Shown: one piece after another, positions 1 to 64,000 of the stretch
Layout: every line of letters begins with the position of its first letter
How positions within the stretch are numbered: the first letter of the stretch is position 1
Assembly (NCBI GenBank): GCA_012845835.1
Contig: JABAKD010000016.1
Location: 20,689,196-20,753,195 of the forward strand
DNA: 64,000 bases
DNA from: Undaria pinnatifida
Taxonomy: Eukaryota > Sar > Phaeophyceae > Laminariales > Alariaceae
Direction: 5' to 3'
Position numbers and translations under genes: made by a program
The notes under the pieces: generated by a model
Databases searched by the model: none
Seen by the model: the letters and a program-made list of their open reading frames with translations, nothing else
What the model was told of the DNA's origin: nothing

Positions 1-2448
1 CGCGTCGATTTTTGTTGGGTACCTAATCATGAATACAGCGATAGAACAATACGTACAAAAAACCAGAGACCTAAGCAAGCCAGGCAGAGATTTATAGGTA
101 AAAAATACATTCGGGCGACGTTTTCCTGAAACTACTGACGCACGCAACCGTTCTCAAATGAAAAACACAGCCTAGGTCGGTTTTTCTGATTTTTATTATT
201 AGTGGGGTGTTCTGTACTCTGTATGACGAAGAAAACCGAACATCAAGGCAGCAGGTATTCCCGACGAGTTATTATGTGCACGCGCTCCTCCAGTACTGGA
301 GCCAAGCCCCGCAGTGTTCTTGGCCCACAAATAGCGCGGTGGGGGCGGAGGTTATATTGTTGGACGAACAGAGAGAAAACAAACCGAATGTACTAGTTAT
401 CGTAGGAGGCACTTTGTAGGAGTCATCATGGAACAGATCATAATCCAGTACGGATGCCACTGCCATCGAGAAGGAGCTTTTGTCCACGGACAAATGCCCA
501 CGTCGGTTGCGTTGTCTAAACATTTTCCAGCTCTAGCTTAACCACGTCTTAGTTTTAGATTTTGGTCACAGGCTGGTTCAAGTAGAACAACCCAATTTCT
601 CTCCCCCACGAATGCCTCTGGCAATGTCTAGTCAAAGAGTTAATGCTTGGTATCATACTGACCCCCATGACCAGAGGGTTTGTTTTTGAACGGCCTTGAG
701 CTGTCTCTAGGAGCGACACTCGTATCGATCAATGACAGGTGTTCAACTTTTAAAATAATATTCAGGCTTCTCCAAGCGGGGGTGAAAAACAAATTTGCGC
801 CGCATTTTGCACGATCTGATTGGACGTACTCCAAGGCATGTCTGTAGAATTTTTCGCGCAAAAAAATCGAGTACCTGATCTGACTGTGTTCAGCATCAAG
901 CACAATCTAGCGAAAAAGCTGGATCCTACAATAAAACCAAGCCAATTTGAAGGATATAACGCGTATTACTCATTTTTACGCACAAAAGTCCAAATGTCCA
1001 CGTCCGTTTTAGAGAGATAGACACTGAGTTTTTGCACGTGTTCTACATGACCATCCCAAGGTCTGACCTACGTTTATATATATATATATTCGTCGAAATA
1101 TTTAGGCTAAGAAGGTGGTCCACATTTTCCGAAACAAAGTTAAACTGGCGAAAAATCAGGCCAAAAACAAAAACAAATAACAACAGGTGAGGTCCTCGCA
1201 AGGGGGACACAGAAGACGTGTGCAAATTTGACGGTCTGAATCGAAAAAACGGCGTGGACATTCGCCGTGGAATAAATTTGGGGTTTTTAGCGTGAACCAG
1301 CCTGTACAGTGAGCTAGAGCGGAATGATGAAATTTGGTTCAAAGAGTTAATGGGCGCGTTGCTCTTCGTGTGTCTCAAGCGCCGGTTCGGCAGCGTCGGA
1401 GGAGGGGGGAAGTGAAGCGGGGAGAATCGGCCAACTGATTGGCTCCTAAACGCAATGACGTTATATATTGATCGAGTTTCATTACAACGCCGCACGCCAC
1501 ATTTGGCAGTGCGACGTTGATTCGTGTTGATTATTGGTCCACGTTCGATGGAGCAAAGGGTATCTCTTCCTTCCATAAGTGCCATAGGCTAAAGCGTGCA
1601 CTTCTGTTCACAACGCAATACAACAGCAGCAGCAGCAGTAAATCACTTTCGGCGGCGCCTGTTGTGAACGCCCGTTCCATGGCAAAACTCTCGATCCTCG
1701 CCTTCACTCCACCGACAACAGATCCAACTCGGAGCACGGCACAAAAATCACCGATCACCCAGCCCCCAGTAGGTGTCCACTACTTCACGCGAATGTACAC
1801 CCTTACAGCTCACCGTCTCAATCGACTACTACTGCTCCCTGGGCTCAGGCCACAAGCTGACCGCCCTTATACGCGCCTGTCACCCTTCTAGAACTTCAAG
1901 AATGATGTTACACACTATTTACAAGTAGTTTACCAAACTGTTCAAGTAGTTTATTCTCAAAGACGACTGTGAAGTTCTAAAGGAGCTAAGGGAAACACGC
2001 CACCGCCACCGTCTATCCTGTTTGCAATATTCGCTTTCCAAGAGCATGACCGACTTTTTATCCCACGGCCTTGCACACCAAAAAGAAGAAGGCACCCAGC
2101 CCAACCGCTTCCAGTCAAGGATGGATGGACCTCCGCTCGAACGATCGTTTTCTGCACTAACACATACCAGGTATTACTATGCATCTATTCAAGCCTGTTC
2201 ATATGTGTATAGAAGACTGTTGAACTGCATTAACGCTCCCACTCCCACACCAGCCGACACATACGGTTCCAATCCCCCAGCTGCGTCCAGTCCCTCACAC
2301 AGCCTATCCGTGCCCTGGGGCCACACGCCACGCAATGTGCCATCGGCGCACCCCCGATTCCGCGGTGAATATTGGCTTTCTTCAGCCAGTGCTTCCGTAT
2401 GTTATCACCAAGGGTATTACGCTATCCCCGGTAGAAAGCGCTCAGTAT
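1..2448. other. 3' flank of the kinase gene, no supported gene
   Basis: Only short, mutually overlapping ORFs without domain-like composition are present, and none has convincing splice signals. The stretch downstream of the kinase stop codon must contain its 3' UTR. A TTTATT (AATAAA on the minus strand) lies at 1950-1955, about 500 bp past the stop, and is a possible polyadenylation signal. The spacing is long, so this is weak. Confidence 0.4.
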
Positions 2449-4839
2449 TTAGTACCAGTACACGTTCTGTTTGGGGGGAACGAATGCACCCGGGTGGTAG
2501 TACCAAGGGGGCCTGCACGCGACGAAACGTGGCTGCTGCGGAGTGGCCGCCCACCCGCCGTATCCGTCACACGGGGCATGAGCGCGCGGAGACGGAGCCG
2601 GGCCACCGTAGGGAGGGCCTTGAGGAACGGCTCCCGCTTGCCAGGAACCGCCCTGTTGCCGCGTGTACGAGTTAATGCCGGGTACGGCTGAAGCCATACC
2701 AGCGGGGGGGCGGTACCCGCCGTATAGCTCCCATCTCACCCCTACACTAGTCGGCGCAACGCTACCGCACCGGGACAAGATGCCCCCGCTCGCCCAGTCG
2801 AGGGCCACCCGCGGGGGTGGCGGCGCCCGATCTTCTGGGGGGAATGGGGACGCGGCCACCCCACCGAAGCCCCCGTGAACATCGGGAAGCGGGGGGAAAA
2901 CCACTCGCTGTTCCTGGACAAACCTCTCCCTGCAAGGGGGTTCACCAGCCCTCTCCCGGACCGGGTCGTACCCTTGGCCTGGTCCGGACGGGGTCGGGCA
3001 GTCCATATTAGTATGCCCGACACAAGCGGCCCCGACTGGCCCGACAGTCCCGACGGCGGATAGAGGCCCCGAGTGCCCCGGACCCATGGCGGTGGCTGCG
3101 TAATACCGCTGATGTACGGCGACGGCGTGCGGAGGTGGGGTGTAGCAGTATCTGAGGGTTTGCCTCTCGCTGGTCTCCGGTACTGCTGCGGGCTCCGGTA
3201 ACCCACACCGCGGCTGAAGGCCATACTCCCACCCCTCACCCGTTGCTGCCAAGCTTGACTGCGGGTAGCACACTGTGACATCTGGCAGTGCTTGGGGCGG
3301 CAAGCAGGGACTTTGTGTTCCGGCGTTTCTGGGCGCGTATACGCTCGGCGCGTGGCTCTGGTCGCAACCTACAGCAGGAGCTGGCCAGTAAATGGCGCCC
3401 CCCATAGCTACTCCCGCTTCGTATGGGATGTGGGGTGGCACCTCCCAGCAATCGGGCTGCTGGAACGTCTGCGGGTACCCCCATGGCTGTGTGGATCCCA
3501 TACCGTAGGCCGCTTGCTGCGGTTGGGGGGCGGGCGGGACCTCCCTCCAGTTTTCTCTTGTCGGTGCAACGTGGCAGACACCACCGACGTCGCCAGCCGT
3601 CCCACCAATCCCTTGCGGAAGAGCGACAGGGCCCCCGGTGGGTACCGCTTGTCGCTGCCACTGGGCCCCCTTTCTTCTGTTCCTGATATTAGCCGAGGCA
3701 CGTTGCGGAGGTCTCCACGTTTTTCTACGGGATCCCTGCCGAACAGTGCCCCTCCCGTCAACAGGGACGGGCACGTTTGCACCAGCCCTGTGAGAAGCAG
3801 GTGTCATCCCCTGGGAGGCCTGTGCCGGCGCACCGGCATCGACTTGACCGATCCTGCCGTTTCCACCGCGGCCACCTTCACGGACCTCGCCCGCCCGAGA
3901 CGCTAAAGCTCCGTCCGTCTCTCCGGGGGCAGAAATAGCGTTCTGGACGCTAGACGGACTACCCCATTTGATGTCGACCATATCCGGCATCGATCCTTGG
4001 CACCCGACGTCTCCCGTCGAAACGCCTTCTTCTACCGACACACAAGCAGTGGTGTCAGTTACCGCTGTCGTTGCGGATGTGTCTTTCGAATCAGAAGAAA
4101 AAGTGGTGTTACCATCACCACCACCACCACCACCACCACCACCAACACCGTCCCCGCCGCCACCGACTCCACCTCTACCACTGTTCGTTGAGCATGCAGA
4201 AGAAGCAGCGGCACCATTCGCAGCCGCAGCAGTAGCAGTAGCAACAGTAGCCGCAGGACCAGCAGCAGTAGTAGCAAAAGCAGTAGCAGCAGGATGAGCG
4301 CAAGCAGTAGCAGCAGGAATACGATCAGCAGCGGGCGAAACAGGTGCACCATCAGTAAGTGAAGCAGAAGCAGCAGCCGCCGCATCGGCAGGCGAATCAG
4401 AAGCAGCAGTGGCCGTATCAGCAGGTGAAGCATCGGCAAAAGGAACAGCTCCGTCGTCGACGACCACTTCAGGCACGCAAACGGTATTTCCCGCAACCGT
4501 TCCCTCCTCCGACTGGCGAAGTTCTACGCTTCCATTCCCTTCCCCGCCTGTAGCCCACCCGCCACCGTCACTGTCACCACCGATACCCTCCCCGGAAACC
4601 GCCACCAAAGGGGGCCCAGCTGAAAAGGCACCTCGGGATCCAACTTGCGATCGTAACAGAGGCTCGGACTGCTGTGGAGCGTCAGCTTTATGCTCTATCG
4701 CCGGCGACGCGGCACCCACGGACAATGGCTCATTCCCTAGAAGTTGCTTGCTGACTCGTGTTGCTAGTTCCCCCAAGGTCTTCATGGGGGGGCGCAGTTT
4801 AGGATCTGGAGAGGTCGCTAGGTCTACCACCGCCAGCAC
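2449..4839 (-). CDS. Terminal exon: end of kinase C-lobe plus 770-residue low-complexity tail
   Basis: The exon starts after the acceptor TTATAG at 4840 and reads VLAVVDLATSPDPKLRPPM, the last helices of a kinase C-lobe with the conserved Arg. It then runs 797 codons to a stop. The tail has Ala-rich runs, a Gly-rich run (near 4130) and Pro/Gly/Tyr/Gln-rich sequence, and ends in an aromatic segment (QNVYWY). Such tails are usually disordered. The underlying DNA has CAG/GCA and CAC/CCA microsatellite-like runs (4090-4420), so length polymorphism between strains is likely. Several long ORFs on the plus strand here are shadows of this exon. Confidence 0.8.
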   Translation of the reverse strand: MLAVVDLATSPDPKLRPPMKTLGELATRVSKQLLGNEPLSVGAASPAIEHKADAPQQSEPLLRSQVGSRGAFSAGPPLVAVSGEGIGGDSDGGGWATGGEGNGSVELRQSEEGTVAGNTVCVPEVVVDDGAVPFADASPADTATAASDSPADAAAAASASLTDGAPVSPAADRIPAATACAHPAATAFATTAAGPAATVATATAAAANGAAASSACSTNSGRGGVGGGGDGVGGGGGGGGGDGNTTFSSDSKDTSATTAVTDTTACVSVEEGVSTGDVGCQGSMPDMVDIKWGSPSSVQNAISAPGETDGALASRAGEVREGGRGGNGRIGQVDAGAPAQASQGMTPASHRAGANVPVPVDGRGTVRQGSRRKTWRPPQRASANIRNRRKGAQWQRQAVPTGGPVALPQGIGGTAGDVGGVCHVAPTRENWREVPPAPQPQQAAYGMGSTQPWGYPQTFQQPDCWEVPPHIPYEAGVAMGGAIYWPAPAVGCDQSHAPSVYAPRNAGTQSPCLPPQALPDVTVCYPQSSLAATGEGWEYGLQPRCGLPEPAAVPETSERQTLRYCYTPPPHAVAVHQRYYAATAMGPGHSGPLSAVGTVGPVGAACVGHTNMDCPTPSGPGQGYDPVRERAGEPPCRERFVQEQRVVFPPLPDVHGGFGGVAASPFPPEDRAPPPPRVALDWASGGILSRCGSVAPTSVGVRWELYGGYRPPAGMASAVPGINSYTRQQGGSWQAGAVPQGPPYGGPAPSPRAHAPCDGYGGWAATPQQPRFVACRPPWYYHPGAFVPPKQNVYWY

Positions 4840-7800
4840 CTATAAGCATATTGTACGCGGCGCGGCAGGGACAGAGAAAGCAGGGGCAAGGATTTGGAGA
4901 GTGGAGAACAATCGGGAGATAGAGAGGGTACTGGGGCGAGAAAATGGGTCTATTATTCGTACGCGAAGGTCCACCGCGGTACTTATCGAAAATAGAAGTT
5001 CACAGGGTGTCAGCTACCGGTGCAGGTCCCGTCTTCTTGCATCATTGCGGATTCCATTGTGCAACATCGCTGAAAAGCACCGACGAAATATTGGGTTTGC
5101 GCAGCATCGCTCTAACGGTGCCAGGTTTCAGTTCAACCCTGGATAGTTGGGGATTAGAAAACGCCGTCGTACCTCGTTTTTCATATAGCCTAGTTCGTCG
5201 CACAGGTGCGCCGGATCGAAGAGCTTGCGGCGCTGGGCGGATGTACACATGTTCCGTAGCGTCCACTTTTCCTGCACACGCGTCGGTCCAGTCGGCCACC
5301 CCCAATCAGAAACGATCTGCTACTACCTACGACAGCGAGTTTTCTACTCCCTGCGTTAGCTCGTCCACGCATATATCCATCATGCTAGAAAAAAAGTGGG
5401 CATAATTGTACTTTTCGAGCAATACCAAGAGAATAACACAAAGTGGGCAATGCTCACACAACTCTCAGAATAATCGTGAGCATGCCAAGCCTATACGAGC
5501 CAAAGGTGATTATTCCGGATTCATTATGCGCATATGTATGACGCAGTGAGGACTGATTCTAGGATGCAGCCCCCGAAAAAACCAGCGATTTTATTCAACT
5601 AATGCACCATGGCTGTTCGTCACATCCACGGCTCCCCAGCACTTTGGCACGCGTTTTATGGGTAACACATAGCTTGTCTGCTACTCTCGACGGAAACACC
5701 CCGCTAAAACACGGTGGTCGCGCTTTTCAATTACACACATGCCAAGGGAAGAGAGTCTGACTTTCGCGGCTTCTGAACCCGCAACACCTCGCGAGCTACC
5801 AGACGACATCTACGGCGTGCTAACCAGCCAGCGGGACGGCGGCTGGAAAGGACACCAAGGGGCTGGCGGGGGGAGTCGGAATGCGAGTTGGTGTAGCGGG
5901 TGGTGTAACAACACGGTCAGGGACTCACCAAATATTTCCTCTGGTACACAGGCTCCAGGTCCTTCCACTCCTCGTACCAGCCCTCCGGTTCTACCGCCTT
6001 CAGGGCAAAGCATGAGATCGCACGGTTAAGCGCAGGCCGGGTGTGAGATGTCCCCGCAAACCGTTCCCGTGGAAATTAAGAAATCAAGAACGAAACGCGA
6101 CATTACAAACTGGAGTTTGTCCAGTACACATTATCATGTAGCGTTTGGTAAGACGTGACGCGAATCGTGCTACCAAAGGGGTAGCGATATTTGGCCCCGA
6201 ACACTTGTCAGTGACGTGGTTCCTCTACCCAATATCGTTAGAATATTGCATGTCTTTATCAATAGTGTTGGCTGTCTACCTTGGCCATGGGATTATTCAT
6301 GGGGTATCATTTGCGATAACTGACACCTCACACCATACATGTATCGCCGCCTTGCTCGGCGTACGAGGAGGAATACCGATAAGAGCATCCCCGGCAGATA
6401 AATACAGTACACGACAGGGGTTATCGACTCTACTGGAAACTTCCCTTACGAAACAGGATAGACGGGTAAAATCAAAACTAAGAGGATACGAGGTTGACAG
6501 TGGCCCCTTGGCAAGCTGGTTTGCTCGCGGCACGAGGATGACCTCAACACTTGGGGGTAACTTGGTCGTAATCTCTTAGACGTGGAGAGGGCCAACGGAA
6601 AGGTGGCGTATAGAATTATTTCTACCAGGCCAAGTATTCATCTGAACGATACTGCTGGTTACTATTTCTCGTGTTTATATGTTGCCATCCGGCAACGTGC
6701 AGCAGGAGCGTCAATGCCGATCGATCGTGCATACTGATACTCCCAGAAGGTAGAAGATACTGCTGGAAACTCCGGCAAAATGTTGGCGCAATGTTCAGTT
6801 GTGAAGCTGCAAGGGAAGCAAAAACAAACTGTTTCAATGGAATACTGCTGTCGCTGCTATATGGCCGTCGCATTCGTCTATGAACATGCTCTGTTATTCG
6901 CACAGCGCGAGAGTGTTTCGCGCTACACGAAACTAACCGTCCAGGCCATGACTGCTACTCGTCACCTCGCACGGCCGACATCCTCAACAGTTCCCACCGT
7001 GGGGTAGTCACACATCACGACAACACTAGGTACAGAATACGGCTGCTGCACACAACAGAAGACCAAAATGTAAAATGTAAATGTGGTTACATCAAATGTT
7101 ATGGCGGCACCCATTTGTTCTTCTCCGTGGCCGCGTTTTCCCCAAGCTTTCCCCCCACGCTTACGCCAGATATCGTTCTTAACCCCCCTGCTCCCACGTA
7201 TGCGAGGAGATAGCTACTGGCTACACACGGCGAACCCGGGAGGGAGAAGGATAAGCAAGGCTTTTGTTTGTGTAACGTATGGGAAGAAAGCAATGGGCGC
7301 CTGGAGGTATCTCTAGTAGGAATAGGAACGGTGCTCCGTCCCGAGTAGGACGCGTAGTTCATTGCCAAACAACTAACGCGGATAACATACGAGTACGTCC
7401 CTTCCATTTTGTCGACCCGGCGTGTATACGTCGACATAACAGCACTCACTTTGTTAAAAAACATGTTGCGGCTCTTGTAGGGGGGCTTGGATGCTATTTG
7501 CAGAACGATCAGCGCCATCGCAAAAACGTCCTGCTCTGGACGGCACGGTAGATGTTTCTCCAACAAGGCCTCTGGTGGCATACTGCCCAAGGTCCCGTGT
7601 CCCTTGCAGAGGTCTCCGAAAGCTGCCACATTGATTGAGAAGCAAAACATGGGAATTGTTTGGCAGAGAGTCATAGAAGAGACGCTACTGCTGTGCGGAA
7701 GGATGTTCGGCTTCTATCGGAACGACATCTACGCTACGTTGTCGGAGGGAGAATATTGCAAAAATGAAAATAATCAGTCGCCGTGAAACACGCGGCCACG

Positions 7801-10800
7801 CACAGGGGTGTCACACGTACGGCATTCGCCGGCGGCGGCGGTAACCAGGATAGCGACAGCAGTAATGGTGATGATAAGATACACATAAAGGTTTTATGTA
7901 ATACATGAACCAACATAACGGGCGCCTAAATGTTGGCGGTGTGTCTATTAGGAGTAGGAATGATGCTCCGTCTCCAAAGGGATGCGTGATCAACGGTTAA
8001 ATAACGAAGGCAAGCAACAAATGAGTACGCCCTCTCCCCCCCCGCCCCACCGCACGCTACGCTTTCGCTCCACGATAAAAACATATTTTTCGCTCACCCA
8101 ACGCAAGGCCAAAGTCGATCAGCTTGCCCGTGGTGCGGCAAGTCCCAGAGTTGTCTGGAAACAGGAGTATATTGGCAGGCTTAAGGTCATTGTGACCAAT
8201 ACCGTGCTGGTGGAGATGGTCGACGCCTGCGATAGCTCCGGCCACGACGCTGCGAACCAGCAAGGACGCAGAGAATTGCACAGGAGGAAAAGCGGGAGGT
8301 AAGTTTTCCCTCCAGTGCAGTTTGCTGGTATAAACCAGGTATGCATTAACAGCAACCCTGATCTAAAAATATAACTTTCCGGCAATAATGTATTTTCAGC
8401 CTTCGGCATTATCCACCGGTGATAACCGGTAACCCGGGGATCACATTCTTGGTGTAGTCCTGGATTTGGAAGTCTCAAATTGGCCTTCACGAAGAAATAA
8501 TTTCCATTGAATATGCAGACGTTCTTAACCCGGGGATAGGGGACATTAAATACCAACCTGACGCTTTATCTTACCCGCCCGGCAGATTCACAACCGGTGA
8601 TAACCGGTACCTGGGTTACTCCCATCCCTGCAAAAAAAGGGAGGCGCAGGTTCCCCTCAGATTGTTATCATTGAGCCTGCCACCCGTCAATGAATGTGCA
8701 GCATGATCTTCAACGCCGATTACTCACGAATTTTCCCAGAAAGTATAAGAACGCCGAGGGAAATCCATGCTCTAAAAATAATGTTTGCTGAATGAGTGTG
8801 GAGTGAGCCATGCTGCGTACAGCAAGGGTGCACCTACTTTTTGCTGGGGCTCCTCACCCGAACTCCTACAGTACTCTTACAGTACAGTAGCTTGAACTCT
8901 GACCACGATAACATGGGAAGGTGATGAACTTTGCCATACATAGACTACAGCAGGCACGCAACCAAAAAGTATGTACAGCTCTAACGCTGTTGAGTGCCAC
9001 GTAGTTCTTAGGGTGAGGAGGGCTGCGTCAGTGGGAAGAAAAAAAGTGATAGCGTTACATTACGAGCGCGCGTCGGAATGAGCGTGGAGCCATGGTACGG
9101 TAGAGGCGGTGCACTTGTTTTCTCACGTACGGGTAGATTAGTCTCTCCTCCGCCAAGGACCGATCCAATGCACTTGGAATCCTGCTTGTGGTTTACTAAT
9201 CTCAAAAGAACCTCGGCTATTGGGCGAGGTGTAATACTCTTCATGGTAGGAGCTGATGGTTTCCGGGTATATCGCCCATAACGTAGATGGCGTGCTGATT
9301 TCCGACCATGATGGCTGCTTTACGACGACGTGACCGATAGTTACTATTGCCTACTGTGTACGAGTTCAGCAGCGCAGCAGCGGCACTGGTCTAGGCAACA
9401 AACAGCACACGGCCTCACCCAAAGGCCTCGCCCAAGCTCCCATCCTCCCCATCCAATGCGAGATGATCTAGGTCACCATTTCCCATCTCGAGCAGGAGCA
9501 TCAAGTTAGAGCTGGAACGGTCGTCCATTGCTTTGGCTTGTGCGATATTCATATGCGGGGGAACTCTGCCGCAGAGTCGGGGTGAACATTGACGCACAAG
9601 ACGCAGAGGGGGCGGGGGCGGGGGGGGAGATGGGTATTCATAATCAAGTATGGTCGTGCGAGTCTCAACAGGGGGGGGCGGGGGCGTACTAATTTGTTGC
9701 TTCCAGTAGTCATTTCGCCATTGACCACGCATGCATCCCTTTGGAGACGGAGCACCGTATACTCCTAATAGAGACACCTCCTACATTTGGGCGTTCATTA
9801 CGTTTCCGCCATAAACATGAAAATGTTGTGATAGTCTGATCTCATTCCTGTTGGGCCGTCAAATAGGGGGGGACGGGGGGAGTATGTCACGTGCAAGAGC
9901 GCATTTCTATCGGGTGATAAACTGCCGTGCAGGGGAGCTGCACCAACTTTTCAAGCTGAACATTCTAAGGGGGCGGGGGGGCACCGCGCGTGGGGTGGGG
10001 GGATAGGACGCCACCTTGCAATAGCGCCTCAACACGGGAGCGGGGACGGAGTTAAGGGAGAGGTGGTTGGCTGTCCCCTTGCCCCAACGCTCTAAAAACA
10101 AGGGAGCGTGAAGGGTGTCATGATACAGGCGGGCCGAGCGGTGCTCGTACTGCTGTGCGTCCTTTCCTTTCCTACGTTAGAGGGTACTGGCGATACAGAA
10201 CCGTATTTTCCCACGACCGATCGACCGACCGACCGGCCGGCCGACCCCTGCTAATCGCCCAAAAATATGGAATATTGCACCAGGTATGTATCTGCATTTT
10301 CCGCGCAACTTTCCCACAGCTTGGGGTGTAATGACGACGAAGCCCTTGTGCTCTCATCAAAATGAAAACAGAAATGCTTCTTGTGACATAAACATCAGTC
10401 ATCGGAGGGAGCTGTCAACCAACGGCAGACGTGTTATACCATATAGGACGGAGTGCCTACGATATGTACCTGGCAGGTGTACTACAGTCGTGCATGCACC
10501 ATGCCAATGTGCACCATGCTAATGCTGTATTGTGGGATGACATACACACCCCTCACCGGTTGTGCACCGACATTTCGGCCTTGAGACCGTCACTTTGAAT
10601 CTTTAGGCCGAACGAATCTGCCGGGTCGTCGTCCTCGTCCTGTGGCAGAAGAGGTGGTTACCGCAAGCGGCGAGGAAAAACAGGTAGAGGGGAGCACGGG
10701 ACGCAGTTGGCGGGGGGGGCAGTGGGAGGGGGGGCGTACTCGTTTGTTGCTTGTCTTAATCATTAGACCATCGACCACGCATTCCTTACGAGACGGAGCA

Positions 10801-13800
10801 ACGCTCCTAGTCCTAATAGAGACACCTCCAACATTTGGGAGCCCATTACGCTTCTTCCGTATATTGCATAGGAATTGTTTGTTTATCCTACCCCCGTCGT
10901 GGGGCAGTAAGGGAGTGGATGATTGAAGAAGCATGATCGCACGCCAAAAGACAGAGGCGCAGGGGAGATACTGGTTCGCGGGACCGCTGATGAGCAATAG
11001 TGGTGATACGGCAGTGCTGGCACACGCCACAGTTGGGGCGCACCGTTGTTTTTCGAGGATCATAACCTGAGGAGCTTAACAACCTCACACAAAAACTGGC
11101 TTGGGAGAAAAACGAAAGTGCAACGTGACTAACAATCTCATGGCCTAGCTATGCAACGAATAGTATTGTGTGGGTACAGGAGGGAGGTATTATAGCGGCC
11201 GTGCATAGGTTTAGGGTTACTGTTTCGTGTGTTTGCCTCGGTGTACTTCTACCTTCTGGGAATATTTATCAGTTAACAGTGATGGACGTTGAAACTCTCA
11301 TGCTGCACGTAGTCGGATGGCAAAAATAACAGTAAGGTTGTTCGCAGAACGAAAAACCAAAACTTCATTGGTTAGGTCTATAGTCGAGCAGCCCCACCGA
11401 TCGAAGAGTATGTTGGGCCAACAACTGACGCATGTACGGTGGGGGTGCTTTTTTCCCCGGAGTTTCCTCGCTTGACAATCTCTGTAGTTTACCCAATCAC
11501 TAACAGGTGTGAAAACATGAAACTAGACCTAGGTATAGGTATATACCATTTTTTATTTTTTTAAACACTGAGATTCCGACGATACGGTCAAGGAGGCCCT
11601 TAGTTCAGAAAAAAGAATGCCGAGAAAGGCCTACCCCTATGATATCGTAGCCGGCATCAACTGCCATCTCTACCGCAGCACGCGTTCGCTGTTGAAACCC
11701 TATCAAATCAGTGGCAAGATCACTTTCCCCCCGCAGTTACAGCAGTACGACACGGGAGCACAGCACAACAGTAGCCTCACAGCTCGCAGCACATCACCAC
11801 GAGATACAAAAAAACACGGCTCACCATCCGTAGCGTCTTTAGGGCGAACTTCTTGCCGCCGAGAGTGGGCACCGACACCTCGTACACGCAACCAAACCCC
11901 CCCTCCCCCAGCATTTTGCCTTGAGTGTACCACCTCTTTTCCGCGGACAGAACTTGCTTAGCAAGAAACAAGTTCTTGATCCTGTTCTTGCAGTCCGACC
12001 TGCTCACGAGCTCGACGAAAGCATTGCGGAAATACCCCAACTCCGACTTGGCGATCTCTTCCAGGATACTGTTGGCGGGGGGGGTGTGATTAGCCACTTG
12101 AGCGAGCTGCATCGACGAAGCCCGTGTTTGCGTGCGTGCATACGTGCGTGCGTAAGGGAAAGCGGGGCATGTTGGTTATATAGCAGTGACTATGACAGTT
12201 GGATAGATCGTCCGCGTGTGAGCATGGTGTGCGCGAAGGTTGCTCATCTCCTAGATACTATAGTCCGTGGCGAGGGGAAGGTCCCCGGAGGTCTATGCCG
12301 GCGGAGCCGCCGGGATTCAACGAACTCGACAGTATGTGTGTTGATGGATACAGCGTATATAGTCTAGTCACCGTTAGTGTGTGGTCTAGCAGAGAGTGGT
12401 ATATAGCCAATATAGCATGCTTAAAAAGTGAGAAAGTTGAACAAGGCGAGGCGAGGCGAGGCGGCGACGCGTTTGCGCGTCAGCGTCGAAAAAAATACGC
12501 ACTTCGAGAAACAGAGATCCTGTCAGTCCGTCGTGAGTTAACTGCTGCATGGTTGAGATGCACGCACCACATGCACGGCAAGCTCAGGTCGTCTGCTGGT
12601 TGTCTTCATGCCATCGTGGCATGGCGGTAGCATGACATAACAGCATACCTACTGGACGGAATATTTCCATTCGCCGGCGAGAAAATAGCGCCAATTCTTC
12701 TTCGGTTCGCTTCACCAGGCCGCGTCATAATTCGTTTTTTTTGTTTTGACTCGATAAAACCTTCGCTGTACATCGTGCACGCACAATCTTTTAGACACTC
12801 CCGCCCTTGTAGCAAGCGGGGTTTGTCGGCTATCTCAATCACATAGCGGAAGACGGATTTTTTTCAGAATTTTTCACGGGTCAGGAGGCCTTCAAATCTC
12901 GCGGGGCGAGTCCGGAGGTGTTCGAAATCTAACGGGTCTTATCGGGTCGGGTCAGGAGCTCTTCATATGTCACGGGTACCCTAACCCGATCCGACCCGGC
13001 CCGATCCGACCGGACCAGACTCGTGAAAAGCCCTGATTGTTTCGGCGCATTTACCGTTTTCTTATTCTCTTTCATTGACAGTTAATTTGCTGTCTTGAGC
13101 GGGACCGGTGCAGCGCCGACAACGTTTTTGCTCCATGGAGTTTTCTTTATCAGGGCCGTTCACGGGTCATGACTCGATCCACGGGCCGAACCATCAACTT
13201 TTCAATTTCTGGGGTCGAGTTCGGTCGGGTCAGGAGGTATGCGAAATGGATCGGATCGGGTCGGGTCGGGTCGGGTCGGGTCGGGTCGGGTCGGGTCGGG
13301 TCGGGTCGGGTCGGGTCGAGTCAAAAGGTTTTCGAAATCTCACGGGTCGAGTCGGGTGGGGTCAAGTGAATTGTAGGAGCACACTGCGGTATACAGCCTA
13401 CGGCAAGGAGACATATGCACGAAAACCGCACCCCAACCGGCGAGGAAACCGCCAGAACAACAGCAAGCCCTACATACAGCATCACGTACTGATATTCGAT
13501 ATTTACCACATCCCCACGATCTCGTATGTACCACGACGTAGTGTAATTTGTGATGTCCGCGCCGCTCTCACCTGCTCTTTTTCTACCTTGACTGAAATCT
13601 TGGCCAGCTCCTGTTTGGCCTCGTTCCTTGCAGCGCGAATAATGTCTCGACGTGCCTGGATTGTTTCCGCCACAGAGGAAGTCGTTCGCGCCAAACCCGC
13701 GAGGAGGCCGGTGGGGGTGGGGAAGTGAAGTAAAGGTACAGCCACGGCCAGTCGGCTGTCTCTTGCGGTGTCCGCGAGGGATTTTCATCAATGCTTCCTG

Positions 13801-16513
13801 CGTTCAACCTCTTTTCCTCGCTGCAAAAAATATCCCGTACTACAGTAATTCCAATTGTTTTGTCACTACACCGAGGGTAGAGTCAGTTGTAACGAGGTTA
13901 GCTAGCGTAACGTTTCTTCGTTAGTCTTCTGAACTTTAAATGCTCTGTCTCGGAGGGCGCCAAGTGGCGATGAAGATCTTACTCGACCACAAAAGAACAA
14001 CATGTGTTATGAGGATTCACAGCTATACAGCGTACAGCGTAATGGAAACCTGTGCGGAGCAGGACCGGAGGATAATTGATATTTCTGTGCCACAATATAT
14101 GTGGGCGTTGGTGTGAAATTTGTTTTGATTCATACCAAACCAAGCCCTTAATTATTGAGTCTTGAGAGAGACTTACGTTGCACATCACGAATGCCTGCTG
14201 CAGTCGGCTGATATTGTCATCAGCAGCGGTCTGACGCCTGTCGTAGAAGCGGAGTACGTCTAGTGCAAGCTTGTGACACTCCTTCATCCGTTCGCGGATA
14301 TACCTCTTCTCTTCCAGCAACGCACTGACCGCCGGAGAGGACGTGCTGGTGGTAATGGCAGTGGTGATGCAAGTGTCGGTGTTGGTGGTTGTAGCAGAAC
14401 CGCCAAGCTCCGCGAACCCGTCGCGTCTTTCGGTGGCGGCCAGTTCTTTTTGGCGGCGCCCGAGTTCTAGGAAATTGACGCGTTCTTCCCTGTCCGTAGA
14501 TTGTTCCTGCAACTCAAGCTCATCCATGATAGCGGACGGGCTCAGTCCAACCGCCTCTATGCGGGAGGTCAGTCTATTCATTTTGGAGTCGATAGCTTGT
14601 TTGGAGTGATCCCACGAGATCATGTGCAGCGGCTGTCCATGCAGGCAAGCAGGCAGGGGGTGGGGGGCAGGTGCGAGAGGGTTTAAACTCCGAGAGCGCT
14701 ATTTGTACATGCGTACAAGGATCGGCGCGATTCATGGGGAGGTAAGGAGCTTCTTGTTAGCACCCTACGGAGATCGAACAGGGTAGGAGATGATTCCACG
14801 CCGAGAGACCCAACGTGTGCTGTGACAGCGGCGACATTGGCGAAACGATAGTCTCGGCGAACGAGGGCGTGGTAGGTTCTGTGGTCCTGCTTACTCGCAC
14901 GCCAGAATACGCTGGGCCGCTTTTCATCACAAGTAACCACCCTTGACCGACGTCCCGAGGCCTTGTGAATGAATCCCTCACCTCTCCTTTACGATACCGT
15001 GCACGGATATCGTGCAAATCTTCCGTCAAATATTTGACGAAAGCGAAACGTTCCTCCTCCGCACACTGACGCAAGCAGGAACGTTGCGGCGGAAAAAGAA
15101 CGGGTGGGCATAGGTGGACATGGCGAGGGGAAGTCAGTCTGTGTTTGAGGGATGAGCTGCAAGGGCCAGTTGTTTCTAGGAGGCTTACTTTAACATTCGT
15201 CAAATCGGTTTGTGCTGTCGTAATTTCATGCCTTTGTAGTGGGTTTCAGCTAAATTTTGTTTTTCCATGTAAGTATAATGTAGTTTTCAGGGCTTTTCAC
15301 TAGTTGTGCCGCTTTTCGCGGGTCGGGCCGGGTCAAGGTGATCCGAGCCGACCCGTGAGAATGAAGATTATCTTGACCCTAACCGGACCTGACCCGACCC
15401 GTAAGATTTCGAATATCTCCTGACCCAAGCCAACGCGACCCGACGCGACCCGCGAGATATTGCAAAAATCACTGACCTTATTCTTCTGTTTGTTTTTAAA
15501 ACGATGTACATCAGAATTTCCTGAAGAAGGAATGCGAACCGCTCGTGGTTTGTGTTCTCTGCAAATGTTTCCTGTGTTTTTTTCTTGTTTTTTATCCCCC
15601 TGTGTTTCCCGTTTTTACAACACAACTCGCGAGCAAAGCAGCAACACAAAAGTTTTCGATGAGAATGGCCCATGTGCAATGATGCACGGGTGATGAAGCC
15701 AGGACCCGCAAGAGGGGCATCTCTCGATAGGGATGCATCTGGCCAAGGCTGCGGTGATATAGTATTGCCGTACCAAGTATAGGCGACTAGCGCGAGGGGC
15801 TGTGTACCTTGCTCTCTCAAAACTGAAATAACAAAATAAAATGGGCGAGCAGGTTCACGGCGGTGATGACTCACTCAACATAAAAAATCACCGAAGCTAA
15901 TCGAAAGACAGATCGTATCGCGAACGAACAAACCAGGCACTCGCACGACTGGATATCGTCCCCGTACTGTAACCTTGGTGGTCTCATGTAAAAACCCCAG
16001 GGCAACGTAACTTGTTCAGTTCCGTAATATACATATACACGCCACTCACTATTTTGTCCCCTCGCTCAAACTAACGGCACAGGTGTCTGCTCGTGGCCAA
16101 AATCGATGTTCATCGTACACGCAACACGAAACGCGGACTATCGACGGGGGGTTGGAGCCACCTCCATATTACGGCACAAACAGTGTCACAGAGTTTGCAA
16201 AGGCTTCGATGAAATCCGCGATCTCACAGTTGCTGAAGTGTGTTATTTAGTTTTGTAAGAGTCATATTCTACACCATGTGATGTCTCTGAAACAACTGCG
16301 GTAGCCATCTATGAATCATCAACCATCAATCGATCCATCACTTCGCACCTCGCGGTTGATTAGCTCTGAAAAGGCGGCCTCGGCGCGCTTATTCGTTTGT
16401 CTCAGTCGGCCCTTGGCTTTGGTGATACACTCGTTCGCCGTTTGCTCACGATCCTTCAATTTCTTGCGGAGGCTCAGCACTTCTTGCGTAAGCTTGTCCA
16501 AATTAACACCCAC
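2449..16513 (-). CDS. Multi-exon coiled-coil protein kinase with long low-complexity tail
   Basis: Exons rebuilt from splice signals and phase (minus strand): 16513-16349, 15065-14982, 14632-14177, 13655-13572, then an unresolved link, then 12068-11825, 10639-10557, 9565-9419, 8249-8098, 7622-7450, 5997-5929 and 4839-2449. From 12068 to the stop every junction keeps frame and nearly every donor is GTGAGN. The product has an N-terminal coiled-coil region, a complete Ser/Thr-type kinase fold, and about 770 residues of Pro/Ala/Gly/Thr-rich tail. Phases require one more exon between 13571 and 12069: the upstream exon ends in phase 0 and the next needs phase 2. No start codon or 5' exon could be assigned. 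Kinase membership is certain from motifs. Substrate and pathway are unknown. Boundaries are predictions from sequence alone. Confidence 0.8.
5929..12068 (-). CDS. Protein kinase domain, exons carrying the catalytic core
   Basis: Exon 12068-11825 holds the glycine loop GEGGFGCVY and the ATP-binding lysine in FALKTL. Exon 10639-10557, too short to show as a long ORF, fits phase exactly (27 codons plus 2 nt) and supplies the alpha-C helix with its Glu (LKAEMSVHN). Exon 9565-9419 gives the hinge (LMLLLEMGNGDLDHL). Exon 8249-8098 has the catalytic loop GHNDLKPANIL and the magnesium motif DFG. Exon 7622-7450 has the activation-segment end SMPPEAL and the alpha-F Asp (DVFAMAL). Exon 5997-5929 (23 codons) continues the C-lobe. 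All residues needed for catalysis are present. The usual HRD is HND, so this is a non-RD kinase. Family-level assignment beyond Ser/Thr-like was not possible. Confidence 0.85.
7262..7402 (+). repeat. Intronic ~150-bp repeat, copy 1
   Basis: It shares an ordered series of blocks with three other copies in this gene: GGAAGAA, AATGGGCGCC, GGTRTCTCTAKTAGGA, GTGCTCCGTC and GAGTACG. It lies in the intron between exons 7622-7450 and 5997-5929, antisense to the gene. Confidence 0.55.
7887..8040 (+). repeat. Intronic ~150-bp repeat, copy 2
   Basis: Same family. It carries GGGCGCCTAAATGTTGG, GTGTCTATTAGGAGTAGGA, GCTCCGTCTCCAAAGGGATG and CAACAAATGAGTACGCC, and ends in a C-rich tract. It lies in the intron between exons 8249-8098 and 7622-7450, antisense to the gene. 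Confidence 0.6.
8418..8618. repeat. Paired direct repeats with ACCGGTGATAACCGGTA core
   Basis: The 17-bp core, itself a near-palindrome (ACCGGT-GATA-ACCGGT), occurs at about 8418 and again about 174 bp later at about 8592. Each is followed by a C/T-G rich CCYGGG block. Between them is AT-richer sequence without coding signal. It may be a degraded small mobile element inside the kinase intron. Confidence 0.35.
9650..9825 (-). repeat. Intronic ~150-bp repeat, copy 3
   Basis: The reverse complement aligns with copies 1, 2 and 4 (AATGAACGCCCAAATGTAGG, GTGTCTCTATTAGGAGTA, GGTGCTCCGTCTCCAAAGGG, CAACAAATTAGTACGCC). In gene orientation the C-rich end points toward the acceptor of exon 9565-9419. Confidence 0.6.
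10725..10885 (-). repeat. Intronic ~150-bp repeat, copy 4
   Basis: The reverse complement carries GGAAGAAGCGTAATGGGC, CCCAAATGTTGGAGGTG, CTCTATTAGGACTAGGA, TTGCTCCGTC and CAACAAACGAGTACGCC, followed by a C-rich tract. It sits just upstream, in gene orientation, of the acceptor of exon 10639-10557. Confidence 0.6.
12865..13035. mobile_element. hAT-like foldback/MITE remnant, copy 1
   Basis: The ends are imperfect inverted repeats: CAGAATTTTTCACGGGTC on the left and, read inward, CAGGGCTTTTCACGAGTC on the right. The interior is rich in GGGTC/GACCC. The flanking octamers ATTTTTTT and ATTGTTTC match at 6 of 8 positions, a possible worn 8-bp duplication as in hAT elements. It lies in the intron just before the kinase-core exons. 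Confidence 0.45.
13151..13376. repeat. hAT-like repeat, copy 2, with GGGTC microsatellite
   Basis: It starts CAGGGCCGTTCACGGGTC, like the ends of the neighbouring copies, and contains an almost perfect (GGGTC)n array at 13247-13322. No opposite terminal repeat is recognisable, so this may be a half element or one whose interior expanded as a satellite. Confidence 0.45.
13572..16513 (-). CDS. Coiled-coil exons of the kinase gene
   Basis: Four phase-0 exons: 16513-16349 (55 codons), 15065-14982 (28), 14632-14177 (152) and 13655-13572 (28). Acceptors are CAG in each case and donors are GTGCGA, GTGAGG, GTAAGT and GTGAGA. The encoded segments are rich in Lys, Glu, Arg, Gln and Leu with heptad-like spacing (for example LDKLTQEVLSLRKKL and AKQELAKISVKVEKEQ), as in coiled coils. 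The 152-codon exon has a Thr/Ser-rich insert (TTTNTDT and similar) between two helical parts. Since all four keep the same phase, any could be skipped without a frameshift. That they belong to the kinase gene is inferred from strand, order and the absence of another candidate partner. Confidence 0.6.
15288..15474. mobile_element. hAT-like foldback/MITE remnant, copy 3
   Basis: It begins CAGGGCTTTTCAC, and the opposite end read inward begins CAGTGATTTTTGC. The interior has GGGTCGGGCC on one side and runs of GACCC on the other, giving a foldback. No clear target duplication was seen. It lies in the kinase intron upstream of exon 15065-14982. Confidence 0.4.
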
Positions 16514-17556
16514 CTGCGCGAGATGGTCGTGAGACAAAATGGGCGGATGACTTGTTATTTGTAACCACAAAACCTTCGTGCAAAAGTGAAAGACGCTTCA
16601 CGAAAAGCGTCACACCTCCTGAACGACCGCTTTTACATAGGTCGGATGGTGTGATATGTGAAGAACGCTTACGTTCATACCGATCTGTTTTCAACTAACA
16701 TCATGTAAAAAAACGTAAGCATTGTTGTGTTTGCATCCCGTACCGATATGCCTGAAGTTTGATAATTCTGCAACTGCTAACCCGTACTACTACATTGTTG
16801 CGCTCGTGCTTGAAGAAACGCGGGGTTCCGTTAGAGTCTGGCCTCCGTCATTATGCCAGTGGTGAATATTGTCGCCGAAATTCAATATTCAACAAAATCA
16901 GAGGCGCGAGAACTCGTACGTTTTTCAGGGCGACCAATAGATTGCAGAGTGGTATTTACAGCATTAGCCTCTGAGGAGTTTTTCGGGCTGAAGCATGTGT
17001 GCAATTGAACTGGCTGTAGTCCACAAAAGATTGCCGTGAATGTAAGCTCTCTTCACGCATCATATGCATTGGGAATTGACCCGTTGTGGTTGAGGAGGCG
17101 TCACGTTTTCCGTAAGGCGTTATTCCTGCCTCTGGAATATCATATACTATGGAAATAGTGTGGTTTCTGCTGAAAAAATGTTGCAAATATGTTTTTTACT
17201 CAAAATATGAACTAAAACACACCAAACAAAATGTCCGGCTCCTTTTAGATCCCCAAAACCCCTCCCAATACTGATTCCAAGTAATTTTTCCCCAACAACG
17301 AGTTTACAGTTGCGAAGGGGTCCGTTTGGTATTTTTTGTTCATGTTAATATTCCACCGGCGTCTGTATTTACGTCTTTTGTCTTGAGTTGTATCTGGTAA
17401 ACTACCGGTAGGTGGGGATATTTTTCGCGCTGGCGCACGTTTTCCGTCATAAATCCCTCCTTTTTTCACCACATGCCGAAGGTATGGTCCGGCTTGCCGC
17501 ACCACGCTTTTCCTGTACCGCGCCGGCGAAAAAAAATGTGCGGGTCCTAGTTATAG
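16514..17556. other. Upstream or intronic sequence of the kinase gene, no gene called
   Basis: Short ORFs only. This region should contain either the promoter or a further 5' intron of the kinase gene. A potential GTAAGC donor (minus strand) near 16673 exists, but the exon it would close is about 22 nt and out of phase, so it was not accepted. Confidence 0.35.
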
Positions 17557-19235
17557 ATGGGCACCGGATAAAAAAGACTCCGGTTAACCGGAGTTTTTGG
17601 AAACCCAGCAGGCATGCGAGTATTTCAGGCACCGGATAAAAAAGACTCCGGTTAACCGGAGTTTTTGGAAACCCAGCAGGCATGCGAGTATTTCAAAACA
17701 AGAACTGGCAGTTTCTGCGGTCGGGCTAACCGTTTAACGGTTTAACCGGTTAAGCCGGCTAAAAACACCGTTTTTTACCAGTTACCGGCTAAAACCGGTT
17801 GACTTATTTTACACTAAAACGTGCCTGCGGCTGTGACCAGCGCATTAATAAACGTGACAGCGTGAAGGTTGGTTGGCCCAATGTCGATTGTGTTTATTAT
17901 GGTCTAGTCTAGGACATGACTACGACCTGGAATCAAGTGGATTGTGCGGGAAAATCGACGTTGAATCACCCCCCCCACACCTCACCAGGGTCAAAACTGG
18001 AGCTGTGAGTCGGCAGGATTTCCCCACAAATCACTAATCGGTAGGTGCCGATAGCCGACTAACTGGCTTTAGTCGACACGTCGGCTGGCCATCAGCTGGG
18101 TTCGTCAGCCGACTTGACGGCTGAGGTCGGGGGACCGAAGCGAGCCAATTAGCTTCCCCCGGACGGGGGACGGGACGTGTCCAATAAGGAAAAAATGCGT
18201 CCCACGTTGCACAATCCCTCCTACATGTATGGAAACAAAAAAGTCGGATAGTCGGCACCTTCGGAAAACGACTAATTGCTACCGTAGCTCGACTAATGAG
18301 CAGTTGGTGACTCCAGCCGTGACGGCTCACAGCTCTCGTTATAGAACACAAGTATACATTGTGGTCGCTGTTTACGCGTTCACACCATAGGCTGAATAAT
18401 TGCTTGCAGGAGTAAGCTGTTGCACATCTGCAGTGAGTATGTCAATGCTGGTCACTTCATCGCAGTAGGACATCGATTACGTTGTCGTTGGCAAGGGCGA
18501 AGGTATTTAGAGTGTGCTTTTGGATGGCTTCCGGCGGTTACATAATATTGTCATTGCGGATACGTCTTGGAGTTACTAATTTTTCACGCTTGGAGAATTT
18601 TGTACGATGCAGTCTGTGTGTTTTTTGTGTTGTCCCGTCCCCTTTCCTGCTTAACTGGCGGTGGTTATTTTACACTTGACGTTTTTCTTCTGGACACGAC
18701 CGGTTTTGGCAGGTATTTTCCGTTCTCATCCCGGTGCATGGCTCCAGCTACAGTACGCAGGATTGATAGTTTATATTTTAGCGGAGGTTCTAAGTAGTGT
18801 CATGTAGACTAACAAGCACGGTGACCGTTGCTTATACTCGTCGCACGATGGTAGCCGTGACGGTGATTTGGGGATCTTCGGTGGCGTAGGGTGTTCGAGT
18901 CTCAGGTTGTGGTGATTTTGATGCAGCCCGATGTCGTGCTTCACCAAAACAAGGATACTGTTCAGCTAATCCATCAAAACGCGAGACAATCCATCTCGAA
19001 GAGACGGATTACTTACAAACGGAGCCAAACACGCACTCGTGAATACACCGCAAGGCGCCACTTGCTGCAAAACCAACCCGGTTTTCAATGTTATGGATGC
19101 TTTACCACTAAAGACCGGTTTAACCGGTTCTCGGTTAACCGGTTAAAATCGGCTTTTGTTTTGTAATTTTTCTGTTTTTTTAATAACTCCTTTTATCCGG
19201 TTTTTCGGCTCTTTGAAAATGCCGTCCGGTGCCCA
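17557..19235. mobile_element. TIR element with ATGGGCACCGG ends (putative DNA transposon derivative)
   Basis: An 11-bp terminal inverted repeat ATGGGCACCGG bounds 1.68 kb. CTAGTT occurs just outside both ends, a plausible target duplication if the true ends lie a few bases further out. The left end contains a 68-bp tandem duplication (17561-17628 and 17629-17695), each unit with the perfect 18-bp palindrome ACTCCGGTTAACCGGAGT. More AACCGGTT-type palindromes follow near 17740 and 19120. No transposase ORF is visible, so the element is non-autonomous. Confidence 0.45.
18000..18335. mobile_element. Nested ~336-bp foldback MITE
   Basis: The ends are GAGCTGTGAG and its inverse CTCACAGCTC. Inside them a second matching block pairs (GGTGCCGATAGCCGACT against GGTGCCGACTATCCGACT read from the other strand), so the arms are imperfect inverted repeats of roughly 60 bp or more. 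It lies inside the larger 17557-19235 element. No target duplication was identified. Confidence 0.45.
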
Positions 19236-19584
19236 TGTCTAGTTCCAATTTGCCGTATGCATGGATGGGCGAAAAAACATGTTTCGGTCTGTTTTGCCAT
19301 AATAGGCATTTGTTTTTTGGCGTATTTTTCGCCGCGGGCGATTTATGTTTCAAGTTTTTTTTCGTTTTCGTCCCTTGTTTCGTCTTACAACTTATTAAAA
19401 AAAATTAAAATACACTCCAGCTGTGAGATCGAATATTTTGTCGACTCTCATCTTTGCAAGCTGTATGTGATACTCCGATCGCGCGTATTACGGGTTGTAT
19501 GTCCTCATTGAGGATATAGGTCGGCGACTCCCCTTGCAACTACAGTGTAGCTATCAGGGTCAACAGGGTGATGTTAGTCAGTCT

Positions 19585-20600
19585 GTGCGGAAACTATAAA
19601 ACCCGCTTCTGAGGGGGACAAAATCTGACAGCGGTGGAAGGAAATACCTCCGTTTATCAAGTGAATCCTGTAAGTCGAATAACCGGTGAGGGGAGAGCGG
19701 AGTTTTGAAGGACGCGGGGGCCTGATTTTGATCAAAAGGGAGCGGGGTTGGAGGGGGGGGGGAAGGGGGGAGGGGGGGGGGGAAGGGGAGGGGGGGGGGG
19801 GTAAGGGGCGGACGTGCGGGCAATTTGTGGGTGGAAACTATAAATCCTTCAAGGGGATAAATCTGACGGTTTTGGAAAAGAAAAAAAGAAAAAGAAAAAA
19901 AATGCACCAGTTTATCATGGGGGTGGGGGGGGTGGGGCGGGGGTGGGGCGGGTGGGGCAGCTCAATCTGTGCGTGGAAACTATACATTCTTTGAAGGACG
20001 GTTTTGGAAAGAATTCACCAGTTTATCATGTATATCCTGTAAGTCGTACAACCAGTGAGTAGAGGGCGGAGTGTTCGAGGGGGTGGGGGTGGGATGGGGT
20101 GGGGAGGTGGCGGGGGGGCGGGGGGGGGAGGTGGAGGTGGGGGGGGGGGGGGGAGAGGGAAGGGCTTTAGGTGTCATAGATGTAGGGGTTTGCTATACGT
20201 GTGGTGCTAGGTCCAGGCGATCGTGTGGGTGGTGGGGAAGGAGGAGGCGTTCGGGGCGGGGGGGGGGGGGGGGGCGGCGGGAGGGGGAAAAAGCAGCGGC
20301 ATGGATGGCTCCAGAAATATAATGAGGTGACATCCAGTGCGTGAAGTGTTTATTATTCTGGCGGATTCGATATTAGGTGGGGCGTTTGAGCAAGGGAGAG
20401 CGAGAAGGGAGGGGGGAGGGGGGAGGGTTTTTCAGGAGGTTTGGGTCGCACATAATATTCGAATACACTCCGGCTGTGACATCAAAGATATGTAGGGGCT
20501 TGTTATACGCGTGGTGCTAGGTCTAGGCGATCGTGCGGGTGGTGGGAAAAGAGGGGGCGTTGGAAGGGGGGGTTGAGGGGGGTGGGGGGAAAAGACAACT
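19585..20600. repeat. G-rich degenerate tandem-repeat block
   Basis: Units share GGAAACTATAAA, GGACGGTTTTGGAAA, CAGTTTATCA, ATCCTGTAAGTCGTA and CCGGTGAG-type blocks (about 19585, 19830 and 19972), separated by long G runs. A second pair sharing TGTAGGGGYTTGYTATACG and GTGGTGCTAGGTC-like blocks lies at about 20176 and 20490. The plus strand has many runs of four or more G, so G-quadruplex formation is plausible. The long Gly/Pro ORFs here are composition artefacts. Confidence 0.55.
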
Positions 20601-20679
20601 TATTACAACAGCAGTATGATACGAGTAAATACTTTATTTGGGGCTGTTTTCCTCTTTTTGCAAATAAATATTACCTTAC

Positions 20680-20865
20680 TTAATTGGATTGAAACTGTTG
20701 TCGTTTCCTCTGCCTGAGGATGAAGCAGGCCTCAAACAGCTCGTCGAAAAGAGAGAGGAATTTCCCAGTGGCCTTAGGAACTGATGCAAAAAATGAGGAA
20801 CCGCCTGGCAATTCCGGGATCGTAACGCATCGCGAATAGCGGAAACAGCGCCAGTGAGCCCACAA
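20680..20865 (-). other. Possible short terminal exon, unknown product
   Basis: A 61-codon ORF ends in a charged, helix-like stretch (LFDELFEACFILRQRKRQQ) and a stop. A CAG acceptor preceded by CCCGGAATTGC lies within it. No domain was recognised and no partner exon was found. It could equally be chance. Confidence 0.2.
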
Positions 20866-20880
20866 ATGTTTTTGGCTGCG

Positions 20881-21426
20881 GTGGTAGCGTGCTAGGCTAC
20901 AGCGTCAGGGGTTCGTTTAGGGTTCTTGAAGGCGAGGCTTGGCCCGAGTCCTTTGTTTTGGACCATAGGAAGATGCGTGGGGTGAGCCATTTGCTTCGAG
21001 TTCAGGGCGACGCTTGGCCCGAGCCGCGAGTTTTGGGTTCAGGGCGAGGCCCGAGTACTTTGATCAGAGTTCATCCGCGAACTGAAATTGGACAATGAAA
21101 ATGCCACATTTTTGTAGCAATGCTTCACGCAGGTTAGTGGCAACGAGGACCTGCTCAGTAGGCAAACCAGGCCGGGGACACTGTGGCCACCATGTGCAAG
21201 GACCTCACAATATGCCTGATGCGTACTGCTGTAGTGATCGCCATTTTGTCACTTGTTTCTTTGAAAATTGCACAACTTTCTAAGGCAGCCGGCACCACGT
21301 AGTACACCGAAGGCTGACTCCCGATTTCAATTTTTTTGTTTCTGGTGGAGGCATGCATTGCGTCAGCTGTGATATATATGCGCGTACCACCTGTGGTTTG
21401 TTTGTGTTTTTCCCCTGGGGTATTCC
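20881..21426. other. No gene seen; short degenerate repeats
   Basis: Three imperfect copies of a GGCGAGGCTTGGCCCGAG-like block occur at about 20930, 21005 and 21040. Nothing else was recognised. Confidence 0.35.
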
Positions 21427-21427
21427 T

Positions 21428-21447
21428 CAGCAACAACAACAACAAGG

Positions 21448-21526
<79 letters not shown>

Positions 21527-21550
21527 CTAACAACAACAACAACAACAACA
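21428..21550. repeat. (CAA)n microsatellite
   Basis: About 120 bp of nearly pure CAA repeats with two short interruptions (AGGACAA and CTAACAA). All frames read as homopolymers (poly-Gln, poly-Asn, poly-Thr; poly-Leu, poly-Val or poly-Cys on the other strand), so the ORFs here are not taken as genes. Confidence 0.9.
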
Positions 21551-24500
21551 TGTATCCAAGAGAATATTGCGAGCGAGTTAGGCCCATATTTTTTTGAGTA
21601 TATTGACGCATAGTCTATACTTCGAAGTACCTGGTACTGTACGTGAAAAAAAAAAGACTTCCAGTAGGGCTCCGTGGGCCTTCCTAGGCCCCTGTGGCGT
21701 GCTGTACCTCGCCTACGGGTCGTGGTGCGGGGCCGGACGCCTATTTCACGCCCTGGCACCGAGTTTTCATCTGCAACTAACTGCTGTATCGGAATTTCGT
21801 ATCGAGCAGCGTGTCAAAATTATTTTCTGAAATGGTTGAAATTATTCGCCGAACGCTGAACGGCATGAGCTGGTATGGTATGCCACAGCAGCAAGGAGCA
21901 GGATTCAAGAGCCAAGATATACGAGTACACCACAGGTATTTTTCTCGATTATTCGCAATGGTCGTTGATTCCAGGGGGCAAGCATTGCAGTCGTTGACCG
22001 ATTTAGCACGCGTTGAGGCGACCGACCTCGTAATCAGTATAGTAATCGGTACAACGAGACAGCAGTGGGATTACGCAACAACAACCCCACGCCTTTCGAT
22101 AGGATTCCGGGTAGGATCGAACGCCTCTACTCGGCAGCGGGCCTACGATACGTGGATGCGCGAGGTACCGGGGACCAGGTGCCATGTACCGGTACGTACG
22201 TAACATTTACTCGTATCATACGTGTAGAATGGGGCTTCAGAGTTTGTTCAGACGGGGGGAAAAAGAAGACGATAAAACAACAGCATGGACCACAAAAAGC
22301 AACCCAGGTTTGGTGCCGTACAGAGTACGTACAGCAGTCAGTAGGTATAGCAGTGGGTGCACAACATGGGTCCGAACAGCAATCCATGTAGTAGCAGTAG
22401 CAGAAGTAACAAGCTGTGCGGCACGCGTACAGCACGGTGTTGTTCGTACTCTTACTGCTTCACGGTCTCTTTCCAGACAGAGACGGTGCATGGATGGTGA
22501 CAACGATATCGCAAACACATCTCGCGATACATGTGCATCCGTGCAGGATCAGCAGCAGCAGTGTACCAGAGCAAAGATAGATATGCCAGAAGATGGCAAG
22601 CAATGGGAAACTTGCGCTGCTGTGTAGGGCCGATTGTTCCGCTCTAAAAACAACTACTTGGTGCATGCACCATGTGTTTTTTTCTTGCCATCCGTCATGA
22701 CGTCATGACGTCATCACAACAAGCAAGTTTTGGAAAACAAAAGTTGAGTTTCAACCATTCAATCGATCGTGCTCACAGCTGACCTTTTGATTTACTTTAT
22801 TAATAATAAAATTGCTGTGTGCTCGAGGTGTGTCAAAGGGGTGAACGTACTATATATTTTTTTAGTGGTCTCCTTGGATCTGCTGACATCTTCAATTGGT
22901 ACAACTTCGTGCGAGTAACCAACCGGTCGACTATTGCCTAGCGACGTACCCACCAACACTGGCACAGACCAACTTCGTCCGTGATACAGACTAAAGTAAG
23001 TATTCGATAACAAAAAAAATAATCTTGATCTTGCATCTGCTGCACGCACACAGCAGGGGCACACAGACAGCAGCAGTACCCGGTACGATGTGTTTATGTT
23101 TTGCTCTGTCTGCTTGTAGAGTACTGCTGCTGTAGGATCAATCTTGCTTCACGAGGCCTCCGCTATGAGGTGACAAATAAGAACGGAAACCCCACGGAAA
23201 CTCCGTTTTTTTTTACGGTGTTGTAGTCTAAGGCTGTACAGCAGAGCAGCCGCCCGCTAGACTCTTTATTATTACCAGGTATGATCTTCGGTGGTGGAGT
23301 AAATAAATTAAGAGAGTGAAAAACATGAGCCCCTGCTTCCTGCGCACATACCACGCAAGCAAGGAGCTCAGGATATCAGACTAGACTATACGAGTAACGC
23401 CTTTCTTCACCAATTAATAAAACTGCTGCTGTGGTGCTACCATCAAACTGCAGTCGATGACAAATGAAGGTCGTGTCGGGTATAAGGCGACGGGATCTGG
23501 GGCGGGAGCGGGGGCTCAAAGCACACAGGGTGGTTTGTTTCGTTATGCACGGACGGACGCTCTCAGTCTGACCTGCTCATCCTCTGCGGGCGAGACAACC
23601 GACCGTCGAACGATACCCATCTGGGCGGAAACATAAAGCACATTTCAATATTGATGCCAGTACGTTTCCAAGACAAGGTTATCGTAAAATGCAAGTATTT
23701 CCGTCCAAATTCATACCACAGGTAACTTTTTTTACACAGCGAGCTAAAGGTTGATCGATCCGCGTGGAGATAAATGGCGAAGGCAGGGCGCGACCATGCA
23801 AGCAAACACGCATGCTTAATCACCTCCTTGCTGCTGTCCTCCACCCCGCCCAACGATGCCCGCGGGTTGCCCGGTGCCTCCGCTTGGCCGGGAGGGATGC
23901 CGGTCCCTCCAAGCGATCTCGGGGACGAGATCATCATCACAGCGCAGCACCAGCAAGAAGTATATCCCCACGCTTCCTGATGGAACAACAGTTATATGAG
24001 TCGGTTTGACAGCACTGCCGTGTTCAGCTCGGGAACAACGCTAACACGCGGGCTATTCTGCTCGCTACCCCGCGCGGCAGACCGCGATCTGCGTGCCAGC
24101 ACGCTCTTTCCCTCCGTCTGTTGTCTGACACACCTACCTGCGGTCTCCCCCCCCAAGGACGGCGATGGTTGTTGTTGCGATGCAGCAGCGGAAAATTTCT
24201 GATCACCGGTGTTCGTGGGGTCGATGTAATTTTCAAAATCATGGAACCCATCTGTATAGTACACCAGGTGGAAAAACGCGGCGCGATTAGAGTTTGGGGC
24301 GCTGAAAAGCGTGCAGCGAGCTGCGAGGCTCTTCACGCAGCTGCGTGATACACGAGTGCTGGGTAGCTGGCAGCTGTTGCCGGGTGCCGGGTGCTGGGAG
24401 CTGGGCTATTGGCGTGTTGGAATTGGCGATGGGTGATAGACGATGCTTTCGATGCTGCTTTGCTGTAATTCTGTTATGCTGCGATGCTGCCATGCTATCC

Positions 24501-25419
24501 ATAGTGAAGGATAGATATCATGCGATGTTGCTGCTGTACTCACGATACTGACTGTCCATGCTACGAGTACGATATACGACCATACCATAATACGAGTATC
24601 ATTGCAATCTGATACATACTTCATCTGCAATGTGCCAACCGCGTATCTTATTGCAGAACCGCACCGCCTCTACTACTGTACTGCTGCTGCTGTAGGCCAG
24701 AGTTCTTCCATGATACGTGCCCAGAGCCTCTTCCACGAGCATTTGAACACCCCCCCCCCCGCTCTTGCGTGGTACAAAGTCAAGTGGACGAGGTGACACG
24801 TCTCCAGGGAATCAACAAAACTGTTTTATAAAACTATTTTAGGACGTCAGCCGTGAATTCGACGAATTTCGGGTCAATACTCATCTTTGCAAGCTGCGTT
24901 GTTGGTACTTGTAATATTCTACAAGGACTCCGCTACGCGGGCGGCTGACGCCGCCCGCTACGCTCGCGTAAGGCAAGGGAGAATGCAACAAAAAACATGT
25001 AAGTAAAGGGGACAGAAAGAAGGAGGCCCATGTTTTGATGCAAACAGCGATTTGATAATGCCAAGAGCTGCTTGTGCAGAGCAAGTTGCCCTGTTGTGCT
25101 CAGCTGTGCTGTGTGCTTTTGTTACCGGTGTTACGTTTTGATCGGCAGTACGGGGGTAATTTGCGTGGGGGAAAAAACAGGGGCCCGTGAAAGATCAAAT
25201 ACATAATGTCATCATGTAGAAAAAGAAAAAAGAAAAGTAGCACATCACAACACGTATTATACTGCTCTATGTTCGAAAGAAAGCACACAGCGCAGCACGA
25301 CACAGCACCGCAGCGAAGGGCACGGCAGCGCACCGTGCGGCTCCGTACGGCTCCGCACGGCGCTACGCTGCGTTGCTGGGCTATATAAAGCCGCACTGAT
25401 CTGAGCTGGGCGTGCATTG
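21551..25419. other. 3.9 kb without a supported gene
   Basis: The sequence has many short degenerate motifs (GTAC, GCTGCTG and CGATGCT types), a triple CATGACGTCATGACGTCAT palindrome block near 22697, and a perfect GCGGGCGGC/GCCGCCCGC hairpin near 24928. An overlapping set of ORFs on both strands at 23563-24336 has no recognisable domain. A partial copy of the GGACGTCAGCCG repeat lies at 24840-24920. Confidence 0.4.
24839..24920 (+). repeat. GGACGTCAGCCG repeat family, partial copy
   Basis: It shares GGACGTCAGCCGTGA, TTCGACGAATTTCGGGTC, AATACTCATCTTTGCAAGC and TTGTTGGTACTTGTAATAT with the copies at 52.5 and 52.9 kb. Confidence 0.65.
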
Positions 25420-25504
25420 TGTTAAGGACTTTAGTGGGGTATTAGTCCGTTTGACCACTTGCAAATGGTTAACCAATAGCTTACCCAAACTAAGCCTTAT
25501 AACA
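25420..25504 (-). repeat. TRIM terminal repeat (left)
   Basis: 85 bp, TGTTA...TAACA. It differs from the right copy at only a few positions (for example AAGGAC/AAAGAC and AAATGG/AAAAGG). Confidence 0.75.
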
Positions 25505-25707
25505 CTCTCCCCCCCTGAAACGGCGGGATACCATGTCGGCCGAATATACGGGCGGACCTGTCAATTATCCAAGCCGTTTCATTTCCTGGGTATACCGGGG
25601 AGAGCATTTTTCAAGTTCGCCATGGGAAAATCTGAAAAAGTTTATTATGGTGGATGTGGGGATCGAACCCACGACCCAAAAACCCATGGTCTGTCGACGA
25701 CGCCATT

Positions 25708-25792
25708 TGTTAAAGACTTTAGTGGGGTATTAGTCCGTTTGACCACTTGCAAAAGGTTAACCAATAGCTTACCCAAACTAAGCCTGATAACA
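25708..25792 (-). repeat. TRIM terminal repeat (right)
   Basis: 85 bp, TGTTA...TAACA, followed by the ATTG target duplication. Confidence 0.75.
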
Positions 25793-26132
25793 ATTGTGAT
25801 TCAACAGCGTAGTACCTGATGGTATGTACAAACCTGGTGTAGTAGTACCGGTATGTACTATTGAAATTGTAGTACACCCCGCAGGTGTCGCAGACACCGA
25901 AGAGCAATGCCGAATTCCGCCTGTTGCGGATGTTGACCGTGCCCCCACAGTGCTTGCCAGAGCAAGGGTACGTGTTTCTGACGCCCGCAACGCCGCCGAC
26001 CACGGTCCAGCCTGCACCCCCACCCCCACCACCGCCACCGGCAGAGCCTCCACCACCTCCCCCTCCTTCGCTTTGGTTGGTAGGCTTCGGCTTTTTAGCA
26101 GGAGAGCTACGATATATGCTTGAAGACAACAT
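25719..26132 (-). other. Possible exon with zinc-ribbon-like Cys pattern
   Basis: The ORF opens with a Lys/Pro segment and a Gly-rich linker. It then has a CSGKHC knuckle and, 18 residues later, a CDTCG knuckle, a spacing compatible with a small C4 zinc ribbon. The reading frame then runs into the TRIM and stops there, so the true exon probably ends near 25840. Element B is inserted about 20 bp upstream of the first ATG. The opposite strand offers a Pro-rich ORF instead, so the coding strand is not settled. No function is claimed. Confidence 0.3.
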
Positions 26133-26153
26133 GCTGCTCGCTCTCCGAGTTTA

Positions 26154-26663
26154 TGTTACGGCAAGCCAACGTGGGAACATGAAAAATACGGTGGGCCGTA
26201 GTCTGATGATTACGACTCACCGGGCGCAGATGCAGTGGTGGGTAGCTCTGTGGGTGTGGGAAGGACGTTTCATCTAAAAAGCGGTTTCATCCGCCGGATC
26301 GTAACGCCGGACCCAGGTGGTAGCGCATGTTGCGTCCACCTGACATCACCTGGTGTTTAGTCTGTTAACACCACCCCCTTGAAAAAGAAAAAGTGCAATC
26401 AAAAGTGCAAAGTTAAAAAGGCATATCAACTGTTCACCCGTGCATAAACGACTGCTCGCTTGTGCATCCACATCATCCATCAACTGTCATCTCACGTGCT
26501 TGCGAGACCAACCGTTTAACTTCGCTCAAAGTCTGGAGTTTCGGATCAATCAGAGGAATCGAAGGTACTGCTGGATACTGAATACGAACTCTCAAGGCAG
26601 CAGGTGAGTCATAACTAGGCCCGTGGAAGTATAGTTGCGCAGGTCCGACTCGCTGCCGTATCA
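26154..26663 (+). repeat. Element B 5' LTR
   Basis: 510 bp, TGTTACGG...GTATCA. It differs from the 3' LTR by a single C/T (GTGCAATC here, GTGTAATC there). Confidence 0.9.
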
Positions 26664-26699
26664 TGGTGAACCCAGGGAGATTCGAACTCCCAATCTTTA
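26664..26699 (+). promoter_or_regulatory. Element B primer-binding site, unusually long
   Basis: It starts directly after the LTR with TGGTGAACCCAGGGAG. Its reverse complement reads as a tRNA 3' end: a T-arm (stem GGGAG/CTCCC, loop TTCGAAT), a 7-nt acceptor strand TGGGTTC, discriminator A, then CCA. Complementarity of about 30 nt or more extends through the whole T-arm, well beyond the usual 18 nt or so. Confidence 0.7.
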
Positions 26700-28980
26700 G
26701 TAAACCTTGCCTACTTGCAAGTTGGGTGAGTATTTTTGTAGGCAGGATGGTGAGAAGGGAGTAACATGGACTGTTGAGCCAGTAAAATAATGTAACAGGT
26801 GAGGTGGTAGTAATAAAAATATTACTCCAGTATTATTTTGCAAGCTGTGTGTGATACCCCGATCGCGCGTATTACGTATCATACATCATTTATTTGCTCA
26901 TGTATATACCTACTACTGCTGTATAGACTACAATTGTATATGGTCAAAACAGTGTACGGTTGTGAGTATAGAGTATTATACGGATACGTTATTATTGCGG
27001 TTACTTGTTTGTTGCACCTTGTAGTCTATAGCACGATAAATCGATTGATCTGGAGGATTAGCAATAATTATTGCTGTACGGAAGAATAGTATACAGGTTG
27101 GTCTTGTTTATTGTACCTTGTATAGAACAGTACACAAGTTGGTATTTATACTACGCGAAGTCGTAATCTACGGGCTTCCAAAAATCTAACAGCTGAATAA
27201 CACGAGCATCATCTCCGAACAAGAAGTCAGTTTCGATTTTCCACGAGAGAGTTTTATTTTAGCGACCAGACCAAAAAAATCTGAAGCTCGGAATGGGATC
27301 CGCATAATAATTAGCCTTTATCTTTGGGCAGGCTGTTTATTCCACATTTCACAGTAGTACCGCGAGCTTTGTGTCGAATATCAGGTACTAGTACATACCA
27401 TAAACCATATACCTGGTACGAGTACTACTCGTATCATACGTACTGCTGTTGATATCGTATCCAGAATTATGTTATCCGATATCTGATATTTTAAAGATAT
27501 ACCAGGAATCAATACAAATACGAGAATGTTATAAAAATTAAAATACTGTTGTACTACATGCAGCATCATATATCAACACAATACCACTACTCGTAAATAT
27601 ATCACGATGGGCATATGGCATAACCGATCTTACTGAGATATCGTATTTACTATTGGGTATACACGCTGTAACCGATATTAATGAGATATCGTATTTACTA
27701 CTGGGTATAATACTGTCTGACATATCGCGAGATAGTAACAAAATAAATTCCCCCGTAACACTGCACGCTACTAGGTACTGCTGTACCAGGTATGTATTAT
27801 CAATAGGATGCTATACTCGTACAGCATTATGATTATTACTATATACTATTAGTACTACTACTACTGTAACAAAAACCAGTGTAATCTTGTTTTTTTTCTA
27901 TACACAGCTTGATCAGAAAAAAATCAGGGGGGGTTGGCGAGTATTATAACGATATAATGAAGATGAGAACATTACTGCTGTTCATTGGCACTACTATAAG
28001 GGTCGGTTCTCGAGAACACCGCAGGGAGGTGCGAATCTCCAACGCTTTGTGTGCAAGCGTCCCTCTCAGGCAACGGTCGCAGAATGTGGGCGGTGTTGAC
28101 GATCACCGGACGAATAGACGTGCTCGGTAAAGAGACAGAATCTCAGGTTGAGATGGGGACAAAAGGAAGTGTGAGAGGTGAGCGAAGGCGCACCCTCGCA
28201 CTCCTCTCGGATGAAAGCAAGGGGCAACGAGCTGAGGAAGCGTCTGGGAAGACGTCTTGAGGTTCCTCGGGATGTTGTACCCTTCCTTGTGGCTCGGAAT
28301 GTGGGCGAGAACGACATCGCTCCGAGAGACGACCTTTCTAGGAGAACGTGCGGAACGTTCCCGAAGGTTCTAGAATTTGTGTTCAGACGCAAGACACATA
28401 TCCAATAACTCCGCTATTAAAAGCATTCCGGTGGGAAGAGACTGGGCGTGTGATGTCCGTGGAGCCAGTAGACAAGACATGGTGTTTGCTCGTTTATTAT
28501 GAATTTCCTCTCGACTAACTCGGATCTTGTTCGACCCCCCTGTGGCTGAAAGCCACTCCGGATTTCTGGCAAAGCAAAGCTCCATATTGCTTAGAGTACA
28601 CAAATTGATACCGGTTCCAAAGGTCGTGCGAGGACACAAGGGCGCGTAACGACGCGGGGAGTCAACTGGCGTGCGACAGACGCTATTGTACTTCACTAAG
28701 AAGTCAATAGAAAAAACATACATGATCAGTGGTCATGCTTCAAAAACAAGATAACCACGGGCACGCGTGCGCGGTACTTCGCACGGAGGACAAAATACGA
28801 ACGAAAATCAAAGGAAGCCATGAAAGGCTGCCGGCTACAGGAAATACTAAAACACGTGGGCGCCGGGCATCGGTTGTTGCAAAACCGCCGCGATCAAATC
28901 AGAAAGGAAAAAAATATACGAGTATATATATGACGACGCGCGTATACATGCCCTACGTGTTACCTTCGTCGCGATCCGAT
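26700..28980. other. Element B 5' internal region, no gag recognised
   Basis: The first 1.2 kb is AT-rich with TACGAGTA/TACTCGTA motifs. An imperfect direct duplication of GAGATATCGTATTTACTAYT followed by GGGTATA lies at 27621-27709. 27.9-28.98 kb is more GC-balanced with short ORFs and no domain. A 40-bp block (TTTGCAAGCTGTGTGTGATA and following, about 26838-26877) recurs at about 19451-19490. This space would normally hold gag. Confidence 0.4.
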
Positions 28981-31215
28981 CTAGAATAGGTTCGCTTCTC
29001 CTTCCCGAGCGGGTCGAAAGCCGAAGGATTTTGTGACAGAATTACAGCACGGTAAGATTCGATCATCTCTGCGACGTGAGTAGTCGAGTTTATTTTGTAG
29101 TGCATCAGTAGAAGGAACTCCGAGAATGAGTTCCACGGGGAAAGTAGCCGTACGCCCAAACACAAGATAGTGGGGAGTCTCCTTCAAAGTTTTGGAGTAT
29201 GCCGTGTTGTGCGCAAGCTGGACAAACGGTAGTAATTCCGCCCAATTATCGCAAGCCAAGTATCGTGAACGGTGCCGTGGACACGCTCGATAACAGTGTT
29301 CCCTTGCGGACGATAAGCGGCGGTACGTGTTTTCTTGTGCCCATAGACAGACTGCAATTCTTTCAAGAGTTGGTTTTGAAATTCCTTCCCTTGATCGGAA
29401 TGCAGGGTTTCTGGTGGGCCGAACACCGAAAAGACGCGGTCAATAAGATGACGAACCACTACCGCAGCTTCCTTAGACTTAATAGGTATCAAAATGAGGA
29501 AACGCGTGAGGTGATCGATGACAGACAGGATAAATCGATTACCTTCCGACTTAGAATTGTATTCGACGACATCCACCGCAACAAGTTGAAACGGTCTGGT
29601 GACCGGTCGATGCCCGGTAGGCAGCGTAGATGATCGGTGAGACGTTTTGCGGCGTTGACAAGGAAGACAGCTTTCAACATGTTCGGCAACGTCAGAGTGC
29701 ATCGTGGGCCACCAATAACGATCTCGAACTTTGTCGAAGATACCTTTAAAGGCTAGGTGACCACCTGACGAGGGGAGGTCATGGCAAGCGTTGATTACAA
29801 GTGTTCTCAACGATTTCGGCACCACTAACTGGTCACGAAAGGTGTCCCGCCTACGTAGGTGGGCAGGGACGTAAGACCGGCAAAGCAAACCTTCGTGGAT
29901 GAAGAATTTACTCATGCTAGACTTTGATTGCTGGTGTGGGACGCGAGCTTTAGTAGGATTGGCTAGGTAGTCAAAGTACTGACAAAATTCTTTCCTCTGA
30001 TGAGCAAGCAACTTCGCAGCATCGATGACGGGGAAGACAGATACGACAGATAGCTGCAAGTTGCGGTTCGGATGGAAGTGGTTTTCCATCCACCTCGCTA
30101 AAAATACGCGATAGCGTATCCGATACAACGTTAAGTTTTCCCGGAACGTGTTTGAAGGTGAAATCGTAATTTTGAAGACCAATTGCCCAACGGGTGGGCA
30201 TATTGGACGTGTCTTGCATGTGGTACAAGTACGTGAGAGCTTGGTGGTCGGTACAACACGTAAAGTGGATACGGACGCCAATGGGTAAGAGCCCATACGA
30301 CAGCAAGGCATTCTTTCATCGTAGGGCTATAGTGGCTTTGGCTACGAGAAAAACGCTTGCTATAGTATGCGACAATATCCAGCTCTTTGCCATCGGTGCT
30401 GCCCTTGGACGGTTGGGCTAGGAAAGCACCTACACCTTGCTCAGAAGCGTCGGTGTGAACGACGAAATCTCTCGAAAAATCGGGAAAGTGTAGGACAGGG
30501 GCTTCGGATAAAGCATCTTTAAGTTTCTGGAATGCGGCATCTTGTGCCGAACCCCAGGCCTTTTCAAAACTCGTGCGTCTGACGAAGCTCTTTCGAGTCA
30601 GTTCCACAAGCGGTGCCCTAAGGTCCGAATAATCTTTGACAAACCGACGGACGAAATTCGCCCTACCCAGAACAGAACGTAAGTCTTTAATGGATTTTGG
30701 CATGGGCAGGTCGTGAATCGCATTAATGCGTTCGGTACTGACGGAAATACCTTTCGCGGAAATAGCATGATGACCGAGATAGTCGACTTCTTTCAGCCAA
30801 AATTGAATTTTGGACGGCTTGAGTGTCAAGCCTGCCACGTGCAACGCTGCGAACATTTTCTCGAGAGAGACGAGGTGGCTTTCGAACGTGTGATTGATAC
30901 GAATCAAATCGTCCATGTACGACAGGATACCGGAGTCAGGGCCAAGGTGGCCTAGAGCTAAAGACATGACGTATTGAAACAGCCATGGTGCATTCGCTAC
31001 TCCAAAAGGCATGCGCTTAAAACAGTACTTGCCTCGGTGTCACGAAGGCGGTGCGGTCGACGTGCCCCGGGTAGCTGCCAAAACGCGCTGAAATGTCGGC
31101 GACTGAAATGCAGAGGGTGTCTCCGACGGCGTCCAGGCAGGACTCGAGGTTGGGCATAGGTCAGCTCTTGCGGATGATGTAGCGCTTGAGGGTATGGCGG
31201 TAATCAACACAGAAA
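28981..31215 (-). pseudogene. Antisense gypsy pol fragment (RT-RNase H-integrase)
   Basis: Read on the minus strand from about 31215, it contains the RT start (FCVDYR, TAFVTPR with a 1-nt indel, KRMPFGVANA), the catalytic YMDD (SYMDDLI), and RNase H (HTDASEQGVGA, SPTMKECLAVVWAL, then after a frameshift TDHQAL and LNVVSDTLSR). The integrase follows, with an HHCC-type finger (SCLPCQRRK), the DDE core (VAVDVV, HSDQGKEF, NTVIERVHG) and, after another frameshift, its C-terminal part (LLPFVQLAHNTAYS). The reading frame breaks at least three times and one in-frame TGA lies near the RT start. There is no gag, protease or LTR of its own. Its sequence differs clearly from element B's pol, so it is a fragment of another family, not an inverted duplicate. 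Confidence 0.85.
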
Positions 31216-31310
31216 CAATGGCTGCTTTATCAGAAATGACACAGGCAGAGATGGAGCAGGCATATGGAAAGGGGACAGCGCCCTCTGCTGAATTTGACCA
31301 AGAAGCCTGA

Positions 31311-34300
31311 ATGTGCGCCCCCGAGGATCATTCTCTGGGGAGCATTGAATCGCATCACAGGCAAGAAGAGGGAGCAACGCATGCAATATCGGACTGCGCG
31401 CCTGTCAAAAATGGAGGAGGGACACGACAGGCATGGGTCAAGGCCACCATTTGGCACCCTACTAGAAGCAGTTGCCGATTGCCTGTGGACGTTCTAATAG
31501 ACACAGGAGTAGGGGGAGGGAATTATGCGTCGGAGTCTTTCGTTCGCTCAGTAGAGCGAAACGCAAGGGGGGGGGGGGGGTATAATTAGCTCCAAGGGAA
31601 AAGGTTTGCTTAGGGCGGCGAATCCTATCCAGAGTGGAGTTCCCCCCACGAACATCGTTGGGTCGTGCGACATTCCGTTAGTGTTCATGCCGGAAGACCG
31701 AGTGAGAAGGATGACGGTCAGGGTGGTAGAGGGGCTACCATATGGGTTGATTCTAGGCGCTGCGTTCTTTAGGGAGCACGAGAGCGTACTCAATTTCGCG
31801 GAGGGAGGAGGCTTTAAGCCAGCTCCAGAATCGCCATGGGTACCGCTGAGATCGATGGCCCCCAACCACAAGATCGACAGTTAGTACTGGTCATACCAAC
31901 GCAACCATACGACATGGAGCTGGGAGCTGAGTTGGGGGTAGCCAGGGGTGTACAATGGTGGTACCCGGGCAACCCTCTACAATGCAAAGTCGTCAACCGA
32001 ACGAAAACCGCGATGACCATACAGCAAGGTGTTGTGGTAGCGAAGGTATTCGCAACCAACTCCAGTGATACAGAGAGAATGCGGTTGCTACTTGATCGGT
32101 CCGTAGAAAAAGAGCCCGTTCCAGCTGTCGAGGGAGAAAGAGGAGGAACGGAGAGGCCAACGGGTGACCTCGAGGAAGTTGCAGTTGACATAGCCGAAGC
32201 AAACATGGGGCAGTTAAGTCAGGGTTGCAAGTCAAACTTGTCAGAACTGTTGCGTGAATATTGTGATCGCGGACCGTTCCCGGCTAACCCCAAGGTAGTG
32301 CCAGCGTGCCACGGGGCTAAGCTACGGGTGCCCCTGACCAGGGATGATTGCACACCCTATGCGGCTAAGTAACGACGATATTCCCCAGAGGAGGAAGCCA
32401 TGATTCAGAGCGAGGTGACGAAACAGTTTCAAACCGAGGCCATCCGTAGATCAACATCAGCGTAGGCAGCCAATTGTGTCGTGGTTCGCAAGAAGGATGG
32501 ACCGGGGGCTGAATACGTTGCTAAAGTCGGAGAGTGGAGGCCTAGGAGATATCCAAAGCATCTTTGACGGCATGAAGGGTGCGAGCTGTTTTACGTCGAT
32601 AGATCTGGCTTCAGGGCTCACCCAACTAGAGATCGAAGAAGACGATAAGCACAAGACTGCATTCAGAGACGCCCACGGTACACTGTGGGAGCTTAACCGA
32701 TGCGGGTTTGGACTGAAGACTTTACCAGCAGGCTTTACAGCCTTCGTTGGCGGAGCTCTCGGTCCGTTGAAAGGGAAGGGAGTCCAAAACTGGTTGGATG
32801 ACATCATCACTTACACCCAACAGGTGGAAGGACATTTCGACCTATTGAGGCAAGTGCTAGAGAAACTATCGAGGGCCGGTCTGTCGGTGAACTTCTCTAA
32901 ATCATAGTGGTGCTGTCCTCAGCAAGAGTTTGTGGGTATGGTGGTGGACAGGCTAGGAGTGCGCCCTTCACAGTCTAAGATCGACGCCGTTGCTCAACTC
33001 ACTAGAGCCAACACGGTGGAGGAAGTGAGGGCACTGCTGGGTATGACAGGCTACCTGAGGAAGTTCGTCCCCCGATATAGCGCGCTGATAGCGCCAATCT
33101 CGAATCTTCTTCGTGACAAGCGTTTCGCGTCGAAACGAGCGAGGAAACTCAAGGTTCCATGGGGAGAGGAGCAAGACAAAGCGTTGGCGGCGCTAACCCT
33201 CTCTCTGACATCACCACCGATTTTGGCTATGCCAGACTGGAACAGGCCGTTCCAGCTCCACACGGATGCCAGCGAGTTAGGAGCAGGAGCAGTTCTTACC
33301 CAGACACATGAAGGTTCTGAACGTGTCTTGGGGTATGCTAGTCACCGGCGGTCTCGAACTGACGCTAGACGGTCACCTACGGAACGGTAAGTGATGGCGG
33401 TGTTACGGGCGGTAGACCACTTCAGACTGTACGTATGGGACAGGAGATTTACTCTCATTGGGAAGTTCTAGAAATGGACATCCAAGACCTCAAACGACAG
33501 TCTCAAGACGGAAACAGGTACCTGTTGGTTGTGGTGGATAGAGCCAGCAAGTTCCTGTTCGCATATCCGTTGCCGTCGAAGGGTGACTCGCAAGCTGTTA
33601 GAACTACTTTTGACCTTCGGGGTGCCGTTGTCGATCCGGAGCGATGCTGGGGGGGAGTTCACAGCGAAGGTGGTGAAACATTTGTGCCAGTGGTTGAGGG
33701 TGTCGATAGACTATGGTCCCGCCAACCACCCCCGTGCCCAGGGAGCAGTCGAAAGGGTGGGGGGGTGGCTCCAGGAGGTATTATCCGAACTCTGCAAGTC
33801 TTGGCCTAGGATATGGGATCGGTACTCCCAGCATGCTGGGTCCAGCGTGTTACCCCAGATCCTAGCCTACCCTCGTCGCCGACACCATTTCGTCTATTGT
33901 TCGGTCGGGATGCCCGCACACAGTTGGACTCGATAACCCCTGTCGTCGATGGTGTAGAACATCAAGGGGGATTGGACGCTTTCGTGGCGGATCAACAACA
34001 AGAGTTCAGAGAAGTACGCGAAGCCCTAGAGAAAAGGCAAGCTGCCAAGGATCGAAGTAGGCGAAGCTATAATGACGGCATAGGTCGTGCTTCGCCAGGG
34101 GGACAATCCAGGATCGGTGACTACGTGTTGGTTAAGGAGGCGGCCAGCACACTATCGAGGGAAGGGGTTCACTCGAAGTTAGCACACGAACACTGGACGG
34201 GACCATGGCAGGTAGTCCGTATAATACATCCAGGCCTTAGTTACGCGGTGCACATGAATGGCCGCAGTATCAGGAAGAGAATGGTGTCTGCGGCGGACAT

Positions 34301-34862
34301 CAAACCCTTTCATGAACGCCCGGTGAAACTTCGGCATGCTTTTGAGGACGAGTTTGCGCATTTGGCCTGGGGACCGGATGTTGGACTTGCTGAGGTTTCC
34401 ATTGCGGCAGCACCGCTGTACACGCTAATCGACCGTAAAGTTTTGTGGATCACAGGAGGCACGTGGGTCTGGGAATACAAGGGCAGGCACCTGGATGGCG
34501 TCGAATCTAACTGGCTGAACGAGGAAGAAGTACAAGAAAGCTTCACGCCACTACAACTGGACGTGCTTCACGCTTTGTGGGAGAGGTATTATGGAGCGGA
34601 TCACCGGACTCGACCACCAGGAGTGCCTACAAGGGGGGAAAGGGAAGCAGTTTCCAGGGAAGAGGCGTTAAAGGCATTCCCGATAGGAACTAAAGTCAGG
34701 AGGGAGTTTGCAGACATCCGTGGCCGGAGGAAGGTGTTCGTAGGGGAGGTGTACGATTTCAGCAACCCATACTGGCGAGTGAGATACCCAGACGGTGACT
34801 GGGAGGAGCCGAATCGGCACGAGGTCAATCAAGGGAAGGAGTTAGCGACAGCTTCATCTTAA
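31311..34862 (+). pseudogene. Element B pol, broken (protease to Tudor-like end)
   Basis: In order: retropepsin with DVLIDTG (31.49 kb), a frameshift at a 13-G run, the end of protease (GLILGAAFF), then an RT start interrupted by TAA (32370) and TAG (near 32462). The RT core follows (TSIDLASGLTQLEI, catalytic WLDD), then TAG (near 32905), the RT thumb and the start of RNase H (HTDASELGAGAV), then TAA (near 33388). The rest of RNase H, the connection and the integrase zinc finger are missing: sequence jumps at about 33450 to the integrase core (LEMDIQDL, IRSDAGGEF, GAVERVGG) with a further frameshift. The C-terminal 350 residues (33813-34862) are open and end in a Tudor-like module. Confidence 0.85.
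33813..34862 (+). CDS. Element B integrase C-terminal part with Tudor-like domain (open segment)
   Basis: This is the longest intact piece of element B. It has a YG-motif-like region (HEHWTGPWQVVRIIHPGLSY, the GPY/F type), a charged helical linker with RRSYNDG upstream, a WVWEYKGRHLDG segment, and a terminal module (GTKVRREF, VFVGEVYDF, YWRVRYPDGDWEE) that resembles Tudor/PWWP-like chromatin readers. It is not an independent gene. The apparent start lies inside the integrase reading frame. Confidence 0.65.
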   Translation: MGSVLPACWVQRVTPDPSLPSSPTPFRLLFGRDARTQLDSITPVVDGVEHQGGLDAFVADQQQEFREVREALEKRQAAKDRSRRSYNDGIGRASPGGQSRIGDYVLVKEAASTLSREGVHSKLAHEHWTGPWQVVRIIHPGLSYAVHMNGRSIRKRMVSAADIKPFHERPVKLRHAFEDEFAHLAWGPDVGLAEVSIAAAPLYTLIDRKVLWITGGTWVWEYKGRHLDGVESNWLNEEEVQESFTPLQLDVLHALWERYYGADHRTRPPGVPTRGEREAVSREEALKAFPIGTKVRREFADIRGRRKVFVGEVYDFSNPYWRVRYPDGDWEEPNRHEVNQGKELATASS

Positions 34863-35049
34863 ACCTGGGAAGTTGGTCCAGTTAAGAGCCATGGAGTCTG
34901 GAAAGGAGATGCAATGCCAGGAGCCAGGAAGAAGGGCGGCCTCAGCCTAAACCGTTTGCTTAGGCGGCAGGTCTGGCTGGGTGGAGTAGTTCCGTTGGCT
35001 AAAGCCGCATTGTTCTAAGCTCTGGAGGACAGTACCAGACTTGGGGGGG

Positions 35050-35559
35050 TGTTACGGCAAGCCAACGTGGGAACATGAAAAATACGGTGGGCCGTAGTCT
35101 GATGATTACGACTCACCGGGCGCAGATGCAGTGGTGGGTAGCTCTGTGGGTGTGGGAAGGACGTTTCATCTAAAAAGCGGTTTCATCCGCCGGATCGTAA
35201 CGCCGGACCCAGGTGGTAGCGCATGTTGCGTCCACCTGACATCACCTGGTGTTTAGTCTGTTAACACCACCCCCTTGAAAAAGAAAAAGTGTAATCAAAA
35301 GTGCAAAGTTAAAAAGGCATATCAACTGTTCACCCGTGCATAAACGACTGCTCGCTTGTGCATCCACATCATCCATCAACTGTCATCTCACGTGCTTGCG
35401 AGACCAACCGTTTAACTTCGCTCAAAGTCTGGAGTTTCGGATCAATCAGAGGAATCGAAGGTACTGCTGGATACTGAATACGAACTCTCAAGGCAGCAGG
35501 TGAGTCATAACTAGGCCCGTGGAAGTATAGTTGCGCAGGTCCGACTCGCTGCCGTATCA
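35050..35559 (+). repeat. Element B 3' LTR
   Basis: 510 bp, preceded by the purine run TTGGGGGGG and followed by the target duplication TTTA. Confidence 0.9.
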
Positions 35560-35563
35560 TTTA

Positions 35564-36553
35564 AAACTGGTGGGGAAGCGCTACGGCGACAGGTGGCCAG
35601 CGTAGGGAGCTGAAAGTAGGTGCCTACTCGTAGAACACTAAAAAACCGGCAGTCAACTTCGACATCTCACGACTTTGCGCCGTAGATGCGTCGTAGAGTC
35701 GTAGATCATACGTTGGTAAAAACGAAATTTAACACCTGAAAGTCGATCAAAAACGAAGGAATACCTGAAAGTCGTAGATCATACGTTGGATAAAGTTACG
35801 GAATGGAAAAAATAAAAAGAGAAACGGGAAACAAAGAAACGAAGAAAGCGAAGAAAGTAAGGAACGCGAAGAATGCCGGGAAGGTTCTCCGAGAGGGGGG
35901 TTTAGGCAGACGTGTTCCAAGTGGGAGCGCTGAGAGCGAAGCAGGTCCCATTAACCAAGTGAATAAGGTTTGAAAAATTTTCGAGGACAAATGTAATTAT
36001 ATCTATATGGGTGAGTTTTTTATCGGGAGGGGTCCTATTTTTTATCCACTATAATGCCATCATCAACAGATGTAACCACAGCAGTAACAACAGCAATTAT
36101 AACGAAAATAACAACAACAGCAATAATAGCAGTAGGTAAAAGAACATCACCAACGGCAACAAAAGCAACGGCAATCACAACCATACGAACACCAATGAAA
36201 TCAGAACTACTATAACGATGATGACAAAACAGTAACAGTTTAACTATCATATACAACATTTATTTATTTAATAAAATCGTTCTGATAAGGTCAGTTTGAA
36301 TTTTAAACATAGGTTTAATACCAATTTTATGCTCCACAAATCACATCAATTCTCAATTTTTAGACGGATTTTTGAAGATAATTTTTTATTGTTATATTAA
36401 TGTTATTTTTACGACAATGTCTTAGTTATAAATAATTCGTATAACCAAATTAGAAAAAAATCACAATCCTGGATCAATTGCCTTACGGGTAGGCCTCTGC
36501 AACTTGAAAAATTCCTTAGGGTGTTGTTAAGAAATACCCAAATGGATCAATAC
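35564..36553. other. Spacer between elements B and A, AT-rich, no gene
   Basis: It contains a partial copy of the GGACGTCAGCCG family (TATGGGTGAGTTTTTTAT, GGGAGGGGTCC and CCACTATAATG at about 36000-36056) and AT-rich sequence to 36480. Purine-rich ORFs here lack domain features. Confidence 0.45.
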
Positions 36554-37044
36554 TGTGAAGGAGTCGTGGTGCCGGATGTTGGGAGGGAAGGGACGCAGGG
36601 GTATCAGCTTCGCTTGGAGACAGCACCGGTTCTTCTTTGATGATTTCTTATTACTGGCGTTGAGCTATGAGAAGCTCGAAGGAGACAGGAAAGGGGAAGG
36701 AGTGAGAGCATGGGGGTGGGGTGAGGCTCACAGAGTTCGCTTCACCCTCCAGCATTGCTGCTGTGCTCTCTTCTGGACCTTTACCTATGGAACGTACAAG
36801 GAACGTTCTCCTAGGTGTGCTATATTCCCAAGAGCGCTTAACGCGCTTACTTCTACCTATCTTGTCCAGAGGAGGACGCTCCATTACCGAGAACGTTCTT
36901 GTGGTATAAGCTAGCTATTCTCTACGGGTTATCCGCTTCACTAAGAATATTCGGTTCTAAGGGAATCTTCTTGTGGCCAATAGACCGTTACTCTGCGGAC
37001 TATCTTACCGAATCTATTGCCCGCTATACCGACACTCTATTACA
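36554..37044 (-). repeat. Element A LTR (3' LTR in element orientation)
   Basis: 491 bp. No difference from 51841-52331 was found on reading. Confidence 0.93.
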
Positions 37045-38971
37045 TTAGCCCACCCTGAATAGTCGTATATGCAGACCTCAAGACGGTCGAAAGATGACGA
37101 CAACGTTCATCCTAAAAGACCGGGAAAGGAGGTCGAAGATGCGGCTATTCGAAACAAACACATGAGGCTATAGATTCCCCCACACCTCGTAAAGAGGCCT
37201 AAACTCCAAGGATAGGGCTATTCACTAATAAAGCAGATCGCTAAAAGGCAGGCCACAGGAAGAGAGGGAAACGGAAAACCAGAATGGAGCAACCTATGTA
37301 GAGTATTGAAAACTTAAAACCAAAAAGGAAACCCGAAGACAAAGGGAAGGCAGCTAAGAAAGGCAGAGATCAAAGCGAAAGTAAAGGGAAAACAGAAACA
37401 TATTACCGGAGCGATCTATGTAGGGCCCAGGGGGGAGCGAACGGAGAGTCGTACGCCGAACAGGGTCGGTTACTCGAAAGCTCGCAAAGGGGCATCACCC
37501 AAGTTCGAAAGTATATATGGCCGGGAGGCATTATGCGTAGCCGCGTGGCCAAAGCCCGAACAAAATGAAAAATAACACGTAAGACAAAACGAACGCTGCT
37601 AGGTTGCCGTAAGGCTTGCTAAAACTAAGGGGCTGCTAGGACCACTTGGTAGAACGAACAACGTGGCGACTTGGGAGGTCTGTTTGCGCTGGGAACAAAA
37701 CCGGCAAACGTAGCAAGGTAACTCAACCAACACGAACAGAACGTCAGGGTAGCCAAAGAGGTACGCAAGTGGATCGACCTAATTCGTTCGAACACAGAAA
37801 AAAAAAATGTCAGCAGCGCTGGGCGACGGAGTTAGCATGCCAAAACAGCGCCTACAGGGGGGGTCGACTGGCGCGTCATATAGCGTAGAATGGCAACGCA
37901 ACGTGTACACCTAGAAGAAAAAAAACAGGAACCAAAAGACTCATAAGCAAGGGAGAGCATAATTACCGCCGTGTTTGGGAAGTTCACGGGAACCTGAGCA
38001 CAGTTCGAGGGGATCAACCGTGGCAGGAATATGGTTACTGAGAAGTCGGCAGCCTTGTGGGGCGGCAAAAGCTACCGTGACCCAAACACGAAGAAAACAC
38101 GAGAATACAAAGAAAGAAAGGTTGGTTGGCGTTCCGGTGGTCTTGCAAGTCTGCAAGGCTGCCGGGGCCCTACTTGGCAAAGTGCGCAGAAAACCGATCA
38201 GGCCTAGAGCTCGGCGATGCCGTCAGGGCAAAGCGGCACCGGCGGCGGTCAGGATACAACACAAAGATCGAGCGCCTAGGGGCAAAGTCACCGAGTATCG
38301 GCGGAGGAATCGTGAAGTACAAACACAAGAAGAAAACGAGACGACCACGGTTCGAAAGCCTGGACGAAACGAGACTAGCGGAGACCGTAGTGGTAGAGAG
38401 AAAACAAAAGAAAAAAAATATATAAAATAGAGAGGGGGAGAAACACCTTAACACACCCTAGGTACGAGGCGGTTCTGGTTCGATAGCCATCACAGAGTGG
38501 GGCAAAGAAAGACCGGGTCGTCAGACGGGCGTACCTAAAACACTGCATACTGCAGAAAATTATGAATACTGCTCTACCACCACGAGTTGTCAGCCGTCAC
38601 GGAGTGGGACAGACGGAATCGATGGTGGTGAGAAAAAGAGGCAAACGCTGGTATGAAGAACAAACCAAAAGCGGAGGTATTGCGAGGGACACCTCAATGT
38701 TAAAACCAAATTCAAGCCTGATAACGGTTGTAGGCTAACCACGAGAAGACATGACGAAACAAAAACACTGTAGGTCGGAAGAATGACCACGATAATACCA
38801 CTAAAGTTACTGCAGGTTGAAGGCTGACTATGAAGAATCATTCCCAATGCTATCGTAGGGGAAAGGCCTAACCATGAGGTAGTACTATCGAAACTGTTGT
38901 AGAAGGCTGACCGTGAAGAACTAATCCCAAAACTACTGTAGAATAACCAAAAACAGATAAAACACCCGAAA
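37045..38971 (-). other. Element A 3' untranslated region
   Basis: It lies between the pol stop and the 3' LTR. It is purine-rich on the plus strand, with degenerate ~55-bp units at about 38690-38950 (GGTTGTAGGCTAACCACGA, GGCTGACYRTGAAGAA, CTACTGTAG). The 30 bp next to the LTR (TAGCCCACCCTGAATAGTCG and following) recur next to an LTR end at 54567, marking a related element there. No ORF with a recognisable domain. Confidence 0.6.
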
Positions 38972-41900
38972 CTAACCAATGGGGGGAGTTGGAACGGTAG
39001 GGGCACCGCGGGAAGCATCAGAATTCCGTAGCACCCCACGAGATAGGCTCCCATGCCCATGGCGTTGAAGGCACCACGATCCGGAGACGGCGTTCCGGGC
39101 GGTAGTGTAGCGAGCTGGCTGGAGGTCGATCTTGATCGGGCCGGGGTCGTCTAGGAACCTGATGATGTAGGAACTACCCGGGGAAGGGTCCGGGGGGGTT
39201 CGCGAAGAGGCGTCCGGTGGCGCGCGGTGAGCGATCTTGCCTAGCCACCAGAGGCCGTCACGTGCCTTGTACCAAACGCGTGCCCCGGAGGGGAGGGTGG
39301 AGTTTCTGAAATTGCGAAGCCAAAGGTCGCGGGGGACCAGGGTGTAGCCGGGGGCGAGGAAGAGTTGGCCTTGAGATCGGGAGAGCTCGCGGTGTGCGGC
39401 GCCGATGCGCATCTGGCGGTAGAGGCGGTTGGTCTGACGGTGTTGTGTCGGTCTTCCGGACCAGTAGAGTAAAATATGGCGCCTGAAGTGTTGGAGGTCG
39501 AGCTCGCGTTCCCACGAGGGGCTGAGGAGTCCGGTCCAGTGGGTCTCGTATAGGACGGCGATGACTCCGCCGCGGCCGCGTACGAGTTGGTGGCCGGTGA
39601 TTTGCTCAACCTCAAGACGCTCCGGTGGTGGTGTGACGTCGTCGAGGGTGACGTGGTAGGGGGGGGACTTGGCAGCGGAAGCTGTGAGGACATATGTTGT
39701 GAGGTCCGCTGGTAGGTGCTTGGGTATGTCGCTGGTGTCGTCGGGGTTGTGGCAGGGCTTGCACCGTTTGACGGAGACGCGTGGTTTGGAGTCCCGCCCC
39801 GGAAGGTCTGAAGGTAGATCGAGGAAAAGCAGCTTGTCTTGTAGCGGCCGGTTGTCGGGGGTGTCGGAGGCTGCAGTCGGGCCCACCGCGAGGATCTTGA
39901 AAGGCCCGTTCCAGTTCAACGAGAGTTTCGTCTTCAAAACGGTTGCGTCGGTGCCCTTCTTGGCACCCTGGCGGATAGTGGAGGCGGAGTTGTAGACCCA
40001 GGCCCAGCCGCCAACGGAGAAAGGGGGGGAGGCGAGGAGGGCGGCCATGATGGGCGCGTTGCGGCGTTGTAGACGCGAGACGGTAAGTCGGTGGAGCTCT
40101 CGGACGAGGGAGTAGGCGCGTTGTTGCCGGTCGGTGGCAAGGTTGATGTAGACTAGGTGGTCGCGATCCAGGCTCTGGTGACCGCCGATGTTTTCGGGTT
40201 CGAAGACCGAGAGCGGGAGGCGTGGTAGGCGGCCGATGTGGATCTCGTTGGGCGCCAGTCCGGTGGCGGCGTTGACAGAGTTGTTGTAGGCCGCCGACAC
40301 GTGAGGCAGTAGTACGTCCCAGTCGGTTTGCTTCTCGTTGCCAACCATGGGGAGCATCTGGGCCAGTACATGGTTGACCCGCTCGACGCCGCCGTTGGTG
40401 CAGGGGTGATAGGCGCTGGTGTTGACCTTGCGGATGCCAACGCGGTCGTAGACGATGGTTGCCAGCTTGGAGGTGAATTGTTGGCCATTGTCGGAGAGGA
40501 GCGTCACCGGGCACCCCCAGAGAGGAATGTACTCGTTGAGCAGGATGTCGGCAGTTCCGGCGGCCGTGAAGTTCTCTGCTGATACAGCGAACATGTCGGC
40601 CCGGCGGCTGAAGCGGTCGGTAAACAAAAGGATGTGCACGTTCCCGCGCGGTGTGAGAGGTAGGGGCCCGAAGTAGTCGACGCTGACGGTGATGCCAGGG
40701 CCGTTGGGTAAAGGAAGGGAGAGGGTCGGCCAGCGAATGGTGTGTCGGGAGGTCTTGCGCGCCTGGCAGTGAAGGCAGCGGCGGATCCACCAGCGGGCGG
40801 AGACGTCCATGCCGATCCACCAGTAAAACCGTGCCAGCATGCGAACCGTCCGGGTAACTCCAAGGTGTAGGGAGGTGTCGGCGTGGCATGTGTTCAGCAC
40901 CCAGGGGCGCATCAGCATTGGAACGTAGACGCGGGGGGGATAGGGTGCGGGTGGCGGGAGGCTGTTCCCGGGTTGAGATGTGGGTGGTCGTCGGACCAGG
41001 AGGGCTGTTTCGTCGTCAGTGCGGTGGAGTCTGCCTTTGGCGGCAAGTGCGAGGACGTCGGAGAGTAGTGGGCGCTGGGCAGAGGGGATGGAATCCAAGA
41101 GGTCAGCCGGCGGCGGAGAAGGGGAGTCCAACGATAGGAAGCGGATGGCGGCGTAGCACACGGGCTCTGCGCGTTGTTCGCGCGCCCAGTCTCTGTAGGT
41201 GTAGCGCTCAACGCGGGCGAGGAGGTGGGGGTCGATGTTGAGGTCGACAACAGGCTCCGGGAGCAGAAGTGGCGGTGTTGATGGGGACGTCGGAGAAGTC
41301 GTCGAAGGAGGGACCGGTCTTGGTGCGGTTGGTGCGGGTGACGCGGGCGGCGTGGGGACGGCAGCTGGAGGCGTTGTCGTCGGGGGAAGCCTTGGTTGGG
41401 CCCCGGCCGGGGGCGTGTGCGGTCGACGGGTAGATGTAGATCTTCTGGATACGGTTGGTTTCGGACGGCGTCCGAACCCATAGTCTGCGGTAGGTCGGGG
41501 GTTTCCCGCGGCGGCGGCGGCGCGATGGCGGGTCCGTGAAGAGATCAGACCAGAAGGCGGTGGTTCCGTGGCGCCAATGGTGGACAGCGGGGAGACGACG
41601 GGTGGCCTGGAAGCCGAACCAGGAGGAGCGCCGGTGTTCACGGCGGCATTCTCGGAGCTGACGAGCGGCCTGGCGGTGGAGTCGCGGGTCGAAATAGGCC
41701 CGACGAAGTTGTTGGGGATGCCGTGGTGCTCCATGCGTGGTCCCAGTAGGCGGAAGTCGGTATAGTCGTCGGCGGTGAAGGGAAGAGGCTGGATTGTTGG
41801 AATGGGTCTTGAAGGGGGGGACACGAGCCCACCCAAGCCGATACCCGGTGTAGGCGGCTCGTTCGGCGCGAAGCCGCAGGGGCGGATGAGGTAGATGCCA

Positions 41901-44900
41901 ACAGTGTCCGGGCCAGTGAGGCGGTTGCGTCCGGTGCGGTCGGCGTCGGTGGCTGGTTGTGGTAGGCGTGAAAGGAAGTCGGCGTTGCCGTTGGCCGTAC
42001 CTTTGCGGTACTTCAGTGTGTAGTTGTAAGCCGAAAGGAACTCGAGCCAGCGCCGGACGCGAGCGTTGTGCTCACCAACCTTGGCGATGTTTTCGAGCGC
42101 CTTGTGGTCCGAATAAATTTCGAAACGGGTGGACCACAGATGCCCGCGTAGTCGCTTGATCGCCCAAACGATGCTGCCGGCCTCGAGGTCGAGGGGTGTC
42201 CATGAACGTTCGGAGTCCAGAGTGGCGCGGCTGATGTAGATTATCGGGCGGACGGAGCCGTCAAGTTGTTCCTGCTCGAGAGTCGCTCCAAAGCCGTCGA
42301 TGCTAGCGTCGCAGTAGAGGCGGAAAGGGCGGGAGTCGTCGGCGACGGCGTCCCAGTCGGGGTAGACGAGGATCGGTGGCTCGGTAAGTTCGTGGAGGAT
42401 GGCGCGGATGGTGGCTTCCATGGCGGGGGTGAAGTCGAAGGTGGCGCCCTGCTTGAGTAGAGCGTTGATGGGGCGAAGGCGTCTGGAAAGGTTTGGTAGG
42501 AACTTGCCGTAGTAGTTGATACCTCCGAGGAGTGACCGCACCTGTTTCTTGTCGGTGGGCATGGGCATTTTGGTGAGAGCGGCGACCTTTTCGGAGTTGG
42601 GGCTGTAGCCGCCAGCGGAGATGGTGTGCCCCAGGAAGTCGGCGGTTGTGGCGCCAATTTTGGCTTTGGAGGGAGAAAGTTTGAGGCGGTGCTTACGGAG
42701 GCGACCAAAAAGGGCTCGGATGTTGGCGACGTGGTCGGTGGGGTCGGGGTCGAAGACGATGATGTCGTCGAGGTACGCGGCGACGCGTTCCAAGCCTTTG
42801 ATGACCTCGTTAATAACCTTAACGAACCAACCGGGGGAGGCACTGCTGCCTTGCGGCATTACAAGCCACTCGAAGAGCCGGTCTGGCGTGCAAAACGCCG
42901 TCAAAGGGATGGTATCCTTGTCGATGGTGATTTGGTGGAACGAGGAGACCAAGTCGAAGAGGGAGAAGATGCGCCCTTTTCCTAAAGAATCGAGGACCTC
43001 GTCAACGCGGGGGATGGGAAGCTGTCCGAGGGAGCTGATGGCGTTCAGCTTCTTATAGTTGATGGTGATGCGGACACCGCCGTCCTTCTTCGGGATGGCG
43101 ACCATGGGGCTGGAGTAAGGTGAGGTCGAATGCTGAATCAAGCCGGCGGCCACGTACTGGTCGAGGACGGCGTCGGCCTTTTTGGCAAGGATGGGGTTGA
43201 TCCTGTACGGGCGGGAGGTAACTGGTTCGCTGTCCGGAGGTACGGTGATCTTGAACGGCATCAATGAGCACGAGCCGAAGTCGGTCTTGGAGGTGGAGAA
43301 GACGTCCGGAAACTCGCAGAGGACATCTCCCAGGCTGTCGATCACCGATGGGGACCATCCGGAACCGTGGAGGTCGAAGATGATGTCGCGCAGATGCGGC
43401 GGCAGACGGTCCCAGAGGTTGAGGAAGCTAGTTCGTTGATCGGTGTCGAGGCGTGCGAGGAGCTGTGGGCACGGGGCTGTCGATGGGTCGTGGGGATTGG
43501 CTGGTGGGGGGTTCTCGCTGGCCACAGGGATGTTGTCGTGTAGGGCATGTACGCCTGGCGTAGGTGGAGGGGCTGGGGGGTCCAAAGAAGGGTGCCCAAG
43601 GGTGGCTAGTGGTACTTGCACCAGCGGGGAGAGGGAGGTTCCGAGGAGGTCGCCCGGTTCGAGATCGGTTGATCCTGACAATGGGATAGTCTGGTGTCCG
43701 TCGGAGACGAAAATTTCCTTGTCGGTGAGAAGGTCCTCGCGGGGGAGCATGTTGACCATGTACTGCCCGGTAAACGCCGGGGCGCCTGACTGGCGCACGA
43801 GGTTGACCTTGATGAGCTTCGGCGAGGAGGAAAGCGAAATAACTTTCGTGCCGGCGAACCGGAGGTGGTAGACGTCGTCGGTGTATCGGTCGTCGGGAAT
43901 GAAGGCGGAGGCCCTGTTGGTGTCGTGGTGGTGCAGGGAAAGTTCGCCCAGGGTCGGTTGGGGGGGCTGGTGTGGCAGCTGGGGCTGTCGCGGGAGCGTG
44001 GTATACGAGCGTCGCTCGAAGCGCATCCAGCTATCTCGCCCCAAGAGGATGGGATGCTGCATAGTTCCTGCAGGAACGACGCAAGCCCATACTGCCAGGG
44101 CGGCGGTGGGGGTTTGGTGGTGCTTAAACTGGATGCTTAAGCGGATAGAAACGGAGGTGGAGAGGGGAGTCGAGGTTCCGAAACCTCCCCATGAACGAGG
44201 TGAGTTCTGTCGCTCACACTCATCCGTTGCTGACCGGGACGCCTTCAGTTGTTCCACGGCGGCGGTGGTGATGAACGACTGGGGGGAGCCTGTGTCGAGC
44301 AGCGCCACGAGTTTGCAGCGTTTGGCGGCGGTAGGGCCGCTGTGGACTAATACTTCGGTCGTGAACGACGCGTCGTCGACAGTTAGGATGCCGCTTGTAA
44401 GGCACGGTCCATGTTCTGGTATCGTCGGCGCGGTAGTAGCGGGGTATAGGTTGGTTGCGCCGTCGACGGCGGAGACCTGAGCGAAGTGGCTGCTGGGCAA
44501 GGCGTCCGGGGTGGAGGGTGGCAGAAGGAGTCCAAGCTGGGTACTCGGCGTTTGTCGAAGGGGCGGGGGGCTTGTCTCGTGGATGCTATCTGCGGTGGGG
44601 AAGACCCGGCTGGCGTCGGTGGTGGTGGGTGTTGGCTCAGCGGAGCAGGGGGCGAGGGCGCTTGTGGCGTGGAGGCTTGAGCGAAGGCGTTCGCGGACGT
44701 CCATAAGTACCCGGCCTAGCAGGTTCCGACCGCGCCAGCGCGCCCTTTCGCAGGCAAACGGGTGGTCGGCCCTATAGCCGATGCCCCAGACGAGGTCGTA
44801 CGGGCTGGCCTCAGCGATGTGCTTCTCGCCAGTTGCCTCGAGCGCTTGTTGTAGGTCCGGGTTTTGGCTGAACTTGCAGAAGTTGGTGTTGAGGACGATG

Positions 44901-46003
44901 TCGTAGCGGTGTCGCTCCCAACACTCCTGGTCGAAGCCGGACACGGTGCGTCCAAGAGATTTTTGGTTGGCGGGATCGGGGGTGGTTCGGATGAGGAGCT
45001 CTGTCGCGGTGTCACCGAAGAGCGCAGCCTTCTGCGCCATCATCATCTGTTCGGCGCAGTTGTACGTGACGCTTTCGTACTCGATGTCGCACAGGTACCA
45101 CTGTGAGAAGACGGACGAGGAGTTCCAGAAGAAATGGAAAGAATCCGGGGTGTCCGCGGTGTCATGTGCTGGCGAGGGCGAGTCGTCGGAAGGGTGTTGC
45201 AGGGGTGGGTGTCGGCGATCGTTGGTAAAGTCGCCGTGTGGCGTTGTCGGGGGTAGAGTCAGGTCCGATCGGGCGGCGCTGACTTGAACGCCCGAGTTCG
45301 CGGGGGAATTGCTCGGCAAAGCCGAGGTACCGGGAGGGTCCACGCGGTGGCGCGCACGCTGGGCGGGGATACCCTGAAAGGTCCTGTCTTCAGGCGTTTG
45401 GAGAGCAGGGCTGTACTCGCTAGGGCATGCAGATCCTGTGGCCCGAGTCCACGCAATACGTGAAGCCGGCGAGGATGACGGGGCAGGGTGCTCAGAGCAT
45501 GTCCTGGTCAACTGTGATCGCGAGTCTTCCATCTGTACGACGGGGCTGTCCCTCGAGCTCAGGGACAGTGGTGCTGTCAACACCGTGGCAGCGAGTGGGA
45601 AACCGTCATTCGCGGGCCCAACGTTGCCACTAAAAGGGCGCACGTCCTGTGACGAGCGGGTGAGCGGTGGCCAATCTGGGGTCGAGGCGGGCTCAGGGGG
45701 CGATGGCCCGGTAGACGAAACAGCCGTTTCGTGTGAACCGGAACCGCTGGTAGTCGTAATCGTCGAGACTTCGCCCAGGTTAGCAATGTCTGGAATCTCA
45801 GCGATAGTCGGCAGGTAGCGTTGCACATCGCGGGAAGGCGTCGAGTGGAGCATCCCAGTAGGGCTCGACGTCTTGGCCTCCTCCCGCCCACACCTCAAGG
45901 CAATCACTGGAACAAGAGGATCAGTGCTTGAACAAGTGGTTGGGGTTCGGGCTGGGGTAGGGGGGGGGCGTAGGGGGACAGGGGGCAGGGGGTCGTGACG
46001 CAC
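38972..46003 (-). CDS. Element A Pol: NADAR-protease-RT-RNase H-integrase-chromodomain-Tudor-like
   Basis: 2343 codons counted from a GTG at 46003. The frame is open up to the gag UGA at 46090-46088 and the first ATG is only near codon 51, so Pol is probably made by UGA readthrough. Domains (residues): NADAR/YbiA-like 289-441 (YNCAEQMMMAQKA, GRTVSGFD, EASPYDLVWGIG, NLLGRVLM); retropepsin LLDTGS at 568-573; RT about 935-1130 with YLDD at 1077-1080; RNase H 1226-1347 (D1232, E1274, D1299, D1342); integrase HHCC (H1707, H1713, C1743, C1746) and DD35E (D1776, D1838, E1874); GPF motif near 2034; chromodomain 2130-2181; Tudor-like 2238-2300. Unlike other Ty3/gypsy Pols, the protease is preceded by about 560 residues, including NADAR. 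Confidence 0.92.
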   Translation of the reverse strand: MRHDPLPPVPLRPPPTPARTPTTCSSTDPLVPVIALRCGREEAKTSSPTGMLHSTPSRDVQRYLPTIAEIPDIANLGEVSTITTTSGSGSHETAVSSTGPSPPEPASTPDWPPLTRSSQDVRPFSGNVGPANDGFPLAATVLTAPLSLSSRDSPVVQMEDSRSQLTRTCSEHPAPSSSPASRIAWTRATGSACPSEYSPALQTPEDRTFQGIPAQRARHRVDPPGTSALPSNSPANSGVQVSAARSDLTLPPTTPHGDFTNDRRHPPLQHPSDDSPSPAHDTADTPDSFHFFWNSSSVFSQWYLCDIEYESVTYNCAEQMMMAQKAALFGDTATELLIRTTPDPANQKSLGRTVSGFDQECWERHRYDIVLNTNFCKFSQNPDLQQALEATGEKHIAEASPYDLVWGIGYRADHPFACERARWRGRNLLGRVLMDVRERLRSSLHATSALAPCSAEPTPTTTDASRVFPTADSIHETSPPPLRQTPSTQLGLLLPPSTPDALPSSHFAQVSAVDGATNLYPATTAPTIPEHGPCLTSGILTVDDASFTTEVLVHSGPTAAKRCKLVALLDTGSPQSFITTAAVEQLKASRSATDECERQNSPRSWGGFGTSTPLSTSVSIRLSIQFKHHQTPTAALAVWACVVPAGTMQHPILLGRDSWMRFERRSYTTLPRQPQLPHQPPQPTLGELSLHHHDTNRASAFIPDDRYTDDVYHLRFAGTKVISLSSSPKLIKVNLVRQSGAPAFTGQYMVNMLPREDLLTDKEIFVSDGHQTIPLSGSTDLEPGDLLGTSLSPLVQVPLATLGHPSLDPPAPPPTPGVHALHDNIPVASENPPPANPHDPSTAPCPQLLARLDTDQRTSFLNLWDRLPPHLRDIIFDLHGSGWSPSVIDSLGDVLCEFPDVFSTSKTDFGSCSLMPFKITVPPDSEPVTSRPYRINPILAKKADAVLDQYVAAGLIQHSTSPYSSPMVAIPKKDGGVRITINYKKLNAISSLGQLPIPRVDEVLDSLGKGRIFSLFDLVSSFHQITIDKDTIPLTAFCTPDRLFEWLVMPQGSSASPGWFVKVINEVIKGLERVAAYLDDIIVFDPDPTDHVANIRALFGRLRKHRLKLSPSKAKIGATTADFLGHTISAGGYSPNSEKVAALTKMPMPTDKKQVRSLLGGINYYGKFLPNLSRRLRPINALLKQGATFDFTPAMEATIRAILHELTEPPILVYPDWDAVADDSRPFRLYCDASIDGFGATLEQEQLDGSVRPIIYISRATLDSERSWTPLDLEAGSIVWAIKRLRGHLWSTRFEIYSDHKALENIAKVGEHNARVRRWLEFLSAYNYTLKYRKGTANGNADFLSRLPQPATDADRTGRNRLTGPDTVGIYLIRPCGFAPNEPPTPGIGLGGLVSPPSRPIPTIQPLPFTADDYTDFRLLGPRMEHHGIPNNFVGPISTRDSTARPLVSSENAAVNTGAPPGSASRPPVVSPLSTIGATEPPPSGLISSRTRHRAAAAAGNPRPTADYGFGRRPKPTVSRRSTSTRRPHTPPAGAQPRLPPTTTPPAAVPTPPASPAPTAPRPVPPSTTSPTSPSTPPLLLPEPVVDLNIDPHLLARVERYTYRDWAREQRAEPVCYAAIRFLSLDSPSPPPADLLDSIPSAQRPLLSDVLALAAKGRLHRTDDETALLVRRPPTSQPGNSLPPPAPYPPRVYVPMLMRPWVLNTCHADTSLHLGVTRTVRMLARFYWWIGMDVSARWWIRRCLHCQARKTSRHTIRWPTLSLPLPNGPGITVSVDYFGPLPLTPRGNVHILLFTDRFSRRADMFAVSAENFTAAGTADILLNEYIPLWGCPVTLLSDNGQQFTSKLATIVYDRVGIRKVNTSAYHPCTNGGVERVNHVLAQMLPMVGNEKQTDWDVLLPHVSAAYNNSVNAATGLAPNEIHIGRLPRLPLSVFEPENIGGHQSLDRDHLVYINLATDRQQRAYSLVRELHRLTVSRLQRRNAPIMAALLASPPFSVGGWAWVYNSASTIRQGAKKGTDATVLKTKLSLNWNGPFKILAVGPTAASDTPDNRPLQDKLLFLDLPSDLPGRDSKPRVSVKRCKPCHNPDDTSDIPKHLPADLTTYVLTASAAKSPPYHVTLDDVTPPPERLEVEQITGHQLVRGRGGVIAVLYETHWTGLLSPSWERELDLQHFRRHILLYWSGRPTQHRQTNRLYRQMRIGAAHRELSRSQGQLFLAPGYTLVPRDLWLRNFRNSTLPSGARVWYKARDGLWWLGKIAHRAPPDASSRTPPDPSPGSSYIIRFLDDPGPIKIDLQPARYTTARNAVSGSWCLQRHGHGSLSRGVLRNSDASRGAPTVPTPPIG
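44681..45139 (-). other. NADAR (DUF1768/YbiA-like) domain inside retrotransposon Pol
   Basis: The domain shows in order an N-terminal FFW...FSQWYLCDI strand, a Y..AEQMMMAQKA helix, FGD, an I..T.DP..QK.LGR segment, W...R..I, a KF.QNP.L helix, and EASPYDLVWGIG followed by W.G.NLLG..LM.VR. These are the signature blocks of the NADAR superfamily, known to bind or cleave NAD/ADP-ribose derivatives; members in bacteria remove ADP-ribose from guanine. No obvious core block is missing. Its role in an LTR element is unknown. Confidence 0.85.
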
Positions 46004-46049
46004 GTGGTGTACTCGGGCGTCCTGAGACCCGGTCTTCGCAGCAAGTGCT

Positions 46050-46090
46050 GTTGGCGGAGATGCTGCAGTTGCTCCACCACCGGCTCTTCA
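46050..46090 (-). promoter_or_regulatory. Candidate gag-pol UGA readthrough signal with downstream hairpin
   Basis: The gag UGA (46090-46088) is in frame with pol. Six nt after it (AGAGCC), the RNA can form a stem GGUGGUGGAG (46081-46072) with CUCCGCCAAC (46059-46050): nine of ten positions pair, including one G-U, around a 12-nt loop. A stem a few nt after the stop is the layout of known retroviral stop-codon readthrough signals. Function is inferred. Confidence 0.55.
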
Positions 46091-48835
46091 GTTGGTGCGA
46101 AAGGTGCCCGGTTGTCGTTGATTGGGGTTGGTCGCGTTATTATTGCCGATCCGCATGTTCGGCGGGGCGGCGGCTGGGGGGACATAGGTCGCCGGGTCGT
46201 GTACCGTCATGGCTGTTGACTGCGATGCGGTGACGGCGCGACGATGTTGAAATTGCTGCCCTTGCGACTGTCGGTTGCCGTTGTCGTGGGAGCGGCTGTT
46301 GTCGTGCGAGCGGCCGTTGTCGTGGGAGCGGCCGTTGTTGTGGCGTCTGTTGTTGGAGCGTCCGTTGTTGCCCCGGTGTTGGTTGGAGTGGTCGTGGTTG
46401 TAGCGGTTGTTGTTGTTGTTGGCGCCCCGGTTGTTGTTGTGGTAAGTGCCCCCACGGTTGTCGTTACGGTGGGCGTAGCGGTTGGAGTTCCGGTCGACGT
46501 TGTGCTCGTACTGGCCCCGGCGGTAAGAACGCATCCGTTGTTGCCATTGGCGGTAGGCGTGGCCGCCATCGTTGAGCTGGCCAAGTGCAGGGTTGAGGAT
46601 GCCGGATATGTTGATGAAGTCCTGGGGGCAGGTCTTCATGCTGTGATCCGTACCGTTGCAGTTAAGGCAATGTCCACCGTGAGCGCGTAGGGCTTGAGCA
46701 CGGGCCGAGCTCGTGAGGAGCGGAGTCAGCAGCGGGGGATCCTGCGTACTAAACGTTGTCGTCACCATGTACACCTCCTCGTAGTGGCGGAGAGGCCAGT
46801 CGGACTCGTCCTCGCAGAATGGGTCACGGTCGGCGTCGGCTACGTTCATGATTAGTGGGTTTGACGCGGAACCCATCGCACGAGTGCCGGGGCCACGCGT
46901 GTTGGTGTGTTGCGCAGGAGGTGGCGGTGAAGAGGAGTACGTAATATGCCCGCCGGAAGAGGTCGCATGAAATCCTTGGCCGTTTATAGCTGGCGTCTTG
47001 TTCGTTGCCAGTACCTCGAAGGCCGACCACATGTCCGCAACCGTGGCGAACGGCTGCGAGGTCGTCATGAGGCGCCCAGGGTAAAGAGTTGGCATCAGCG
47101 ACGGGTACTGACTGCTGGTAACTCCGCGTACGATTTCGACGACCATAGCGTCACTGGGCTTGAAAATTTTCTCCGTGCCCTGTGCGAGCGAGACACGCTC
47201 TTTGAACGCTCGCAGGAACGTGGAAAAGTCGGTTGAGCTCGGTACGCCGAAGGAGTGCAGCTGTTGGAAGGCGCGCCCCTGGTCGCCGTCGTCGAAGTGG
47301 TTGGTTAGGAGCTGCAGCAGCTTCCTAAAAGCCGACGGTCCGGTTCCGTCGATGCCTAGTTCCTGGACAACTTGGACGAAGAAATCGTCGATGAGGCGGG
47401 TGAGGGGAGATGCCATGACCTGCGGATACCCGAGAGCCTTTCGGAAGCATTTGTGGAGGGTTCTGTGCCATCCCTTGACCCACGGGGGGGTGTCGAATGA
47501 TTGCTTACCGGACTCGTCGCAGATTGTGAGAATCTCCCTCATCGCCAGTTTGACGCTGGCGAGGAACATGCCCAGGTAGACGGCGGCGTCGCTGTTGGCC
47601 GGGAAGGGTAGGCGTACGAGTGGTGTCAACTTCCGCATGTCCACTACGTCGTACTGGCGCGTAACGGCATGATGTTCGTCGTCCGTCATAGGTCCCGATC
47701 GGGATGGCGTTGTCCTGGTGGGCGGGGTTGGGACCGTCGCCGGCGTGGGCGCGTCCGTGGTGGGCTGGGCCGGTGTCGTAGCAGTGGGCGCGGCCGTCGT
47801 AGGGGGGGGGGTGGGGCGTGCAGGGGCGTCGGGACGGTACTCTGTCTGGTTCCACACGTAGCCGCGGCCGGCGTTGTTGTGGAAGTGACGAAGGGCGAGT
47901 ACCAGGGTGTTGGTGGCCCTGATGAGCTCGTCGGATGCGCTAATTGTGGCGGCACGGGCCTGGACGAACGCGACTGATGGGTCGCTATCGGGGGCAAATA
48001 AACCCCACAGGCGGTGTGCCGCCGATGAGACATCAGAAAAAGCTGCTCCGCGTGTTCTCTGCATGCAGCGGAGGGTGGCGTCGCAGAAATCCCAATCAAT
48101 AGCCTCGCGCGGCAGAACCGTCGGTCGTGAGGATGCCAAGGGGGTGGGGGAGGGCAAGGGCTGGGCAGGAGGTGGCACCTGGTAGGTTGTGGTAACCGGC
48201 TGGGCCGGCGGTGGCAGCTGGAAAGTAGTGGCTCCAAGCGTCTCGGCGGGCGCATGGGTTGGCGCTACCCGCAGCGGCTGTGCCCGCAAGGACACAGGCA
48301 CTGAAGGTTGCGTGGGGGAGGGGAGCGGCTGCGGTTGGAACGGAGTGGCCGCGGTCGCACCTGTAGCCGTATATGACGGCGAGAATGGGTTCGTGGAAAG
48401 GGTTGGGGATGGGGGAAGCCTGAGCAAGAGCTCCGCGCTCTCCTTTAGTTGGAGAACCAGCTGTTCGTGATGAGCTTGCAGGGCTGCGCGGCGCTCGCGA
48501 AAAACCGCGCGGTGGCCCTGGGTGTTCCCCGGGTCCGAGATTGGGCTTGCAGAGTCCTGCGAAGTGGTCTCAGGCTTTACAGTGGGCTCCCGCCCGGCAC
48601 CGGAGGTGCCTACTCTCGGGGGAGGGGGGCCCGGCGTGGCCGTATGGGGCGTCAAATCGCCCAGAATGGATTCCACGTTCGGGATGTCGTCCATGTTTGC
48701 GCGGGCGGTCCTGGCGGTGTACCGCTCCTCGCGGGAGCTGGGGGAATCAGGGGTGTGGGCCCCAGCCATGTTGGTGTCGGAAGCGTATCTCTCAGCCATG
48801 TCGATGTCGAGGAAAGGTGGGGGGGACGCTTGCAC
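46088..48835 (-). CDS. gag: Element A Gag polyprotein
   Basis: 915 residues from ATG to UGA. The N-terminal third is Pro/Thr/Ala-rich and probably disordered. A central helical region (about residues 390-600, with WVKGWHRTLHKCFRKALG and FRKLLQLLTNHFDDGDQG) resembles the capsid-like domain of Ty3/gypsy Gags. A zinc knuckle CLNCNGTDHSMKTC (C-x2-C-x4-H-x4-C) follows. The C-terminal part is Asn/Arg/His-rich with several NGRSHD repeats, a basic low-complexity stretch likely to bind RNA. It is in the same frame as pol, separated by a single stop. The frame is uninterrupted, in line with identical LTRs. Confidence 0.88.
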   Translation of the reverse strand: MQASPPPFLDIDMAERYASDTNMAGAHTPDSPSSREERYTARTARANMDDIPNVESILGDLTPHTATPGPPPPRVGTSGAGREPTVKPETTSQDSASPISDPGNTQGHRAVFRERRAALQAHHEQLVLQLKESAELLLRLPPSPTLSTNPFSPSYTATGATAATPFQPQPLPSPTQPSVPVSLRAQPLRVAPTHAPAETLGATTFQLPPPAQPVTTTYQVPPPAQPLPSPTPLASSRPTVLPREAIDWDFCDATLRCMQRTRGAAFSDVSSAAHRLWGLFAPDSDPSVAFVQARAATISASDELIRATNTLVLALRHFHNNAGRGYVWNQTEYRPDAPARPTPPPTTAAPTATTPAQPTTDAPTPATVPTPPTRTTPSRSGPMTDDEHHAVTRQYDVVDMRKLTPLVRLPFPANSDAAVYLGMFLASVKLAMREILTICDESGKQSFDTPPWVKGWHRTLHKCFRKALGYPQVMASPLTRLIDDFFVQVVQELGIDGTGPSAFRKLLQLLTNHFDDGDQGRAFQQLHSFGVPSSTDFSTFLRAFKERVSLAQGTEKIFKPSDAMVVEIVRGVTSSQYPSLMPTLYPGRLMTTSQPFATVADMWSAFEVLATNKTPAINGQGFHATSSGGHITYSSSPPPPAQHTNTRGPGTRAMGSASNPLIMNVADADRDPFCEDESDWPLRHYEEVYMVTTTFSTQDPPLLTPLLTSSARAQALRAHGGHCLNCNGTDHSMKTCPQDFINISGILNPALGQLNDGGHAYRQWQQRMRSYRRGQYEHNVDRNSNRYAHRNDNRGGTYHNNNRGANNNNNRYNHDHSNQHRGNNGRSNNRRHNNGRSHDNGRSHDNSRSHDNGNRQSQGQQFQHRRAVTASQSTAMTVHDPATYVPPAAAPPNMRIGNNNATNPNQRQPGTFRTN

Positions 48836-51800
48836 TGGAGTAGAGATTGATGGGGTGGAAGTGTAGAGGAAGGTTGGATCCAGGCTTGGATCTCGGGGCG
48901 GCAGCTACAATCACCAACAAACCGATCTAGAGGGAGAAAAAAAAAAACAGCAAAATACAAAATGGAAGTAAGGGCGTACGGTAGGGGGGGGGATGTGCCA
49001 CGATTTTAGTGCTCGTCCAAGGGTATATGTTTATGTGGTTTGGAGAGTATCTGACCAGAAACCAGACGTCTCGTTTTTGTCAGACGACAGTCCTCACGTC
49101 AATTGAGCGATACCTATGAGACTGAATTGGGCAGAGCTCCGTCTGAACTGCAGAATTCCTCTGTTATGGTATCAGGGCGTGACAATTGTGGGACGTTGGC
49201 AGTGCAAAACCGATCGCGCGGGTACGTTTGATCAGTACCTAAAAAGAGCGAAGGGTGAAAAAAATTTGCAGCATGCCGGCACCATTTGGTAGGCACACAA
49301 AATACCGGGCGATCGAAAGGCGGGGTGTTCGTCGTTACGTGACAAAAAAAAAATGGGCAGCATGCCGGCCGTTTCGGGGGGGGTTCGCGTAGTCCGGTAC
49401 GTCGTGGCGTAACGCAAGGTATCGTAAAGGCAGCTTAAATGAAATCAGACCCCGGTACGTGAAACAAAGAAAAGCATACCGATCAGCCACCATGGGGAAG
49501 AAGCTCGGGTACGCTAGTCTGTTGCGACTATAGTTATAATTTGTCCAGCATACAGTTTTCAGTTTTAGGACATTTTCTGCACGGGCGGCATCGAACATGT
49601 TCTAAATTTGAGCAGCATGCAGCTGCTGTTGGTGATATGCCGGACAAACAAGGGAAGAAAATAATAAATGAAAGACAAAGAAAAGAAATAAAACAGTTGT
49701 TGACTTTCAAGCTTGCGCAGCAACGTTACAACTTTGAGCAGCATAGACCCTGCTTCATCGTAAAACTGAGGCGGAAAAAGCGTTGAAGTAGCAACAGGGG
49801 GGGGGAATTTGGGCATCATCTACCCTGTATCACCAAAACGGGGAAAAGTAAACTTGAGGGTGACAGAATTTGGGCAAATCTGAGCAGCATCTACTCCACT
49901 TCATCATGGAGATGGAACAGATGCGAGGGAACTTAAATGCATTTTGCTTTTTCGAGAGAAGAAAGAAAAAAAAATTGCAGCGTAGAGCCTGCTATGGGGT
50001 AAAAAGCTGGCCAAACGCGGGGGGGGGAAACAATCCAACATTAGACGGCGTAGGGCTCGGGCACTACAAATAAACTGACAAAATGCTCTTACAGCAGAAT
50101 AGAGAAGCATATGGGCATGATAGAGCCCATATGTGGCTCAAAACTGGTAAGAGGCACGGTTACTGCAGCATTTCCGATGTTGTGAGCAGCATAGGGGGGC
50201 CGTGCGTGAGACAACACCGACGGAATGCACATATATTACACTAGCATCCTGACAAATTAAGGCAGCATAAAGCCTGTGTATGACAGAAGGCTGGCGAGAT
50301 ACACGTACTACATCAGTTTTTTGTCAAATTTGAGCAGCGTAGATGCGATACATGACCAAAATATACGAAGTGTACGCTAAACAACAGCATAGAGACAAAT
50401 GGCAACATAGAGTCCTGTATGTCTAAAGCTGGAAGAATTGCGCACCAGACAACGGTAATTTGGCCATAGCAGTGCAGGGCCCGTGTATGTCGTCCGTATA
50501 ACTGGAGGGGTATACGTACGACACCAGCGTTTTGATACATTCGAGCAGCAAAGCGGTCGAACAAAAACAAAAACGAAAGTTTGCACAGAAACAGTAGCAA
50601 TTCCCTAAGACAAGTTTGAGCAGCGCAGAGCTACTCGTACGTGCTCGTTAGCCAAGCGAAAGGCAAGCAAGCAAAATAGCTATTCTTAATAATGCAAACA
50701 AGGGAAATGCATCAAACAAAAAAAAACAAATAAACAAACGAGGGACAAACCAAAACGACTTGAGACGGCGGTGGAAACGGGGTACTACTGGGAGTATCAG
50801 GACAAGACGCAACTCGTGCATATAGATAGGCCTGAAACCCTGGGAGTCAGATGCGGTACAAAACAAGACCTGGTGGGGAGGTGGGTCTGCTACATGGCTA
50901 TGAGAGTGTGTCACGCCCGTAAGGTGCGTGTCAACCCATGCTTGTGTACGTACCACTGCTGCTGTGTACGAGGTACGCAAAATGTCTATGAGCCGCTGTC
51001 TCACAAAAGATACGCAAGAAAAAGTGACGAAAGCGGCGTATCCGTTACCCATCACACGTCGAATAAATAAATGCTGGCTCAAACAGCACCTGGTACCAGC
51101 TAAATGTGCGGGGAGAAAACGAAAGAGAAAAAACAAGAATTCCGAAGTGGACAGGGTACCTCCCTGGCACCTTGTGTCTGTCTCCTGTAAATGAGGGCCT
51201 ATCCCTCAATCAGAGCAGAACACAATAGAGAGCTCTCCTTTTGTTACGTGGTCCTTGTGGGGTTACAGGGGTTGGGTCGTTCTTGTACATACAAGTGCGT
51301 TTTGGGGATGGAATAACGCTTTTGGGGTGACGGACGTACTACACAGGAGTACGGTGACACGAAAGCGTTCAGGAGACATCCCGTACCGTACGTAGGACTT
51401 GTACGTACTGATAATAATGCACTACACGTTTGGTGTGAAAGCAAAGGGAACAAAGGGGGTCGTTTGTAGCACAATACCGGTGCTATACCTACCTACGAGG
51501 GGGGGGAAGTACGAGAGAGAAGAGACGACTGACTACAGCACTCAACTGCGTGTACTCGATTCTATACTATATGACCCACCTATGAGCTGTCAGCGGAGCT
51601 CGTATAGTACGTGGTTGGTACACGGAGGTTCGATAGAAAAAGGAAGGCAAAAGAAAAGACAAAGAACACAAAACAGAACAAAACAAGAAAGAAAGAAAAA
51701 AAAAATGACTCCTCCTATCTATCCTGTCTCTTGCCATATATGTGGTGGCTCACATTTTTAGGATAACGAGAAACCGAGAAGAGGCGGGGCTGCCGTTCCA

Positions 51801-51840
51801 AGCTTGAAGCTCACACGTCGTCCTGCCGACGACGCCAGAT
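48836..51840 (-). other. Element A leader with primer-binding site and degenerate repeats
   Basis: Minus strand from 51840: ATC, then TGGCGTCGTCGGCAG as the likely primer-binding site. Between about 49550 and 50640 (plus-strand reading) a motif TTTGAGCAGCATAGAGCCTG recurs at least eight times in degenerate form, at roughly 70-130 bp intervals, often followed by TATGAC/GTAAAAAGCTGG-like sequence. No ORF with a domain. A 3-kb leader is long for an LTR element and may hold packaging or internal initiation signals. Confidence 0.6.
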
Positions 51841-52331
51841 TGTGAAGGAGTCGTGGTGCCGGATGTTGGGAGGGAAGGGACGCAGGGGTATCAGCTTCGC
51901 TTGGAGACAGCACCGGTTCTTCTTTGATGATTTCTTATTACTGGCGTTGAGCTATGAGAAGCTCGAAGGAGACAGGAAAGGGGAAGGAGTGAGAGCATGG
52001 GGGTGGGGTGAGGCTCACAGAGTTCGCTTCACCCTCCAGCATTGCTGCTGTGCTCTCTTCTGGACCTTTACCTATGGAACGTACAAGGAACGTTCTCCTA
52101 GGTGTGCTATATTCCCAAGAGCGCTTAACGCGCTTACTTCTACCTATCTTGTCCAGAGGAGGACGCTCCATTACCGAGAACGTTCTTGTGGTATAAGCTA
52201 GCTATTCTCTACGGGTTATCCGCTTCACTAAGAATATTCGGTTCTAAGGGAATCTTCTTGTGGCCAATAGACCGTTACTCTGCGGACTATCTTACCGAAT
52301 CTATTGCCCGCTATACCGACACTCTATTACA
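51841..52331 (-). repeat. Element A LTR (5' LTR in element orientation)
   Basis: 491 bp, TGTGAAGG...CTATTACA on the plus strand, followed by the target duplication ATAC. Confidence 0.93.
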
Positions 52332-52461
52332 ATACTCATAAGAGTCGAATAGCGGCAACGGAATGCACTCACGTGACCATTGTTCTCCATTAAAATTATG
52401 GGTCACTTGGGCTACCTCGTGGGGCCGACTCCAAGGGCTTGGATATTGTATGAAAAATATT

Positions 52462-52680
52462 TTAAGGACGTCAGCCGTGAGTTCGACGAATTTCGGGTCA
52501 ATACTCATCTTTGCAAGCTGCGTTGTTGTTACTTGTAATATGCTATATGGGTGAGTTTTTTATTGGGAGGGGTATTTTTTTGCTCCACTATAATGGTTTG
52601 TGTTGGTATTTTTACTTTAGGTGGGGAATTTGAGCTAGATCTAACATCATATCTATTTTATATATTTATTACTGTATGTA
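52462..52680 (+). repeat. GGACGTCAGCCG repeat family, copy
   Basis: It contains in order GGACGTCAGCCGTGAGTTCG, CGAATTTCGGGTCAATACTC, TTGCAAGCTGCGTTGTTG, TGCTATATGGGTGAG, TTGGGAGGGG, CCACTATAATGG, TTTAGGTGGGGAATTTGAG and CTAACATCATAT. The same blocks appear in the next copy 450 bp away. Confidence 0.7.
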
Positions 52681-52909
52681 GTTTCCACTGCTGTACTGCT
52701 CTATCATATGTATGGTATGTGGTTTATTTTGTTTTTCTCCCCCCCGCTTTAATATTGGGTGGAGAACGAATACAGAGTATATTAGTTATCAAATATGTCA
52801 AGATCAATACAGCATTCGAGAATAAAAGTCGGCTACTCCACAAAAAATCTCTGTGAGACACGAACCCACGGTTGCAAATTGATTCGCTGTCACTCTAACA
52901 TGTTATAAA

Positions 52910-53140
52910 AATATTTTCAGGACGTCAGGTGTGAGTTCGTCGAATTTCGGGTCAGTGCTCAAATTGTCAACCTGATTGTTGGTACTTGTAATATACTATG
53001 TGGGTGAATTCTTCTTAATGGGAGAGGACCTATTCTTGAAAAATAAAAAGTTTTTCTCCACTACAATGATTGGTGTTGGTATTTGTACTTTAGGTGGGGA
53101 ATTTTGAAGTAGCTCTAACATCATATCTGATATATAAATA
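52910..53140 (+). repeat. GGACGTCAGCCG repeat family, copy
   Basis: Diverged copy with the same block order: GGACGTCAGGTGTGAGTTCG, GAATTTCGGGTCA, TTGTTGGTACTTGTAATATA, GGGAGAGGACC, CCACTACAATG, TTTAGGTGGGGAATTTTGA and CTAACATCATATC. Confidence 0.65.
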
Positions 53141-53269
53141 TATTTATGTGGTTTCCACTATATTGCCCTACTATATGTATAGTGGATGCTTTGCGGATGG
53201 ATGGCTTGGTCAGGATTGTTGGTACTCGTGGTTAAGTGCGTAAGTTTGCTCTACCTGGCGTTGGTTCTA

Positions 53270-53990
53270 TTGCTATTTTTTTATTGATTTGTATATTAAT
53301 TTATTTATTGATGTATTTGTTTATTTTTTTCTTTATTGATGTCTTCATTTATTTCAAGATTTATTCGAGAATTTGTTTATCAAGTAGTTATTAATGAATT
53401 TGATAATTAATGAATTAATTAATTACCTATTTATTTATTTCTTAATTCATAATATATATATATTTTATGTATTTATTTTTTTGATTAAAGTTTTATTCAT
53501 TTATTCATTTATATCTTTATATACTTATTCATTTATTTATTTATTAATAATTAAATAATTAATCAGTTTATTTATTTATTTATTATTTTTTCCAAAAATT
53601 CATTTTTTGCTTTTTTAAATTTATTTATTTTTTACTTACTTAATTATTTTATTTTATTGATGAATTCATTTTTTTTTTTTTTTTTCATGTAAATATATTT
53701 TTTATTGATTAAGTTATTAAATATTTATTTCTTTTTTATTCAATTATTTATTTATTTATTTATCCATTCATTCATGTATTTATATTTATTTTATATTTAT
53801 TTCTAAATTTTTTTTTTCAGGAATTTATTTGTTCATTGATTTTTGTATCTATAAATATTTTTTTTTTATAAATATATATTTTTTATAAATATATATATTT
53901 TTTATTTTATTTTTTTATTATATTTTTTTAATTTTTTTTTCTTTTTTATATATATATCGTTTATTTATTCGTTTATTTATTTATTCATTC
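53270..53990. other. Extremely AT-rich block (TTTAT/TATT-type)
   Basis: About 700 bp made almost wholly of A and T, in degenerate TTTATTTA units with poly-T runs. The transition on both sides is sharp. No ORF longer than a few codons. It could be a degenerate satellite, a scaffold-attachment-type sequence or an organelle-derived fragment; the sequence alone does not decide. Confidence 0.8.
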
Positions 53991-54099
53991 ATTAATAATG
54001 TATGTTTTTATCGATATTTTTTTGTGTGGAGGACAGGTTTTGGGGAAAGTTCGTAGAATGGTCGTGGCACATAGTGTACCCATGGAAGATACACCAGAA

Positions 54100-54700
54100 G
54101 TGTTATCATATCTGAGTATTTTTACGAGAACGGGAGAACTCGGCATAATAACCGAACCTCCTTGAAGTCGAGCCGGGCCTTGTTTGCCCGCCCGAACCTC
54201 ACTCGATCTATCTCTTCTCCACGCTGGTAACCCCACGTGGAGGGCTCTCTCCTTGCCCTAAATATAAGAAGGAAAAGTGCAGCCCTCGGTAGCGGGTGTG
54301 AAGTTAAAGGTGGGGTACACAGAGTGCCCCCTGCAGGTCTGCCAATTGAGCAGGTCCTCGGAGAGTACTCACTTTCTTTTCCTTCGTAGAGACGTTGCTT
54401 TATTCGTTTCCACCAGAGCCCCGGATAGCTTCTGAGATCGGAGGGGCGTGCCTCCGATCTACTTCCTAACTTTCCCGGATTTAAAAGGCCAGTCTTATCA
54501 TACGAAACCTATTCAAACGATCTCAAATTCGGATAATTACAGGCATTTCGAGGCCGTGCCTCAACACTAGCCCACCCTGATGAGTCGTATATGCAGAAAT
54601 ATGGGAGATTCGGGGAAACTCCGGTTCAACGAACTAGAGACCATGAGTCGAAGATGCGGCTCCTCAAAACCCACTCCAACACCTCTAACCGTCTGGCTAC
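54100..54700 (-). mobile_element. LTR remnant related to element A
   Basis: At 54567 the sequence TAGCCCACCCTGATGAGTCG plus TATATGCAG follows a CAACA end, exactly as TAGCCCACCCTGAATAGTCG plus TATATGCAG follows the element A LTR at 37045. A shared GTCGAAGATGCGGCT block follows in both. The LTR sequence itself differs from that of element A. It therefore looks like the 3' LTR and adjacent internal end of a related, truncated element. Its outer boundary was not found. Confidence 0.5.
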
Positions 54701-54940
54701 GAGCTGGGCCGGGCAAGAAGCTAACATTTCTTCAGAAAAGCATATCTCTGCTGCTCCTAACTCGTTTCCCAAACCGAAAAGACTGCTGAAATCCTTGAAC
54801 TCAGGGCTGCAACAGAGAGCCCTCCACAAGCCCTGTACGAGTTGGTTGTACAAACGAAGGGAAACTGACCAATCACAGCACGCTATGATGCGGCGTGAAA
54901 GCGGCGTGAAACCGTCATTTCCGCGCGATTTTTTTGAAAA

Positions 54941-55420
54941 ATGCGGCGGAATTGCAAGTGGTGGTCAAAACAGCAGCAGCAACAACAGCAGCAGCAAGGC
55001 AACGCTCTCTTGCCAGCGCGCTGTGCCGCGACACCGCACATGCCTGACGTGATAGAGTGGAAGAGGACCTCCGTCCCTACCGTAATCCATGACAAAACCC
55101 GGAAGAAGTGGCGGCTGTCGCTGCAATACACGCACAGCAAGAAGAAACGAACTCAGCGGCAATTATCACGGCTTTTCGACACGCGAGAGGAGGCTGAGGA
55201 ATGCTCCAGTTGGTGGAGATTGAGCTGGGAACAAGGCCACAAGGGCACGAAGATCGACCCGGGCACTCTTGCCGACGAAGCCTCAAGCATGGATACTGAG
55301 ATTCCTCAAGTTGTGGAGCTTTGCAGAGATGTGTACGTAACATTGCTGTCGAGCGTACCACCGATTTCCAGCAACACCATGTTCTCGCAGGTGCATGCCG
55401 TTGGGGTTGCTCGAGTATGA
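54941..55420 (+). other. Unassigned ORF, 159 codons, possible DNA-binding-like segment
   Basis: ATG start, a short poly-Gln run from a CAG microsatellite, then a basic segment ending in RLFDTREEAEECSSWW. The W...tFDT.EEA pattern is loosely like AP2/ERF or recombinase arm-binding folds; this is a weak resemblance. It is followed by an acidic, helix-like part and stops just before the minisatellite. It may be one exon of a gene or chance. No splice partner was identified. Confidence 0.3.
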
Positions 55421-55555
55421 TGCGCACCCGTGCATACCGAACAACTGCTCAACAACGAGTTGCAGCGCTCCTTACGTTGCTGTACCACATGCGCTGCCGC
55501 TGTAGTGTTGTATTCCGTGACTACCTGTACGTTTGTTTACCAGCGCACACATGCA

Positions 55556-55849
55556 GCAGTCTCCACTGCTGCTGTGCAGCACCTGTGCAGACCGCTGTTT
55601 TACAGCAGTCTCCACTGCTGCTGTGCAGCACCTGTGCAGACCGCTGTTTTACAGCAGTCTCCACTGCTGCTGTGCAGCAGCAGTGCAGACCGCTGTTTTA
55701 CAGCTGTCTCCACTGCTGCTGCACAGCAGCAGTGCAGACCGCTGTTTTACAGCTGTCTCCACTGCTGCTGTGCAGCACCTGTGCAGACAGCTGTTTTACA
55801 GCAGTCTCCACTGCTGCTGTGCAGCACCTGTGCAGACCGCTGTTTTACT
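55556..55849. repeat. 49-bp minisatellite, six units
   Basis: Six head-to-tail units of 49 bp (55556, 55605, 55654, 55703, 55752, 55801) with the blocks GCAGTCTCCACTGCTGCTG, TGCAGCACCTGTGCAGACC and GCTGTTTTACA. Units differ by a few substitutions (CACCTG/CAGCAG; GCAGTC/GCTGTC). CTGCTG/CAGCAG blocks allow hairpins. As 49 is not a multiple of three, each frame reads the repeat in turn and all three plus frames stay open, which explains three overlapping ORFs that are not taken as genes. Confidence 0.92.
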
Positions 55850-56369
55850 GCTGTATTTGATCGCTGTGTGATGGTGCGTGGTGGGTCTGATGAAACGAAT
55901 GAATTCTCCCAAGGTGTCGAAGTGGCGTCTGCCCGGTAGATGCAAGTACTTGCAGGTTGCGGTAGGTTCCCGTTGCTGGTTGCTCGTGTTCATACAGGGG
56001 TGTTCTTACATACAGGGAGTGCTCGCGATAGCGTACGAGTATTGTTTGGAGTGATCCGGGCGTTTTTTGTACGAGAAATGACCAGCGCGAGCATTCGTAC
56101 GCGTCATTCCGAAGATATTCTCGTGGAGTGAAACAAGAATGTAGCCAGCCTGCTGCGCAGTAAAGTACCTATCATACTAATGAAACAGATTTTATCACCG
56201 TGTATTCCTGTTGCAGCTGAACCCAAACGTCTTGAAATGCAATGCGCACGCATTGCACGAGCTTCTCCAAGTGCAAACATGACATTACTGGGACAGTGGA
56301 GGGCGTATTCGCCACCGAATCGATGGTGGGAATTTTGCTCACGGCAGAGGTGAATCACAAATTCGCGGT

Positions 56370-56636
56370 GCCCCGCTCAGTTTTTCGAGTTCGAACCTGA
56401 AATTTTGACACGTGATTCGTATCAATATTTTCAACACACGCAATGTTGATCACGTCGAAAACAAAAAATCTCCCGGACTTACGGCGGGTCAAAAGAATTC
56501 TGAAATCATGAAATCGAGGGAAAATGCTCCGAAAAAAAGAATCTTTTTTTGATCAGCATTCATTCAGTGTTTTTGTAAGCTTGACAAGAATCACGTCTCA
56601 AATTTTCAGATCCGAACTCGAAAAATTGAGCGGGGC
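56370..56636. mobile_element. Foldback element with ~56-bp inverted arms
   Basis: Left arm 56370-56425 starts GCCCCGCTCAGTTTTTCGAG. The right arm 56581-56636, read on the opposite strand, starts GCCCCGCTCAATTTTTCGAG and continues TTCGGATCTGAAA. The arms match at most positions and enclose about 155 bp without coding signal. The 119-codon ORF overlapping the right arm is therefore doubtful. Confidence 0.65.
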
Positions 56637-57119
56637 AGAGCGAAATCAAGCTTTTTTCAGCTTCTTGCCCGGCCCAGCTCGTATGGAGCCAGAAACACGC
56701 GAAGAAAAGCAGTTGAAAGAAACGCAGACCCTACAACAAGGCAAAAGTCAACCATCAAAACCCTGCCGTGTGCCGCCGCTGTGGCGGGGGGGGGCAGAAA
56801 AGGCTCTATCTAGAACCTACCGCATGCCGCCGGTGTGGCGGGAGGGGGCAAGAAAGGCTCTACGGCAAACCAACTACAGATAAGGTACTATGGCGAGGCG
56901 AGCCCTCGTCGATATGGAGGGGAACACAGACGCTAATAGAAGGGAAAAAGGTCATGCGAAAAACCTCCCGCGGGCCATCGGCAAGACGGGGGGTTAGACG
57001 AGGAAACGACAAATACCCGGGATGAAAGGTGGCAACACTTACAGCCCCGTTAGGGGGGGAAGCGTTCAGACGAAAAAAACAGAGTAAAACAAATACAACA
57101 CACAAAAGATATAAGATGA
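56637..57119. other. Short tandem repeat and flank of element C
   Basis: Two units of about 56 bp (about 56765-56875) share TGCCGCCGSTGTGGCGGG and AAGGCTCTA. The rest is purine-rich and shows no gene. The element C target duplication GATGA ends it (57115-57119). Confidence 0.5.
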
Positions 57120-57976
57120 TGTTGATTCTTAGATGAAGCTCTCGAGGCTATAACCTATTGATAGCTGCTTGATGCGTCGACGCGAGACAAGGCTGATAAC
57201 CTGTTGATTATAACCTATTGAACTTAGATGGCATGTGGCGTGTATCAGCTCTCTTGGCTGGTGTACGCTCGTAGGCTCGCTTTCGGATGACCCGATGAAG
57301 ACACAGCCTATATATATGATGTGAGGCAAACGAAGGCCACGGTTAGGTGAGCCTGTAAGAGCAGAGAGCTCGAGCAGAGAAGATGTTGTTCGGTGACCCC
57401 AGGCCGATATGTTGATTGATGATTTAGTTGCTCAGCAGATGAGAGCTGATGGTGAGCAAAGAGGAGTGATCGAGGTGGGCCTGATCATCACCTGATCGAG
57501 ACGGCACAACGCCTTATTCTACGGACCGATGTACTCTACGGGTAGTTGTCTGATCCACCTACAGCAACGTTTCCTGAGGCTTCCTCGTGGTCCACCGTAC
57601 CTATGGCAACGTTCCCTGAGGTTTGCTTCTGGGAGCTTAGCTACGTCAACGCCCCAACAGTAGTCAACCTGAAATCATATTCCGCGAATGTTGCTACCAG
57701 GTACTTATTCCGCCGCATTTATTTGATTACACCGCACTACTCGTACGTACTACATGTACCAGCTTTTGGATATGACTAACCAGCAAGCTGCTGTGCATCA
57801 TGTATCCAAGATATTGCAGCTGAGACTTGTGCTTGCTACGAGCTGCATCGATAAACGACAACACTCAGACTTGTTAAAACTGTCTGTTGTACGAACAACT
57901 CGCAATGTGTACCAGATGACTTTTAAGTGTTATCAAGTAACGACATGATGGTTACTGACGAGTAGCATCTCTAATA
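57120..57976 (-). repeat. Element C LTR (3' LTR in element orientation)
   Basis: 857 bp, TGTTGATT...CTCTAATA on the plus strand. It is highly similar to the other LTR with scattered single-base differences and a 3-base indel near 57487, so it is older than elements A and B. Confidence 0.88.
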
Positions 57977-58901
57977 CATCCTCCCGTTAAGTTAACACTT
58001 TATCACTCTGCGTTACATGCTAAAAAACTCCATAACAGAAATGCATGCAGCAACATTGATAAATGTTGGGAAAAATGTTTTGCGTAGAGCAAACTCATCT
58101 TGCTAAAATACCCGAAGATTGAACACAAAATAAGCGGACACGAAAAATCCTGCTCTGACGCTATACGTGCTTCTGCATATTTATGCAAGTTAACTTACTA
58201 GCTCACAATGCTAGAATCATCAGACGTGAACTATATTCCAATCGCTTAATCAACCACCAAGGAATAGAAGATGTTTGTAGTAGTCTAAAACAGTGAAATG
58301 TGTTCATCATTCCGCAACAATCATAGGAGTGAACAGCCTACCAATGTTTCTGCCGCCCTCAAACAAAGGAACAAAGGGGCACTGCCAGCGATTTACAGCT
58401 GGATAAGACCACATATTGTACAGAGACATCACCTCTCGTTTATCTTAACATTCCGTGTGTACTTGACCAGGTGGCGGGGTTTTCCGTCCGTACATATCCT
58501 GAAGTACCGGAGATGGCGTAGTCAAATGTAAAATTGAACTGTCCAGTCGATATTGCCTATTCGACTTGTACCCTTACTTGGTACTAACTGCGATATTTCG
58601 CAATTTGCAAACCGTGCACAACACCGGTCGTTGTCTCTGCTCGCCCCGTACAAAGAGAACATGCGACACTCTACGTACAGCTTTGGTAAAGAGATAACGC
58701 ATTTCACACTTCCAGTGGCTTGACCTTCTTGGTGTAGACGTTGTCGGTGTAGACGTTGTTGATGTAGACGTCGTTAGATGTGCTTGATCTGTCGTTCGTC
58801 GCTTGGACTTAGAGGCTTAACTTCATCTTGAAGTTGGAGAGGTAGGTAGACATATTTATCTCTAAACCTATTGCCGTCATCGGCTCCGCCTCGACTGTTA
58901 A
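57977..58901 (-). other. Element C 3' internal region, non-coding
   Basis: AT-richer sequence between the ORF stop and the LTR. A short tandem GTAGACGTTGTYGGT-like unit lies at about 58735-58775. No integrase or RT motif was found on either strand. Confidence 0.5.
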
Positions 58902-61793
58902 TTATGCAGCCAGTCTCTGCGCCTTGGCCTCAATGTTTATGGGCTCGTCGTTCAGGATGGAGAGGAAGATTGAGGTTGGCTTGCGGGTGTACACGAATGC
59001 CGGAGATGTTGCCAGTGGCTTTTGATCGTCCTGTGTTGATTCCGAAGATCCTGTCTCGGGGTTTGCCCGTGGCTGTCCTTTTGTTGTTTTGAGCGTGTGA
59101 ACCTTCTCCCGACGGTCTATTTCGTTGTTGAGCTGGGCTCCAAGGCTTGGCTCAAAAATAGCTGATGTGATTTCGGGTGTAGCGGACATTGTCGATCCGT
59201 CGACCCTTGGCTCAGCTGATGGTCCGGTAGTCCCAGATGGCGATGACCCAGCGACTCCAATGGTCCCATGTGATGCTGTTGGTCCAGCTGATACTCCAGT
59301 GATCCCAGATGTATTTGATCCAGTGATCCCAGAAGCAGTGGCTCCGATGTGAAATGGTGATCCAGATGACGTTACTCCGAAAATCCCATGCGAAGATGCT
59401 TTGGAGATCCCAGCTCCGGTAATTCCGGTTCCGGTGATTCCAGGCGATGCTGATCCGTAAAGTAGATGGCATCTTAGTGTATCGTTGGGGATTTTAATCA
59501 CCCGGTTTTCCTCCTCCGAGATCCGAAACGGGTCTCTCTCGGTGCAGGTGAAGTTTAAACACGTGGTCGGTGCGGTTGTCCCCGATGCTCCTGTTGCGTG
59601 CGTGTTGTCGAAGGTATCCTCGACTCTTGGATTGGGTCTTGTACTGGCGGTCTCGAGTACATCCGGTGCGGCCCCAGTTGTAGTAGAATGTGCGTCCCCG
59701 GGCGTAATAGCAGGTGTGATTCCTGTCAAGGACACTCCAACTTCTTGCGGTAGTGCTCCAGCCCTTGATGACGATTCTCCAATCTCTGGTGATGATGACT
59801 CTTCTTCTGATGAGGATGCTCCAGCTCCCGTCGATGACGCTCCGGCTGTTGTCGATGACGTTTCCTCTCCCAGAAGGTTGTTCTCGTAGTAGTGTAGCAT
59901 GACCTGGACTAGAGCACAAAAGCGCTCCGTCTCAGTGACAATGGCTTTCTCGGGCTTGTCCGGGACTTGCGCATGTTGGCGCTCAGTCTTCGTGACAGTA
60001 GCCTCTTTAGGCGTGTTGTTTCCGCCTGACGGTGTGCACTCCTTTTGGGTCGCGTGATTCTGTCCATACCGCGCGGATGCCCTCTTTCGTTGGGGCGTTA
60101 CCGTCGTGGTGTGCTCCATGGCTATGCTGGAGTTGGTGCAGAATTCTTGGATCTCTTCGAAGGTGCAAACGCCTTGATTGGCGTCGTTGCTTGCCTGTGC
60201 TGCAGGAACTACAGCAGGCGTTGATGACGTATCAGCCGTGTCGCCCAGGGTGCGAAGAAATACGTCGTAAGAGCATATGCCCTTGTCCTCTGGGTGTTGG
60301 GTGAGCGGAAGCGAAGTGCTGCTGTCGAACTGCAAGTGGGGGTTTCCTGTCTCGAGGATAGTGCTTACCCCTGATTGCATTGCTTTGATGGAGGAGAAGA
60401 CGTTGCGTCCCAGTCCAGGTACGAACATGGCCGAGATGCGAACAGGAACACGCTTGCCAGCCTGGTCGGTGATGTATCCCCAGATGGTGCCTGTTGCTGT
60501 TGCGAATACGTTCTTCCCGTTGGTCATGATGGTCTTCGGATCCTTTAGCTTCTTGTAATCCTTCATGCTTTTCCGCAGTATCGGAATCAGCTCCTCGTCT
60601 ATCAGGTGGTCCGACGCGCCGCTGTCTACAAGCATCGTGAACCTGTCGCTGTTGGGGTGAAAACCCCTGTTGCCGTTACCATTGGGGTGAAAACCCTTGG
60701 GGTGAAAACCCCTGTTGCCGCTACCAGCTAGCGGCCCTGTAAACGCGAATCCCTCTGCGAAACCATCGCCGAAGTTGAGGGATGGCTGTTCGCCGTCGTT
60801 GGGGCGCGTGCTCGCGCCCTGTACAGCAGAGGCAGTGTGAGCGCGTCCACTCTGCGGTGGGCGTGGCGCTCCTTGCTTGTAGCATTCCGTGTCGTCGTGC
60901 GAGGCAGTTTTGTGTACAGAACACCACTTGTGCTCAGCTCCATCGTTGGATGCTGCCTTGCCGTTTGAAGATTCCTTGTTCTTCTGCTTGTTGTGGGCGC
61001 CAGTGGACTTGCTGTCGTTGTCGTCCTTCCTTTTCCAGCAGTTGCGGGCGTAGTGCCCTTGCTTTCCGCAATGACTGCAAGTCGATGCCGCAGTCATGGC
61101 TACGCCACGACCAGCGATCCTGGTGTCGCTGTTGCGGGAAAGATCATCCAAGTAAAGATGGCGCATCGTGCGTTGCATCTGGTCGATGTCGAAAGTCGGG
61201 TCTCGATACATCATCACCTTGATGTCCTTGTACTCCGCCGTGAATCCTTGTACACAGATGTCCTTGAATCTGCGGTCGGAAATCATCTCGCCCATTTTCT
61301 CTAGCTCAGAGCGCGCGAGCGTCTTTTCCATAAAGTAGGAGTCCGGGTCTTCTCCTTGCTCCATGTTGGTGTTGACGAGCTTGTCCATTTTCGCCCGGAT
61401 CACTTCGTCAGTGACCTTGTCGTACTTCGAGACAAGTTCTTGTAGGGCCTTTTGTCCGTCACCGGTCGTCCCAGTCTCATCCTCGTGCTTGAGTACAAGT
61501 AGAGATGCTGGTTTTTCCGTTAGTAGAAAAAGTATGGCGTACAGATCTTGATTTGCCCTTTCATAAGCTGCGATTTCTTGTGCGAGTGCCGGTGAAGATC
61601 CCGTACCGGCCGTCGCTTCGGTCGGTCGAGGATGCCCGTTAATGAGGTTAGCGATATCGCGTCTGGATACTCCAATTACAACCGCCAATCGTTTATGCCA
61701 ATCTTGAAAATCAGCTGGGCTGCGCCCATCGAACGTCCTTAGTCCTTTAATGGCGTTGGCGAATGAAGTACTGCTGCTGTTGGATTCCCCCAT
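58902..61793 (-). CDS. Element C Gag-protease (copia type)
   Basis: 963 residues. The N-terminal Gag domain (about 1-225) has the copia/UBN2-like pattern FDGRSPADFQDWHKRL and later DPDSYFMEKTLARSELEKMG. A zinc knuckle CSHCGKQGHYARNC lies at 239-252, and a second Cys/His group follows (C291, H294, H299, C304). A GFHPNGN-type repeat (361-380) leads to the aspartic protease with LVDSGASDHLI (388-398) and its end MFVPGLGRNVFSSIKAM. In copia elements the GAG-pre-integrase and integrase should follow. Here there are about 450 residues of Ser/Thr/Gly-rich linker with TGITGAGIS-like repeats, then a short charged end and a stop. The frame is fully open, so the shortened form has probably been kept functional. 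Polymerase must come from another element. Confidence 0.88.
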   Translation of the reverse strand: MGESNSSSTSFANAIKGLRTFDGRSPADFQDWHKRLAVVIGVSRRDIANLINGHPRPTEATAGTGSSPALAQEIAAYERANQDLYAILFLLTEKPASLLVLKHEDETGTTGDGQKALQELVSKYDKVTDEVIRAKMDKLVNTNMEQGEDPDSYFMEKTLARSELEKMGEMISDRRFKDICVQGFTAEYKDIKVMMYRDPTFDIDQMQRTMRHLYLDDLSRNSDTRIAGRGVAMTAASTCSHCGKQGHYARNCWKRKDDNDSKSTGAHNKQKNKESSNGKAASNDGAEHKWCSVHKTASHDDTECYKQGAPRPPQSGRAHTASAVQGASTRPNDGEQPSLNFGDGFAEGFAFTGPLAGSGNRGFHPKGFHPNGNGNRGFHPNSDRFTMLVDSGASDHLIDEELIPILRKSMKDYKKLKDPKTIMTNGKNVFATATGTIWGYITDQAGKRVPVRISAMFVPGLGRNVFSSIKAMQSGVSTILETGNPHLQFDSSTSLPLTQHPEDKGICSYDVFLRTLGDTADTSSTPAVVPAAQASNDANQGVCTFEEIQEFCTNSSIAMEHTTTVTPQRKRASARYGQNHATQKECTPSGGNNTPKEATVTKTERQHAQVPDKPEKAIVTETERFCALVQVMLHYYENNLLGEETSSTTAGASSTGAGASSSEEESSSPEIGESSSRAGALPQEVGVSLTGITPAITPGDAHSTTTGAAPDVLETASTRPNPRVEDTFDNTHATGASGTTAPTTCLNFTCTERDPFRISEEENRVIKIPNDTLRCHLLYGSASPGITGTGITGAGISKASSHGIFGVTSSGSPFHIGATASGITGSNTSGITGVSAGPTASHGTIGVAGSSPSGTTGPSAEPRVDGSTMSATPEITSAIFEPSLGAQLNNEIDRREKVHTLKTTKGQPRANPETGSSESTQDDQKPLATSPAFVYTRKPTSIFLSILNDEPINIEAKAQRLAA

Positions 61794-62831
61794 GGTGATG
61801 ATGAGTAGGTGCCAGAGAGCAGTTCACTCAGATGTCTTGTATGATATCAGTACTTGTACAGCAGTGTAGTAGTACCAGTAATCCCGCCGCACGTATGATA
61901 CGAGCTGCTGTATAAAACAGCCGTTTCAAGTGCAGTAGTGGTGTTTGTGTAGAAGTCGAAGGCGTTATTATGGAGATTTCCAAAAAAAAACTCGAAAAAT
62001 TCCAAAAAAGATACAGCAGTACGAAGTTCCTCCTGATGCTGCTGCTGGTTGCTGGCTTGCACTACAAGTAGTCGCCTTGATGATAAGAGTCTCCTTTAAC
62101 AGACAGCTACTCTACCGCCGGGAGTGCTCTTGATAACGCTTGTCGCTTGGGGTTTGACGAGTCCTTACTGAGAAGTCACGCCTTTGGCCCGCACTCTCAA
62201 TGAGGTGCGTTGGGCAGTTTTGGTCAGTCTATCACAATGATCACACGTGAAGCCTATGGCCCGCACTCAACGAGAGGTGCGTTGGGCTCGAATTTTGGTC
62301 GGTCTATCACGATGATCATACGTGAAGTCCTTGAACTAGAGGTCAGAGCTCTATTAACAGACAGTAGCTTGTACCGTCGAGAGTTGCCTCTGTACCGCTG
62401 TTGCTCAGAACGACCCGCTTATTTGGAGTCGAGGCACCGTACAGCAGTTAGTTGTATACTCGAGTATATCGAGGTTTTGTTTTGGGGTCCTTGACGATGC
62501 AAAGATGGGTCCCGTGCGCGTGGATGGTTGATTTGGTACAACCTGTGATGTGGTGGCGTTCTATACCTCTGGGTACCTCGATCACAGCTCTGGCATCAAT
62601 TGCTCTAATTGAGTGCGTAGGGTCCTCTAGATATGCTCACTCACTCACCGCGCGTTTCCAACGAAGTACTCTCGTAGTAGTCCTCCGCCTGATACTTCTC
62701 GTCGTACTCGTAGAGATGTAGAAGCTCCCGTAAGCAGCAGTAGATTTCTTGATCAGCCGTCCTCAAGTGATGATGATGATCGTGAATCCGTGCCTTAGCT
62801 CTCCTCGTTTACGCGTGCGAGGCTCATAACC
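61794..62831 (-). other. Element C leader with half-tRNA primer site
   Basis: The plus-strand sequence next to the LTR (62804-62831) reads like a tRNA-Met fragment (GCGAGGCTCATAACCTG, 7-nt loop CUCAUAA). The minus-strand complement is the primer-binding site. A tandem duplication of about 76 bp with TGGCCCGCACTC, GAGGTGCGTTGGGC and CTATCACRATGATCA lies at about 62172-62326. No ORF of note. Confidence 0.65.
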
Positions 62832-63690
62832 TGTTGATTATTAGATGAAGCTCTCGAGGCTATAATCTATTGATAGCTGCTTGATGCGTTGACGCGAGAC
62901 AAGGCTGATAACCTGTTGATTATAACCTATTGAACTTAGATGGCATGTGGCATGTATCAGCTCTCTTGGCTGGTGTACGCTCGTAGGCTCGCTTTCGGAT
63001 GACCCGATGAAGACACAGCCTATATATATGATGTGAGGCAAACGAAGGCCACGGTTAGGTGAGCCTGTAAGAGCAGAGAGCTCGAGCAGAGAAGACGTTG
63101 TTCGGTGACCCCAGGCCGATATGTTGATTGATGATTTAGTTGCTCAGCAGATGAGAGCTGATGGTGAGCAAAGAGGAGTGATCGAGGTGGGCCTGATTTT
63201 ATCACCTGATCGAGACGGCACAACGCCTTATTCTACGGACCGATGTACTCTACGGGTAGTTGTCTGATCCACCTACAGCAACGTTTCCTGAGGCTTGCTC
63301 GTGGTCCACCGTACCTATGGCAACGTTCCCTGAGGTTTGCTTCTGGGAGCTTAGCTACGTCAACGTCCCAACAGTAGTCAACCTGAAATCATATTCCGCG
63401 AATGTTGCCACCAGGTACTTATTCCGCCGCATTTATTTGATTACACCGCACTACTCGTACGTACTACATGTACCAGCTTTTGGATATGACTAACCAGCAA
63501 GCTGCTGTGCATCATGTATCCAAGATATTGCTGCTGAGACTTGTGCTTGCTACGAGCTGCATCGATAAACGACAACACTCAGACTTGTTAAAACTGTCTG
63601 TTGTACGAACAACTCGCAATGTGCACCAGATGACTTTAAAGTGTTATCAAGTAACGACATGATGGTTACTGACGAGTAGCATCTCTAATA
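62832..63690 (-). repeat. Element C LTR (5' LTR in element orientation)
   Basis: 859 bp, TGTTGATT...CTCTAATA on the plus strand, followed by the target duplication GATGA. Confidence 0.88.
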
Positions 63691-63695
63691 GATGA

Positions 63696-64000
63696 CACAC
63701 AGACCCGTACATAGCCCTGCACCACGTTAGGCGCGAACAGGGTAACCTGGTCGCCCCCCCGGCTCTGGGCTGAGAAGGGCGTCGGCAGGGCGAAATTGAA
63801 CATCGACGAAAAGGCGACAGCCCTGCGCCTCAGATAGCGGCGTTTTACCCGAACCCTGACCCGGCACTGAGCAGGGGGTTCGGCAGGACAGAAATAAAAA
63901 TTATTGCAAGAACCGCCCCAAAACCCAACGAAGACCCTCAGCACACTACGAACAACCCAAAGGCAAATACTCAAAGCTACCACATCACTTGGGACTCTTG
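63696..64000. other. End of window, no gene called
   Basis: A minus-strand ORF (63983-63666) runs off into the element C LTR. It has no recognised domain and may be an exon cut by the insertion or chance. Confidence 0.3.

What the first reader, a model, noticed from the sequence alone, without database searches (positions are those of the whole stretch)
44681..45139. NADAR/YbiA-like domain built into a Ty3/gypsy Pol
The open Pol frame of element A contains, between Gag and the protease, a domain with all visible signature blocks of the NADAR (DUF1768) superfamily. NADAR proteins act on NAD/ADP-ribose derivatives, and bacterial members reverse ADP-ribosylation of guanine. In an LTR element such an enzyme could protect element nucleic acid from host ADP-ribosylation, salvage nucleotides during reverse transcription, or act in particle maturation. 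The domain is in frame, its blocks are intact, and the LTRs are identical, so it is part of a live element and not a stray insertion.
Basis: partly seen in the sequence, partly recalled or inferred. Interest (0 to 1): 0.88.

Follow-up and report, generated by a model that had tools for sequence, protein, structure and literature searches.

The report
Seaweed retrotransposon carrying a NADAR enzyme
A recently moved jumping gene in what is probably a brown-alga genome carries, inside its polymerase protein, a complete enzyme domain of the kind that removes ADP-ribose from guanine; the same arrangement was published in 2025 for the brown alga Ectocarpus, so this is a new example of a known thing whose purpose is still unknown.

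The parts
36554..52331 (-). Complete Ty3/gypsy element (family A), flanked by ATAC on both sides
   Evidence: identical 491-bp LTRs and 4-bp flanking repeat; Pol domains
51841..52331 (-). 5' LTR of the element
   Evidence: exact 491-bp repeat
36554..37044 (-). 3' LTR of the element
   Evidence: exact 491-bp repeat
51822..51837 (-). Putative primer-binding site TGGCGTCGTCGGCAGG, three bases inside the 5' LTR
   Evidence: read from sequence; TGG start recalled as typical; no tRNA was matched
46088..48904 (-). Gag frame with one CCHC knuckle (CLNCNGTDHSMKTC)
   Evidence: open frame and motif read from sequence; no Pfam family; Gag of family B is 41-44% identical over the part matched
46088..46090 (-). 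In-frame UGA between Gag and Pol, probably read through
   Evidence: UGA in 28 of 28 family-A loci that aligned there, of 30 tried, the window copy among them; same junction with similar in-frame residues after it in family B
45140..46087 (-). N-terminal Pol linker, poorly conserved
   Evidence: no match in the family-B loci tested; pN/pS about 1
44681..45139 (-). NADAR domain, YbiA subfamily
43808..44332 (-). Aspartic protease region with LLDTG motif
   Evidence: motif in sequence; PF13650 E=0.0066 and PF12384 E=0.01, both below cut-off
42620..43096 (-). Reverse transcriptase
   Evidence: PF00078 E=1.6e-27
42026..42340 (-). RNase H
   Evidence: PF17917 E=2.3e-27
40751..40924 (-). Integrase zinc-binding domain
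   Evidence: PF17921 E=5.4e-14
40403..40702 (-). Integrase core
   Evidence: PF00665 E=3.3e-7, slightly below its cut-off
39470..39613 (-). Possible chromodomain at the C-terminus of Pol
   Evidence: PF00385 E=0.1, below cut-off; published Ectocarpus relative has a putative one

Best explanation
It is a Ty3/gypsy LTR retrotransposon of a lineage in which an ancestor captured a YbiA-subfamily NADAR gene, now fixed between Gag and protease. Shown: the domain, its place, its active-site residues, its presence in several families of one genome, constraint on it among close copies, and a conserved in-frame UGA before Pol. Inferred: occasional UGA readthrough makes Gag-NADAR-Pol, so the enzyme is packaged in step with reverse transcriptase; inside or near the particle it hydrolyses ADP-ribose from guanine in the element's RNA or new cDNA, a lesion that would block copying or integration. 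The placing resembles the dUTPase that betaretroviruses carry next to protease (recalled). Who adds the ADP-ribose (a host defence, or stray host or microbial transferases) is unknown.
For: Domain and order; fold equal to ADP-ribose-bound NADAR; all nine positions named in PMC11543638 for ligand contact, catalysis or rescue are present (mapped by hand). NADARs remove ADP-ribose from guanosine in RNA and were the only hydrolase family found able to (PMC11833690, abstract and passages). Families A and B keep NADAR at 48% identity while the N linker no longer aligns; differences at codon positions 1/2/3 are 66/50/92, p=7e-4. Close copies: pN/pS 0.38 in B (p=0.008, RT 0.44) and 0.49-0.54 in A (p about 0.045), N linkers 0.90 and 1.05-1.09. 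UGA and in-frame sequence after it conserved.
Against: No activity, expression or readthrough data. In A the constraint is borderline and is lost (0.86, p=0.24) when copies down to 95% identity are included; in older A copies NADAR is 0.73, like the linker. All B copies used were stop-free rows. One ligand residue (R78) is lysine in 13 of the 18 loci L031-L048. No substrate is known in brown algae, and YbiA was slower on modified RNA than a DarT1-linked NADAR. Copies were found through NADAR, so losses were not surveyed.
Confidence: 0.45

Rival explanations
1. The NADAR acts outside the particle, on host targets: released by the protease, it reverses ADP-ribosylation of host RNA or DNA, or acts on NAD-, riboflavin- or other glycoside metabolites, keeping the cell permissive or blunting a stress response.
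For: TIGR02464, the riboflavin-intermediate N-glycosidase model, matches at E=1.1e-43. NADARs have several suggested cellular roles (PMC11125620 introduction). An Ectocarpus stress-induced protein with this domain is known (PMC7922944 passages).
Against: The domain is encoded only downstream of the UGA, in step with RT, so little of it would be made and it would be expected inside particles (inference). No sign of a targeting signal was looked for.
Confidence: 0.2
2. The domain has become a binding or structural module, for example an ADP-ribose- or RNA-binding part used in assembly, without need of catalysis.
For: R78 is lysine in most family-B loci; overall identity between families is only 48%.
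Against: The catalytic E30, K37 and E110 are present in 15 of 15 close A loci, and in 17 of 18 each of L031-L048.
Confidence: 0.12
3. A passenger: a domain captured by chance and carried along without use.
For: In older family-A copies NADAR decays like the rest (pN/pS 0.73 against 0.74 in the N linker), though dead copies are expected to.
Against: Constraint among close copies of B as strong as on RT; retention over a divergence in which the linkers lost almost all similarity.
Confidence: 0.05

Closest known systems
Gypsy-12_Ec32 lineage of Ectocarpus (PMC12477816, Genome Biology 2025; section 5 part 1 and passages seen)
   Same: Gypsy Pol with a YbiA-family NADAR at its N-terminal region and a putative C-terminal chromodomain; several families share it; role unknown.
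   Different: Another host genome, probably Undaria. Sequences of Gypsy-12 were not available, so kinship was not measured. The text searched does not mention readthrough or a stop codon; here the UGA junction and selection are described.
NADAR of Phytophthora nicotianae (PDB 8BAU) and E. coli YbiA (2B3W)
   Different: Those are not parts of a retroelement polyprotein as deposited; sequence identity 33% and 28%.
NADAR in nidovirus replicase polyproteins (gill-associated virus, yellow head virus, Wenling nido-like virus 1)
   Same: A NADAR fold inside a replication polyprotein of an RNA-based element (Foldseek E 8e-5 to 3e-4).
   Different: RNA viruses, not reverse-transcribing; about 21-23% identity.
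Candida albicans Tca2 (PMC2194720, start of abstract in a search listing)
   Same: Gag and Pol separated by one UGA.
   Different: No NADAR that I know of (recalled); the listing mentions a 3' pseudoknot, which was not tested here.

Membership tests
NADAR superfamily, YbiA subfamily | Significant match to the family profile over its whole length | tested here: met
   PF08719, profile positions 1-163 of 163, E=1.9e-48
NADAR superfamily, YbiA subfamily | YbiA fold | tested here: met
NADAR superfamily, YbiA subfamily | Glutamate in the last strand (E125 of P. nicotianae NADAR), which marks the YbiA subfamily | tested here: met
   E110 of the domain aligns with it; definition in PMC11125620
NADAR superfamily, YbiA subfamily | Conserved E43 and K50 needed for activity | tested here: met
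   E30 and K37
NADAR superfamily, YbiA subfamily | Guanosine-ADP-ribose hydrolase activity | not testable with these tools
   needs an assay
Ty3/gypsy LTR retrotransposon | Pol order RT, RNase H, integrase | tested here: met
   Pfam positions 998-1156, 1250-1354, 1722-1895
Ty3/gypsy LTR retrotransposon | LTRs with TG...CA ends and a short target duplication | tested here: met
   491-bp identical LTRs, ATAC on both sides
Ty3/gypsy LTR retrotransposon | Aspartic protease upstream of RT | tested here: inconclusive
   LLDTG motif in the right place; Ty3 peptidase profile E=0.01, below cut-off
[quoted passage not shown]
   residues 319-469 of 2371, before protease
NADAR-bearing Gypsy lineage of brown algae (Gypsy-12_Ec32 kind) | C-terminal chromodomain after integrase | tested here: inconclusive
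   PF00385 E=0.1, below cut-off
NADAR-bearing Gypsy lineage of brown algae (Gypsy-12_Ec32 kind) | RT phylogeny placing it with the Ectocarpus lineage | not tested
   Ectocarpus sequences and supplements were not available (supplement look-ups capped at 0)
NADAR-bearing Gypsy lineage of brown algae (Gypsy-12_Ec32 kind) | Brown-alga host | tested here: inconclusive
   genome of 511.1 Mb against 511.3 Mb for Undaria pinnatifida M23 (PMC12116465 table); size only
UGA-readthrough retroelement | Single in-frame stop between Gag and Pol, conserved, with coding-like conservation directly after it | tested here: met
UGA-readthrough retroelement | Measured readthrough | not testable with these tools
   needs a reporter assay

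The most novel reading that the evidence does not exclude
Brown algae use, or are exposed to, guanine ADP-ribosylation of nucleic acids as a barrier to retroelements, and this Gypsy lineage carries its own eraser, packaged through Gag-UGA-NADAR-Pol readthrough. It would be a eukaryotic mobile element with a built-in counter to nucleic-acid ADP-ribosylation, parallel to NADAR antitoxins and phage NADARs in bacteria.
Probability: 0.25. Interest if true: 0.85.

Novelty: new member of a known kind. Interest (0 to 1): 0.45.

Why it matters
The capture of NADAR by brown-algal Gypsy elements was described in 2025 for one species, with its role left open. This case shows the domain with its full active-site residue set in several element families of a second, larger genome, and constraint on it among recent copies. 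That points to use and not decoration. If true, it offers a natural eukaryotic setting in which to ask whether ADP-ribosylation of RNA or cDNA on guanine exists and matters, an open question in that field.

Tried and rejected
Rejected: a stray insertion or a chance open frame (the domain sits in the same order in families whose NADARs are 48% identical). Disfavoured: a frameshift at the Gag-Pol junction. An overlapping +1 frame (45904-46206) resembles the start of relative P0009, but family B keeps similar residues in the Gag frame right after the UGA; P0009's own family may differ. Rejected: novelty of the architecture, after PMC12477816. Literature searches: NADAR+retrotransposon (104 papers, 25 listed), NADAR+guanosine+ADP-ribosylation (20 papers, 15 listed), NADAR+Gypsy (2), YbiA+retrotransposon (1), NADAR+transposable elements (11, 10 listed), DUF1768+reverse transcriptase (2), Undaria genome (3), UGA readthrough+gag+pol (12, 10 listed).

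Led nowhere: scan of viral contigs with the domain (no relative). A search with the whole Pol limited to the NADAR region gave one protein of 296 candidates, P0002, which I take from its sequence for a helicase with NADAR of a large DNA virus. Single origin of the element NADARs is unresolved in the 183-row tree; in a 55-row subset of my choosing groups A, B and C form one clade at 85/80, not strong. The donor was not resolved. Whether copies without NADAR exist, and whether the host has an ordinary NADAR gene, did not complete. No scan of genome contigs was made.

Dropped rows and biases in the selection counts: one search used 16 of 50 loci then held. Family-B counts used 33 loci, all taken from rows without stops in the domain; B-type rows with stops were listed but not fetched. 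Family-A loci L002-L015 were the best scorers by NADAR itself, which favours few amino-acid changes; therefore chose copies by identity outside NADAR (A: 0.54, p=0.046 at 97% or more; 0.86, p=0.24 at 95% or more; B: 0.38, p=0.008 at 98.5% or more; 0.50, p=0.007 at 97% or more). The p-values are one-sided, assume a transition weight of 2 and are not corrected for the number of segments.

Full report
What is there. On the minus strand, 36554-52331 is a complete LTR retrotransposon: identical 491-bp LTRs with TG...CA ends and ATAC on both sides, a Gag frame 46088-48904 with one CCHC knuckle read from the sequence, and a Pol frame 38972-46087 of 2371 aa. In Pol, Pfam finds NADAR (residues 319-469, E=1.9e-48), RT, RNase H and integrase. 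The protease is seen by its LLDTG motif and by profiles below their cut-offs; a weak chromodomain match lies near the C-terminus (E=0.1).

Copies and families. The window lies in a genome of 511,146,479 bp in 68 contigs. By size this fits Undaria pinnatifida M23, 511.3 Mb in a table of PMC12116465 (passages); no other test of the species was made. The domain gave 152 matches, 150 of 1461 candidates being scored, so this is a lower bound. Fifteen rows are 97-100% identical with no stop inside; five of them, the window copy included, have the same 2371-aa frame. A second family, B, has NADAR 48% identical to the window's; nine listed rows have an open frame of 2473 aa. In the 13 B-type loci L031-L039, L041, L042, L047 and L048, NADAR is followed by PR (48-52% in the main stretch) and RT (73-81%), while the N linker gives no match; L047 has part of the stretch between PR and RT inverted. 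A third group, C (L043-L046), has NADAR 49-54% identical; the four copies are decayed and two of them (L044, L045) still show RT downstream. Proteins from other public contigs repeat the pattern. Ten (P0003-P0010, P0012, P0014) are 73-92% identical, several with recognisable flanks such as P0003, P0004, P0005, P0007 and P0008. Of ten longer ones fetched, four (P0125, P0127, P0135, P0147) have NADAR followed by the protease motif LLDTGSPQSFI and one (P0130) has it changed; P0126 and P0131 end before it; P0123, P0124 and P0134 look like other proteins.

Selection. Between window and B (L031) NADAR differs at codon positions 1/2/3 by 66/50/92, one-sided p=7e-4; pN is 0.38 with pS saturated. Counting each distinct change once against one reference, NADAR pN/pS in B is 0.38 (24 copies, 14 S and 16 N, p=0.008), RT 0.44 (p=0.03), both linkers 0.90, PR 0.83 and the stretch after PR 0.79 (not significant). 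In A (L002-L015) NADAR is 0.49 (12 S, 18 N, p=0.043), N linker 1.09, C linker 0.51, PR 0.40, after PR 0.35. Those A copies were ranked by NADAR itself, so chose copies by identity outside NADAR: A 0.54 (15 copies, p=0.046) at 97% or more, but 0.86 (22 copies, p=0.24) at 95% or more; B 0.38 (24 copies, p=0.008) at 98.5% or more and 0.50 (28 copies, p=0.007) at 97% or more. In A copies L016-L030 all five segments are at 0.63-0.74 (another site weighting), as expected of dead copies. So constraint is firm in B and between families, and borderline in A. Active-site tallies (K60 not tallied): all eight are unchanged in 15 of 15 close A loci; in L031-L048, R78 is lysine in 13 of 18, W118 is changed in 2, and E30, K37, W74 and E110 in one each, while R64 and D115 are unchanged.

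How Pol is made. Gag and Pol share one frame, split by a single UGA. It is UGA in all 28 family-A loci that aligned there, of 30; eight, the window copy included, are identical over 181-183 nt. In family B (L051, L052) Gag also ends RQPGTFRTGN-UGA and Pol resumes in frame (A: RAGGGATAASPPTALAAKTGSQDARV; B: QGDGGTAHPTRTPTALSGTLPLISQDARV); the Gag frame of L051 is interrupted further upstream, that of L052 is longer. Similar residues directly after the stop, in the same frame, favour readthrough over frameshifting. A UGA also separates gag and pol in Candida Tca2 (PMC2194720, search listing). If so, NADAR is made only within Gag-NADAR-Pol. This is inference.

Mechanism. NADARs remove ADP-ribose from guanosine in DNA (PMC11543638, PMC11125620) and in RNA, where they were the only hydrolase family found able to do so (PMC11833690, abstract and passages). 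The simplest role is protection or repair of element RNA or cDNA, like the dUTPase that some retroviruses carry next to protease (recalled). Action on host molecules, or binding alone, are the live rivals. Foldseek also matches nidovirus replicase polyproteins.

Prior art. [quoted passage not shown] it suggests processing of RNA intermediates. The present element is a new member of that published kind. Added here: a second host genome, selection counts, active-site mapping, sharing among families in that genome, and the conserved UGA. Element NADARs form one clade with moderate support in a 55-row subset (85/80) and are unresolved in the 183-row tree.

Verdict. Observation confirmed; interpretation partly supported; striking biology with a published architecture; function open.

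Noticed in passing
31818-34862 (+): Broken Gypsy element in the window (RT, RNase H in separate frames) whose last frame ends in a Tudor-like match (PF21743, E=9.4e-6, just below its cut-off). It resembles the Tudor-bearing Gypsy-10_Ec32 described in PMC12477816.
   Followed up: partly
29184-31039 (-): A second broken Gypsy Pol (RT, RNase H, integrase in two frames), about 30% identical to the element's RT in the stretch matched.
   Followed up: no
58902-61823 (-): A 973-aa open frame with a CCHC knuckle and a weak Pol_BBD match, both below cut-off; looks like a Copia-type Gag-protease.
   Followed up: no
45904-46206 (-): Overlapping +1 frame across the Gag-Pol junction contains VVEQLQHLRQQH, similar to the start of relative P0009 (MVEQPPHLRQQH), which there is in frame with NADAR; the junction may differ among families.
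   Followed up: partly
37045-38971 and 48905-51840: About 1.9 kb after Pol and 2.9 kb before the Gag frame hold no frame longer than about 190 aa, so a third of the element looks non-coding.
   Followed up: no
   Followed up: no
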